A stretch of DNA of 64,000 nt from Antedon mediterranea (Eukaryota > Echinodermata > Crinoidea > Comatulida > Antedonidae). Location: NCBI RefSeq assembly GCF_964355755.1, contig NC_092676.1:14862288-14926287 (forward strand). The letters are read 5' to 3'. Of the stretch, positions 1-64,000 are shown piece after piece. The first letter of the stretch is position 1, and the number at the start of each line of letters is the position of its first letter. A program made the translations under genes and the position numbers. The notes beneath the pieces are model-generated. The model did not search any database and was not told the origin of the DNA. It saw only the letters and a list, made by a program, of their open reading frames with translations.

Positions 1-250
1 TAGTAACTGTTCTTTGGTGAGAATAAAGGATAAGTTATACTCAATTGTTCTATACTCTATATACTAAATAAAAATACTGTCAGATTTAAATAGGTCAATT
101 AAAAACTCATTTAGCATGTTTAAAAATATACTAACACAAGAGCATTATGCATGAATGTATTTTATTAATAGACTTACCGATTTTGCATAGATATATATAC
201 ATATATGTCACCGGGCGGTTTAGAATTAATGCTCTTTGCCTAATGTGTGT
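1..250. repeat. AT-rich left edge with a rep-E copy
   Basis: No coding sequence is visible. Bases 208-249 carry rep-E (core CCGGGCGGTTTAGAATTAAT, then a CTTTGCCT motif). The same core recurs at 2065-2121 and 2429-2481 on the plus strand and at about 4376-4460 on the minus strand. The LINE that follows has its 3' end directly next to this copy. Confidence 0.6.
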
Positions 251-2064
251 ATTATTATTATTATTATTATTTATTGCCAAAAACCAGTTACAAACAAACA
301 AAACACAGAAACTAAGGGAGTAGGCAGGAACCTAAAAGTGAACCTAATCACTATAACAAGAGTTCAGGTTCCGTACTCCCAAAGTAACAACAATGATATA
401 AAATAAACTATATAAAAATATTTAAAAAACAAATAGACGAATCAACAGTGTCAATATAAAATAAACGGATAAAATACATAATAGTCGATTCAACAAAGTC
501 AATATAAAACATGTGATTTAAGTGAATTTAAAAATATTTGAAAACTGTCTAAAATTAAAGAATTTTTAATCATTTCCGGTAATTCTTCCCACAACCTAGG
601 GAATATATTAATAGCGGAATGATGAAGACAATTGGTTCGAGCATAGTGATGAATGAACTTAAGTGTATCAAGGTGACGGCCATTAACAACTAAAGATTGA
701 CGAACACTACTACAATCAACCGTTCCAATAAGTGATTTACAAACAAAGGATAACAGAAGATAATTTCTTCGATTAGATAGTGTAGGCCAATTTAGCTTAG
801 TGAGACGTTCCTCGTATTCCATTTCACCTCTTGTTTGTTTAAGGACAAGCCTAGTAGCCCTTCGCTGGACTGCCTCGATACGTTCTGTAAGTTTTTTGGT
901 TCGAGGCAACCACGCTGGGACACCATATTCAAGGATGGGGACAATGAGAGCTTTATAGAGTGAGAAAATAGCTGAAGGGGATGATCCTCCTGCAATACTA
1001 GTAATAAAACCCAACATTCGATTTGAACGAGAAATAATTAAGTTTACATGGTCATCCCAAGTAAGTTCACTATTAATCGTGACCCCCAGATGACAATGAC
1101 TAGATACGGATTTAATAGGCAAGTCATTTATACGATAAACAGGTCTATACTCTTTCCTTGATCTTGTAATGTGGAGAACCTTGGTTTTATTTAAGTTAAG
1201 CTCCATTTCATTTAGATCACACCAAGAGGAAAGCCTGATCAGATCGCACTGAAGAACAACTTCATCGTCTACAGTAAATATATTTCTATAAATTATCGTT
1301 TCATCGGCAAACAATGCACATGGAGAAATAATAGATGAGGGAAGGTCATTTATAAATAAGTTAAAAATAAGGGGTCCAAGTACGCTGCCCTGTGGTATGC
1401 CAGAGGTAACTGGGGATGATGGGGTAATGGATCCTTGATACAAGACTCTTTGGGAACGTCCCAATAGAAATGACTTGATCCATTTCCAGACATTGCCTCT
1501 GATATTAAAGTGGCTAGCCAGCTTATTTAAAATAATATGGTGAGGCAGTTTATCAAACGCTTTGGCATAGTCGAGAAAGATAACATCAATTCTGGGGGCT
1601 TTAGTTTTATCTAGCGAAGATGCCCAGGAATGAGTTAGGTTGGTAAGTTGGGTAACACAGGAACGTGAGGGGAAAAAACCGTGCTGGACATCAGTAATTG
1701 GACAATTATAAGCAACGTGATCAGATATACTTGAAAACAGTATTTTTTCAAGCAGTTTCGAACAAATAGGGGTAAGGGATATTGGTCTGTAATTACAAAT
1801 TGCATTTTTATCACCAGATTTAAATATAGGAGTGATATGGGACATTTTCCACTTAGCGGGGATTTCCCCCATACGCAGGGACAAGTTAAACAAATTAAAT
1901 AATGGTGGAGCAATAAATTCGGAAGCAGATTTCAATATGTATGGATGCACGGAATCAGGACCTGGAGATCTATTAGATGAAAGTCCATTAATCACCTTCT
2001 CAACATTGTAGACGTTAAAGTTAAGTTGAGAAAGTTCAGGGAATATATATATATATATACACAT
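250..2064 (-). mobile_element. 5'-truncated non-LTR retrotransposon (CR1/jockey-like LINE)
   Basis: The element reads right to left. It holds a reverse transcriptase ORF (499-2064), a 3' untranslated region (about 265-498) and ends in an ATT/AAT microsatellite at 251-273, a usual 3' tail for this class. No endonuclease domain precedes the RT region, so the 5' end is truncated near 2050, where the sequence changes abruptly to a TA microsatellite and a rep-E copy. The ORF is unbroken over 521 codons, which suggests a fairly recent insertion. Assignment to the CR1/jockey group rests on motif style only. Confidence 0.8.
499..2064 (-). CDS. LINE reverse transcriptase ORF with altered catalytic motif
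   Basis: An RNA-templated DNA polymerase for retrotransposition. Visible in order: SPGPDSVHPYIL (RT block 0), ITPIFKSGD and YRPISLTPICSKLLEKIL (blocks 1-2), IFLDYAKAFDKLPH (block A, first catalytic Asp), GIPQGSVLGPLIFNLFIND (block B), LFADETIIYR (block C), LGVTINSELTWDDHV (block D/E), then a C-terminal region with RRATRLVLKQTRG. Block C normally reads FADD or YADD; here the second aspartate is Glu, so the copy may be inactive although its frame is open. The nominal start Met is arbitrary because the 5' end is missing. Closest in style to CR1/jockey-superfamily LINEs. Not a host gene. Confidence 0.85.
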   Translation of the reverse strand: MCIYIYIFPELSQLNFNVYNVEKVINGLSSNRSPGPDSVHPYILKSASEFIAPPLFNLFNLSLRMGEIPAKWKMSHITPIFKSGDKNAICNYRPISLTPICSKLLEKILFSSISDHVAYNCPITDVQHGFFPSRSCVTQLTNLTHSWASSLDKTKAPRIDVIFLDYAKAFDKLPHHIILNKLASHFNIRGNVWKWIKSFLLGRSQRVLYQGSITPSSPVTSGIPQGSVLGPLIFNLFINDLPSSIISPCALFADETIIYRNIFTVDDEVVLQCDLIRLSSWCDLNEMELNLNKTKVLHITRSRKEYRPVYRINDLPIKSVSSHCHLGVTINSELTWDDHVNLIISRSNRMLGFITSIAGGSSPSAIFSLYKALIVPILEYGVPAWLPRTKKLTERIEAVQRRATRLVLKQTRGEMEYEERLTKLNWPTLSNRRNYLLLSFVCKSLIGTVDCSSVRQSLVVNGRHLDTLKFIHHYARTNCLHHSAINIFPRLWEELPEMIKNSLILDSFQIFLNSLKSHVLY

Positions 2065-2139
2065 ACCAAACCGGGCGATTTAGAATTAATGTTCTTTGCC
2101 TGATTTGTTTATATATATAAAAGTATCTCTTCGGAGATC

Positions 2140-2481
2140 CCGCCTCGTGAATAAAAATACTGTAAGATGAGGGCGTATCAATTTGATCTCTGGTGCGCGT
2201 GCGTACAACTTAGCACTAGTGCTGTTCCGCCGTACCACGCCGAGAATGTTAAAGAGTCGCTATCCAATCGAGTTCGAACAATACCATGAAAGCCCCAGTG
2301 GTCTAATGGTTAGGACATCTGCATATCAAGCAGACGGTCCGAGTTCGAGTCTCGGTTGGGGCGACTTTTTCTCATTCTCACAGATTTCCTCATCTTTATC
2401 GTTTCAAATTAATTAATTAAATTTCAGTATATCACCGGGCGGTTTAGAATTAATGTTCTTTGCCTGATTTGTTTATATATA
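2140..2481 (+). repeat. tRNA-headed SINE-like composite ending in rep-E
   Basis: A tRNA-like unit (2292-2363) is followed by a tail at 2364-2481 that recurs elsewhere: the stretch with CATCTTTATCGTTTC, a TTAA-rich spacer and rep-E reappears in reverse orientation at 4376-4460, and its first half with the 3' half of the tRNA reappears on the minus strand at about 2664-2790. A tRNA-like head joined to a dispersed tail is the plan of a SINE. An independent tRNA gene inserted beside a repeat remains possible. Confidence 0.5.
2292..2363 (+). tRNA. tRNA-like gene, anticodon AUC (nominally Asp), possibly a SINE head
   Basis: The sequence folds as a full cloverleaf. Acceptor stem GCCCCAG pairs with TTGGGGC (one G-T pair); D stem GTC/GAC; anticodon stem TCTGC/GCAGA with loop ATATCAA, placing anticodon ATC at 2325-2327; T stem CCGAG/CTCGG with loop TTCGAGT; discriminator G at 2363. 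A TTTTT run at 2366-2370 fits a Pol III terminator. AUC would read GAU (Asp), but the body (GTGGTCTAATGGTTAGGAC) looks more like tRNA-Glu or tRNA-Arg than animal tRNA-Asp, which uses GUC. A pseudo-tRNA or SINE head is as likely as a working tRNA. Confidence 0.5.
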
Positions 2482-2520
2482 TATTATATATATAAATCCT
2501 AAGGCAAATTACTGAAAAAA

Positions 2521-2663
2521 TGACAATGCTGTGGGTATCAGTGGCTGGATCTCAATGGAGATACAAAATAAAAGCGAAAAGCTAAATCAAAACGAGAGGT
2601 AAAACAGCCAGAAAAGTTAGCAGAGCTTTCGGGCAACACTAGCCCTTCATCAGTGCAAGTGCA
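2521..2663 (-). repeat. rep-D copy
   Basis: On the minus strand this contains GATGAAGGGCTAGTGTTGCC, CGAAAGC, GGCTGTTTTAC and GATACCCACAGCA in order. Parts of the same series recur at 41134-41232, 47950-48005 and 50975-51030, all on the plus strand. The copies are colinear but differently truncated, as expected of a retroposed family. I do not recognise the family by name. Confidence 0.6.
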
Positions 2664-2810
2664 TATATATAAATTAATTTGAAATTTAATTAATTAATTT
2701 GAAACGATAAAGATGAGGAAATCTGTGAGACTCGAGACTCGAACTCGAGACTCGAACTCGGACCGCCTGCTTGATATGATTTCCTCATCTTTATCGTTTC
2801 AAATTATATA
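2664..2810 (-). repeat. Broken copy of the tRNA-headed repeat
   Basis: In reverse orientation this repeats the 3' half of the tRNA-like unit (ATATCAAGCAGGCGGTCC) and its tail, with a small internal duplication of the T-arm motif GAGTTCGAGTCTC. It supports the 2292-2363 unit being part of a multiplied element. Confidence 0.6.
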
Positions 2811-4365
2811 TACTAGATGGCACGCTCGCTTCGCTCGCGTACCATCTAGGTCGTGCCCACAGATGGTTCTCGAATACACAGTATTTCCAGCGAGAAAAAA
2901 ATGGAGATTTCAAATGTACGTACTGCAGGACTATAATACATTGTCGTTTGCAGAAACGAATAAATATACACAATGATTTATGTAGTCAACCAAAATTAGC
3001 ACCATGAGAATTACTTCCGAGAGAGAAACAAAATGAGTCAATTTTTTTTTATTTGGACTCATTTAAACAAACCCAATTTGTGTTTTGTATGTAACATTAA
3101 GGGTTGAGGGATGGGGGAAGAAGATAGGTACAAAGAGGAAACATTTTAAAATATATTCTTATCCACTCGTAACGAAATATTGTTTTTAATGTTTTATAGG
3201 CCTATAAATAATATACCACTAAATACAGTAAAACATTTACGATTTAATACGGTACTTTGTTAAAACTCTCACTGTCATAGTCGATTGAAATAGTAAAGTA
3301 CGTAGCGATACACCACTACGACGTTTATATATTTTTTAATTATTAATTAATACAAACGTTGAGAAGCAACTGTCAGTAATAACGTTTATTTATTTGTATA
3401 TTATATGTTTATAATCTAACAGTAGGGCCTACCCACACTCACAGTAATAAAGTTTATTTGTATATATTTTTATATTACATCTAACAGTACCAACACTCAC
3501 AGTAAGAAATTTGCAAATTGCGATCAAAAGTGGTTAATACCTTAACAGTATTGTACAGCATTGCAATACTATTTATGTTTATTCTCCAAGGGGGCCCATA
3601 AATCTAAATCTATACCTCTATGGTTAAACCAAATAATTTGGAATGTTTATTTGTATATTATATGTTTATAATCTAACAGTAGGGCCTACCCACACTCACA
3701 GTAATAAAGTTTATTTGTATATATTTTTATATTACATCTAACAGTACCAACACTCACAGTAAGAAATTTGCGATTCAAATTGCGATCAAAAGTGGTTAAT
3801 ACCTTAACAGTATTGTACAGCATTGCAATACTATTTATGTTTATTCTCCAAGGGGGCCCATAAATCTAAATCTATACCTGTATGGTTAAACCAAATAATT
3901 TGGAATGTTCCATTCACCACAAATCAATACATTTGTAAAAACGTATATTAAATGTATCAAAATAGTATTTTTTAAAGAAAATCGGCCTGTCTTCAACATT
4001 ATGATGCTGTACTCGAACTGTTCAACCGGTTTTCAACTATTAAAAACAATTATCGTAGGAGGAGATAGGAAAATGCGAAGCCTCCTCGCATTTTTGTGGC
4101 GGGTATTTTTCAAGATGGACATCCATTAGACAGTGTATACCACGATCGGAAAACACCCCTATTTGGGGCAAATCGTTGAACCTAAATTCGTTTTAATCGT
4201 CAATAACTAATTATCTAACTTAATTTAATTAGTAAACAGGGTTACATCAGGCGGTTAAAATCAGTACCGAAAGTACGAACCAACTTTATATACCATCGAG
4301 TAAAAATTCTAGAAGTAAGGCGCGATTTACCGAATTTTGCCCTTACGTAAATTTATATATAGATA
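2811..4365 (-). mobile_element. rep-A, long copy, non-autonomous element of unknown class
   Basis: Read right to left it starts at TTTACGTAAGGGCAAAATTC (near 4357) and ends near 2811 in a GC-rich imperfect hairpin. A shorter copy in the opposite orientation lies at 43622-44285; truncated copies are at 31880-32112 and 42980-43150. Similarity to 43622-44285 runs through the start, the interior around ATAGGCCTATAAA and the end containing CCATCTGTGGGCA. No transposase is visible. Inside is a direct duplication of about 260 bp (3388-3646 against 3645-3906) that the other copy lacks, so it arose after insertion or in a subfamily. Confidence 0.7.
3388..3906. repeat. Tandem duplication, two units of about 260 bp
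   Basis: Motifs such as ATCTAACAGTAGGGCCTACC recur with an offset of 257 bp on the left and 262 bp on the right; the second unit has 5 extra bases (GATTC) before CAAATTGCGATCAAAAG. Near-identity implies a recent duplication inside rep-A. Confidence 0.9.
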
Positions 4366-4460
4366 TATAGATATATATAAACACATTAGGCAATGAACAT
4401 TAATTCTAAACCGCCCGGTGATATACTGAAATTTAATTGATTAATTTGAAACGATATACT

Positions 4461-6110
4461 TATATATATATATATATAAAGTATATTTTATGCAAGTAAA
4501 TAAACTAATTAATTTAATGTATGTAAATGTAAAGAGTGCAAATAAAACAGAAAAGGGAAAAGGGAAAAACACTAAAAAGAAGAGTTAACGGAACACATTG
4601 AGAATGCTAATGCTAACAAATAGTTATTGAGTTATTTTTTATTCTCTTTATATTTATTGATATTGATTCAATTTGTAGGTAATGTAAATGTATGAATGAT
4701 CTTTTGCAGAGATTTTTATGTTTGTGATGTAAGGGGAAACTTAATATTTAAATATTTGAATAATATACACAAACATAATCACAAAACACTAAAAAAAGAC
4801 GACATGCTATATTGTAGATCCAGCCGATTGTTGCATTGTACCGTGCTATGTATAGCGACAGCAAACGAGACTGATGTATTATTCTATACCTTTAATGAGT
4901 CATATAATACCAATCAATACATAAAATCGTATAGTATATATTTGATATTTTCATAATTATCAGACATCAGAAAGTTGATAGGTCTAACTAATATAAACAA
5001 TCATAATTAATCTTATATGTATATGTTTGTCCTTATCGAAGGATAACACCGACTGATTTTCTACATAATTGATTTAAGAAAACACTAAAATAACCCTTAT
5101 AATATTTAAATCGCTGTCAAATTATATGCTTAAAAACCAGCTATTGACAAAAATGTAGTCAATCAAACCGACAATCTTTAAAGGTTTATAGTTCATGAAA
5201 ATAAATCGAATTGATCATAATGTATGACGAAAAAAATATCGTGAGGTTGCACATTACCTACGTGCTGCGCATCAACGCGCCTTGTTTACGTCAAGATTGT
5301 GGAATCAAACTAAAAAGCTTATGACCTGTATTATGGGAAATAATAATTGCAAGCTTTTTTAGCTAACCAGCAGATTTATACAATGACAATAGGAGATCTT
5401 TTAATAATAAATATATATTACTCTAATGGCTTTCCTGATAATCTTAAGTAAAGTTAAATTTCAATATCTATTGCACTCCGTATATCATCAGAGCCAGCAG
5501 CAAATATCTGGATCTCTGTGCAATAATAAAATGCTTTAACATAATGGCGAAACCATTGTGAAAAATGGTATGCGTTATAAACCAAATCAGACATAATATA
5601 CTCCAACAAGTGCATACGTACTGCGTACTGAGTGTTACGTTATAATTATCGTCATGATGCAATCAATAATCGTACTTCGACGCTTGATATTGACTTAATT
5701 GTACTGTTTTCTAAAGCATCCGGTGTATTAACTCCCACATTTCTAATAATATGTTACACCTCACAAGAATATCCACTACGCTATCGACCATTATGATAAT
5801 TGAAGTGTCATCTAATAAACATAATTATACTGCAACTTAACCATTATCGGCGAATTACCGTATAGCCTATGATATTGAACACAATATAAATGCTGCACTA
5901 CATTTTCTGTAGTATTCTAAAACAATATTTTAAGCATGGATAAGGCAAAATCTATGTTCAATCATTTTTGTTTTTCCCTTGTTTACTTTCTCCTCAGCAC
6001 ATTTTTCTATCATGAATCCATATGATAATACAATACAAACATTGGAATTAAATTATAAAAAACAAGTAAATGTTTTAATTGTTATAAAACGTTCACTTCG
6101 GTCGTTTTTT
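4461..6110. other. No gene seen; AT-rich intergenic DNA
   Basis: Short TA runs near 4455-4480 and no open frame with splice signals or family motifs. The small ORFs here (for example 4696-4956 plus and 5468-5662 minus) show no domain or exon structure. Confidence 0.5.
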
Positions 6111-6249
6111 TTTCTAGTGTTTTCTTGCCATGGTTAGCAAGTATGATAGTATTGAGTTTATTTTGTTCAGCAATTACTCTTTGCATTTACTTCTTGTAGT
6201 CCCGTTTGTAATATCCTGGCATTTTCAGGCTTCAAGTAATGTGTATTTT

Positions 6250-6852
6250 TCGCCAACATTATTTTCAGAGAATAGGGCATTGCTTACCAACAGAACGCTC
6301 CACCTACAAACAAGAATGATGTTTCTTAATGGTCTAGTTAGGAGTAGACTCACCTATGGTTGCCATGCTTGGAGGGCAACAGGAAGTGAAATGTCCAAAC
6401 TTAGCACAACATACAAAACCTTCCTAAGAAGAATGCTAGTGAATGGCTTTCAAAGGGTCTGCCCACCAAACCATGTAGACATATCCTCAGATGAAGAAAC
6501 AGATGAAAACTATATAGACTGGCGTTACGTAATTGCAAATGACGATCTCTACAAAATTACTATCTGTCAACCGCTAGAAGAATATGTCTACAAGAAACAA
6601 TTCAACTGGATCGGACATGTAATTAGAAAAGAAAATGAAGATCCTACAAAAATTCTTACTTTTCACACAACACAAAGTAAACGGAGAGGTCGGAAGATAC
6701 CATCAGTACTTGATAGAGTTGTTCAACAAAGTCAACTTACTAGATGCAACTTATTGGAGCCTGCTTCAACAGAAATTTATAATTCCCAGCAATGTTTTAA
6801 CTGTATCTATGAACTGTTTTATAAGTTTTTTTGTGACTGTGCAATTTGGTAG
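6250..6852 (+). pseudogene. RTE-type LINE reverse transcriptase, C-terminal fragment
   Basis: An open frame encodes the region after the RT palm of RTE-like elements: LQTRMMFLNGLVRSRLTYG, CHAWRATGSEMSKL, then FNWIGHVIRKENEDPTKIL and SKRRGRKIPSV. These match the usual order (YGCETW-like block, LRRI-like block, GHV.R block, RRGRP block). The palm and endonuclease domains are absent. A second RTE scrap in the opposite orientation follows at 7085-7190, so the locus is rearranged. It is not a host gene, though such fragments are often annotated as craniofacial development protein 2-like. Confidence 0.75.
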
Positions 6853-7084
6853 TAGTCACTCTGATACTATACATTTAAAAGTAACAAATCCAAATGCCAA
6901 CTTTAAGTCAATGGCTACCAGATGTCTCTGTGAGACGGTTATTTGTCCCAGTACCAGTACATTATTATTTATTATGCAGCTTGAGTTAGTCAGTGTCAAG
7001 GTTTCACATACATGCATAAATACGATATAGAAAGATTAGTGTTAACCAAGCGTACTTTGGTGGCTTTAGTTATTCCGCTATCTG

Positions 7085-7190
7085 TCCATATTTTGAGTTG
7101 TGTCATAGCTGTTCTGGCCATGTAAACGTCTTATTTCCACTTTCATTAGTGATGAGTGACCCAAGAAATTTGAAATGCTGTACCTTGGTT
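7085..7190 (-). pseudogene. RTE-type LINE fragment, opposite orientation
   Basis: On the minus strand the translation includes KVQHFKFLGSLITNESGN, matching the RTE motif with the sense xVxxFKYLGSxIT that follows the RT palm. It is about 30 codons long with a stop after it, and runs head to head with the 6250-6852 fragment. Confidence 0.6.
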
Positions 7191-7219
7191 TCGGTTATTA
7201 CATATATTCTCCACACACA

Positions 7220-7312
7220 CATAATAATGATGATGATTATGATGGTGATGATGATGATGACGAACGATGATGATGATAATAATATTGATAATGATAATAA
7301 CGATTATTTATT
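7220..7312. repeat. Degenerate (GAT)n microsatellite
   Basis: Runs of GATGATGAT with AAT interruptions. The ORF over it is low-complexity (Met/Asp) and not a gene. Confidence 0.85.
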
Positions 7313-7329
7313 AATTTTAATTAATTTAA

Positions 7330-9085
7330 TTTAACCGTTTATTTTGTCTTTTTACAAGTGAAAACATTGTTTTTTAGGAGTTTTTTTTATACGGAAGTGA
7401 AGTTTATTAAAACTGCGAAATGGCCTATTCAAAATCTGTTTTTTAATTAATCTTTTTTTATGATTTTGTGGGACAATACAAAGAAATAATAATAATCATA
7501 AATAATATAACCATTAGTAAGTCACATAACTAGACGTACAACTGTCTTCTGCTTGAAGGGATCTACAGTCGTGTTTGGTAAGTTTAAGAATTTTAGCGCT
7601 TGACCTTTGTAGTTATACTTGTTTTATTGTATGATGCCTATGTAAATATGTATCTACTACTAGTATAATTATTTGTGTATATTGCCTTTCCAATGATGAA
7701 CAATATTTGCGTATTTAGTCTGCCATCTCTTTTTTCAAAATGACTTGTATTTCAGTGTTTTACAATCAACTGCATTCTTGATTTTTACGTAACTCAGTTT
7801 GATCATGCCTAACGATTATAATTTAAAGAAAAAATTACAAAAAAGGTATTTTATTTTGAAATGCTAACAAGTCTTATTTCTTCTTTATTCATCAATAGCA
7901 ATAGCAAATTGGAGCAAACAAAATAGCTTTCGCTAGTTGAAGGTTGGCACCATACTAACAAATACATTTACTTCGAAGAATAACACTGAAATAACAACAG
8001 ATATAAATGAAATTAACATACAGTAATAAAGGACATAAAAAAAAAACAACAAAACAAATGGGCTACCATAACTCAGTATCTTGATAATAAAAGTTCTGTT
8101 ATATTTTTAACAAAATTATTTTTAGTCTTAATATTCTTTATATCTAAAGGCAGTTGTGCCATTGATTGAAGCGGAACAAAATTAAGAACACATAGTTCGT
8201 ATAATCAGGTCTTCCCTGGTATAATTTATGTAGGCCTACATCTAAAGTATTACACGGCTGAAGATGACGCAGTAAATAATATACGTGGTGTACCGCAAAC
8301 TTTATATATTGTTATTATTAAAATAAATAACTGACATATCTAACGGCACTAGCACTAGCTATAGTTAATTAAAAAGGTGAGTTTTTAAAGCTGATTTTAA
8401 CATTTAAACCATTATAAAAATATGTACCGGTAGTTTTCGGGTTTTGTTTATTTATTAGGACAACTGATTCTATTTTGTTTAAAATTATTTTTGTTTTACA
8501 TCATGTTTTCGAGTTTTGTTTATTGAGCAAACCAAATACATGGATATGTGTGATTGGATGCTTTTAATTAATTGATTTTCATAACCGAGACAATTGTTGA
8601 CTTGACCAAATACTATTAGGAACAAACAAATCACTTACGCGTCAAATACATTTCAGGGGAGGAAGGGTTAGGAAATATTTGTAGGCTTAATGTAGGCTAC
8701 TACTCTATTTTAGTAGGTCATTGATTCATGCTACCATTCTCTAACACCAGCTCTTAAAAACATGAACAAAATGAATCAATAATATACAACTTCAAGAAAA
8801 CCAATACAATAATACTGGTACGCTTGCGACAAAAAATATTGAATGATGCAATTTTAAAGGAATTTTTAGTTGTTTTTTTTTGTCATTAACAAACCATGGG
8901 GAGTGGGGTGACGCTTAACGCTTAAGTAGGCCTACATATATAAATGTGTACAGAATACAAGTCAGAAAGATAGCGGCGTAGGCCTACGGTTGCTCAACAA
9001 CACCCCGCCGCTGAGAGTACCCTCTTTAATACATTATATATATATATCATAGATGGACAAAAGAAATGCACGTTAAAATATTTTG
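7330..9085. other. No gene seen; AT-rich DNA downstream of the receptor exon
   Basis: This would be intron 1 of the GABA-B-like receptor gene on the minus strand. I found no second exon of that receptor and no repeat shared with the rest of the window. Confidence 0.45.
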
Positions 9086-9121
9086 CTAAATACAAACGCA
9101 GTAAGACAATATTTGGCCTAC

Positions 9122-9349
9122 CTCCGTGTCATTCCAAATTGCTCGTAATTCGTAACCATTTAAAAGCGCTTTGCTTTTCTTTATGTGTTCCAGGGCCAGT
9201 TCAACTGCAGGTAAAATCCCATTCCCAACACCTTCCATAGAGCCAGAAAAAGGCGAGAGTCCAGCAAAATAAAGAACCTTATCATCACTGGCTTCAATTC
9301 TGTACAACAAAGTTAAAGATAACACGGTACTTATCCACAGACTAATCAT
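9122..9349 (-). CDS. GABA-B-type receptor-like, first coding exon
   Basis: Metabotropic GABA-B receptors are class C GPCRs with an N-terminal Venus-flytrap ligand-binding domain. The exon runs from ATG at 9349 to a donor (GAG|GTAGGC) after 9122, giving 76 codons ending in phase 0. Residues 1-20 form a hydrophobic signal peptide (SLWISTVLSLTLLYRI). Residues 26-76 match the start of the receptor domain: KVLYFAGLSPFSGS, then GNGILPAVELALEHI and GYELRAIWNDTE, aligning with the conserved PAVEMALE and DYELKLI region. The remaining exons, including the seven-helix part, are not in the window or were not found. Subtype cannot be assigned; a broader ANF/class C receptor is the alternative. Confidence 0.75.
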
Positions 9350-9655
9350 TATGCTAAATCAATAAAAAATGGTTGCAAAATCCTTCTCCTCCTTCCTCTA
9401 GCCTGTGTACTTAAATTATCAGTATTAAGAACGTTGTGTCACTTTCGGTAAAGAACGTGAATAACTACAATAGACTCTATATTATACAGCACCAAGTATA
9501 ATATTAGAAATTTAATTACAGAAATCCAATACGCAAAGATGTCTTTTAGATTTCAATAATTGAACGCAAATGCGTAGTTGTTACTCGATCGGTGCATCTT
9601 TGAGTAATCGAATAATTTTCGAAGAATTGAGGGCAGCAAAATTATTCAAGCTATT
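9350..9655 (-). promoter_or_regulatory. Upstream flank of the GABA-B-like exon
   Basis: By position this should hold the 5' UTR and promoter, or an intron if a non-coding first exon exists. I see a pyrimidine-rich CTCCTCCTTCCTCT tract near 9384 but no TATA box I would rely on. Confidence 0.25.
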
Positions 9656-9883
9656 TGTCGTATTCGATTTAGACTTTCACCGTTGAGTTGAGTACAGTTT
9701 TTCCGTTGAGTACTTCTTTAACGGAGTATTTTGAGCGTTGAGATTGTTCTTAACGAAAAAGCTTTCGTTGTCAACGTTTTCTATTTGAATGACTTTCTGT
9801 TGAGCACAAATTTACAATTCGAATACAAAAAGTACTCAACGAATCTTTACGCTGACAACGAAAGTTCCCAATCGAATACAACA
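9656..9883. mobile_element. MITE-like element with imperfect terminal inverted repeats
   Basis: The left end (TGTCGTATTCGATT, a block with ACTTTC, then GTTGAGTAC) is matched in inverted order by the right end (GTACTCAAC, GAAAGTTC, AATCGAATACAACA). The arms are about 45-50 bp in a 228-bp element with no coding sequence. Target-site duplication is unclear. Confidence 0.55.
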
Positions 9884-10264
9884 AAGGAGTAGATAGGCGA
9901 TGATTTTGAGAAAGCAGGTGTTACCCCATTTTCATAGATTTGCTATTTAAATTTAAAGATGTATCCGTCACCGGTTTCCTGTAACATCTATTTCACAAGT
10001 ATTCGATCGGAATCGGTTTCCTGTTTCCTGATAAATCTATGTAATCTAGCAAAACTAGAATTATTACGTCGTTTTTTTTAAATTTTACTGAAGTTCACTT
10101 TACTACATTCTCAGAAAATCATCACGATATCATTCTTCGTCATTATTTTGGTAAACTTTCGAAATCTTATAACGTCATACTCGTACTCATGTCAAAGAAC
10201 GAATACCTGCGCCCTTCCTTCTTCCCTCCCTCTACCCTCCCTTCCCTCTGCATACAATTTGTTA

Positions 10265-10605
10265 TAAAGGCCAGTTGGGAAATACCAACTTACCTGGTTG
10301 CAAAACCTGTTTTGGACCAGTTAATAAAACAATCAGTTGGAAAATCCAACTTAATTGCGCTTGAAAAACAAAATTTTACCAGATGGGAAAAACCAGTTGA
10401 CGTGATGGGAGAAAACAGTTGGAAAAAACAGTTGAAATAATCAATCAGTTGGACCAAATGAAAATCAGTTGGAAAAACGTCCAGCTGACCAGTTGAGAAA
10501 ACCAGTTGGAAGAACCAACCAGTTTGACCAAATGAAAACCAGTTGGAAAAAACAGCTGACCAGTTGAGAAAACCAATTGAACCAATTGGAAATCAGTTGG
10601 ACCAA
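10265..10605. repeat. Degenerate minisatellite built on CAGTTGGAAAAAC
   Basis: About 20 variants of the core (A/C)CAGTTG(G/A) separated by A-rich spacers, often paired with CCAACTT or GACCA. Unit length varies from about 12 to 30 bp. An ORF at 10189-10440 is a by-product of this array. Confidence 0.85.
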
Positions 10606-10609
10606 TATA

Positions 10610-11295
10610 ACATATAATTTAGGGGTCATTAGGGGTGAAATATGTCAAATTTGATATTAATTTTTTAGATATAACTTATGACTAATAGCTATTTAAATTA
10701 TCTATCTAATGTTTACATGCAACCATGGTATAGTTTTTGGGTGAAAATTGTTTTTACATTTTTATCAAAAATTAAAATTTTTCAATAATTATATTTTAGT
10801 AAAAACATAACTTAATGAAATATTTTTCAAACAAAGTTTTACAAATATTTTGCCCATAATATAGTCATGTAAAATTTACAATATAAAAACTGAAACGTAA
10901 TTTGGTATGGAATTACAGGTATTTAAATAGAAACACCCAAAATGTGAGGTCAAATAGGGAAAATTTGCTATTAATCACTTTATCAAATAAAGTATCGTAT
11001 AATAGCAATTATAATTATCTATCTAATGGTACCAAACATGATATGTTTACATGCAAAAATTGTTTTTTTTGTGAAAATGGTAATTTTTGAATTTTTTATC
11101 CAAAATTAGGTCTACAATTTTTCAAGAATTTTATTTTTAGTAAAAATGAAACTTAATGACATATTTTTTAAAACATAGTTTTACCAATATTTTGTCTATA
11201 ATATAGTCATGTTAACTTTACAATGTCAAAAGTAAAACGTAATTTGGTACGGAATTACAGGAATTTAAATAGAAACATTCAAAATTTGAGGTCAA
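10610..11295. repeat. Tandem duplication, period 342 bp
   Basis: GTAATTTGGTA(T/C)GGAATT occurs at 10897 and 11239, preceded in both by ATATAGTCATGT and followed by ATTTAAATAGAAACA and GAGGTCAAA. The units are diverged by substitutions and small indels. Non-coding. Confidence 0.85.
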
Positions 11296-12565
11296 ACGTT
11301 AAACTGGTCCAAACCAGGAAAAACCTGCGTTTTTTTCTGTCAAAGTTTTCTTAATAAAATGTTCCACTAGGAATTGTCATCCAAATACAATAATCTTTGA
11401 AGCCATGCTTACCTTTTTTTCAAATCCAAGATGGCGTACAAAATTCAAAATGGCTGACCAAAATTATATTTAAACAATATTCATATAATACTATTAAATA
11501 TTCTTTCCCAACTTTCCTCGGCAAGCATGTATCTTTTAATTTAGAATGTAAGTTCAAATCCAAGATGTCCTTCAAAATCCAAGAGGGCCACCAACATTTT
11601 GAATGGCTGCTAAATTGACTTTTAATTGACATTTTGTTTTGCCTATTAAATTGCCTTTCTAAACTGTTTAGATTTTTTTCCCGTGGTTAACCACCACCTT
11701 TATTCATTCAATGTCATATATATTTGTTGTATACATCTTCTACTTGTATCTTCTTAGGCCTACTTACATATATATTCTGTTGTATTCTGTTAAAAATCAA
11801 TTTAACACATTTCCACAATCCATTCAATTTTTGGATTATTAGTATTTTTTGTTATAAATATGTATAGGCCTAATCATAGTCTACTATTACAGTTGCATTT
11901 GTTTCTATCAAATAAATTCATTTAACAACAATGCTATTCTCTCTCTCTTAACTAATGATTACTACTTAATAATAACTATTTAAGCAACATGAACATAGTA
12001 TTCTTCATTTAACATTGTTTTTTATTTTAAATACACCCACTTTTCAACAGAGTTTCTTTAACTTAATGTACATAAAACTCACATGAAACTTAACGAACAT
12101 TGCAAGTAGAACAAAAAAATAAGAAACCTTATGATAAGAGCGTAAAATATATAACGGCATGGAATATGGTATTAACAATCTTAGTACCAATATTGCACAT
12201 TCCTTATGATTAGTTCATTATTATGAAAGACATTAATAAGATTGTTTTTATGTTTATTTTGTTTAAATTTACATATTGAGAATTAAAAATAGCATGAAAC
12301 TCAATATTCATAAATTGTATAGGGTAAAAAGCGACCATAACATTTCTTAATAAAAGTATCATTTCTTTAGGTTTATCGAAAACCGAGACCACCCTAAGTA
12401 TTGAGAAATGTTGATGGGTTCTCTACTCTATAGAACCCTATTATATAACTAAATATTGATAAGTTTTAGTGAGGCCACTCGTTTTTATAAAATCTCGAAA
12501 ATATGAGGCTCCACCTAGCTAACACAATATTGAGAATTGTTAGTTGGAGGTCTCCATTTCAATTC
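11296..12565. other. No gene seen
   Basis: AT-rich sequence with a few CCAAGATGGC-type words also seen in rep-C surroundings. No family motif or exon structure is visible. Confidence 0.45.
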
Positions 12566-13369
12566 AAGGTTTATAAAAACAAGGCCAACAGCCATTAAGT
12601 CGCGTGCTACAATGCATAGTGATACCGGACAGACAGACCGACAGACAGACCGACAGACAGACCGACAGACAGACCGACAGACAGACAGACCGACCGACTG
12701 ACACAGTGAACTATACTGACCGAAATTACTGAACATGTTTAAAAATGTTGAAATGTTTAAAAACATTTATATTTTTTTAATTTACACGTGCGTAGCCTGT
12801 CACTTTCGACGTGCTCGTATAACGTAATTTCGAGTTGAAAAGTAAGTCAAGAAAACAGAAATCGGGCAAAAAGAATGCGCAATAACATTTAACGCGCAGT
12901 GCGCGCGCAAAAATATGCGCACTCATGGAAATTTTGTAAACGCTTAAAATTGCCTGAAACGTACTCTTATTTCATCGAAAATAAATTTTGAAAATTTTAA
13001 GCGCGCGTACGCATGCGTTACATGCGCTACGCAAGTAATTGTATTGCCATATGATGATTTATGCCCTGAAATTTATTAGTACCAAATTTTATTTAATTGT
13101 GATTCATGGTTGTTAAGATATGATTACAAACGTGATTTCGTTAAATCGTGCGTAGACCGCGTAATTTTTTATTGCGCACCGTGAAAACATAACCACATCG
13201 ATTCCTGGCCATAAGGAATATTCTGTGAAAAATTGACTTAGCTAGATTAAACTGATATCAAGATAAGGTCAGAAAGCGATAAAACGCATAGTGATACCGG
13301 ACCGACAGACAGACCGACAGACAGACAGACAGACAGACAGACCGACCAACCGACCGACATAGTGAACTA
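12566..13369 (+). mobile_element. rep-B copy, left part (interrupted)
   Basis: This matches the inverse of 25497-26230 over most of its length, from ACAAGGCCA and GTCGCGTGCT through ACACGTGCGTAGCCTGTCAC and GCGCGCGTACGCATGCG to GTGATACCGGACCGACAGAC. It holds two (GACAGACC)n arrays (about 12628-12702 and 13297-13350). The element continues after an insertion at 16383. The Ser/Val/Cys/Arg ORF at 12515-12766 is only the array read in frame. Confidence 0.8.
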
Positions 13370-16300
13370 GACGCCCGTATTCTTAAACCGGACTTTAGTC
13401 GTAGTTCGAGCTAAAACTTTAAAAATGACGTCATTTTAATTCATAAACCGAACTTCAACTAAATCGCCGACTAGTTCACGCCAACCTCGACTAAATCGAG
13501 ACGAATTTTGATCGATTTTTTTAGTCCTGGAGGGGGCAGGCTAAATGGTCGACTAAATAGTTTTTAAACGATGTTTATGAAAACCGTAACAGTCATTGAG
13601 TTGTTATATTGGCCAGATATTGAAAAATGAAATATCTATTTTCATATTTAGCTTAATTAAGTATACATTGGTATAAGTTATATTAATGAAAATAATCTTT
13701 ATTTACAACCGTATACAAATTACATTATTTTCTTCGCGCAAGTCCGACTTGAACTACGTCACGCCATAGCGACAATGGCAGATGCGGAAATTCACCACGC
13801 GATGGAATGTTTAGGGGGCCTAGCGCTTTCTTGTCACCCGATGAAGTGCGTGGTTTTTCGCGATCATACTTTGTTGGTGGCCTAGAAAATATAAAAGTTA
13901 CCGTACCGCCATGGTTCCTGAATATATTTTGAATATTTTGTTTGTTGTTAATCAAAAGTACTTCACTGTTAAATTGATACTGATCTTGTTCTAATAATTA
14001 ATGATTACAATTACTTTTCATGTATATAGTCCTGATGCGTAAAAAGTGTTGTAAGAAAATGGAAAGTGATATCAGCGTTGCCAGCGATAAAATTTAAATT
14101 ATGCCGTATCCTGTCTCAAATAATGCCAGATTGGGAAAAATAATGCCAGATCCCCAAAATGTGGCCCTAAACAGCGCCACCAACGGTTTTATGTCTAATA
14201 AACGTTTGTAAAACCCCAACTGACACAAAATAGGGCCTAAAATTGTATCCCCATGTCGTACAAAATTTATATTTTTAGTTTTGTGAGTAATAACTAATAA
14301 TTCTAAATATCTGGGGTGCGAAAGTGGTAATTGCAAATGACAACAACACCAACCCCACCCCCCTCCCCCACCCAAAAAAAAAAAAAACCTGTTACACACA
14401 GCCATGGAAATTTATAATTTTTGAACTGAAATATGAGAGCTGCTCGATGGCCGGGATCTTTGCACTTAATTTCAAATATGAAAGGATCTTAGCCCACCAT
14501 AATTAGAAAATAGCAATTATAATTTGAAATAGGAAATAAAAAAAATTATTTTGAGTGTCTCCAGGACCTCAGCCCCACCATGGTTGATAAGAAAATTTGG
14601 AAAAAAATACCTACTCGATGGCCGGAAATGGCACTTAATTTAAAATATGAAAAAAAATATATTTATTAGTGTCTCCATGATCTTAGCCCACCATAGTTCG
14701 AAAATGGCAATTATAATTTAAAATAGGAAATCAAAATATATATTAATTGTGTCTCCAGGATCTCAACCCCACCATGGTTGGGGCTGAGGTAAGAAAATAT
14801 GAAAAAAATAGAGCTGCTCAATGGTCGGAAATGGCACTTAATTTCAAATATAAAATAAAAATATATTTATTAGTATACCTCCAGGATCTTAGCCCATGAT
14901 AGTTTTGAAAGTGCCAATTATAATTTAAAATAGGAAATAAAAATATATATTAAGTGTTTTCAGGACCTCAGCCCCACCATGGTTGGGGCTGAGGTAAAAC
15001 AAATTGGAAAAATAGAGCTGCTAGATGGCCGGAAATATAATGGCACTTAATTTAAAATATGAAATCAAAATATATTTATTAGTGTCTCCATGATCTTAGC
15101 CCACCATAGTTCGAAATTGGCAATTATAATTTAAAATAGGAAATCAAAATATATATTAATTGTGTCTCCAGGACCTCAACCCCACCATGGTTGGGGCTGA
15201 GGTAAGAAAATATGAAAAAAATAGAGCTGCTCACTCAATGGCCGGAAATGGCACTTAATTTCAAATGTGAAATAAAAATATATTTATTAGTACCTCCAGG
15301 ATCTTAGCCCATGATAGTTTTGAAAGTGCCAATTATAATTTAAAATAGGAAATAAAAATATATATTAAGTGTTTCCAGGACCTCAGCCCCACCATGGTTG
15401 GGGCTGAGGTAAAACAAATTGGAAAAATAAAGCTGCTAGATGGCCGGAAATTGCACTTAATTTTAAATAAAAATGTATAAGAGTCCCTAGGACCTCGCCC
15501 CATCATGGTCACTGAGAGGTGAAGAACATTTTGAAATATAGGGTTGCTACGACGATGCAAATGGAACATAATTTGAAATATGGAAAACAAATTCTCTAGA
15601 AGAAATTCTTTTTAAAATTAGAGCTTCTAGTTACCGGAAATTGCCATTTTAAGGGTTGGGGTAGGGGTGTGGCCACTTATAATTATGAACTGAAAAAACA
15701 AAACCCCTTTCATAATGTTTTCGTTCAATTGTCTCTATATCTGGGGATCCAATAACCCGCATGGTCTCTGAAATAGAGCAACATAATTGGCCAATAGCTA
15801 GCCTCTTCGGATTTGTTGTGCTGCCTATATCGCACACACGGTAGTTTTCGAGCAGCCTCCCTATCCGAAGAGTCGATGAAGTCCGAAACGAAAGGATGGA
15901 AGAACTATTGTACGGAAAATCCGAACAGATCTGTTTTTTACGATATGATATTGTGTAAGGTGATATGTATTAACAAAATATTTTATTTTTGTTCTGTGGT
16001 ATATTATTTTTTTGGTTGTTCAAAAAACACAAAATTATGCCAGATTATGCTAAAAACGGCTAAATAATGCCGCGGCATTATGCCAGATGCCGTGGGCCTC
16101 CAAATAATGCCAAAAAGCATAATAATGCCAGAAATGGCAACTATGAGTGATATCAATGCGCAAAATTTCGTCTGCTCTTCAAATACTCTCTTGTCATTGG
16201 CCAATGAATAGCCTTTGTTACCCAGACGTGTGCAACTCGACTAAAAGCTCGACTTCATTAAGTCGAACTGCAAACTTCGACTACTTCGTTTTTTAATCGA

Positions 16301-16382
16301 ATTTGAAGTAATAGCTCGAACTACGACTTTTTCAAGTCGAACTTCGAACTACGACTAAAGTCCGGTTTAAGAATACGGGCGA
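13370..16382. mobile_element. 3.0-kb inverted-repeat element nested in rep-B
   Basis: The ends GACGCCCGTATTCTTAAACC and GGTTTAAGAATACGGGCGA are inverted copies, and similarity between the arms continues for about 150 bp through CGTAGTTCGA blocks. The element splits rep-B: the flanks GTGAACTA and TAGAGTCGC are joined as GTGAACTATAGAGTCGC in the uninterrupted copy at 25500, so the insertion site is seen empty within the window. Inside are a 205-bp tandem array (14440-15500) and two weak Harbinger-like traces: plus-strand codons from 13774 with MKCVVFRDHT, and a minus-strand ORF at 15649-15837 with TMRVIG. Target duplication is TA at most. A degenerate non-autonomous PIF/Harbinger-type element is my inference. 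Confidence 0.7.
14440..15500. repeat. Tandem array, about 205-bp units, alternating as 410-bp pairs
   Basis: The marker CCCCACCATGGTTG recurs with starts near 14571, 14765, 14970, 15179 and 15384 (spacings 194, 205, 209, 205). Between markers, units alternate between AGCCCACCATAGTTCGAAA (near 14690 and 15095) and AGCCCATGATAGTTTTGAAA (near 14890 and 15305), giving a two-unit higher-order repeat. Each unit also carries GGCCGGAAATGGCACTTAAT. The palindrome CCCCACCATGGTTGGGG lies in most units. Non-coding. Confidence 0.9.
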
Positions 16383-17200
16383 TAGAGTCGCTTCCACGCG
16401 ACTAAAAAACAGAGACCATCATACAACACAATATTGTGTAAGGCTTTTACAATTCATCGCGAGCAGGACATGTAATGTTATAGTCCGGTGGCAGGAGGGG
16501 GAATCACCACCCGAAAGGGGACAAATTGCTATCCAACTTTTCTAGACCACAATTTTCCGTAAATTACGAATATGGAAGGTAATCGACCAGGATAGGAAGC
16601 GTTTTCGGGATATAAGGGTCAAAGTTCAAAATTGACCAATTACAACAATGTATTATGTATTATGTATTATAACCAATTTATTGAAGTTCAATTTGGTCGT
16701 TTAATACATTTGTATATAGATTATATAGATATCTATTCAGTCGCCTTATAAAACAAATACTTTGCAATTAAAGGTCAAATGTCAATATTGACCAATCACA
16801 AAATTTGCATAAAAAACCAAATAAAAACTAAAATTTAAGACAAAATGTTATGTTTTATCATACTATTAAGATATCAGTCATACACAATCAACGGAGCACA
16901 TTCATCATTACACCAGTTGACATAGGTCAAAGGTCAACATTTGAACAAGTGATAATACTAAATAATGCAAAGTTATTCAAACTATGAGATCGATCGTTAT
17001 TTGATCAGTGAAGTTATGGTATTTTTTCTAGTGCGCATTATTTTAAATGTATTATAATACTGTAAAATAAATAATAAAATTAATATTATGACTGTTAAAA
17101 TGTTATTATGTTAAAATGTTACGCTGACCTTCAATGATTTGCCACTACACAGTTGCATTTATTAGGGCTACAATATTCGTTTTTGGAAAATAAACTACTA
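16383..17200. repeat. rep-B right end followed by rep-C-like DNA
   Basis: Bases 16383-16420 complete rep-B (TAGAGTCGCTTCCACGCGAC). Beyond it the sequence is rep-C-like, with GGGTCAAAGTTCA near 16616 and a perfect AGGTCAAAGGTCA at 16924-16936. The junction of rep-B end and rep-C sequence recurs at 25370-25530 and near 35280, so the two may be parts of one larger element. Confidence 0.6.
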
Positions 17201-17399
17201 TTCATCAGAACCAAAGAATACCAATTCGTCCACAGGGTAGGGCATAGGCAGATCCAGGTGGCCAAACTCAATCCACAACTCACTACATAGACAGACCACA
17301 ATTTTTATATAGATTAGCCACAGATAGTTTGGCCCATACAGGAAAGAGTTGCCTGTACACAAAGGATTCTAAAATAACCCATATGGATTTGCCCGAATG

Positions 17400-18110
17400 A
17401 GCCCTCTAAGGACTCTTTTGGAAACTCTATATATACTTATAGCCAAGTCCCGGTCCTTCATGGATGGACATTAAGCCCCATAATGGAAATATAATGGGTG
17501 ACACTGTGGGTTCATATAGACAGGCGGGGCCCATGGAATAAAGCTGGCTGTGCACTCTCGATCCTTAAGGAACACTTATGGATTTGCCCAAAATAACCAC
17601 AAAATGGACATATGAGGGGTGACACTATGGGTTAATAGACAGGCGGGGCCCTCCATGGAATAAAGCTGCATGTGCACTCTCGATCCTTTAGGAACACTTA
17701 TATGTATTTGCCCTAATTAATCCAATGGCCGGTCCTCCGTGGACATTTAAGCCCCATAATGGAAATATAAGGGGTGACAATGTGGGTTTATATAGACAGG
17801 CACATGGAATAAAGCTGCCTGTGCACTCTCGATCCTTAAGGAACCCATATGGATCTTTCCTAAAATGAAACAACAGGTCATCTATTTACACCCTTCTGTG
17901 GTTCTCTACTGTATGTTCAGTTCCACATTTGGTTCCTGTATCGGATCAATGCATTTGGCTACATTTAAGTTACCGTACTGTGTTAGAAATATATCGGGTA
18001 ACTAAAAATCCAAGATTAAGCCATGGGAAAAGCCTGTCTCTGTACACTCTCAATCATTTTAAAAGGAACCCATGTGGATTTGCCAAAATGAACCAAGAGT
18101 AACTTCTGGA
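17400..18110. repeat. Irregular tandem repeat, 120-220-bp units
   Basis: GCACTCTCGATCCTT recurs near 17553, 17675 and 17824, with a variant near 18044. CCCCATAATGGAAATAT recurs near 17475 and 17753. The units also share GGTGACA(C/A)T(A/G)TGGGTT and GGAATAAAGCTG. Non-coding. Confidence 0.8.
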
Positions 18111-19589
18111 TTCTCTGTGAGCCGTACATTCCGTTTAATTAGAGATACATGGATACCTGAATGACATTTCTCAAATGTTTCTGAAAGACATTGTACTGTA
18201 TAGTAGTAGTAGTCTTCCGATTCCACACCTCTTTGAATTAAATCCGCCCCGATAGGCTCTTATGTACAGGATTTCAAAGCAATAATCACACTTGTATTTT
18301 TCAAACATTTAATCTATTAGATTTAATAAAAATATCTATTATAAACGTTAGAAATCTCTATTCCATGTCGTTATTTAGATGAGAAAAACATGTCAAAGGT
18401 TAAAATTACAGAAAAATATTATATGTTTCAGTCACTTTTTGAAAAAAAATGTTGAATTATGGCAAGTATAGACAGATATATTGTGAATAATTTGACACAA
18501 AAATTGGCTCCAAAAGACAAATATTTATTAACTATATATAAATTATAAATATAAATTCTGACATAGGCGAGCACAATGCAAAAACTTCGGTACAAATCTC
18601 CGCCTTGGATACCTACCTTATCTATCTCAGATGTACCGCGAAACGTAGATTTGAGCATTAGTTTTCACATCAACGCTATTGTTCCATATTTCTATCTTAG
18701 GAAGATATTATAAAGAATTTTTTAACACGATTTATGATTTCAACAGTAGATTTTCAACTCAATTTCAATTCTTCGCGGGTCAAAGTAATTTCCGGGTTCA
18801 CCTTGCAACAACCCGGTTTCAACTATTTTCTCTCTTTTATACACAAGGGAGCAGTTAAAATAATATATTTGACCCTAAAGGCGACTGGAAACAGGCACTT
18901 TCCATATATCAATCAATACAGTGTTCCTTTGGAAGAAGGAAGAAAAAAACCGATAGTAGGACTGGAGCTTAAGTTGCATAGCCATTTCAGTTTTTTGTTT
19001 ATTTTAGGAACGGACCGCGCGTGTGTGAAGGTACAGTAGTTAAAAAATATTATACTGCAAATTAATAAAGATCAAATTAAATATACGCCATAAAGAATCG
19101 GAATATATTGTGGGCAATAGTATATAAAATTACATAGGGAGATTTGATGATAAGACATTTTGTTTAAAATCGAGTAAAATCCCGATAGTTGATTGAGTAA
19201 GCTGGCAGGAATAACTGTAGTGTAGGCTATCTGTGTCCCGTTAGGACCGAGATGTCTGCCCATGTTGCAAGCCGTAATGTCTTCTTTCTTGGGCCCCCTC
19301 TGTCACAGCAGTTAGTTTAAAACGATGTTTAAATTAAATAATGTATTAATAATTATTAGGATGGTATTTATTTGAATAAACGCCTCTACAATAAAACATC
19401 ACTTTGAATAATAATCATTATACTATTTGTAGTAGAATTCATCGCACTGTTATCTACAATTTACCAAGCATTTGTTATTCATTTTTACCACTTTTCATAT
19501 CTATTAGAGGATTTCATTTGATTATAAATGTTACCATATTATTAAAACTAAAAAAAGTAACATATCCCTCGAATAAGCACCCCCCTCAA
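18111..19589. other. No recognisable gene
   Basis: An ORF of 101 codons at 18734-19039 (plus) has no recognisable motif. No repeat family shared with the rest of the window was seen. Confidence 0.4.
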
Positions 19590-20345
19590 ATGAACTCCGC
19601 CTCCCCAAAGTGGTGGCGCCAGCGGGGGGGCTACGGGGGCTCTAGCCCCCTCGTCGGGGAGCCTAGCCCCCCCCCCCCTCGGGGAACACGGGTACTTTTT
19701 GTCGGGGAATATAATATATATAATATTCATTATTGCCAGCGATCTAGCTTACGACTAAACATTAGCTAGGTACGCGCACTTGTCTGGCGGTATCCCTTTG
19801 TACGAATCGTTTAACGTTGGGTCGAGACGCGTGATATCAAGTTCCATCGAGGGACCAAATGTGTAATGTAGTTATTTTCCAGGCGAAGTTTACCGACGGT
19901 TACCGAAGGGAACACGGGTACTTTTTGTCGGGGAATATAATATACAGTAAAAAGCGTTCGCGTTCACTTCGTAGCTAGCTTCAGCGCCTAGAAAACCGCG
20001 ACGTTTCATTGACTGTGAGAGTACGTCAGAGTGATATTATGCACTTTATATGCATTCATTATTGCCAGCGATCTAACTTATTACTAAACAATAGCTAGGT
20101 TCGCACTTGTCTGGCGGTATCCCTTTGTACGAATCGTTCAACGTTGGGTCGAGACGCGTGATATCATGTTCCATCAAGGGACCAAAATGTGTACTGTAGT
20201 TACTTTCCAGGCGAAGTTTACTGACGGTTACGTCGTGTACTGCGTCGACGACGTACGCTACACTACAGCAAAAACGAATTATGTTAATTGTTCGTATGTT
20301 CACCAATTTTTTAATTTACAAGTAACCTTCTGTACCGTGGGGCAC
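19590..20345 (-). repeat. 329-bp-spaced duplication carrying a conserved short ORF
   Basis: The stretch from ATTATTGCCAGCGATCTA to about 177 bp further is present at 19728-19902 and again at 20055-20232. On the minus strand both copies stay open through DITRLDPTLNDSYKGIPPDK, differing only just before it (SMEL against LMEH), while the ends differ. A second word, GGGAACACGGGTACTTTTTG, is repeated at 19682 and 19908. I do not recognise the peptide: it could be a duplicated exon, a gene relic or a repeat that happens to stay open. The left edge (19610-19690) is a G/C-run block with CCCCCTCGTCGGGG, also seen at 21080 and 38810. Confidence 0.5.
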
Positions 20346-20559
20346 CTAAAATAAATTGTTCATCCATTACTAAACAAAAAAACATGCCATTTTCGCTTAG
20401 CCAACATCTTATATTATAGCTAAAAGTTATTACATTTTCAATGTCCTGTATGTCATGAATTTCTCACCACTCGGAAGTCCAGATGGTACGCACGCATACA
20501 CTTGGGAGGAATAAACTTATTTCCCCGACTGAAAAAGGTCTACGCTTGCGTTTTTTAAG

Positions 20560-20840
20560 CCTCTAGGCCTGATGTTTCCAAAGTATAAAATGCAATTTTT
20601 TGAAGACCTGCAGCTCTAGTTTTAAACAGTTTCTTAGCTCAGCCCCAACAATAAAGCTGGTCATATTTCGAAGTACGAGAAGTGCATTTTCCGGGACCTA
20701 ACATCTCTATTTTTCAAACATTTCTTAGCTCAGTCACAACCATGATAGGGACTTATATATTTTGTTTCATGTTTTGAAGTATAATAAGTCCAATTTCCGG
20801 GACCTCCAACTCTATTTTTCTAAATTTTCTTTGAACTTTT
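20560..20840. repeat. Three diverged units related to the 14.4-15.5 kb array
   Basis: Units of about 100 bp share TTTCTTAGCTCAG, a CC.CAAC.AT block and CCGGGACCT. Wording resembles the 205-bp array (CAGCCCCACCATG, CCGGAAAT), suggesting a distant copy. Non-coding. Confidence 0.5.
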
Positions 20841-20979
20841 ATTTTTTAAATTGAAAAATATGGATTGAAACAGTCATCGCGCATCGTTTTTTTGCACGCA
20901 GTATTTTATTTATGCATTATAAAAAATGGAAAAAATGGCTACCCTAAATCTGATTAAAATGACCTCAAATGACGCTAGA

Positions 20980-21130
20980 ACGCGTTGCTTCCGGGGGCGA
21001 AGCCCCCTGGACCCCCACCGGGGGCCCTTGGCGGCCCCTGTCCCCCAGCCTAGTGATGCTCGTTTCGCTCGCATAGCCCCCTCGTCGGGGAATGTAGCCC
21101 CCGCGTCGGGAAGATCCTGACGCCACCCCT
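20980..21130. repeat. GC-rich retroelement-like fragment
   Basis: A sharp GC island in AT-rich DNA: GGGGGCGAAGCCCCCTGGAC, CCCCCTCGTCGGGG, then TGACGCCACCCCTGCC. Similar CCCTCGTCGGGGAGCCTA words occur at 19645 and 38812, so this is a dispersed repeat. Class not determined. Confidence 0.5.
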
Positions 21131-21359
21131 GCCAAAGGGCCCTACCAAACAAAACATACTTTAACATTTTATTAATCATCTAAAACACTGTGAAACAGAG
21201 TAGTTTAGTTTTACGAATACGAATGTCAAGCATTTTCAATAATGGTAACCGACAGAAAACGTACAAGGAGAACATTTTTATCATTCCGAGAACCATCGTC
21301 TACACTTCCTAGAGGGGGAGCGAGCTCACCCTCTAGTATTTATTAATTTATGTTATTAT

Positions 21360-21780
21360 AACCTTATTCAATTATGTCAACGGTCAATAACCACACTTCC
21401 GGTCATTTTCATGCAATATCATCTGTTATACTGAATATAAATGTATATCTTGGGAACTATTTGCTCCTATTTTTTATTCTCTCCGACCTGCAGTTACTTA
21501 GATATAGCGAATAGAGGTCAAAGGTCAAAAGGTTAAAAAATGGGGTTTCCGGTTAATTTTACAAAGAAACTTATGTTAGAGCTAATATAAATATATACAT
21601 TTTGAACAATTTGACACCAAAATTATCTCATTACATCCAGTATTTCCAGAGATATAACATGTTATATAAAAAAAATAGCGGCCATTTTGTTTATGCTAAT
21701 TATGCAAATTGCTCAAAATCCATCAAAAAAAAAATATAGAAAACATTGCATGGTTAAACCCCTTGGCTGCCGGACTATAG
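21360..21780. repeat. rep-C copy
   Basis: Contains TTAGAGCTAATATAAAT, TTTGACACCAAAATT and a perfect DR1 motif AGGTCAAAGGTCA at 21515-21527. The same order of motifs occurs in the rep-C arms at 48005-48600 and 50380-50975. Confidence 0.7.
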
Positions 21781-22079
21781 GTACGTTCTATGAATTGTCA
21801 ATATTGACATTAATTTTGACCCTTAAAATGGATATGAAAGGATTTTAAAATTTCACAAAAATTACTTTGTATGTATCCTTTTAATGTTAATAAACAGCAC
21901 ACAAAAAATTAGATTCAAATACCTAGTAGAAATTGAGAAATAAACAAATTAAATTTTGGTATAAAACGTCCGCAAAATGGCCGACCAACTGGCACGCCAT
22001 CTTAATTTTATGAACGTTCTATACGCACGTACGAGATCGTCAAATTTAGAGTTTGAAACACCCGGGGTTGTAGCCACGG

Positions 22080-23110
22080 CAGCAGTCGTTTTGTGATTGG
22101 TTAATGAATTTTAATACAGTCCAATCACCGCCTTGTCTCGTTCGCGGACTGTGTGTGGTGTAAACAAACCCATCCTCCTACACGAGACTCGCGTGTTGCA
22201 AGCTCCCTGTTGCTGCACAGTCGTAGAAAATATCGATATTTCACAAATCAATAAAAAGTTATGTCTGCAAAGATTGTACGTGAAAAGAAGAAAGTGTGTA
22301 TTTGTACTTCTCACACTAAACCACTCACGCAGACTACAAATTAGGCTAGGTCTAGTAGACTATAGTTTCTTCTAAATTCGCTAGTAGTAGGCTAGGCCTA
22401 CACATGGTCCATGGAGTTAATCCATGGTCTACAGTACAAGAGAGTACTGTAGTAGTCGCCGGTCCACCGACGAACCTTCAGGAAGTGGACAAGGCGCGGG
22501 CGTAGACGTATGTAAAAGGCGACGTAAATAAAAAAGGTAAGCTTGTGTTGAACTTGTTTTTGGCTCTGACTTTTGTTATTGACTAATATAGTAATATAAT
22601 AATACTAATAATTAAAGTAGAGCAGAGGTGAGGCAGAGAGGATTATTATAGTTTAGTTAGGAACTGTAGTGTAATTAAATAATAACCTCTTTCTGTTTGT
22701 TACCAAGTCATAAAATATAATACTATAGTATAGGGCCTAGAGGTAGGATTGAATAAAAATAATAGTTCATTTCCATCCATTTATTGGTCTTATCTTTGCA
22801 GATTTATGGAATCAACAGTACATGAGATGGCTTTGAAGAACTGTAATAGTACTACTGTAGTAATAAAATTGTAAACATCAAATTATATGGCAGAAATAGT
22901 GTGTGGAATGAATTTTATTGAATATATGTATCATAATGAGTTTGGAACAAGCAGGATTTTTCAAACGGGACATAAATTACTTTTGAGACCTGAGTGATAC
23001 ATTTTAATTCTATCAACACCAGCCAGCTCCATCATATTCAAGAGATGGATTCTTTCATAAATGTCCATTGTACATAGTATTTGGCTAAATAAATAAAAAA
23101 AGAAGTACAG
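22080..23110 (+). ncRNA. Possible two-exon transcript (weak)
   Basis: A GATTGGTTAATG/CCAATCACC pair (22095-22130) could be promoter CCAAT boxes. A donor GGTAAGCTTG lies near 22535, a pyrimidine-rich acceptor TTATCTTTGCAG ends at 22800, and AATAAATAAAAAA near 23088 could end a transcript. The best frame in the first part is a 27-codon ORF from ATG at 22261 that I do not recognise. This is signal spacing only; a non-coding RNA or nothing at all are both possible. Confidence 0.2.
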
Positions 23111-23306
23111 TAGTGGTTTATTTGTTTACATACCCAGACCCATTTAGATGGTTAAAAACAAACACTATATGTACTGTCTGGTAGTACATTACCATAGTTA
23201 CAGTATGACTGTAACCCTAGCACTCGCGTCTAAAGAATTCTATTATGCATATTTTACTATTCTTCATAAATATTTAGTTCTGTAATTTTAATTGTCTGCG
23301 CTCATT

Positions 23307-23992
23307 CTATACTTGGTGTCTTAGTATACTGCATAAATGTATCGTGCAAGCATGATCCAAGTAGCATCTATTATAAAGTACGCTGGGCATCTTTCTATTC
23401 ACCTGAAAAAAGGAAAATGAATAAGCACATGTTTATCTGCCCTCAAAACAAAATAATAATTTAGTATAATGTATTATGTAGGTTTGATCAACAGTTTAAA
23501 ATAGCAATGCTCAGTATCTGTTACCTTAATATTATAATTTGACTCTAACATTTCCGCTTCCATTCCAATCACTAAATACATTTGCTTATCCCGTCCATCA
23601 ATTATCATAGTTGCACTCCAATTATAGACCTGTAGGTAGGTAAAAATACAAATGAATTGTTTATTTACTGTATACTGTACTGTATATGATACAAGCTGAA
23701 ATACCCCTAACTAGGCCTGGCCTGTTATAACCTTTATTACTACATTAGAGAAAATCCACCTCTATTCATTTTATTGGGAATCATAATATTTAGTATTCAG
23801 TGTTGCCTAGCCTAGCTAGGTAGGCCCTAGGGCGGCCTGTAATAACAAAAAAATATTTTAATAATGCGTTAGTCAGGACACTACAGCACACAACAATATT
23901 AATAAACGTACTTATAAATAATGTGTATATACATAATACAGTAACACAATTGTGCCTACCATTAACACCCTCAACGATACATCAAGGAGCAT
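23307..23992 (-). CDS. Unrecognised three-exon gene, 77-residue protein
   Basis: A hand-built minus-strand model: exon 1 23992-23960 (MLLDVSLRVLM, donor ATG|GTAGGC), exon 2 23629-23525 (acceptor CCTACAG, donor AAG|GTAACA), exon 3 23402-23307 (acceptor TTTTTTCAG, stop TAG). All junctions are phase 0 and every exon is open only in this frame. The protein starts MLLDVSLRVLMVYNWSATMI, continues with DGRDKQMYLVIGMEAEMLES, and ends with a Cys-rich stretch (NRCYLDHACTIHLCSILRH). An in-frame TGA precedes the ATG by five codons. A likely promoter lies near 24.8 kb, with a MITE between. I recognise no family; the frame consistency is the main support. Confidence 0.5.
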
Positions 23993-24011
23993 ACGCTCTC
24001 AGCTCACCTCT

Positions 24012-24515
24012 GGCCGGGCGGCGATTTTTTTTTTCGTACATAAGTTGGGGACCCCATCATGAAACGTCACAAAATAAACATGAATAATTCATCAGTTAAA
24101 TTTTCTTGTTCCGTGTGCACCCAAGCGTATAGCAACAAGAAGTGATTACACAAGTGCGGTACGATTCTAGGCCTATCTCCGCTGTGGTTGCCGCGTGCGA
24201 TTTCATAATAGAATAGCGGAGTTTTGTGTGGATTGTCGAAATAATCAGCCTTTAGTTTATGGTGTTTTTAATATAGTTTATTACTAAAGAATTACGTGTT
24301 AAAATTATAGTTTCTATTGATACTATTAGGCCTATTCTTCAACAGCGGAGATAGGCCTAGAATCGTACCGCACTTGTGTAATCACTTCTTGTTGCTATAC
24401 GCTTGGGTGCACACGGAACAAGAAAATTTAACTGATGAATTATTCATGTTTATTGTGTGACGTTTCATGAGGGGGTCCCCAACTTATGTACGAAAAAAAA
24501 AATCGCGGCCGGGCG
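24012..24515. mobile_element. MITE/foldback element with about 180-bp inverted arms
   Basis: The left arm (CGTACATAAGTTGGGGACCC, AACGTCAC, CATGAATAATTCATCAGTTA, GTGCACCCAAGCGTATAGC, AGGCCTATCTCCGCTGT) is repeated inverted in the right arm from ACAGCGGAGATAGGCCTA to about 24510 with only a few differences. The loop is about 150 bp with no coding sequence. Arms this similar suggest a young element. The left end stops about 20 bp upstream of the ATG of the 77-residue gene. Confidence 0.85.
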
Positions 24516-24599
24516 ACTAAACACCGTATCCAGCAGTCATCACTACTAAAAAGGCCTAGCCCCTAGGCCTAGCTAGCTCCAGGCCATGGCATTGTCAAA

Positions 24600-24845
24600 A
24601 CACCATTTACTCGTCCAACCGTTTCTTCAAAACGATGTTAACACCCGTGTTAACAAGACGATGTGGACGAATTTCCATCAATTTCAGTTAATTACAACGA
24701 AATAATAATAAAATGAATGTTTCAATAATACGTGTATAGCGAAATAAACATCGCTCGCGAGAGGAGGGTGAGGGTCGAGAGTGAGGCCAAGGTGGTCGAC
24801 TCTGTGATTCTCACGCATGCGCAAAATAACTCCGTGTACCCAGCA
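24600..24845 (-). promoter_or_regulatory. Probable CpG-rich promoter with an NRF-1-like site
   Basis: The only CpG-rich stretch upstream of the 77-residue gene, with CTCGCGAG near 24756 and ACGCATGCGCA at about 24813-24823, close to the NRF-1 consensus (palindromic GCGCATGCGC). A short minus-strand ORF (MEIRPHRLVNTGVN) starts near 24670 and meets a GTAAAT donor near 24605, but its phase does not fit the next exon, so a non-coding first exon is more likely. Confidence 0.35.
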
Positions 24846-25496
24846 AGATAGGCATTTGGCTATGAATTTCGTAAAAGATGGCCTTGAAAAACGAAATTAA
24901 AATCCGTTTAAAAAAAAACATGGTTGATAATATGAATTAATTTTATTCGATTAGGCTAACATACTTATCCAAGAATAAAAATATCAAAGCGATAAGTAAT
25001 TACTACCATGCTTTTGCATCAATCAATGATTTACTGCTAAATTCCTATCTCTGTAATACAAAAATAACTTTTAGTGACGTCACAAAAAGTTTTTCACAGG
25101 TTTCTCAGGGGCGTTTTGAGGGCGTTGTCGTCCTCCAAAACATTAAGTATGACTATGGCAAGCTTAAAACTGATTGATCTACACGTTGAGCCAATAAAAT
25201 GATATTGCTAGGAACCCTTTCATATCCATTTTAATCACAAAGGGATTTTTTTTATAAGATGATTAAAAATAGATACCTATAATCTTGAAAATGTAATAAA
25301 AGACCAAATTGTGCTTTAATAAATTTGTTATAGGCCTACATATACATAATACATGAACTATTACTATACAATATTATGATAAATCAGTCCAAGGTCAATA
25401 ACTTTACTTCCGGTCACAAAATTTTGCATTACAATAAAGATAAATATGTATGTGGTCTCAGCAATTTGAGACCATTTTAAAATTTCAATGACCAGC
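24846..25496. other. No gene; rep-C-like at the right end
   Basis: AT-rich with no exon seen. From about 25370 the sequence (CAAGGTCAATAACTTTACTT, then CGGTCAC) is rep-C-like and runs straight into rep-B at 25497. Confidence 0.45.
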
Positions 25497-26230
25497 CGTT
25501 TTTAGTCGCGTGGAAGCGACTCTATAGTTCACTATGTCGGTCGGTCTGTCGGTCTGTCGGTCCGGTATCACTATGCGTTTTATCGCTTTCTGACCTTATC
25601 TTGATATCAGTTTAATCTAGCTAAGTCAATTTTTCACAGTATATTCCTTATGACCAGGAATCGATGTGGTTATGTTTTCACGGTGCGCAATAAAAAATTA
25701 CGCGGTCTACGGACGATTTAACGAAATCACGTTTGTAATCATATCTTCACAACCATGAATCACAATTAAATAAAATTTGGTACTCATAAATTTCAGGGCA
25801 TAAATCATCATATGGCAATACAATTACGTGCGTAGCGCATGTAATGCATGCGTACGCGCGCTTAAAATTTTCAAAATTTATTTTCGATGAAATAAGAGTA
25901 CGTTTCAGGCAATTTTAAGCGTTTACAAAATTGCCATGAGTGCGCAGATTTTTGCGCGCGCACTGCACGTTAAATGTTATTGCGCACTCTTTTTGCCCGA
26001 TTTCTGTTTTCTTGACTTACTTTTCAACTCGAAATTTCGTTATACGAGCACGTCAAAAGTGACAGGCTACGCACGTGTAAATTAAAAAAATATAACTGTT
26101 TTTAAACATTTCAACATTTTTAAACATGTTCAGTAATTTCGGTCAGTTGGTAGGTTGGTCGGTCGGTCGGTAAACACTAAGCACGCGACTGCAGCCATCT
26201 ATATGGCCTTGTTTAGATACAATGCAAGTC
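25497..26230 (-). mobile_element. rep-B copy, uninterrupted
   Basis: Inverse of 12566-13369 plus the right end at 16383. It begins AGTCGCGTGGAAGCGACTCT, passes through GTCGGTCTGTCGG repeats, TATCACTATGCGTTTTATCG and CGTACGCGCGC, and ends near GCACGCGACTGCAGCCATCT with ATGGCCTTGTTTA. The TATAG at the junction corresponds to the site occupied by the 3-kb insertion at 13370. No transposase ORF. Confidence 0.85.
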
Positions 26231-27235
26231 AAAGTCAAAAGTCAATAGTGCAGAAAAATAGCATTTCCTATTACATTTCGTCAAAATGTTCCATTACAAT
26301 GAATATAAATATATACGCTCCGAGTATTTTGATACCAATATCTTGTTGATACACCAAAGGGATACGGGCCAATTGGGCGCCATTTGGTTACCAAGCATTT
26401 TTGGTATCCTAGCACCCTATTAAAGAAGTGAAATCTCACTTTGGGCATTAAAATCCTAGGGAAATACACGAGGACCCTGACCATAAAATGCATACATATA
26501 TACGATTTTAATTGCGGCCATCTTGGAATTCAATATGGCTGCCATATGCTATAGCATTATTATAAATTGTACCATTGGACTGATTTATCATAATATTGTA
26601 AGATTTATCACACAAACTACGTTCGTCGTACGTGATTTAAAATAGGAGCTACTACTATCTGTTTTGAGTAAAAAATGGGGGTAATTTTGAAATCCAAGAT
26701 GGCGGCCAAAAATAGGGTCGGGAAAAATTTACCCCCAGCTGCAATTAATTCTGCTAGTTCTATGGATTCCAAAACTGCCAAAAACTCAACTTGAGCATTA
26801 AAATCTTACGGAACTGATTTTTGGAACATTGGTTCCCCATTATAACTTAATTGCATTTGCATACATATACTACATATACATATCTTACTCAGGTCCAAGA
26901 TTAAGAATTTTGCCTTATGATTTATAGCCTTCTTGTATTTTTAATGTAGGTTAATCACCAAAATGTTCAGGGGACAATTTAATATATCTTTAATTATATA
27001 TCTTTATTATCTTTATTTACCATAGATGGTTTACCATTGTAAAATTACTTAGAACAATGAATTGTTAATTGCAGAATTTGATTTTTTGTTGTGTGGTTAC
27101 CGCTGCGTCGGTCCTGTTTTTGGTGTACCATAAAATATGAAATAAATGAAAAAAAAAGATTTTGAAAATATAACACTCCAATAAACTACAGAATCAGAAA
27201 AAACAAGTTCGGAAACTATTGGGTCAATCCACACT
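26231..27235. other. Repeat-like intergenic DNA before CSTF2
   Basis: No exon seen. Words such as CCAAGATGGCGGCC and AATATAAATATATAC resemble rep-C surroundings. The Y-rich ORF at 26281-26493 shows no family motif. Confidence 0.4.
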
Positions 27236-27420
27236 GATTGCCTGGTGGTGGTGGAGGACTGGACTAGAGAGAGAGAGAGAGGGGGTTGTTTGTTGTGCGC
27301 GTCCAGTGGTCACGTGTGTGAGTCATTACGTAAAATAATTAAATTCTTTGCCGCCATACTCTAGGCCTAGCCTACTTCTACTCTCTCTCTCGCACAGCAG
27401 ATAGTGAGTGTGTTTTCACA
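27236..27420 (+). promoter_or_regulatory. CSTF2: CSTF2 promoter and 5' UTR region
   Basis: Lies directly before the CSTF2 start codon. Visible are a (GA)n run at 27263-27281, a CACGTG E-box near 27312, a CRE-like ATTACGTAA near 27325, and a CTCTCTCTCGCACAG pyrimidine tract near 27384. There is no clear TATA box. The transcription start is not determinable here. Confidence 0.4.
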
Positions 27421-30400
27421 ATGGCGGCTGCAGATAGATCAATGAGATCCGTATTTGGTAAATATTATCCCCTTATACTATTAGGCCTAGTAGGCTAGCT
27501 AGTGAATAGGCTAGGCCTCTAGCTAGGGTAGTTAGTAGTCACCAGCGTGCAGGAGGCCGCGCCTAGGCGGTATCGGATCATCTCGGTCGCGTTTCATTTC
27601 GGTCGCGCTTCCGGTAAATCGAACTTCCGGCGATTTCTATGGAACGCCGCTCAATGCAGTACTGTACACACTGTAAGCTCTAATTAAAGATCGAAGTGTA
27701 GTCTCTATTATTGTTTAGGTGTTTATTTAAAAATGATTTTATATAATAATCATTATATTTAAATAAATATTGTAAAAACAGTATTTTATTAATATTAGTT
27801 TAACTTTTTTTTAAATGTTTTTATAAGCATTATATTTTGATATATTTTGTAAATATTCTATTTGTTTCTGACGGGAAAAATAACATACAAACTCACTTTA
27901 CACTTTTGTCAATGATCATTCAATCTTTTTATTTTTAAAACAAAAACATATACACAAATATTTACATATATTTAAAAACAAAACATAGATACGTTAATGT
28001 AATTCAAAAAACAAACTCGTTTCACACTGTTTTTCAATTCAATCCTTTCATTTTTAAAACAAAAACGCATATACAAATGTTTACATTCATCATTCAAATT
28101 GAAACCTTTTTATTTACATCTACAAACGTTATTTAATTTATCTATTTATTAAATCTTTTATTTATTAGCAATATTTACATCTATCTCATCTACAAATCGC
28201 GAACATCATTTGATATAAGGAGCGATCTCTCTGATCGTTGGCCTGCGCGATACTCGTCCCAGAGGCGTAAGAGCGTTCTAGTTGCACGTCGGTAAGCTTG
28301 TCGCTGAAGCCGGTCAACATCTTCGCGATGAACTAATTCCATTGTGATGTGAACATTCTGACTCTCTTCATGCAGCACCCCGATTAAGAGGTAGAGTTGA
28401 AGTTGAAGTCCTTTTCGATTCAGTCTGTTGTGATACGGGTGTCTCGAAAACAGAGACCTCGAAAACAGAGACCAGAGACCCGAGACCCAGGGTCTCTGTT
28501 TTCGAGAAAATCTCGAAAACAGAGACCCCCACTAAAACGTCTCAATATTACGTAATATAGGGGGTCTCTGTTTTCGAGATTTTCTCGAAAACAGAGACCC
28601 CCACTAAAACGTCTTTAGTGGGTGTCTCTGTTAAACAGAGACCCCCTATATAACGTATTATTTAGACGTTTTAGTGGGGGTGGAGTCCCCACTAAAACGT
28701 CTCAAGAATGACGTATCAGTAATAAACGGTAACTGATATGCCGATCAAAGAACATGCCGCAACGATAAGAAGAGATTGATGAATTCTTGAACACGTGTAA
28801 AAAGACTGTCATTTTGGAATACAAGGTCGACGTCCTAGAAGTAAGATGTATAAATGCATGCTGTGCCTTTTAGAAGCTAAAAAGCGGGAGATTATTTAAA
28901 AAGCTGACACTAGTTTCGTAACATTTATTTACAAGCATAAAAGATAATAACGTACAATGCAATAACAAAATGATATGAGGTCAGACTTTGAGGCAGACTG
29001 GAGGATGAAGACAAATATATTGTGTTGGGCGAGCCTTAAAAAAGAAATGAATTAAAAAAAAAAAAAAATTGATAAATAAATAAACATAAATTCACGGTTT
29101 TTGCGATAAAAGTTGGGTGTTAATAATTTATGACCTTAAACAGGGATTATATTAGGGGGTCTCGGGAAATCTCGAAAAAAGAGACCCCCAATATAATGAG
29201 ACGTTTTAGTGGGGGTCTCTGTTTTCGAGAAAAACTCAAACAGAGACCCCCTATATTACGTAATATTGAGACGTTTTAGTGGGGGTCTCTGTTTTCGAGA
29301 TTGTCTCGAAAACAGAGACCCTGGGTCTCGGGTCTCTGTTTTCGAGGTCTCTGTTTTCGAGACACCTGTTGTGATACCCCTCAAGGTCGCTGTTGGTCCT
29401 CGTTGTCAACAGACAATGGTTTCATTCTAATTCAATAGCACGAGACATAATGCGACACGTCAATGCATTATGCTTTAAAAAAATGTTACATTACATACAG
29501 TACACAATCGTAATAATATCTTCAGTGCAATATAGTGTATAAAAAAGCTCAGTAAAGTCTCTCACTGATTTTAACTGGCACCAAACAAATATTCCCAATT
29601 TACTCATTCATAATTATTAACATATTGGAGTTGTCTTCCTAAGCTACTTGTTGTGTCCTTAAAATATAGATAAAAAACAGGTTTATAAATTCGAACTGCT
29701 ACACGTACCGAGTGCTGAAAGAGAGTTAAATCGGACAGTTAAGTCTCAATCCTACAATAGCATCCATTTTCGTATGCTTTATGCATAATTGACGCGCCAT
29801 ACACCACGATTGATATTGTTGAAAATTGACCTTAATTGACACGCGACCGAAATGAAACGCGACCGAGATGATCGTAATTCGCCTAGGCTAGTCTAGTAGG
29901 TCTTTTTTTGGCAAATGCTGGACAACCCGTACCCATCCACCATGCCAACTACAGTACAACTAGCCTAAGCCTAACTAGGGCTAGGCCTAGGCTACTTTCT
30001 AGGCATGGGGCCTAAAGCTTAGTTCAGTACCCAACTTGGCTAACTCTTACCCCAAATAATTGGTCAACTCATACCTAAGTATTTGGCTTACTCATCTCAT
30101 ACATTAACATACCAAATATTGTTATTAGCTTTTAACTTGTACCCATTATTTGGTTTACTTACTGTACTTGTTCATACCCATGGGCCATTGTTTGCTTATT
30201 GGGAAGTACAGTATACATATATATGTTATGCGCGATTTGAACTATTTGCGCAATTTGAAATTGCGCAAATAATTCCTTGCGCAATTTGAAATTGCGCAAA
30301 GAATTCTTGCGCAATTTGAAATTGCGCACGGACTTTCTTGCACAATATTAAATTCCATTGTAGGCCTTATCACATTTGTGGGCACTGTTTTCACATTTGT

Positions 30401-33400
30401 GGGCACTGTTTTCAAATTTGTGGTGATGTACTGTATTTTCACATTTGGTGTTTTCACATTTGTGGGTGATGTTTTTTCACATTTGATGTTTTCACATTTG
30501 TGGATGATGTGTTTTCACATTTGGTGTTTTCACATTTGTGGGTGATGTGTTTTCACATTTGTAGGTGATGTGTTTCCACATTTGTAGTTGTTTTCAAATT
30601 TGTGGATGATCATTTTTACATTTGTAGTTGTTTTCACATTTGTAGACGTTTTTACATTTGTGGGTTTAACAGTTGCCTGCCTTATAATATTATACTGCAT
30701 TATACTGTACAGTATGTATGATATTGATATTGATATTTGTTACTCACAAATGTAATTAATGTACAGTAAATTAGGACGTCTGACAAAGAAGGCACTTAAG
30801 TGAGGCCTTGTGAAGATATACAGTATGTATAAAATTGTGTATTACAGGATAATACTATGCTACAGCCTACTGAGATATTGTGTTTTTTTTTAGTTGGAAA
30901 TATTCCTTATGAGGCAACAGAAGATAAACTGAAAGATATCTTTTCTGAGGTTGGACCAGTCTTAAGTTTTCGTTTAGTATTTGATAGGGAAACTGGCAAA
31001 CCAAAAGGCTATGGGTTTTGTGAGTACCAAGACAAAGAAACTGCCCTCAGTGCTATGCGCAACTTGAATGGCTATGAATTAAATGGGCGACAACTGCGTG
31101 TTGATAATGCTGCAAGTGAAAAGAATAAAGAAATGGGTAAGTATATTTTCTCCCAACACGTAAACAAGATACAGTACGTCTACTGTATATGAGAATGTTG
31201 TAATTAATCTAAATTTATTTTTTTTATTTATTTTTAATTAGTTAATGTTACAATTTGTTTGTGTTATAGATATTGTACGGGTCAAGTAGTATGTATTTTC
31301 ATACAGTAATAACAGTACAGTATATGAATAAATAAATTTTAAAACCTAGATGGATTTTGAGAGGAAAGATTTTGTGTCTATCTAAAAAATAATAAATTAC
31401 TTTAAATTAATAAAGATAATAAATTTAAATTCTATATCATCAGTGTTATAGAAATAGTTGTGCATGATTACAGTAGATGTCATCTCAGTGAAGGTTTATA
31501 TTGATTGATGCAGAAATACTGTACAGTAGGAGGCGCAACTTGAGCCAGTTTGCTTTAGACTCAGAGGCAGTGACAATGTTAACCCAAAACTATTCATTAG
31601 CTATAATATTAGGACATAATGCCACCTGATATTTGGTGCAACCAAGATAGTTTGAAAATCATTTTATGTCAGTCAAGTAGGCAAATACATTTTCCATTGT
31701 AATTAATAGCATTCATTGCTTATTGTTTTGTCTTCAGATTCAGGAACAGTCACTGTTTTACCCGAGGTACAGTATACACTCTCTTTGATACATTTTTATT
31801 GTCTTCACATTATGCTGTTTACCGGCCATACTGTATTTAAGGTCCTAAATGTACACAGCAACCAGTATAATCTAATATATAAATTTACGTAAGGGCAAAA
31901 TTTGGTAAATCGCGCATTATTTCTAGAATGTTTACTCGATGGTATATAAAGTTGGTTAGAATCTTGGCACAGTACTGATTTTAACCACCTGATGTAACCC
32001 TGTTTACTAATTAAATTTAGTTATAATTAGTAATTGTTGACAATTAAAACGAATTTAGAATCAACGATTTGCCCTAAATAGGGGTGTTTTCCGATCGTGG
32101 TATACACTCTAATGGTTACTCTTAATTCTGAGTAACAATTTCCAGAATGGTATATTAATTATTATTAAAATTCAAAAATTATTTGGAGGTTCAATTTACT
32201 GTAGTATGGAAAATATCATTTAATACAGTGATTACAATGATTCTTGTAGCAACAAAACTTCAGTAGCACATTTTAACTTTGACACTGAATCAAAGTCTGA
32301 AAGAAGTCATAATTATTGTCTATTTGTATGTTTTAAAAAACGTTCTACTAATTTTAACACAATTTTTAAAACAATTGTATTATAGTCACCATTTGCAGAG
32401 GCAGTTACACCAGCTGAGGCACCAGAAGCTATTTCCAAAGCGGTCGAAAGCCTTCCTCCAGAACAGATGTTTGAGTTGATGAAACAAATGAAAGTATGTC
32501 ACGTCAATCATTATGATCATTATTGTTATACTTAATTTCCATTCATTCCTAACCTTCAATTTAAATTATTAATTTTTTCCCCTATGCCGCAAACAAAACT
32601 ATTTTGGAAACCGTAAGCAAAAAATAGTGTTTTCAACTTGATTGATTGTGCTTCAATAGTACTGAATAGTAATTGTAATTTCATAATTAACAACAGTGGT
32701 TTGAAAAATTAAAATCTGCACACTAAGTATTTAGGGTTCAATTATAAAGCAAAAGTTTAAAATCTGTTTTACATTATTTTTATTTAAGGTGTACTACAGT
32801 ACAGCTACAGTATTAATTACTGCTTCGTTGGACATTGTTTTTTTATCGCGATCCCATGCTCCCACGGGAAGGTATTGTTTTTTGTTACGAGAGGTTTGCT
32901 ATGCCTCCGATGGAAGGGTGTCAAATATACTGTACACCATTTTTACCAGCTATCAAAAGAGAACAATATAATAACCCACCTTAGATCGACGAATTCTACC
33001 CCTACAACTACGCCTGATTCTAGCCACAGGCCTTGGCTAGGCTCGGAGCCTAGTGATTTTTGATATAAAATATTAATAAAAATGCTTCGTTTCCATTTAG
33101 TTGTACAGGAGTTTCTCTTGAAAACTTAATTTTAAATCAATATATTCCATGTTAAAATATCAAAAAATAATACTACAATGTTGCGTAAAATGTAATTCTA
33201 AATATGGTCATTATAACAAATTGGCCAATACCGCTAAAATAATAGAATTCATTCGTTGAATGAAATCTATTATATTAACACCTTTAATAATGAATGAATT
33301 TAATATATTATAAAAAAACAAATAAATTTTACTGTTTTAATGTGAATTAAATGCTAGGCCTAGTTTTTATTCAATCTGATTCAAATGACAGGAATCTATT

Positions 33401-36400
33401 TAGATGTTATATAAAATAAATAATTTATGTTTTTATATTCGTATAATGGTACAAATAATGGCATTCAAAACAAAGCTGAGTTGAAATATAACCTTTCATC
33501 GTTCACCTCATGTCATTATTTGTACATTACACTCATCATAAACATTCATTATTTGTATAATGACCATAACCGACTGGGAGCGAAAAAACATGTGGAACAT
33601 CGGTGGTCGACCGAATTTCATTCTCATGTGATGTGATGAAAAAAAAGTTGGCCCACTTCACTGAGGATTACCGGCCGCATGTGTGATATAAGCCTTGGGG
33701 AAATTTCTATTTTGTTAATAATATGTAGACTATTTAAAACATAGTGATATGATGTTTAATTTGATTAATTCACAATGTGGCCATATAATATTTTCATTGC
33801 ATTTAAGATTCTGACATATTTCAGGTTTAATTTACTGTAGACCTACTATCTAGTACTACTGCATTGTGCTAGATAGGTACTATACGAACTCAATGGCATA
33901 GGCTATGTGGTATTTTGTTTGTTTTTTTTTAATATTAGTCGCTGAACTCTTAGGTCTAGCTAGCTAGGCTAAATAAAAATAGCGGGCATAACTGCTGTAT
34001 TTTTTCAATTATTGTTGCCCTTATTTTATTGATAACAATGTTGTTTATAACACATTACAATAGACACATGGCAAAACAATGCCTTTCGTATGATCGCGAT
34101 CAAAAAACAATGCAGTTTATAGAATTGGGATCAAAAACAATACCTCATAGCCACAAAGTAGCCACAAAGCTAAAACGTGGGTGACGTTGCTGTCATTTTT
34201 AGCTGTCTGTATTGTGTTTCAATATTGTGTTTTAACAAGTTCTAAATGCATACAATTTTCTTGATGGTTTTAGATGGTGATCCAAAATAATCCAGTAGAA
34301 GCACGTAACATGCTTCTTCAGAATCCTCAGTTGGCATATGCTTTACTTCAGGCTCAAGTTGTGATGCGTATTGTAAATCCTGAGATTGCTATGGTAGGTA
34401 CTGGAAGCACTAATGTTGTAATGTAATCAGCCCCTTAACCATTGACATGTTTGCATAGCAATTTTGTGTATCTACCATTGTCAGACATGCCAACCAACTA
34501 TAACTAATTTAGTCACTCAAATCTTTGTTCTCAAAACATTTTCACTGTCACTTTTGCCGTGGTTATAAAATGTGGTGAAAAGTGAATAAAATATGATGAA
34601 ATTACTAAAGAAAGGTTGTAAACAGAAATTGTGCAAAAATCTGCGCACTCATGGCAATTTTTTTAATTATGCGACCTGAAATTTATGAGTACCAAATTTG
34701 GTATCCCATTTTCCACTTTGTCTGGGAAAAAATTGGAAACAAATGTTTCTCAACTGATTTGTGTCATATGGGGGTATATATCCACCAAAAAATGTTCCAG
34801 TTCATCTTGCCTGGGGAAAGCCGCCGTTTTGGATTTTCAAAATGGGCGCCATAAAACAAAGGTTTTGCTCATATCTCCTCTTCTACATCATGTATGGACA
34901 TAATTTTTGTGGCAAAGTGTATGTTTTGAGGGTCAAGGAATCTAAATACAGTTCAAATGAATGAAGTTCTCTCAATGGCTGCCATCTTGTTTTTCAAAAT
35001 GGCCGCCTTCAAAGACAGATCTATGCTCATCTTGGCTTCTACAGCATGTAGATTTTGATGGCAAAATGTAGATTTTGATGGCAAAATGTAGATTTTGACG
35101 GTCAAGGAATCAAAATACAGCATTAATTTGAAGTTAACTGCCATAAAATTTACATATTTTTCCTCATACCTCCTATATCGTGTATGAAAGTTATTTTGGT
35201 GGCAAAGTGTATGTTTTAAGGATCAAGAAATCTAAGTACAGCTTTTAGAAGTTCTCTCAATGACCACCATTTTGATTGCTACAGGTTTTTAGTTGCGTGC
35301 AACGCGACTCTACAGCTTAATATGTCGGGTCGGTCGGTTGCTAAACACTAACTTGAACACGCGACTACAGCCATGCATATGGTCTTGTTAAACACACAAT
35401 ACAGTCAAATAAACCACGGTAATCACATACTGTAACATCCTAATAATGGTTTAGTATTTAACATAACATAATTATTTTTTATTTTTGTTTTAGACATTAC
35501 TTCATAAACAGAATGAATCTACAGTCCCATTGCAACCTCCTGTCCTTTCTGGCAATCCACAACGAGGTATGTCTTTTTTTAATTCAATTGATTCCATTTT
35601 TTTCCCACGCATATATATAGAGGATGCATATTTTAAAATCTGCTACGCTTAGTCAACTATGTATTCATAGTTAACTCTATTTATTATGGTTAGATGTCTT
35701 CAATAAGTCAGGATTGAAGATAATTATAGTTTCACATGTGCTTTTTTTCTCTGAGAAATATTTTTTATAAGTGCAAAAAAAAAGTTTTTTTTTTGCTCGA
35801 TATGTGAAATGCCACTGTCTAAAAGCTATCAATTAAAAAATTATTTTTTTATGTTCAGCAGGCAGTGGTCCCTTGCCAGTTGGTGTTGCCCAAGGTGGAC
35901 CTAGGATAGGTATACCAATGTCTGTTTCCTCAATACAAAACCAAATGCAAAGTCAACTTCAGATGACACGGGCAAGTTTACTAGGAGATGGTCCCAGAGG
36001 TGCACAGGGACCAGAAAGGACATCAGATAGAGGAGGTTAACCTTTTATTATTTATGAGTTTGTAGTAGACCACAAGCATGAAGGATAACCTTCAGAGCTA
36101 TGTCTTGTCCTACAAGTATGAAGGATAACCTTCAGAGCTATGTCTTGTCCTACAAGTATGAAGGATAACCTTCAGAGCTATGTCTTGTCCTACAAGTATG
36201 AAGGATAACCTTCAGAGCTATGTCTTGTCATAAACAAAATATCAGCTTTTACAGATCAATATAATAATTCATATAATATTACATTATTCATTAGATTAAC
36301 TTTCTTCTATAAAAATTGTATATTTAAAGGTAAGTTTTTGGTGTAAAATGTTTCGTTAATCTTTAAAAGTTATTTTACAAACTGAAATTTTTTTTTTATG

Positions 36401-38149
36401 GATTTGTTTTTATACCAATTGGCTATCATTTAAAATTACTTTTCTACATTGTAACTATTTCTAGGTATGATGGATCGAGGCATGGAATCAAGGGATATTG
36501 AGCCAAGAGGTATGGAACCTCCGCGAGGTATGGATCTTCAAAGAGGTATGGATCTTCAAAGAGGAATGGATCCTCAAAGAGGAATGGATCCTCAAAGAGG
36601 AATGGATCCTCAAAGAGGAATGGATCCTCGTGGCATGGGGCCAAGGGTATCTGATCATCCTCATCCTCCACCAGATAATCGATCAATCCCTGTTGATCGA
36701 CGAGGACCTGGCTATGATCAAGTTTTTGAAAGGGGTCCTGCTCCACCACGAGTACATGATCCAAGAGCCTCTCATGATTTTACACGTCAATCAGGCTCGC
36801 AGCCGATGGCACCAGGCGTATGTACAGTTTTTTTTTTCAAGTTAATAATTTAACTTTTATTCAACAATAACAAAATATACTGTACATCCCAAATATCAAA
36901 TATCAATAACTTTCAAATGGGCATGTTCTTTTGAAGCCTAAAGCTTTATTAAAACTTACTTATGTAAGTATTGGAAAACCATGCTGTAAATTACTCAGGT
37001 CGGAGTGGGCAGATCAGCACCCAACAGCATGGTGAGATCCCTGGGGAGAAAAATTGATTTATTACTAAAATCATACAATTTCTTAAAATAAGGTTGTGCT
37101 AATACCTTGTATACTTTCTGATAAGTCCCACTTTGGAATTTTTGCTATTTTCCCTTTGAAGACATGGCCTGTATCCCATACAAGGGTAATTTACTGTCCC
37201 TGGACGCGAGGCCTGTATACAGGTTGACTTTTTGGTCACTGACTTGCACTTTTTGAGAATTTAACCTTTGACCTAGGTCCCCAAAAAATGCAATTTTTCG
37301 AAAGGCCAAAACATTTCACATAACAATAAAACCAACAATTTACATAAAAATGTATTTTGCATTTTTCCTAAACCTATTAAAAATACTTTATTTAGCCTCA
37401 GCCACTTGGGGTAGGAACCTAGCGTCTTCACAGGGTTAACAAATTCATTAAAGGGTGGCTGCGTGTACAAAATTACTAAAATTTAAAAAAATCAAAATTC
37501 AACACTATAATCTAGGTTTGTTTATTACACATAATAAATAGGGTGCTATACAAGGAGGTTTACATCATACAGTATCTCAGCACACTCTTCATCATGGACA
37601 ATCGCCACTACAGGTTACTGGCCCTTCATTACCCTCAAGAGGTGCTCCAAACCCAACGGCTCAAGAACAAGAAAAGGTAATTGATAAAAAATGTTTATTT
37701 TTTTCCTCTCACCAAACCACAACCAAGTGTCTATTTTTATATTTTATATAAAGTGGCCGTATTTCTAGAAAGATTTCCAGTGAATTCAAGAGATGCATTA
37801 CAAATTAAATTGATATGAATCTTTAACAATTTTTGTGAATATCTCAATCCAGTTAGTTAAAAATGAAGTTGAATGGTTCATGAATATTTATGGAGTGAGA
37901 GCAGTTATTCTGTTTAGGCTATTGATTATGTACAGAATACAGAAGTTATTTATTTTCAATTCAATTTTATTAATTTAAATATTATAATTATTCAATATTA
38001 TTATTTTAACTTTCATTTCGTAGGCAGCCCTCATTATGCAAGTTTTACAACTTTCTAATGAGCAGATTAATATGTTGCCATCAGAACAAAGGCAAAGTAT
38101 TATGGTGTTGAAAGAGCAGATAGCAAGAAGTCAAGGACAACTTCCATAA
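27421..38149 (+). CDS. CSTF2: Cleavage stimulation factor subunit 2 (CstF-64), ten exons
   Basis: The nuclear CstF subunit that binds the GU-rich element downstream of poly(A) sites and, with CSTF3 and symplekin, drives mRNA 3'-end cleavage. Coding exons: 27421-27457, 30894-31136, 31738-31766, 32386-32493, 34274-34393, 35494-35566, 35862-36035, 36465-36817, 37542-37676, 38024-38149; all introns are GT-AG and frames join exactly, giving 465 residues (human about 577). Order: short N-terminus [15 protein letters not shown] (residues about 11-90) with [17 protein letters not shown] and KGYGFCEY; hinge domain with [14 protein letters not shown] and [20 protein letters not shown]; Pro/Gly-rich region; RGM hexapeptide repeats; C-terminal helical domain ([10 protein letters not shown] to [14 protein letters not shown]). 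It is shorter than human mainly in the Pro/Gly region. The first intron carries large mobile elements. A tau-type (CSTF2T) label is unwarranted because the gene has introns. Confidence 0.97.
28190..29415 (-). pseudogene. MULE (FLYWCH-linked type) transposase C-terminal fragment, interrupted
   Basis: Two pieces, 29415-29378 and 28436-28190, flank the foldback element; they share one reading frame if the insertion and one target copy are ignored. The upstream piece reads TRTNSDLEG and the junction continues YHNRLNRKG, matching the MULE transposase motif with the sense RTNN-x-EGWHNRLN (here Tyr for Trp). The downstream piece has [28 protein letters not shown] and SERSLL, like the C-terminus of that family. 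A stop codon lies just upstream of the first piece, and the DDE catalytic core is missing, so this is a relic of about 100 codons. Confidence 0.65.
28437..29366. mobile_element. Foldback element of GTCTCTGTTTTCGAGA modules
   Basis: A 930-bp insertion flanked by TGTTGTGATAC on both sides (28426-28436 and 29367-29377), an 11- or 12-bp target duplication. Ends are GGTGTCTCGAAAACAGAGAC and its inverse. Each arm (about 300 bp left, 225 bp right) is a series of smaller inverted modules: TCTCGAAAACAGAGACCCCC or its inverse, joined by CACTAAAACGTCT and ATTACGTAATATAG. The arms are inverted relative to one another, so the element is a palindrome of palindromes around a 400-bp unique core (28740-29140) without a recognisable gene. 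Target length fits Mutator-type integration. Confidence 0.85.
30246..30328. repeat. Three tandem palindromes, about 31-bp period
   Basis: In CSTF2 intron 1, TTGCGCAATTT and its inverse flank a single central G at 30246-30268, 30277-30299 and (last base altered) 30307-30328. Spacers are short and AT-rich (ATAATTCC, AGAATTC). Each unit can form an 11-bp stem. Confidence 0.9.
30360..30665. repeat. Minisatellite, core TTTTCACATTTGTGG
   Basis: About 14 variants of TTTTCACATTTG(T)GG(G)(T/A)GATG in tandem, units about 16-27 bp. Located in CSTF2 intron 1 about 230 bp before exon 2. Confidence 0.9.
30894..31136 (+). CDS. CSTF2: CSTF2 exon 2: RNA recognition motif
   Basis: This exon encodes nearly the whole RRM. 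RNP2 is VGNIPY (the Val codon is split with exon 1) and RNP1 is KGYGFCEY, with the two aromatic residues that stack on RNA. It continues through [18 protein letters not shown] and [13 protein letters not shown], which is close to identical with vertebrate CstF-64. Acceptor TTTTTTTTAG, donor GG|GTAAGT. Confidence 0.97.
31880..32112 (+). repeat. rep-A, short copy in CSTF2 intron 3
   Basis: Matches the inverse of 4130-4357: TTTACGTAAGGGCAAAATTT, AAATCGCGC, CTCGATGGTATATAAAGTTG, AACCACCTGATGTAACCCTG, then CCCTAAATAGGGGTGTTTTC. Only the terminal 230 bp of the family is present. Confidence 0.85.
32386..34393 (+). CDS. CSTF2: CSTF2 exons 4-5: hinge domain
   Basis: Exon 4 (32386-32493, 36 codons) ends [11 protein letters not shown]; exon 5 (34274-34393, 40 codons) holds [20 protein letters not shown] and RIVNPEIAM. 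In the family this helical hinge binds CSTF3 (CstF-77) or symplekin in a mutually exclusive way. The intron between contains AT-rich DNA with a G/C patch (32850-33060) and no other gene. Confidence 0.95.
34620..35400. repeat. rep-B and rep-C-like fragments in CSTF2 intron 5
   Basis: CTGCGCACTCATGGCAATTT near 34641 and GAAATTTATGAGTACCAAAT near 34678 match rep-B interior. The middle has ATGGC(T/C)GCCAT(C/T)TTG words and a short tandem of GTAGATTTTGATGGCAAAAT (35047-35100). The right end, from about 35288, repeats the rep-B terminus in degenerate form (CAACGCGACTCTACAG, then ATGTCGGGTCGGTCGG) and ends with ACGCGACTACAGCCATGCAT. The ORFs at 34651-34964 are not genes. Confidence 0.6.
36073..36240. 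repeat. 40-bp tandem repeat, four units, in CSTF2 intron 7
   Basis: AAGGATAACCTTCAGAGCTA starts at 36081, 36121, 36161 and 36201 with exact 40-bp spacing and almost no divergence, so the array is young and likely length-variable. Confidence 0.95.
36465..36817 (+). CDS. CSTF2: CSTF2 exon 8: RGM hexapeptide repeat region
   Basis: The exon encodes 118 codons (the first Gly is split with exon 7). Bases about 36524-36640 are an 18-bp tandem repeat giving five RGMD(L/P)Q hexads in a row, flanked by looser RGME and RGMG units. It sits where mammalian CstF-64 carries MEAR(A/G) pentapeptides, so both have a Met-Arg-rich repeat but with a different unit. The rest ([20 protein letters not shown]) is Pro/Arg-rich and probably disordered. 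The ORFs on both strands over this array are shadows of the repeat. Confidence 0.93.
36850..37500. other. CSTF2 intron 8; no other gene seen
   Basis: Intron 8 spans 36818-37541. A near-DR1 TAACCTTTGACCTAGG lies at 37261. The minus-strand ORF at 37273-37470 has no motif. Confidence 0.5.
38024..38149 (+). CDS. CSTF2: CSTF2 exon 10: C-terminal domain and stop
   Basis: Forty-one codons plus [23 protein letters not shown] and [17 protein letters not shown] match the conserved three-helix C-terminal domain that in the family contacts Pcf11. The Glu-Lys pair ending exon 9 completes the [12 protein letters not shown] motif. Confidence 0.96.
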   Translation, partial: AALIMQVLQLSNEQINMLPSEQRQSIMVLKEQIARSQGQLP

Positions 38150-38600
38150 AGTTCACACCAATTGAAAAAGAAAGTGGAGTTTATATCTTTAAAACCTATG
38201 GTTCTTCTGGATAGCTTAGCTACCTGGGTAGCTTAGCCACCTGGGTAGCTTAGCCACCTGGGTAGCTTAGCCACCTGGATGCCTAGTATGGTGTTCTTTT
38301 ACCACGCTTACATATACTGCTCTAGAATCAATTATGGCCTCGTGGTTGTAATTTTTTGAAGTTACAATACTGTAATTAATAAGTGATTCTTTTGCTATTA
38401 TATGATTTATGCTATGCCAAATGTTGTCAATAACAAGAAATTATTTCAACTAACTTAAACTTAGATTTGAACTTTAAAATTAAGGTTTAAATAAAAAATA
38501 GGATTAAATAATTGATATTATGCGACCCATGGAATTTTTTATTTAAACAAACAAATAAATTTCGTTTTTAGAGAGACATTACTTTTCCTACTTTATTAGT
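38150..38600 (+). other. CSTF2: CSTF2 3' UTR region with a short tandem repeat
   Basis: After the stop, TAGC(T/C)ACCTGGGTAGCT repeats about four times with a 19-bp period (38210-38280). Candidate poly(A) signals AATAAA occur near 38490 and 38561. Which one is used cannot be decided here. Confidence 0.5.
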
Positions 38601-38769
38601 ATCGATATGTTGCTGTATACTGCTACCCGTTTTTCTAAAAAGTTTCAACATATTAATAGTAATATATATAGAAAGAAAATGTGTCTGACAATGTATTTGG
38701 GTATCATTTCATTTCCAGAGAGCAACTCAACATTTTTTTGGTCTATTTCTAGGTTTTATAAATCACTTA

Positions 38770-39215
38770 TTTGTCATATCTCACCACACCCAGTGGTAGC
38801 GCTCCAACTCCCTCGTCGGGGAGCCTATCGTAGGTTAGGCACCTAGAGACCCGCGAAGTTTTATTTTGAACGTGACTACTTCGGAGGGCTATTTTAAACT
38901 TTATGAATGCATTATATTAAGGGACTACTACTGTATAAAGCTTGATTCTCTCAAGGACGCAACGCAAGCGAGTTGACCAATGACAAGCCACAGTTCGAAT
39001 AATCCATCGCTTGTGATTGGTCAAATGCCTTACGTTGCGTTACGTCATGTTATGTCTCTAGTAGGAACCACGCATAAAGCAGTATTTTGTTTCATTATAA
39101 TATGTATGTGGAGAATTATAGAACAACTTTATGTAGAAAAAGTGCGTTATCCCAATACATTATATTACTATTGATAACCATAATACTGTAATGTACATAC
39201 AGTAACTAGCAAAAC
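38770..39215. other. No gene; dispersed GC-rich word
   Basis: CCCTCGTCGGGGAGCCTA at 38811 repeats the words at 19645 and 21080. The rest is mixed-composition DNA with a TTACGTTGCGTTACGTCATG stretch near 39031. No coding signal. Confidence 0.4.
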
Positions 39216-39222
39216 ATATAGG

Positions 39223-39521
39223 TGGGCAGATTAGAGGCTATTTTTTGGTTGAGGTGGCAATGGAAGTACTACCGGCTAATTTTTATATTTTTGCAAAATA
39301 TAGGTCTAGGGAAGGTCACAACTCAAAATTACCCAGAATCCCCTTGGGGGAACATGCCCAAATCGCACAATCAAAATGGCCGCCATTTTTTACATTAAAA
39401 TAATTGTGGTTTTTGGAGAATTTAACTAATAAGATAATAAGATAAATATAAAAATTAGCCGGTAGTACTTCCATTGCCACCTCATCCTTTTCTAGAGGAC
39501 TTTTTGGCCATAATCTGCCCA
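39223..39521. mobile_element. MITE, 299 bp, with about 75-bp inverted arms
   Basis: The left end TGGGCAGATTAGAG and the inner block GGTGGCAATGGAAGTACTAC/CGGCTAATTTTTATATTT are matched in inverse at 39442-39521, ending TAATCTGCCCA. The interior has no ORF. Flanks are TA-rich (CATATAGG / GCTAATAA). Confidence 0.85.
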
Positions 39522-39624
39522 GCTAATAAGATATACCTATTTTTTTGTATTAAATTGATTACAGACTCGATAAGCGGTTAAAAAAATATGAACTACATTT
39601 AGTGAAAAATTACTATACTTTATT

Positions 39625-39737
39625 GTGCTTTATAGCTACGTATCTATGCCACCATGAGGAGTGCTTAAGACCTATCTAATGTGCTTTATAGCTACGTATC
39701 TATGCCACCATGAGGAGTGCGTAAGACCTAACTAATG
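39625..39737. repeat. Tandem duplication, period 56 bp
   Basis: GTGCTTTATAGCTACGTATC starts at 39625 and 39681; both continue with TATGCCACCATGAGGAGTGC. Nearly identical copies. Confidence 0.95.
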
Positions 39738-39739
39738 TG

Positions 39740-41130
39740 GAAACAGATTGGTGTGGTACGAAAATGTAACCGTTACCAAAATAAAAAAGAATAGTATATC
39801 CCTGTTGCATTTTAATTGTTTATGGTTATAATTTTTTTTTAATATAAATGTATAAACAAACAGAAAATTTCCCCAAAATACAATGCGTAAATTTTGTATA
39901 ATTGCGTTGAACAATGATTCGTAAGTTACAGTAGCTGAGTATTGTAGCGCCCAAGACGTATAGGCCTAAAACAATATAAGAATCAGTAATAGTAGTACAA
40001 TAATTTAATAATATGCGTATGACTTGAAAAAGCTTTTTTTAAATAAATTATAGACTATTATGAACTTGTATAACCCCACCGCCTAATTTCAGCTACATTT
40101 CAGATTGTCAAACTAAAACAAAATAAATTGTTAATAACATACAAGGAATAATGCTGCACCTAAGTTTGACTAAATGATATGGTGAAGTCCTATTGAATTA
40201 CATTAGGCCAAATTCTTAAAATGTACAAATATTTCACATTATCATAAGTAATAAAACTGTTCCCTCCATACATCTTTATTTATCATATTGCTTCATAACA
40301 ACAATATAATTTATATATCTCTGTTAACATGCATATGTTTATTTAAAAACGAAAATTGATGTGAATTACAGCCCAATCCATTAACTTGTTTACATAATTA
40401 TTCTACATACATAGCAAACGAAAATTTTCATTGACAATTTAAAAAAAAACCCAAAATATTTATTGCCATAATTAAATTTACAGAGGCTTTCCTTATGTCT
40501 ATCAAATGATCCATACTGTTAATATTTGTTTATGTATTCTATTCAGGGAATAATGTCGCCAGTGTAGCATAGCAAAAAGCTATACAAAACAACCTTCTTG
40601 CTACACATTTCTACAATTGTGTAGCAAAATATGCAATAGAAAACTATGTTTCTCGACTCAAAAATCAGTTTTATCAGCAATATTGCTAAACAAAGTATCA
40701 CCAGTATCAAAATGAAAAGCACTGGTGCCACCATTAAGTTGTAGATATTAATTCATGTACAAAATTGGCGTAAACATTATGGTTATTCTTCATCATCATC
40801 ACATTCAACAGAGCGCATCTCGGTTATCTGTGATTTTCGCGCAAATTTTACATGTGCTAATGTGTTTATAACTTATTATGAAAGCTGCTGAAATGTAGAC
40901 ATGAATTCATGTAAAAATTGTGCCTATCGGATCTTGTGACGTTATATGGCCAGCTGAATTTTAAAAGTAGTGTTTTCATCTCTTTTGTCAAAGTTATACA
41001 GAAATTAATGAAAGAGCGGGCACCTCGCTTCTGCGTAATTGCAGGCCTATATCTTTTTGCTTAAATCATATCGAAAGTCTCATCTTCTTTTGTGTAGCAT
41101 AGGTTAAATTACGAGACCCAAATAATATGT
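39740..41130. other. No confident gene between CSTF2 and the tetraspanins
   Basis: AT-rich. A minus-strand ORF at 40543-40734 begins MVAPVLFILILVILCLAILL, one clear hydrophobic helix, but no splice partner or known family was found. It could be a small membrane protein or chance in T-rich DNA. Confidence 0.35.
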
Positions 41131-41133
41131 TCA

Positions 41134-41232
41134 AATGTTGCCCGAAAGAATTTCTAGCTGTTTTACTTTATCGTTGTGATTTGCTAATTATATTTTGTAT
41201 CTCTGCATGTTAAGATACCCACAGCAGTGCCA
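41134..41232 (+). repeat. rep-D copy
   Basis: AATGTTGCCCGAAAGAATTT, GCTGTTTTACTTTATCG and GATACCCACAGCAGTGCC appear in the same order as the inverse of 2521-2663. Confidence 0.7.
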
Positions 41233-41311
41233 TTTTTCTGAATTGTCTTTATTTACAGTATACTGTTTGATTCTATATGGCATAATATGCACAACTCAGC
41301 ACATAACCGTA

Positions 41312-41740
41312 TATGCATCAGGTCATAGGATGGCATGCATCAGGTCATAGGATGTCATGCATCAGGTCATAGGAGGGCATGCATCAGGTCATAAGAGGGC
41401 ATGCATCAGGTCATAGGATGACATGCATCAGTTCATAGGAGGGCATGCATCAGGTCATAGGATGGCATGCATCAGGTCATAGGATGGCATGCATCAGGTC
41501 ATAGGATGGCATGCATCAGGTCATAGGATGGCATGCATCGGGTCATAGGATGGCATGCATCAGGTCATATGATGGCATGCATCGGGTCATATGATGGCAT
41601 GCATCGGGTCATAGGATGGCATGCATCAGGTCACAGGATGGCATGCATCAGGTCATAGGATGGCATGCATCAGGTTACAGGATGGCATGCATCAGGTCAT
41701 AGGATGGCATGCATTTTTAGGTCATAGGATAACATGCATC
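41312..41740. repeat. 22-bp minisatellite, about 19 units
   Basis: The unit GCATGCATCAGGTCATAGGA plus TG repeats with few substitutions (GGG for AGG, TATGAT for TAGGAT, CACAGG for CATAGG). It lies about 110 bp beyond the stop codon of tetraspanin A. Variant types are intermixed. The 60-codon ORF at 41621-41803 is the repeat read in frame. Confidence 0.95.
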
Positions 41741-41851
41741 AACGTTGTGCGATCGTATTATAACGTACGTGCAGTTTATGATTATGACTCAATTAGTGCA
41801 TGACTATTATGTGTTCCGAGGAAGCTCACTATATACTAAACTATAATTCCT

Positions 41852-44800
41852 TTATACGGAATCAGTTTTAAACTTGTGTTTATCATCATCTTCTATTTCA
41901 ACCATTTCATATACACAGCATGAGCAGCACCAGTGAACAGCCTTGTTTGTAAATAACATGTAGTACAAACACAATATAAACAACACAAGAACAACCTACA
42001 GGAAAAACAATAAATTAATTCAAAATACAAACTTTTATGATAAAAAGTAGATCAAAACATTTTCAATATCAAGTAGGGAGAGTTGATTCGTATTAATACT
42101 ATACAATACACCTATAAAATGAGCATGGAAAATTCCCAAATAAATATTTACTGAAATATATAATTCAACAAACCAATATTATTTTAATCTGAAATATTTT
42201 GTTTTGATTTATTTTTTAATACATTTAAACAAATGAGTTGTAAATGAATCAAAAAGTTAATGAAAAATGTGTTTAGTGGGTGTACACAGTGGAAAAGACA
42301 ACGAACGTAATTTATTTAAAATACAGATTCACAGTGAAACATACCTGGACTAAAAGACATATCAAGGTGATCGTCGCTAGCGAACGTAAATTCTTGTGAA
42401 GATCATCTAGAATCACATCCTCGCAACCCTGTTAAAAAAAAAAATTATATAATTAATAACAATATTGCAACAATTATTAGGTAAAACGTGGTCAAGAATT
42501 CTAAAACTTAAACGAAAATAGAGTTGATTACACTATCTGACCTTTCCACACCAGTTATCCAGGGAGGACCCGGTATTCTCGCTGTTTCTTTTGTCTTTAC
42601 TAAAAGCTCTCTCTACACTATCAAACTTTATGTGACAAAATAATGTGATGTGCCAATATATGGACACGATGACGTCATATCACTACCTTATTTGGGCAGA
42701 TCGCAATGTTTGGTGAAACTCCGTTGATATTGTATCCAGAGCCTAAGACTCTATCGCACCAAAAGTGAGTGCATCACAAAAACAAAATCATTAATTCGCG
42801 CGCGATGCATGCTGATGTTTATAGTAGCGGATCGCTTGAATTATTAGAATCGCCCTTTTTCACATTTTCAACCGTTTGAAGACAAACAATTATCGCAATA
42901 TGCCCATTTACTTTTTTTTTTTTACATAAAATGCAGTGTGGGGAATACAAATCACGACACGATAATAATAATTCTATACATTTACGTAAGGGCAAATCAG
43001 TAAATCGCGCTTCTAGAGTATTTACTCACTGTTTTAGAATGTGGGTAAGGCTTTTTACCGCCAAATGAAAAAAAAAATACTTATTTAGTTTTAATTTAAT
43101 TGACGATTAAACGAATTTAACTATTTGCCCTAAATATGGGTGTGATGCTATGGCTTTGTATCAATCTGAGATCAACAAACGTACCTCTGTTGTTGTCGAT
43201 AGGACACGGACCACCCTAGATTTGCCTGTCTGTATTTAATGTCTTTTTTATGTTAGTCCAAACCAAGGAAATTTTGGTTCAACAGCAGTCGACGTTTAGT
43301 TTCGATGTTTGTCTGTAAAATTCAATGCGCTGACGTAGTATACGTATGGAACGCGTTAAACCAACGTCTCGAGCTAGCTGCGCATGAATCTGAATATCCT
43401 AGAACATGACTGCGGTTTGAGTTCGATTAGGCCCGGGGATTGGCTGTAACTTAGATGTAGCCAATCACCATACACTACAATAATCATAAGATCACTAAGA
43501 ATAAGACAGATCATCCTCTTGTGTAAGTCGCCAGACATGATAATAACTATAGATTTTTGGCACATGCGTCTGCTTTAGTATTTGAACACACGTTAATTTT
43601 TTAACATTAATATTATCTATAAATAAATTTACGTAAGGGCAAAATTCGGTAAATTGCGCGTAATTTCTGGAATTTTTACACGATGGTATATAAAGTTTGT
43701 ATATACTGTCGATACTGATTGTTAACACCTAACCATAACACTAATTAGGTTGAGTTTGATAATTAGTTATTGACAATTAAACTCTAGGTAAAATGTAGGT
43801 TCAACGATTTGTCTAATGGATAATTACAAAAAAATATAAACGTCGTAGTGATGTATCGTTACATGTACTTTACTATTTCAATCGACTATGATAGTTTTAA
43901 CAAAGTATTACATCGCAGATGTTTTATTGTATTTAGTGCCATATTTATTATTATTTATAGGCCTATAAATCATGAACAAGAGTGGATAAAGAATTTATTT
44001 AAAAATTGTTCATCTTTGTACTCATCCTCACCCCCATCTCTCAATCCTAATGTTACATACAAAACACAAATTGGGTTCATTTTGTGACAAATTTCTCTTT
44101 CGGAAGTAATTTCTATGGTGCTAATTTTAGTTGACTACATAAATCATCGTGTCTATTTATTCGTTTCTGTAAACGACAATGTATTATAGTCTTGTTGCGA
44201 TACGAACATTTGAAATCGCCAGTTTTTTTTTTTAATTACTGTGGGACTATTCAAGAACCATCTGTGGGCACCACCTAGATGGGACGCGAGCGAATGTTTG
44301 ATTTTACCTTAGAGTGTTTTGTATACTCTTCTTTCAGCCCACAATCCTGTTGCACTATTTCACAGCATGAATCAGGCATTTCGTTTTGTAAGAACGATCG
44401 CTTTCCATACAATGGATTAAACCAGTCACTGGCAGTTCGAACTCCACAACAACTTTCCTACAAAAATAATTATGCTAAAAAATATAAACACAAATTGACT
44501 AGCGATCCTAGGACGAACAGAACAGATTCAAGTGTAATACAAGTCACCATGGCTTAAGTGAAACCGGTGACCGAAGCAAAAATCATGATTATATTACGTG
44601 TTTGTACATTGTATTTTTGTTGTAACTTGCCCAAGGATGGGGGTTGTTTGTCATCATATACTGTATGGTATAGGATGGGTTTTACTTGTATGTAACAATG
44701 CAGGAACCTAGAGCGTTTTCTTTGTTTTGCTTATTAATTTCGATGTACTGTATAAAATGTAACGTAGCTATCGCACTATAATTATTCACTAATAAAATAA

Positions 44801-45718
44801 AATAACATGGGGAAATAAGTATGGATATTCTCATTTTTAAAACAACATAATATTATGTTGTTTTAATATTTGTAATTTTTTGAAAAATAAAGCACAAACC
44901 TCTCGTTGAACTTTATCCCATGCTTCTTTTAGGCTTTGGTCAGTACCATAGTTGCGCATATCCCTTAACATTTCCTGGTTTATGTAATCGTCAATTCTGT
45001 CGCGTAGCACTCCGTTTGCAACGTAGCCAAGTATAATAACAGAAACTTCCAAGCAGATTACAATAACAACAAGAAAGTAGAACTGAAAGATAATATATAG
45101 AAATATAATAATAAGACTAAGACATTTTTATTTATCTTAAACCAAACGAACCAAATAATTGGAGATAACTTGTGGACAAACTTTTATCATTTAATTTGAA
45201 TAGATTATTATGATTGTCGTTGCAAACGCAATCCGACTATAAAAACGCAACCAAACCCTAGATTAGGCTCGTGACAAAGTTTTAAGATGAATGTTATAAG
45301 ACGTTACAACAAGAGAAGAAGAAACGAACATGTGCCTACTTACAGTTAAAACACAACATTTCGTATCTCGCAAACAGCAGCAACCAATAACCGCAGATAC
45401 GAAAATAACGATTCCAATAAAAATGAGAAGGTATGCTGTGTTAAGATAGGCAACACCAGGTAAAAGCTCGGCGTATGTACCACTGGCCGCTATTACGATT
45501 CCAGTGATGAACAAAATGATGCCAGTAATCTACATTACAAAATCATCAATGAGGAAAAATCATATTTTGCTATGTGAATTAAGAAAGTAATATTTTAATA
45601 AAATGAAGAAAAAACAAATATTACTGTTTTAAACAATTTTAAAATTTCAACCTACAAAATAGAAAATTGTTAGCAATACTACTGCACATTTCACTGCTTT
45701 TAACGACCAGCAACACAT
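41852..45718 (-). CDS. Tetraspanin A, six exons, 269 residues
   Basis: A four-pass membrane protein that would organise partner proteins in membrane microdomains. Coding exons (minus): 45718-45656, 45529-45344, 45082-44900, 44457-44308, 42428-42345, 41995-41852, all phase 0 with GT-AG introns. In order: MCCWSLKAVKCAVVLLTIFY (TM1); TM2 around YLLIFIGIVIFVSAVIGCCC; TM3 from FYFLVVIVICLEVSVIILGY; large loop with ESCCGVRTASDW, MPDSCC, QDCG and GCED (six cysteines, CCG motif); TM4 LATITLICLLVQ plus VVLVLFILCLYYMLF; tail with HWCCSCC (likely palmitoylated), acidic EIEDDD and C-terminal TDSV. Length is typical of the family. The fourth intron carries rep-A copies and a MITE fragment. Subfamily not assigned. 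Confidence 0.92.
42590..42720. repeat. Fragment of the 50-kb MITE in tetraspanin A intron 4
   Basis: CTACACTATCAAACTTTATG, AATGTGATGTGCC and CATATCACTACC match the core of the MITE at 50050-50313. A short open frame here (KDKRNSENTGSSLDNWCGK) looked like a tetraspanin loop but lies next to this repeat and lacks CCG. Confidence 0.6.
42980..43150 (+). repeat. rep-A, short copy in tetraspanin A intron 4
   Basis: CATTTACGTAAGGGCAAATC, TAAATCGCGC and ATTTGCCCTAAATATGGGTG follow the order seen in the other rep-A ends. Diverged and internally deleted. Confidence 0.75.
43622..44285 (+). mobile_element. rep-A, medium copy in tetraspanin A intron 4
   Basis: Starts AAATTTACGTAAGGGCAAAA and ends CACCTAGATGGGACGCGAGC. 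It is colinear with the inverse of 2811-4365 (shared ATAGGCCTATAAA, ATTTCAATCGACTATGA, TTACATACAAAACACAAATT, GGAAGTAATT, TAAACGACAATGTATTATAG, CCATCTGTGGGCA) but lacks the 260-bp duplication. The 44279-44557 plus ORF is the complement of a tetraspanin exon plus this end. Confidence 0.85.
44308..44457 (-). CDS. Tetraspanin A exon 4: large extracellular loop
   Basis: Fifty codons from ESCCGVRTASDWFNPLYGKR to KEEYTKHSK. It carries the CCG motif, PDSCC and the fifth Cys (DCG); the sixth comes from the next exon (GCED). Acceptor TTTTTGTAG; donor AAG|GTAAAA. The end of a rep-A copy starts about 20 bp past this donor. Confidence 0.93.
44840..44866. repeat. Perfect palindrome
   Basis: AAAACAACATAAT followed by its inverse, 26 bp, in tetraspanin A intron 3 about 35 bp past the exon 3 donor. 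It could form a hairpin in the pre-mRNA. Confidence 0.8.
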
Positions 45719-46860
45719 TGTGGCGTTCAGAAATAATAAATCTGAAATTAAAAGTCAAATTGATAATTAAGTATTGCAAAACAACGCGCATCTCAATGAC
45801 AATAAACGCTTGTATTTTTCTACCATATCAATCTTTTCTAATACTTTAATTTTGTTATATTAAACACAAGTTTGTATTATTTTCCGTTCACCAATGATGA
45901 TTAACAAAAGTTGCTAGAGTGTGACGACCGGATTTCAAATTATATGGACACATCTCTATCAATCAATCTGACGTATCATCATAATAAACATATAACATTA
46001 AGATGGAGAACGTACAGTAAAGGAGAAAGCTGTAGTTTATTTCGACAGATCGTCAGTAGGCCTACAGTACACAGTGAGCAGACGTCATTACACAGACAGT
46101 GAGCAGACGTACGTGTTTAAACACAATGTTTTCGTTAACACAATTAGACATTAAGTAAATACTTTAAATTGTCCATGTTTCCGAAATATTTTCGGATCAT
46201 CATTCACATTATTGAACTAATGCTGATCAAAATAATCCTATTTAGTTTAAATGCTGTAATAGTGTACAATACTGTTTTATTCTGACTTACCATAAATAGA
46301 CCACTGGAAATAAAATAGGGTAATAAAATATATAGGCCTACCAGGGAGTTGATACGATTCTGGTTGACAAACACTGGTGCACTGTTTGTCTATGCGTCAA
46401 GTATTTTCAATCATAGTTTTACTCGCTACGCTCTGATACACCTTTTTATATCTTTTATAATAGAAGAATGTGGGAGTGCAAATATAACAATGAATTTTAA
46501 GTATACCGTCATAGGTTACTTTTGTCAAGCCACAGCATAATTTTAAAGCAGAAACGACGGAACCAAATTGAAAGTTACAATAGTATAGTATTATAATATA
46601 AAGTGTAATCGGGCCGTTTTATTAAGTGGGTGTTCAAAAACAACCTTGGGTAATAACGTAATTTCAGTACTGTATTGAAAACCTATAATATCTCCCCACA
46701 CGATGTCAAGGTTAAGATGTATGCATGTTAAGCTTGGAATAAATGACATATCTTACTTTATACATTTAGTAGTTGTTTTATTTTACCGTTGCGCTAACAA
46801 TTACTAAACAACTTTAATCCTATTCTACGGTTATGTCTTAGTTTCATATGGAATATATAG
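45719..46860. other. Upstream flank of tetraspanin A; no further gene seen
   Basis: The promoter of tetraspanin A should lie here, but no clear element was found. ORFs at 45911-46102 and 46349-46540 (plus) have no motifs. CCGAAATATTTTCGG near 46179 is a 15-bp palindrome. Confidence 0.4.
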
Positions 46861-46866
46861 GGAGTG

Positions 46867-46886
46867 GGGGGGGGGGGGGGGGTGTG
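46867..46886 (+). repeat. Poly-G tract
   Basis: A run of about 18 G following GGGAGT, rare in this AT-rich DNA. It could form a G-quadruplex and its length is likely unstable in assembly. Confidence 0.9.
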
Positions 46887-46959
46887 TTCCTCAGAAAAAA
46901 AAATGGTCTATACTTAATTCAAATAGGATTGAAAGCATGACATTTGGTATAGCAATTGA

Positions 46960-47940
46960 TGCTATTTAAAATGTGACCTTTGACCTCGTATACTGTACAT
47001 TATAGGATAAATCTAGCGTTTCTGTACTTTCATCTGTTTGGAGATAATAAAGTTTTTCTTATGTATTATGTCATCCTAGAAACACAAAATATAGGGCCCT
47101 AGCAAAATGATGCAGTACTACTTTCTATGTGAAACATACACATTTAATTTAATACTATAAGAGTTATTTAGAAATTATTAGAAAAATCATGACACTGACA
47201 GGATTTGAAGCCAAGCATAGATCAAAATCATAGCCAAGCATCATAACTACCAAGCCACAACTCCACTCATAACCACCAAGCCACAACTCCACTCATAACC
47301 ACCAAGCCACAACTCCACTGAAGGGAAATAATAATTAACGAAATATGAGGTTTTTCGTGAATTACTGTGGGTTTTACACTTCTACTGAATTCTAACAATC
47401 ACAAGGAAAAAGATTCTGATATGTAAATTGAGGTCAATTAAAGGTCACAATACAAATGGTACCAATAGAAAGGCTATTTCAGGGAAATGATAGAATTTAA
47501 TTTGTTTTTTTTAGCGGACAGAAAGAAAAGACTCGAAACCAATATTATTTGTTTAAAAAAATGACACATTTAATTTAAAAAAACTACTGTCACATTTGAA
47601 AGGAATAGTCTAAGAAGGAGGCTTGGTTAGCTAGGTAGCTTGGACTGGTAGTCTTAAATCTTTTTTAATCTATGCTATTCTAAAATAATTCAAAAATAAA
47701 AATAATATATTTGACTAAATTACAGTACAGTACATACATTTAAAAACAATACTAAAAACCACTTTCTGTAGTACATTATCTGCAGGTCATTTTGCTTGCA
47801 TGACTGCACAAACTATCAGCCAATCAGAAAGTCATATTTTACATTGCTGGGAAGAACTTTTTTAACAAAATTATGTTTGATATGGTACATCTATAAAAAA
47901 AAACTATTAGGTATATTGACTTGAAACTTTCTATATGTTG
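46960..47940. other. No gene; DR1 motif and 26-bp tandem repeat
   Basis: A perfect TGACCTTTGACCT (DR1) lies at 46974-46986. From about 47240 to 47320, ACCAAGCCACAACTCCACTC plus ATAACC repeats three times with a 26-bp period. No exon was recognised. Confidence 0.5.
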
Positions 47941-47949
47941 TGTCAGAGT

Positions 47950-48005
47950 ACTGCTAATTTTTCCGGCTGTTTTACTTTATCGTTTTGATTTAGCTTTTTG
48001 CTTAT
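47950..48005 (+). repeat. rep-D fragment
   Basis: GCTAATTTTTCCGGCTGTTT, TACTTTATCG and TTTTGATTTAGC match part of rep-D. It leads directly into the rep-C arm at 48005; a further rep-D fragment follows the opposite arm at 50975. Confidence 0.6.
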
Positions 48006-48600
48006 TTAGTCCAGTCCCTAAGGGGAAATGATGTTACCATAGTGGATACAAGTGTGCCCTTTGGCATGTTGATAGAACATGATATGGAGATACCAAAACA
48101 AAGTTACTGGAAATCTGATTTGACCTCTGTGACCTCTGACCTCAATTTTTATATTTCTATCTTAAACAGCCATATCTCCGCAACGGGTTTGACAATTGAA
48201 ATGGTATTGGTGTCAAATAGATCAGAGGGTACATATTTATATTCGCTCTAATAGAACTTTTTCCAAAACAACGACCGGAAATGTAATTTTGACCTTTGAC
48301 CTCGGCTTACTATATCTCAATAACTACTGATCAAAATTTCTTGAAATTTGTTTCAAATTGTTAAGAGCATACATATTTATATATACTCTAATTAAACATG
48401 TTCTTCCAAATCCACAGGAAATGTCATTTACTGACCTTTGACCTTTAATGTTTAAATATGTCTGTATCTCTGTAACCAAATGTCATAAAAAGTTCAACTT
48501 ATATTGGTGTCAAAATGTTCAAAATGTAAACATTTATATTAGCTCTAATAGAAGATGTTATCATATTTTTACTGGAAATGCCAGTTTGAGGTATGACCAG
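48005..48600 (+). repeat. rep-C, left arm of a 3-kb inverted pair
   Basis: Starts AGTCCAGTCCCTAAGGGGA and runs through GATACCAAAACAAAGTTACT, TGACCTCTGTGACCTCTGAC, perfect DR1 sites at 48290-48302 and 48432-48444, GGTGTCAAAATGTTC and TATTAGCTCTAATAGAAG. The inverse order is found at 50380-50975. ORFs 48042-48251 and 48448-48636 are not genes. Confidence 0.85.
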
Positions 48601-49074
48601 GATATACTGTTAAGCGTGCGTGTGTCATACTTATAATAATATACCTAAAATATAGATTTAATGGACCAGAACTACATTCAATATCCTATTTAGCCTTTTA
48701 CAATTTTCTTAAAACTTAATGTTTAATTTAATTTCAATATATAATTCCATCGCATGGTAGGCCTACACCGTAAGAGCAACACTTAATATCAACAAAAAAT
48801 TAGATAAACTTAAAAGTTAAATAACATTTAAAAAAAAGAAAGAAAATCAGGATCTTAAAGAAAGAAAAGAAGAATTAACCAATGCGATTTGATACTCATA
48901 AAACATATGACCTAATTATCAATTAATTGCTTGAAGTATGCTGAAAAAATAAAATGTTTGAAACAGTGAGGAAAAAGCGAAGAAAAGAAAAACATATGTT
49001 TAAAATATTAGAAATCTTAAAAGGATCAAAGACAAATTAATTACAAAGCTGATTTCTTTTCAAGAACATACTGT

Positions 49075-49660
49075 AGTGGAATATAAAAGGAAAACAAACC
49101 AGTGAGCAGTCAAAATTACCATCTTGGATTGATGAGGCAATAACACATCCAGCTCATAACACTATACAACAAACTCTTTGAAACCAGAAGAAATTAAGAG
49201 AAGCAGTGATAATTATAATTTAATCCACAAAAACATGACAAAACTGACATCAACCATTACCGACCAAACGAACATTATCACATGTACACAAATAATTTAC
49301 AAAAGTAATCAAAAAACAAAATCAGAGACCGACTAGAAGTAAATAAACCAATATATAAGGCTTTATACAGTAGGACCATCTTATACAGTTTGTCAATCAA
49401 CTAAAATAAAAAGGAAATGAATATCACCAAATCTTTGATTTAGAGATTATCAGAAAGCATTTGGCTCAATAAAACAGGCATTACCATATTAGAGGGAAAT
49501 ATTATACCTCAACAAATATTGATTACGATCGTTCAAAGAGAAGTTAAGAAAGATTAGTAAGACAAGGCAACACTTAAGATCTTCACTGCATTGGAAGAGG
49601 TGTTTAATCAAAGAGCTAATCTAAAAAATAGAGTAAATATCACTTTAAAGACAAAATAAA
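49075..49660 (+). pseudogene. Decayed RTE-type LINE reverse transcriptase
   Basis: Colinear RT blocks in shifting frames: HYRPNEHYHMY (for NYRPISLL), IRDRLEVNKPIYKA (for the NRL...QPxEQAGFR block), QKAF (for DYxKAFD), IPQQIL, VRQGNT (for VRQGDT) and KIFTALEEVFNQ (for KLFTACLEEVF). Many stops and frameshifts, and A-rich drift, show an old copy. It lies inside the loop of the rep-C inverted pair. Confidence 0.7.
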
Positions 49661-49679
49661 CAGTTAATTTAACCAAAAT

Positions 49680-49980
49680 CACATTGACTTCCAGCCTATT
49701 TTTTGCTTTGAATTACAGTTTTTTTGCGTATGCACTATATAATTTTTTTTCAATCCAATTTTTGGTGAAACTATTATGTGTGACATTAAAATTGCATATT
49801 CAACAAAAATATTTGTCAAAATTACTTTTGTCAGGGGGAAAATAAGTATATCTTTAATAGCATGTGATATTATTAGCAAATATTTCAAATGTAGTTTTAA
49901 AACTTTCCCATTACAAACAATTGCCATAATTCTGATGACATTACAATACACCCATCCTCTGGGACTTATTTTCAAATGTA
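49680..49980 (+). repeat. Dispersed repeat also at 56745-56890
   Basis: CAGCC(T)A, TTTGCTTT(G/A)AATTACAG, TTTTTTTTC(A/G)ATCCAAT and GACATTAAAAT(T/G)GCATATT occur in the same order at both places. Class unknown. Confidence 0.65.
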
Positions 49981-50049
49981 GCTAAAAACTTTCCAGTACA
50001 ATTCCGGCCATTTTGATGTGTATAGATGCATGCAGTAGCATTGGAAAAG

Positions 50050-50313
50050 CGAGAGATTGGGGTTGGGTTGGGGTGATGGAGAGACACATATTTTTTACAT
50101 GTTTGTCTACACTATAAACTAGTTTAACAAAAAAGGTGTGATGTGCCCAAATATGGTAGTGATATGTCATTCATCCTGTCCATATATGGGCACATCACAT
50201 TTTTTTGTCGCATAAAAATGTTATAGTGTAGACAGAGTTTAACATTTGTGTAACATGTAACAAAAATATGTGTCTCTCCATCCACCCCAACCCCCTCCCC
50301 TCTCTCGATCTCT
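50050..50313. mobile_element. MITE with about 80-bp inverted arms
   Basis: Left arm GAGAGATTGGGGTTGGGTTG, GGAGAGACACATATTTTTTA, CATGTTTGTCTACACTATAA is matched in inverse by TTATAGTGTAGACAGAGTTT, AACATGTAAC, ATATGTGTCTCTCC and CCCCAACCCC. The central GTGATGTGCCCAAATATGG and its inverse CCATATATGGGCACATCAC form a second inner inverted repeat. A fragment lies at 42590-42720. No ORF. Confidence 0.85.
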
Positions 50314-50379
50314 TTTTATAGATTATTAATTGCTAAATATATGAAAAACGATGGGTCATAGCTCAAAATGACATTTCCA

Positions 50380-50975
50380 ATTGAATTCTGACAAAATATT
50401 TTGTTAGAGCAAATATAAATGTGTATATTCTAAACAATTTGACACCAAACTGAACTTTTTAGGACAAATAGTTACCGCGATATTGACATATTTTCACATT
50501 AGAGGTCAAGGGTCAAAAAAGCTTAATTTATGGTAATTTTTTGAAAAAAGTTTCTATTAGACTAAATATTAGATTTATTTTCTTAACATTTTGAGCCCAT
50601 TCTCAAATCTCTGAGATTGCGTGTTATTGAGATATTAGGCAATCAAGGTCAAAGGTCAAACTGAAAAATAAAGCCTTTGCGGCCATTTTTGTACAATTTT
50701 TTTCATTATACCGAATATAAATATATATCTTCCAAGCATTTTGGAAAAAAAATAAATGTAAAATGTCCATGCGTTGTCAAGATATGGCGATTTTTACTTA
50801 TATAATAGAAAAATATAAAAATTGAGGTCAGAGGTCACAGAGGTCAAATCAGATTTCCAGTAACTTTGTTTTGGCATCTCCACACTATACTCTACCAAAC
50901 TGCTATACTGAAAAATTTGTATCCAGTCTGGTAACATCCCACCCCTTTTTCTCCCCTTAGGGACTGGACTAATTT
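50380..50975 (-). repeat. rep-C, right arm of the inverted pair
   Basis: Inverse of 48005-48600 with moderate divergence. Carries AGGTCAAAGGTCA at 50646-50658, AGGTCAAGGGTCA at 50503-50515 and a DR1-plus-DR3 cluster (AGGTCAGAGGTCA, then CAGAGGTCA) at 50825-50846. A rep-D fragment (GATACCCACAGCATTGTCA) follows at about 50998. Confidence 0.85.
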
Positions 50976-51030
50976 TATCCATTGAGATCTAGCCACTGAT
51001 ACCCACAGCATTGTCACTATTTTCAGTAAT

Positions 51031-51453
51031 TTGCCTTTGGATTTTTAATAATATAATAGCAAACATTTTTATATTTTTCTTCTAAAATCTAATTTGTTTG
51101 AAAACTATTTAAAAACTTTTACAAACAAAATCTTTAGTTAATTATTTAGCTTAAATAGCAAAATTTAAAATATTATTGTAAAACTTTATACAGTACTATT
51201 CAGTTAAATTGCAAATTTATTTCGCTTTTATTTGATACTAATATAAATGTGTAATTATTATTTCTTTAAAATATGAACTACTTCCATTATTCTTTTACTA
51301 AAAAATGACCTTAAATTAATGATGTTTCGGGACCTTTTTTATATAATTTTATCATTTTACGGTTATAGCCCCTATTTTTTGTACTACGTATCCATCTACA
51401 GACTTTTTTCTCGAATAAACCTAATTGATGATAATAAATACTGTATTTTATTC
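51031..51453. other. AT-rich DNA downstream of tetraspanin B
   Basis: No gene seen. By position it should contain the tetraspanin B 3' UTR on the minus strand. The ORFs at 51311-51559 and 51319-51513 overlap its last exon in other frames. Confidence 0.45.
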
Positions 51454-54314
51454 CTAAATTGGTATTGCTTTGTTGTCTTGAACTTCTCCTGCACTGCCAC
51501 TCAAAGTGCATAGGGTTGCAAGCATAAACATAATCTAAGAGAAATTGAATAATAGGCATTAACTATCGTATATGTACATACGCATACAGGAACTGGTGGA
51601 ACCCTCTAAATTAGTAATACAATCTACTATTTGTTACTGTATGTAAACAGGTATGGGTCGAGTGGTTAAGATAGTGGAACCGCAATTACGTAGCCATAAC
51701 ATCGGCATGGGTTCGAGGCTCACTCACTCCATGGTTCTGGTGGTAGAACGAGTCTTCTCGGATAAGGACTATAAACCGTAGGTCCAGTGTACACATCTAG
51801 CTCGTGTGCACTTTAAAGAACCTAGTACATCTTTCGAGACGAGTAGGGGGTTACCCCGGTGTATTAGTACATCACAGCCACTGATCACCAACTGGGCCCT
51901 CTGGGAGACCAGTCTTTGACTGAAGAGGTTACCCAGTATAAATATATATTTCAATTCAGTAATGTTTGCCGACCTCGTTAGATGCTTTGCTGCTTATTCA
52001 TGTGTGTGTATGGAAAGCACAACATATTATTTTCTATAGAAACTCTTTCCTCTCCAAAGAGTCTGAATTAATTTTTCGGTGTGACTGACTTTGTTATAGT
52101 ATATTGTATAAACAGAGAATTTCACATTTCTATGGTATTATAAGCGTATCATATTTTTACGCAGATCAACGCAAAATAAAGTTAATTGTAAACTCATACC
52201 ATTATAGAACTGTAAACGAGAACTACGACGAATAATCCATTAACAAAATCTTTGATATTCATAATAAAGTCTTCCTTGCAACCCTGAAAACAAAAATAAT
52301 TTGACGTTAATTATGCCCCTGAACTGAACAATGTTTCAATTTTAATTTGTTTATGATTTTTTTTGTACCGACAAATTGGTTGTCGAATGTTGTTTAGCTT
52401 TGTAATTTTGTTTGTAAAATGCAACTGTCGATTTTTGTTGCATACTGCATAGTCGGAAAATCAGGCTCCTATAAAATTTGAAATCGAAGGTAAATCAACC
52501 ACACAGGCTTTCACCACCCGTATTTTGCAACCTTGTGAGTACAGACAGTATACACAAGTTATGAATTGATAATGTATTTGCTATTAATCAAACTTTCTAC
52601 CAATAAACAGTTTGAACCTTTAAAATGATGTCATATTGGATTCACTCTTAATTCAATTCAATTTCTTTATTGCTGCAAATGCCATCAAGGGCCAATATCC
52701 GCTTAAACATACTACATCATACAAACATAATTATACATATTTACATTTAAAATGTAAACACATAAACACAGTTTACTACTAATGTATCGGAGTTTACTAT
52801 GTGAGAGGATATGTACTACATAAATATCTCAATTTTATATTAAGCAGTTCATTTTGTGATTATTTTTTAATAGTGGTTTCATTAAAAAAATTGTCATAAA
52901 ATCTACCTGCGTATGAATGTCAGCACTGTTAGGAATGGCCGAAGGGACGCATCCTATAAAAATATCTCTACAGCAGGTATTTGGTATGGTCTGATTGTTG
53001 TCAATCCAGTCATCTTTACCATAGTATCCACAACATAGTAACTATACAATACATTAGTAAAATATAAATATATATAATTATATAGATGATTAGACGAATT
53101 ATTGCAGATCTATAGGCCTAAATGCTGTATGTACGAAAGTGATAGCCTTATCTTTGTTAGTAAGACTGTGGTATAGTTAGTCCTTTTTTTCCACAGATCT
53201 AATCTATTTTAGGTTGATACTCGTACACTACTTTGCCGTGAATCCCACGTATCCGTTAACATCTTGTTGTTACCATAGTGACTCATGCTCTCAACTGTTT
53301 CTTTGCTAAATCTATCAATAAGTTCTGATTTCCCGATCGTAAGAAGTATAAATGATGCTGTAAGAAGTAGTAGAGATACGAACATCACAGTCCAATTAAA
53401 CTGAAGATAAATGATCAGTATTAGTATTGCACATTACATACACGTCTGGATGGATGGACAGTTTATATAGTTTACAATTTGTTTTGTTCAAAACCATCCA
53501 TGAGTAAATAGGAATGGAATAATATCAATGTTAAACTACAAATTAGGACGATGATGACGACGATGATGACGATGATGATGATGATGAGACAGTACTAAAG
53601 AAAGAATCAGAAACGAATCTGATAATAATATCGATAATGGCAATTGTATTTGATTCATATTTAGGTACTTACACACATAAATAAATTTTGCTTTTTACTT
53701 AGATGAACAGAGAGTCCAAAAATGCTCAATAATAAGAAAACGCCTCCAGCAATGAACAAGCTGATGCTCATTGTAGTAAATGGACTTTTAATATTGATAT
53801 GCTTTAAGTCATCAGTTATATCACCAGCCAATATAAACACACCCAGTATAAAACAAGCCACACCACAAACCTGATGGTAAGATGAACAATTTATTTTATT
53901 CTAATTTTGTTTAAAAAACTAACTGTTACGCTTTTTACCCTGCAATTTTGGCCCGACATGATCTTGTCAGTCGTTTCCCTATTTTTCAGAATATGTTCAC
54001 TGCATGTGTACAATTCTTTTCATGACTATTTGTGTAATTTAGCAAAACATGATTATCAACCCCGCACCCCCACCACCCTCTATGTACACACGTCACAGAA
54101 ATTGATGGTGATGGCTGTAGGCCTACTGCGAGCCCGCTAGTAGGAATCTCAATCAATGTAGGCTATATCTCTAATGCATTGTACGTCCATCTATGGTTAT
54201 CGGTAAAGTTGTCATTTAAGCATGGTTATAAAAACTATAAATACTTACAACATAAACAACAGAAAGTAGCATTGCCCAACACTGTAAACAGAGGCTCTCA
54301 ATACATCCCGCCAT
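51454..54314 (-). CDS. Tetraspanin B, six exons, 245 residues
   Basis: Coding exons (minus): 54314-54249, 53870-53673, 53400-53227, 53041-52907, 52283-52200, 51534-51454, all phase 0. Visible: MAGCIESLCLQCWAMLLSVV with the next exon's VCGVACFILGVFILAGD (TM1); TM2 SISLFIAGGVFLLLSIFGL; TM3 VMFVSLLLLTASFILLTIG; large loop with LLCCGYYGKDDW, TIPNTCC, GCVP and GCKED (six cysteines); TM4 GLFVVVLVYSSIMIMFML; short tail GEVQDNKAIPI. The loop has one N-glycosylation sequon (NNQT). Donors are GTAAGT, GTAAGT, GTACGA, GTAGAT and GTATGA; GTACGA is the weakest call. A SINE sits in the last intron. Same exon plan as tetraspanins A and C, so they are paralogues. Confidence 0.9.
51651..51955 (+). mobile_element. 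tRNA-derived SINE in tetraspanin B intron 5
   Basis: The head carries Pol III box A-like GTCGAGTGGTTAAGA (about 51657) and box B-like GGGTTCGAGGC (about 51709), like tRNA-Leu or tRNA-Ser. The body reads TCTCGGATAAGGACTATAAA, then CCGTAGGTCC, CTCGTGTGCACTTTAAAGAA and GGTTACCC. The body resembles the conserved central domains described in metazoan SINEs (Nin/Meta type), from memory. A 5'-truncated second copy lies at 58525-58690. Orientation is opposite to the host gene. Confidence 0.8.
52645..52800. repeat. Possible dispersed repeat in tetraspanin B intron 4
   Basis: AATTCAATTCAATTTCTTTA, TTGCTGCAAATGCCATCAAG and ACATACTACATCATACAAAC look like the start of a retroposed repeat, but no second copy was found in the window. 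Confidence 0.3.
52907..53041 (-). CDS. Tetraspanin B exon 4: large extracellular loop
   Basis: Forty-five codons with CCGYYGKDDWIDNNQTIP, then NTCC and IGC. Acceptor TTGTATAG, donor CAG|GTAGAT. It aligns with exon 4 of A and C but is 3-5 codons shorter in the hypervariable part. Confidence 0.92.
53550..53588. repeat. (GATGAC/GATGAT)n microsatellite
   Basis: GACGATGATGACGACGATGA and GATGATGATGATGATGA in tetraspanin B intron 2. Confidence 0.9.
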
Positions 54315-54756
54315 TTATAACTATCTGGCTATTCAAAGACACTTACTATATCATATTTTGTATGTTACTACCTACGTTAATAATAGGTAACTTATAATAA
54401 TCTGTCAGACAGAGCGCAGATTATTTTCTTCTGAATAGACCTACGTCATAGTGAGGCCATTTTTTACTCTATATTTTATCAACTCTAGTATAGTATACCG
54501 TATTGCTTGGAATGTTTTGCGAAATATTATTTTGTCCTTGACAATTATTCTTTCTAAATCCATAGGTATTGTTAATACTTGAGGGGGAGGAATTTTGAAT
54601 GAATAACAGATAATGACAATTCATCGAGCGAAACGACAGAATACATATACAAATAAATAGCATGATATAAAGTGTACAGAGCTGACTTTTGAGTTTCATC
54701 TTGTGTATTCTCTTTTCAATGTTAACTTCGGATTAGAACAGGTATACCAATACAAC
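54315..54756. promoter_or_regulatory. Shared divergent upstream region of tetraspanins B and C
   Basis: The start codons of B (54314, minus) and C (54757, plus) face away from each other with 442 bp between. No canonical TATA box or CpG island was recognised. The minus ORF at 54469-54699, with a hydrophobic start, is probably chance. Whether the two genes share regulation cannot be read from sequence alone. Confidence 0.45.
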
Positions 54757-57700
54757 ATGGCTAAATGCCTACAAGTAATGTGCATGAATGTCTGTGTATC
54801 ATTTCTGAGTGTTACTTTACTAGTAAGTTATATTTTACATTTCTATTAGAAAACCTACAAACTTAGTTGTGACATACAGTAAGTCATACCATTTGTCCGT
54901 AGGTTAATATAGCTAGAGCTAAAATTGGATTAGATTATTTTAAAGAAAACCAATGGAAACAAAATATAAGTCTGTTTGAATGTACTATTTAAATAAATAT
55001 TCGCACCAATAGATTAATAACTAGTAGATAAAAATATAAATAACGCTTGACACTAACTTTTTATGTGCGTGTCACGTAAAACAATTCGCCTAGTGGAAAA
55101 GGTGCTTTATGAAGTAACTTCTAGCATACCGCCAACAAGATAAATGATATAGTCTTCTGTGCTTTTTTAGCTGGCTGGAATAACATCTTTAATATATGCT
55201 GTAGTTATCCTTGCTACTGATATTAATCCAGAGTTCCGAGAGCTTGCAATAAACCAAACATTTACGGAAGTCACATATGGATTGATTTTCTTGTTCATGG
55301 TGTTCGTTTTACTCACTGTTGTCGGTTGTTTTACACACATTAAAAAAAACAATTCCTGTATGTTCATTGTAAGTAATCATTATTTCTTTTAAAATCAATT
55401 CGTGGGACACGACTTTGAAACGTTATTATAATATAATAACTAAACTTCCAATACTCTTTTTAGGTTTTATTAATTCTGAAAATATGATTGATTTCAGTTT
55501 TTCATTTTACTTGTAATTACCTGTTCAGTAATATTATTATGCAGTATCATATTAATTACTGTTGGTAAAAAGCATATGAAAGAAGCTTACGAACTTGAAG
55601 TGAAAGATAGTATGACAAAGTACGGCAACAATGAAAAGCTAACCAACAAATGGGATCAGCTACAATCACAGGTAGGTTATCAATTACACTCATGTAAACT
55701 AATTACAAACTGTACTTGGTTACTTGGTATAGATAGGTCCTTGGGGAAGGGATCTTAATTTTTCTTTGAAAGATTCTACTGCAGTTGTTGTATAAATGAT
55801 ATTTGTTCCAATCAGAAATAATTCTATTACCATAAAATCGTTTTGCGACTTCAGTTTTTGCCTGCCAAATTTTAATGAGTTGCCTCTCATTTGAGGGTGG
55901 TGATTTGTATTGACAGTTCATATTATTTGAAAGCCTCCACCAAATCAGTTTCCTTCCTTCTAACGTGAGCAAACCGATTTTTTCGCAAACATCTCTTCTG
56001 CTTTTCATTGCATGAAAAGGTATATAGTAGCTTGCTTTATGGATTCTTATTTCCCGCATAAGGCACGGAATAAATTGTGATCCACGGTCGGTGAGAATTT
56101 GTTTAGGAATACCTAACCTACTGTAGTGAATATCGTCAGTAATTCTTCAATATTCTGAATCAATATTTCTGATGGGAATGGATAATGGGTTGCCAAATCC
56201 ATTAATACTAATATGTATCTATGATATGATGGTTCTATAGGTCCTATCAAGTCGGCGGCCATCCGTTCAAATGGAGTGTCCATAAGAGACAATTATAAAA
56301 TATCACATGATTAGCAATATCTTCGAACATCAGCCCCAATACCTTGCCAAAAAATCTTTCAGTATCCTTTCTTGGTTTTATTTAACTAACTAGTGACCCC
56401 TCAAGTAAACCTTCATTGGCCATTCTCATTAAATGAATCCTATATTCTAAAGGTACTACAAACTGGCTAATTACATCCCCAAAATTAACCTTTTTTGACG
56501 TCGATAAAGTTGATAGGTACATATATAACCTTAAATATACAGTTCAAATTAAACTAAAAAGTGGAATTTTCGAAACTTTAAATAACATTTGAACTTCTAA
56601 TTTAAAGAAAACATGAAAAATAAAGATTAATAAAATCCGACTTTAAATAAATTATTTTGTAGTTTTAATTAAGTCAATCACATAGAAAAAAACAGAAAAA
56701 AATTATGTTTTCACTTATAAATGACAAAATAAACCCATTGGTTGGTTGGTTGGCAGCCAATTTGACTATTTTTGCTTTAAATTACAGGTTTTTTTTTATG
56801 TAAATACATTTTTTTTTCGATCCAATTATTGGTCAAAGTGGAAAACTATAGTATGAGACATTAAAATGGCATATTAAAAAAAAAATAGACAAGACAAGGC
56901 AATGGTGAAATGGGTATGCAATTTTAGGAAGATGAAGCATATCCTTCTTTAAGAAACGAAACAATATTGGATAATTTTAAAATAGATGGGATGGGCATTA
57001 GTAATAAAATTATTAATGCCTTTTCAGAATGTTTAGGAGACGGATTTTTACCAAGTTTAGTTTAAAATGTACGTATTCCTTTGGTTATCCAAAGAACATA
57101 ATTTCTACAAACAGTAACATATTTGTGTGGAACTGAATCAGCTATGGTACATGAGAAATAATCATACCATAGTGAACAAGATGTCTCAGAGTCAAGAATA
57201 TCGAAAAAGTTCGTAGGTAGTCATGACCATAGTTTCTGAACATGCACAATGTCAAATCGGTTACCGCCAGATACAGTTTATCATTTTCTTTTTGGACGTT
57301 AAATATTAATCTAACGTCGATAATAAGGTGATCAGACGTGCTATGTTCTGGTAAAGGGTTGCGACTTAACAGAGATTGTGGATTTGTTAACCATGTTTCC
57401 GATGGCGTTTGCTCCATTTGATAAAAATAATGTGCGAAGTTCATAAATTTTGTTTAGGCCTACCGAACTACATGCATTTAAGTTCAGTAAAATTAAAGGC
57501 CACGTGCGGGCAAAAAATTTCTATTGATCATACATTCCAATAATTATCGATATATAGTTTCCCCTATGTTTCATAATTTTTTTAATTTTATTTGTGTTAC
57601 ACGAGCTTGTTGAAAATAAGCACCTTCTTATCAGTTATCAGATAGTTCAAATTACACAGTAAAATCATTAGGCGCAGGAGCCCCGGATAGCGTTACGAAG

Positions 57701-60700
57701 TCGTTAACTCTGTCAGCCCATGGTCAACCCAACTAATGTGTTTTTCCCAAAGACAACTTATCAATAACTAAACTTTGTCACCACCCATAAGTGTGCTGTT
57801 CATTTCCTATTGACCAATGAACACCAATGTAACTGGACCTGAGTTTCTTGCTATTCGACCTTGGGTGCAAATTATACAATTAATTGATGTTAAGGCCACT
57901 GACTACTCTTTTCTGTATAGAAACACTGAATTGACTGAATAATAAGAAAACCCTACAATAATTTCTACTACTACTTGATATGGTGTTATACAAGAACTAT
58001 ATATATTAAAAGAATTGAATGTATGGAGAATGAAAAGTTAAACGTTATAACTTATATGTAAAACATCACTTAGATGATATCTATCAGTTACATTGTTGTT
58101 CATTGGTCAAAATTAATTCTGTGTTAGATGATATCTATCAGATATATCATTTTCTAAAAATTGTTTCATTAGTTAGAATAGATCACGGAATACCAATACT
58201 GATCTGGACTCGGAAATTCAAAATGTAGCAGGCAACGTTTCACCAATGAAAACTTTCAAGACAAACAAAGTATCATAATTATCATGATATCCATTTTTAT
58301 TTAATAACGATAAATGGATATAAATATTTCGTCTTTTTTTGTTATTTTGCGATGGAAAATATATTGAGTGAACATTGGCACTGAGCTTAAATGTTTTCGT
58401 CCCCTTAATGTCCGCTTTATAGGAGTGTCCCCTCAGTAAGGATTTGCTGTTTTGCCCCTTAATAATAAATTATGATGTCCATCTTATCCTCTCAATTTTA
58501 ATGTGCTACACCCGATAATAGAATACACATCTAGCTCGTGTGTACTTTAAAGAACCTAGTACATCTTTCGAGACGAGTGGGGGGTTACCCCGGTGTATTA
58601 TCACAGCCACTGATCACTAACTGGGCCCTCTGGGAGACCAGTCTTTGACTGAAGAGGTTACCCATTATAAATATATATTTCAATTCAATAGAATAACTGT
58701 ACAGTAGGCTCCCATTTGATGCAATGTGTTACCCAATGTGCTCAATTTGATTGTGCTACCCAAATCCATGCTATCCATTTGAAATAATTTGCTATCCATT
58801 TGAAAGAATGTGCTACCCGATAATCCGTATAGAATAATGTACAGTACAATTACATATATCCATTTGATTGTGCTACCTAATGTGCTATCCATTTGAAATA
58901 ATGTGCTATCCATTTGAAAGAATGTGCTATCCATTTGAAATAATGTGCTACCCGATAATCCGTATAGAATAATGTACAGTACAGTACTATATCCATTTGA
59001 TTGTGCTACCCAATGTGCTATCCATTTGAAAGAATGTGCTCCATTTGAAAGAATGTGCTACCCGATAATCCGTATAGAATAATGTACAGTACTATATCCA
59101 TTTGATTGTGCTACCTAATGTGCTATCCATTTGAAAGAATGTGCTATCCATTTGAAAGAATGTGCTATCCATTTGAAATAGGCCTAATGTGCTATCCATT
59201 TGAAAGAATGTGCTACCCGATAATCCTTATAGAATAATGTACAGTACTATATCCATTTGACTGTGCTACCTAATGTGCTATCCATTTGAAAGAATGTGCT
59301 ACCCGATAATCCGTAGGCTATAGAATAATGTACAGTACAATTATATCCATTTGATTGTGCTACCTAATGTGCTATCCATTTGAAATAATGTGCTACCCGA
59401 TAATCCTTATAGAATAATGTACAGTACTATATCCATTTGATTGTGCTACCCAATGTGCTATCCATTTGAAATAATGTGCTATCCATTTGAAATAATGTGC
59501 TATTTGAAAGAATGTGCTACCCGATAATCCGTATAGAATAATGTACAGTACAATTACATATATCCATTTGATTGTGCTACCTAATGTGCTATCCATTTGA
59601 AATAATGTGCTATCCATTTGAAAGAATGTCCTATCCATTTGAAAGAATGTGCTACCCGATAATCCGTATAGAATAATGTACAGTACAGTACTATATCCAT
59701 TTGATTGTGCTACCCAATGTGCTATCCATTTGAAAGAATGTGCTATCCATTTGAAAGAATGTGCTACCCGATAATCCGTATAGAATAATGTACAGTACTA
59801 TATCCATTTGATTGTGCTACCTAATGTGCTATCCATTTGAAAGAATGTGCTATCCATTTGAAAGAATGTGCTACCCGATAATCCTTATAGAATAATGTAC
59901 AGTACTATATCCATTTGACTGTGCTACCTAATGTGCTATCCATTTGAAAGAATGTGCTACCCGATAATCCTTATATAATAATGTACAGTACTATATCTAT
60001 TTGATTGTGCTACCCAATGTGCTATCCATTTGAAATAATGTGCTATCCATTTGAAATAATGTGCTATCCATTTGAAAGAATGTGCTATCCATTTGAAATA
60101 GGCCTAATGTGCTATCCATTTGAAAGAATGTGCTACCCGATAATCATAGAATAATGTACAGTACTATATCCATTTGATTGTGCTACCTAATGTGCTATCC
60201 ATTTGAAATAATGTGCTATCCATTTGAAAGAATGTGCTATCCATTTGAAAGAATGTGCTACCCGATAATCCGTATAGAATGCACAGTACAGTTATATCAT
60301 AGTTATATCCATTTGATTGAGCTATCTATTGTGCTATCCGTTTGAACTAATGTGCTGTCTGTTTGAAATAACTCAGGGGTTTTTTTTTAAATATGTTTTG
60401 CTATCCATTTTAAACGTGCTAAACAAGTTACATATTTGTTGATATAAATTTGCGGTACACCACGTAGGCCTATATTAGTTCTGAAAAGAACTGTTGAGTT
60501 GCTTGACGTTTCGATTTAGGCCTACTCTAAAGTCAAAGTCTCCAAAGCTATTCCATCATGTCGTATTCGGGGAATCGCCCACAAGTGTTTTCTCAGAGAA
60601 GGGTATGTTCTGTATGGGGTTCTGTATGCTATTTTTTAATAATGTACAAAAAATGAAATGAAAAATCATATTAATTATCGGTATGTACGGAGGAAGCTCG

Positions 60701-63700
60701 AACAAGACGAAGCGCGAAACAAATAAAAGCGCAGCGCGAAACATCTGAAATGATATACAATTTCCCAAAACATGAAAACACAGAATATATTATATTAATA
60801 TAACTTTTTAATATTTCCAAAGGCTCGGACAAGGAAGAAGGGCCTTAAAAAACTGAATTGCTATATGTTAGACCACATTTCCATAACTTTTCAAAACTCA
60901 TCGAACCCTCTGCTAGTAGGCCTAATCAATATAGGAGCGTATCGCCAAATCATTAGAGAAAAAAAAACATGGCATGAAGATGTAATTAATCAAACAACGG
61001 CCAAAGAATACCAACAATTTTAATTTAGGTTTCGATTCGTAATTACTAATGTGGTGGACTAAGCCTAGTTTGAAACTATAGTGACCATTTATTTTAGAAA
61101 GAAAGATAGACAAATTTGTTTCCATCTCCATGTTATTGTTAATACCAAGGCACTTTTCATTTAATTAAAAATTCTGGCCTAGTATTCTTGCAAGGTCGTC
61201 ACAGCTCCAGTTACAAAGGTCGTCACAGCTCCAGTTACAAACGGTGATACAAAGTGTCAATCATTTGACCAGTGAACAGCCCACTGGTAGGATAGTCCTT
61301 GAAACCGTCCGTAAAACACATTAATCACTCACATCAGTCATGCCGCTAATGGTTGAAAACCTCACTTTTTGGGGTTTTCAAACGTAACGCTATCCGGGGC
61401 TCCTGCGCCTAATGCTCTATTCTTTTGTACACAAATTTTGTAAATAGAGAGGCATTTTAAAAAGCTATGAAATCTTCTTGGTTTTTATGGCAGAATTTTG
61501 CAAAATTTTGTATTTGACCATATTAAGGGAAATTCATGTTTTTCCGTCTTGATTTCTGTTACAAAGATTTGATTTATGTACAATTAACCAGATATTATAT
61601 TAAAAATTATGCCTGTACCTGAGCTTTAAGCTGTACCAAAATTGACTACAAGAACAAGTTATGCTTTCATGTTCTTTATTGAAGTTACTACTTAGGTTAC
61701 TTTCTTTATGCACAAAATGATTTGTTAAAGCTAAAATAATCGTTAATACATAAAACACTAGTGCATCATAACGAGCCTGCTTTGCTTTAATGCATCGGTC
61801 ACATTTCTGACCGTCCTGTATGGTCACACCGCCGGGGGTCTATCACAGTCAACCACTATAGGAAGTCAATACAAATGACCATGATAACAATTGTAGAGCT
61901 AGTAGCAATGGGTAATTTACAATAGCTAAGTGTGCAATAATGTAACAAACTTATATTAGAATATCCTTGCACTGAGGTCTTTGTGGAGACACCGTGGGTA
62001 CATAAGTAATATGTAGCCCAATATGACGCAATTATCCTAAACAAATATTTTTTGTTTTTATTGATTTTCATGTTTTTAAAGATGTATTGTCCCTTAAAAC
62101 ACAAAAAAATGAAGGTCAAAATATTCTAAATTTAAATTGGCCATATCAAAGTAATATTAAAGTTATTCACCTTAAGTCGAAAATTCGAGCAAAAAACAAC
62201 AATTTTACGTAATTAACAGCTAAATTAATTTGATAACATTTCGTCTGGATAAACGTCCCGAGCGAAAGTAAACAAAGATTTCAAACCATGAGTATACATT
62301 ATGCATGATGCTAATTAGGATTGTTTACAACTCGTCACGAATGAGAAGGTGTTTTCACACAGATCGCGAGGAAGTTTTATGATTATGCATACAGAGTAGC
62401 CAAATAAGCGCGTTGCATTATGAGATATGTTTTGATAGAAAACTTTGACTAGAAGTCAAAGTTATTTTTTGAACCAAAAAACGTCTGTATTTCAGTTAAA
62501 TGATTTTTTGTCGACTCATTTTTGGTGAAAATTAATCACTATTATCATACTTCAAAATGAGCCACTTTTTTTCGATTTTTTATTTTTTTTGGGTGAATTT
62601 GACAAAGGGACAATACATCTTTTACATTCGACTTCTAATCCTTATTCCCTTTCACGAAGCACTAATAAATACGAAATACAACAGTTATTCGATTGGATTT
62701 CCATCGTTAGTCTATTTTATGGCAGGCGTTGATTTGAATATGATTGACTCATAACATTCTTTGTACTCACTTTAGCAACGGTGCTGTGGCTACTCATCTT
62801 CTACTGATTGGAATAATGTAGATATACAAGGAAGACGATCCGTATTTCCCGATTCTTGCTGTTTATCAATGTTTGAATCTTGTGGACAAAGTGCAAAAAC
62901 CAGTGAAGTCTTTCAGGATGTAAGTAGCACCTTTTATGTAAATACATTAATAGCATTCCAATATAGATCCCAAAAAAAATTAAAAGAAAAGAGTTACATT
63001 ACTAAAAGTAAATGTACTATGTAAATGGGCCGAGTACGTGGCATGTAATGGTTTCGTGGTGATTAAACTTTCTATACTAATCTAACTATCTCTTACTATT
63101 ATTGCTATTATACATTTGGAATAAAAAAAAGTAGGTTAGTTTACTTTAAAAATAGGAAATTATATCAAATTGTGATTTTAAATGATTTATATATTTTAAT
63201 TAGCCATTATATTCATAGTAATGTTTATATAATTGATTTAAAATACTTAAAGATAATAACATTTTAGCAGAACATTCATTAGAAAGAGTTATATCAATAT
63301 ATATTAGTTATTCAGAAAGCACCGATATGATTGGATAATTATTAGCAAAGAATTTACCCATTTGTAGCCTAGTGGGTAGATGCAGAAAATTGTTCAGATA
63401 TATTTTTGGCTAGAATCGGGTGATTACGCCATTATAAGTAAAAAATGAAGATATTTCCTTTCTCAGAGTATCATTTTTACAAAGTAGCTTTATTTATTTC
63501 CTTTGGGTTTTCTTTGTCAGGGATGCGAAGAAGTTATATCGAGAACCGTTGACAGCGTGTTACACAACTTGTTTGTCAGCTCACTTGGTTTTTCATTTGC
63601 AATGGTAAGTTGATATGCCCCTTAGACTCATATATCATCAAACAACAGACTATATGAAAGAATTTACCCTAATGAAAAATAATACTCAATTTTTCAGATT

Positions 63701-63883
63701 ATTGCAATGGTTTTTACCTTATGTGTACTGTGTCGGTCCGATGAAAGCCAGCAAGAAACAGAACAAATAACAATAAAGATGGAGGAAAACAAATCTTCCA
63801 CCAAAAGTAAAGGCAAACTGCTCTCTAAAGAAAAACTGAAAAATCTGTTCAGGAAAGAAGAAAATTCTTCAACACAAAAATAA
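54757..63883 (+). CDS. Tetraspanin C, six exons, 283 residues
   Basis: Coding exons: 54757-54822, 55171-55368, 55498-55671, 62776-62919, 63521-63604, 63698-63883, all phase 0 with GT-AG introns. Visible: MAKCLQVMCMNVCVSFLSVT and LLAGITSLIYAVVIL (TM1); TM2 LIFLFMVFVLLTVVGCF; TM3 FILLVITCSVILLCSIILIT; loop with QRCCGYSSSTDW, FPDSCC, ESCGQ and GCEEV (six cysteines); TM4 LGFSFAMIIAMVFTLCVLC. The tail is unusually long (about 48 residues) and very charged: KMEENKSSTKSKGKLLSKEK, LKNLFRKEENSSTQK. Intron 3 is 7.1 kb and filled with mobile elements; it still joins TM3 and loop exons in frame. Small loop sequon NQT. Confidence 0.92.
55703..56059 (-). pseudogene. Possible LINE C-terminal fragment in tetraspanin C intron 3
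   Basis: A 118-codon minus-strand ORF with KRFYGNRIISDWNK, resembling the FFSNRVVNxWN block near the end of many LINE polymerases, and a region RRDVCEKIGLLTLEGRKL, like a LINE C-terminus (LxxLGLxxLExRR). It follows directly in orientation after the Gypsy relic. Assignment is tentative. Confidence 0.4.
56050..56460 (-). pseudogene. Ty3/Gypsy-type integrase relic
   Basis: On the minus strand, pieces of the integrase appear in order but in broken frames: an H2C2-region scrap (YRIHLMRMANEGLLEG), TPFERMAADLIGPIEP (first catalytic Asp), RYILVLMDLATHYP, then after a frameshift GIPKQILTDRGSQF (second catalytic Asp). The catalytic Glu region, RT, RNase H and LTRs are absent. Stops and frameshifts make it non-functional. 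Confidence 0.7.
56745..56890 (+). repeat. Copy of the 49.7-kb dispersed repeat
   Basis: GGCAGCCAATTTGACT, TTTGCTTTAAATTACAG and GACATTAAAATGGCATATT match 49680-49830 in order. Confidence 0.6.
57040..57444 (-). pseudogene. LINE endonuclease-end fragment
   Basis: The ORF contains LTNPQSLLSRNPLPEHSTSD followed by HLIIDVRLIFN, which fits the end of an AP-type LINE endonuclease (LTN..S....xxPGxSxSDHxxI). Downstream, YVLWITKGIRT fits the VPWITxxIR segment before the RT domain. No RT follows. A decayed LINE of a different family from the 499-2064 copy is likely. Confidence 0.5.
58525..58690 (+). repeat. 5'-truncated copy of the 51.65-kb SINE
   Basis: ACACATCTAGCTCGTGTG, CTTTAAAGAACCTAGTACAT, GGGGGGTTACCCCGGTGTAT and AGTCTTTGACTGAAGAGG match 51791-51955 closely. 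The tRNA-like head is missing. Confidence 0.9.
58690..60370. repeat. Complex satellite of ATGTGCTATCCATTTGAAA units
   Basis: The basic unit is about 21-22 bp (ATGTGCTATCCATTTGAAAG, A). Runs of one to five units are punctuated about 13 times by an anchor: GTGCTACCCGATAATCC, (G/T)TATAGAATAATGTACAGTAC, ATATCCATTTGATTGTGC. Distances between anchors vary from about 85 to 180 bp, so this is an irregular higher-order repeat. The minus-strand ORFs with QMDST repeats (58680-58934, 59393-59638) are the satellite read in frame. Confidence 0.95.
61430..62775. other. Rest of tetraspanin C intron 3
   Basis: AT-rich; no other exon or family motif recognised. ORFs at 61600-61827, 61856-62119 (minus) and 62557-62754 (plus) have no splice or domain support. 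Confidence 0.5.
62776..62919 (+). CDS. Tetraspanin C exon 4: large extracellular loop
   Basis: Forty-eight codons from QRCCGYSSSTDWNNVDIQGR to TSEVFQD, with FPDSCC and ESCGQ. Acceptor CACTTTAG, donor GAT|GTAAGT. It is over 7 kb from exon 3 and would be missed by ORF-length filters. Confidence 0.93.
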
Positions 63884-64000
63884 GGAAAAAAAACGGAAAA
63901 AGTCATTCTGGACACGGAAATGAATTATTATAATTGTAAATTCTTCAAGAAATATAAAATACCACATTTAATACCGTCGTAACCAGGAAAATTGATAATT
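63884..64000 (+). other. Start of tetraspanin C 3' UTR
   Basis: AT-rich sequence after the TAA at 63881-63883. No AATAAA before the window ends; ATATAAAAT near 63951 is not canonical. Confidence 0.5.

Follow-up and report, generated by a model that had tools for sequence, protein, structure and literature searches.

How did a block of nested palindromes come to stand inside the relic of a Mutator (MULE) transposon, and by what means do such blocks move? These questions are raised by a locus of Antedon mediterranea lying within the 64,000-nucleotide stretch of DNA that we analyzed, here termed the window. The answer that we consider very likely is that the block is a non-autonomous foldback DNA transposon, probably of the Mutator (MULE) type, nested in a second non-autonomous MULE.

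Anatomy of the foldback element

The element is composed of alternating inverted TCTCGAAAACAGAGAC modules and occupies 931 bp of the window; the initial annotation had recognized it as a foldback, which stands, but had closed it one base early (28437-29366, 930 bp). Its parts are as follows.

28437..29367, no strand: foldback element, 931 bp, with ends GGGTGTCTCGAAAAC...GTTTTCGAGACACCT
28437..28744, plus strand: left arm, a terminal repeat followed by hairpin modules, the linkers mostly with ACTAAAACGTC outward
28745..29150, no strand: unique, non-coding middle of about 400 bp
29151..29367, minus strand: right arm, inverted relative to the left arm
28427..28436, no strand: left target duplication, 10 bp, GTTGTGATAC
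29368..29377, no strand: right target duplication, 10 bp, GTTGTGATAC

The mutually inverted arms, modular linkers, and nested hairpins first described at this locus are all present in the window sequence, with 88% complementarity between the arms over 133 nt and 96% over an outer 47 nt, and the folding energy of the foldback strand is -278 kcal/mol, versus -90 kcal/mol for shuffles (z = -36.5). The arms are built of tandem units of 69 to 80 bp, and the end motif TCTCGAAAACAGAGAC stands twice in every unit, as an inverted pair; the commonest unit is 69 bp (TCTCGAAAACAGAGACCCCCACTAAAACGTCTCAATATTACGTTATATAGGGGGTCTCTGTTTTCGAGT), and an 80-bp variant also occurs. With long inverted arms of short tandem repeats that differ in length between copies, the family has the structure of Foldback transposable elements. 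The family encodes nothing recognizable: complete copies contain no transposase homology, open reading frames in long copies mostly reflect translation of the modules, and comparison of these copies with the MULE transposases detected in the genome yielded nothing significant.

The foldback family and its target duplication

The genome search for module clusters proposed in the initial annotation was productive, returning 696 matches to the module with up to two mismatches (reversed-pattern control, 0) and many copies with target duplications; the 20-bp end GGTGTCTCGAAAACAGAGAC returned 121 matches at the same tolerance (control, 1). With the boundaries of the element taken as GGGTGTC...GACACCC, the flanks match over exactly 10 bp at 22 of the 32 foldback loci examined. 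When loci sharing one insertion are collapsed to a single count, 15 independent insertions have an exact 10-bp duplication, rising to 19 if one mismatch is allowed, and 5996 trials with permuted flanks gave no exact match and 13 one-mismatch matches. The targets of free-standing copies are unrelated to one another. These data establish that the family has a mobile unit delimited by GGGTGTCTCGAAAACAGAGACC ends and produces 10-bp target duplications; as a discrete mobile unit with a target duplication and many dispersed copies, it conforms to the Foldback class in behavior as well as in anatomy.

In the window, where a duplication of 11 to 12 bp had been claimed, the true length is also 10 bp (28427-28436 and 29368-29377), since GACACCC is the right terminus of other complete copies and the last base of this lineage has changed from C to T. 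The apparent 11 to 12 bp consist of the 10-bp GTTGTGATAC together with chance matches beside the changed base.

The shortest complete copy measures 68 bp, with two motifs and a duplication that contains one mismatch, and the longest 2.5 kb. Some copies of 196 to 457 bp are made of modules alone, and the unique middle of about 400 bp is kept in some copies and missing from many short ones; because of this size range and the frequent loss of the middle, the ends alone seem to be necessary. The alternation of modules is present in every copy, and strict outward polarity is seen in several: in the better-ordered elements L015, L016, and L021, ACTAAAACGTC is directed outward in both arms, and in L022 and L029 the linker polarity is scrambled, the pattern expected if self-complementary units had undergone slippage or inversion. 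Two foldbacks lying 20.7 kb apart, L012 and L013 (G000:C4 4055356 and 4076084), have an identical target duplication and so probably reflect a local duplication and not two insertions.

Superfamily and the search for an autonomous partner

The target length had been read at the outset as pointing to Mutator-type mobilization, and 10 bp fits this reading, falling within the 8 to 11 bp of the Mutator (MULE) superfamily (PMC6446971). As our searches turned up no autonomous element bounded in this way, it is from the 10-bp duplications and by analogy that we infer a non-autonomous family of Mutator type. An autonomous relative with GGTGTCTCGAAAAC ends, as suggested in the initial annotation, was looked for and not found; pairing of end sites among the matches listed likewise yielded no autonomous element with GGGTGTCTCGAAAAC ends, a result that is not proof of absence. 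None of the 36 Pfam MULE-domain loci adjoins a foldback end within one foldback-bounded element, as judged from ends among the matches listed in repeat searches that may miss matches, and the five MULE loci that were read all have other ends. The inner part of a 2.2-kb foldback copy was considered as a lead to a partner and rejected, having proved to be a separate inserted repeat of 1.84 kb. This non-coding repeat (L014 positions 619-2455) is enclosed by a foldback whose ends are intact, and three further loci (L064, L065, and L066) have it at about 97-98% identity and without foldback ends.

A left-truncated foldback was found within a 17.5-kb giant MULE (L049+L050 positions 2472-19960; G000:C2 about 1368471-1385959). 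The giant encodes a MULE-like transposase of 651 aa and a PHD/OTU protein, and its ends are an 11-bp minisatellite; the transposase open reading frame is found at five loci, in each case 8-9 kb from a foldback. Comparison of two copies gave 99.7% identity over 13.9 kb, and the giant was probably active recently. A sister family (L060+L067 and L068+L069), with a transposase 48% identical to that of the giant, has its own minisatellite ends (ACCGGAAAAA), and in L060 a PHD/OTU-like protein is encoded as well. The end motif and the transposase of these two families seem to diverge together.

Mobilization of the foldback by this giant PHD/OTU-bearing MULE would be compatible with the explanation that we favor and would add the name of the enzyme; we rate it as unlikely. 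The end repeats of the giant (ACCGAAAACAA) have the 8-mer CGAAAACA in common with the foldback module, as well as a GGT..GTCT-like tip, a truncated foldback lies inside the element, and one giant copy is readable with a 10-bp duplication, CACTGTTCCT. The shared 8-mer is a lead only, however, because it was noticed post hoc and the tips are otherwise unlike; moreover, in another giant copy the duplication is read as 8 bp, and the sister family has ACCGGAAAA-type repeats and lacks CGAAAACA. A bolder proposal, to which we give less credence still, would make the foldback a parasite of Mutator transposases reduced to the minimum: its entire body would be a chain of inverted binding sites with an CGAAAACA core, capturing the transposase of the active giant, and the element would also spread inside other MULEs, thus multiplying by two routes at once.

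The host element and transport of the foldback as cargo

The element that contains the foldback has the following features.

27569..29880, minus strand: host element, a non-autonomous, internally deleted MULE with foldback cargo; homology among the flanks of L001-L007 ends exactly here
27561..27568, no strand: left target duplication of the host, GCCTAGGC, equal to 29881-29888
29881..29888, no strand: right target duplication of the host, GCCTAGGC
27576..27607, plus strand: left inverted repeat, GATCATCTCGGTCGCGTTTCATTTCGGTCGCG, a 100% match to the right end over 32 nt
29842..29873, minus strand: right inverted repeat, 32 nt, a perfect match to the left
28190..28436, minus strand: part of the C terminus of the host MULE transposase (NRLNRKG...), split by the foldback and resuming at about 29378-29435

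The host measures 2312 bp in the window, or 1371 bp without the foldback and one duplication, and has asymmetric 7-bp tips (GGTATCG and GAATTAC) outside the 32-bp inverted repeat. The protein sequence encoded on its minus strand, when read across the empty site, has 29% identity (E 9e-11) to the C terminus of a 709-aa MULE/FLYWCH protein of the same genome, the Pfam scores of which for MULE and FLYWCH are both slightly below the curated cut-offs, and relatives of the fragment are located up to about 1.5 kb after Pfam MULE domains at several loci. With a transposase remnant, inverted repeats, and a duplication within 8 to 11 bp, the host is itself a Mutator (MULE) element. A GT-AG intron of roughly 100 bp in the host transposase of L054 and L027 is missing from the window copy; precise intron loss was considered and rejected, as the missing stretch exceeds the intron of L054, the deletion at 28400-28411 having also taken neighboring exon bases.

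At seven loci, L001-L007, the window among them, a foldback is inserted at one and the same target base, between shared flanks, inside one host of 1.4 to 1.6 kb, and the shared sequence breaks off sharply at the host inverted repeats on both sides. The host has its own 8- to 9-bp duplication at six of the seven: GCCTAGGC in the window and GGCCTACC, CGTTGGGG, ATAAAAAG, CAGACGAT, and CTCTCCCCG elsewhere, the 8- to 9-bp flanks of the six non-window copies differing and being duplicated in five (L004 has no matching duplication at its ends). In the host copy L054 the site is empty (TCTGTTGGGATATCCCTCAAGG), and the transposase exon around it is otherwise longer. Further carriers (L027, L032, L033, L034, L036, L040, and L041) bring the total to at least 14, and the host at L053 retains only about 20 bp of foldback. 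The shared site, the host's own duplications, and the empty-site copy thus demonstrate a single foldback insertion into a MULE transposase exon, followed by spread with the disrupted, internally deleted host. Because at least seven host copies, each at another locus, share the target base, the foldback reached the window as cargo, so that the initial annotation was right to see a MULE relic around it and wrong to have it land in that relic here.

The same target base at seven loci might instead mean that the foldback repeatedly and site-specifically hits this exon and struck seven host copies separately, but this is very improbable: all seven nested foldbacks share the changed last base (GACACCT) and their hosts the same deletion to the right of the foldback, the free-standing copies have unrelated targets, and host and foldback have diverged by substitution to a similar extent (1-3% and 0.7-4.2%, respectively) and in a correlated manner (Mantel r 0.60, exact p 0.023), although the p value is modest with only seven copies and the foldback of L007 is somewhat more distant than its host.

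That a satellite expansion of a 70-bp unit mimics an element, with a flanking repeat by chance, is scarcely credible, for although the arms are tandem arrays and some copies comprise nothing else, satellite arrays lack the discrete mobile ends and target duplications that this family displays, the latter exact at 15 independent sites, and an empty site exists. Because its ends and modules recur together with 10-bp duplications, the foldback is a mobile family and not a satellite, and the three outcomes that the initial annotation had set against itself, namely an absence of other copies, a chance duplication, and satellite expansion, have each been tested and discarded.

Elsewhere in the window, a CSTF2-like RRM exon followed by a repeat-rich region with RGMDPQ-type repeats (30833-31192 and 36444-36853) indicates that a gene of the host genome adjoins the nested transposons, and a tRNA gene was located at 2292-2363 (Rfam RF00005, 60.7 bits).

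A possible mechanism

On our preferred explanation, that of a foldback of probable Mutator type nested in a second non-autonomous MULE, the history begins with one entry into the exon of a gene for MULE transposase; the disrupted and internally deleted host then reached many loci, making its own duplications there and transporting the foldback with it. The repeated end motifs may serve as extra transposase-binding sites, a suggestion based on MULEs with tandem terminal repeats (PMC3310237) and on Galileo, as far as it is discussed in PMC4079207. Arm length would shift by replication slippage or unequal exchange between self-complementary units. Movement of the foldback itself is envisaged as cut-and-paste by a MULE transposase acting in trans, which may be encoded elsewhere or now be lost.

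Comparison with known elements

What is most instructive in this system is the cargo relation: it is a clear case of a foldback multiplying as the passenger of another transposon, with the consequence that not every copy represents a transposition of its own. Because the end motif is repeated as inverted pairs, the proposal that it supplies extra binding sites for the transposase can be tested directly. The family is also well delimited, has clean 10-bp duplications as well as an empty site, and enlarges a kind that is poorly sampled beyond flies, nematodes, and plants.

Modular foldback arms of short tandem repeats are found in the TU elements of sea urchins, which have an 8-bp duplication, and in Drosophila FB, and the present element resembles both in the anatomy of its arms.

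FB and sea urchin foldbacks are mentioned together with Tetris of Drosophila virilis, the repeats of which seed long satellite arrays (PMC4079207). Like our element, Tetris is a non-autonomous foldback with tandem repeats in its arms, 8- to 10-bp duplications, a probable place in the Mutator superfamily, and an autonomous partner that was not found, but its repeats are about 220 bp, whereas the present units are about 70 bp and largely self-complementary (PMC4079207). In plant MULEs with tandem terminal repeats, the end recognized by the transposase is similarly repeated inward, which has been proposed to raise recognition; these are direct duplications of whole long repeats, in contrast to a motif that here alternates in orientation many times (PMC3310237).

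Tm1, a Mutator/Foldback family of root-knot nematodes and, with Tetris, the nearest match among described kinds, shares variable-length composite inverted repeats with internal repeated motifs, MITE-like copies, Mutator-type duplications, and nesting, and its asymmetric 7-bp tips resemble those of the host element in the window (PMC3169594). By its description, Tm1 differs in having a 9-bp duplication, a motif of about 14 bp, and members that encode a Phantom-type transposase (PMC3169594); the present family has 10-bp duplications and units of 69 to 80 bp with inverted motif pairs, and no coding member of it was found. Judged by the length of the duplication, it does not belong to Tm1 proper. 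The foldback described here is a new family of a known kind, with an anatomy and a duplication length that fit the kind represented by Tm1 and Tetris.
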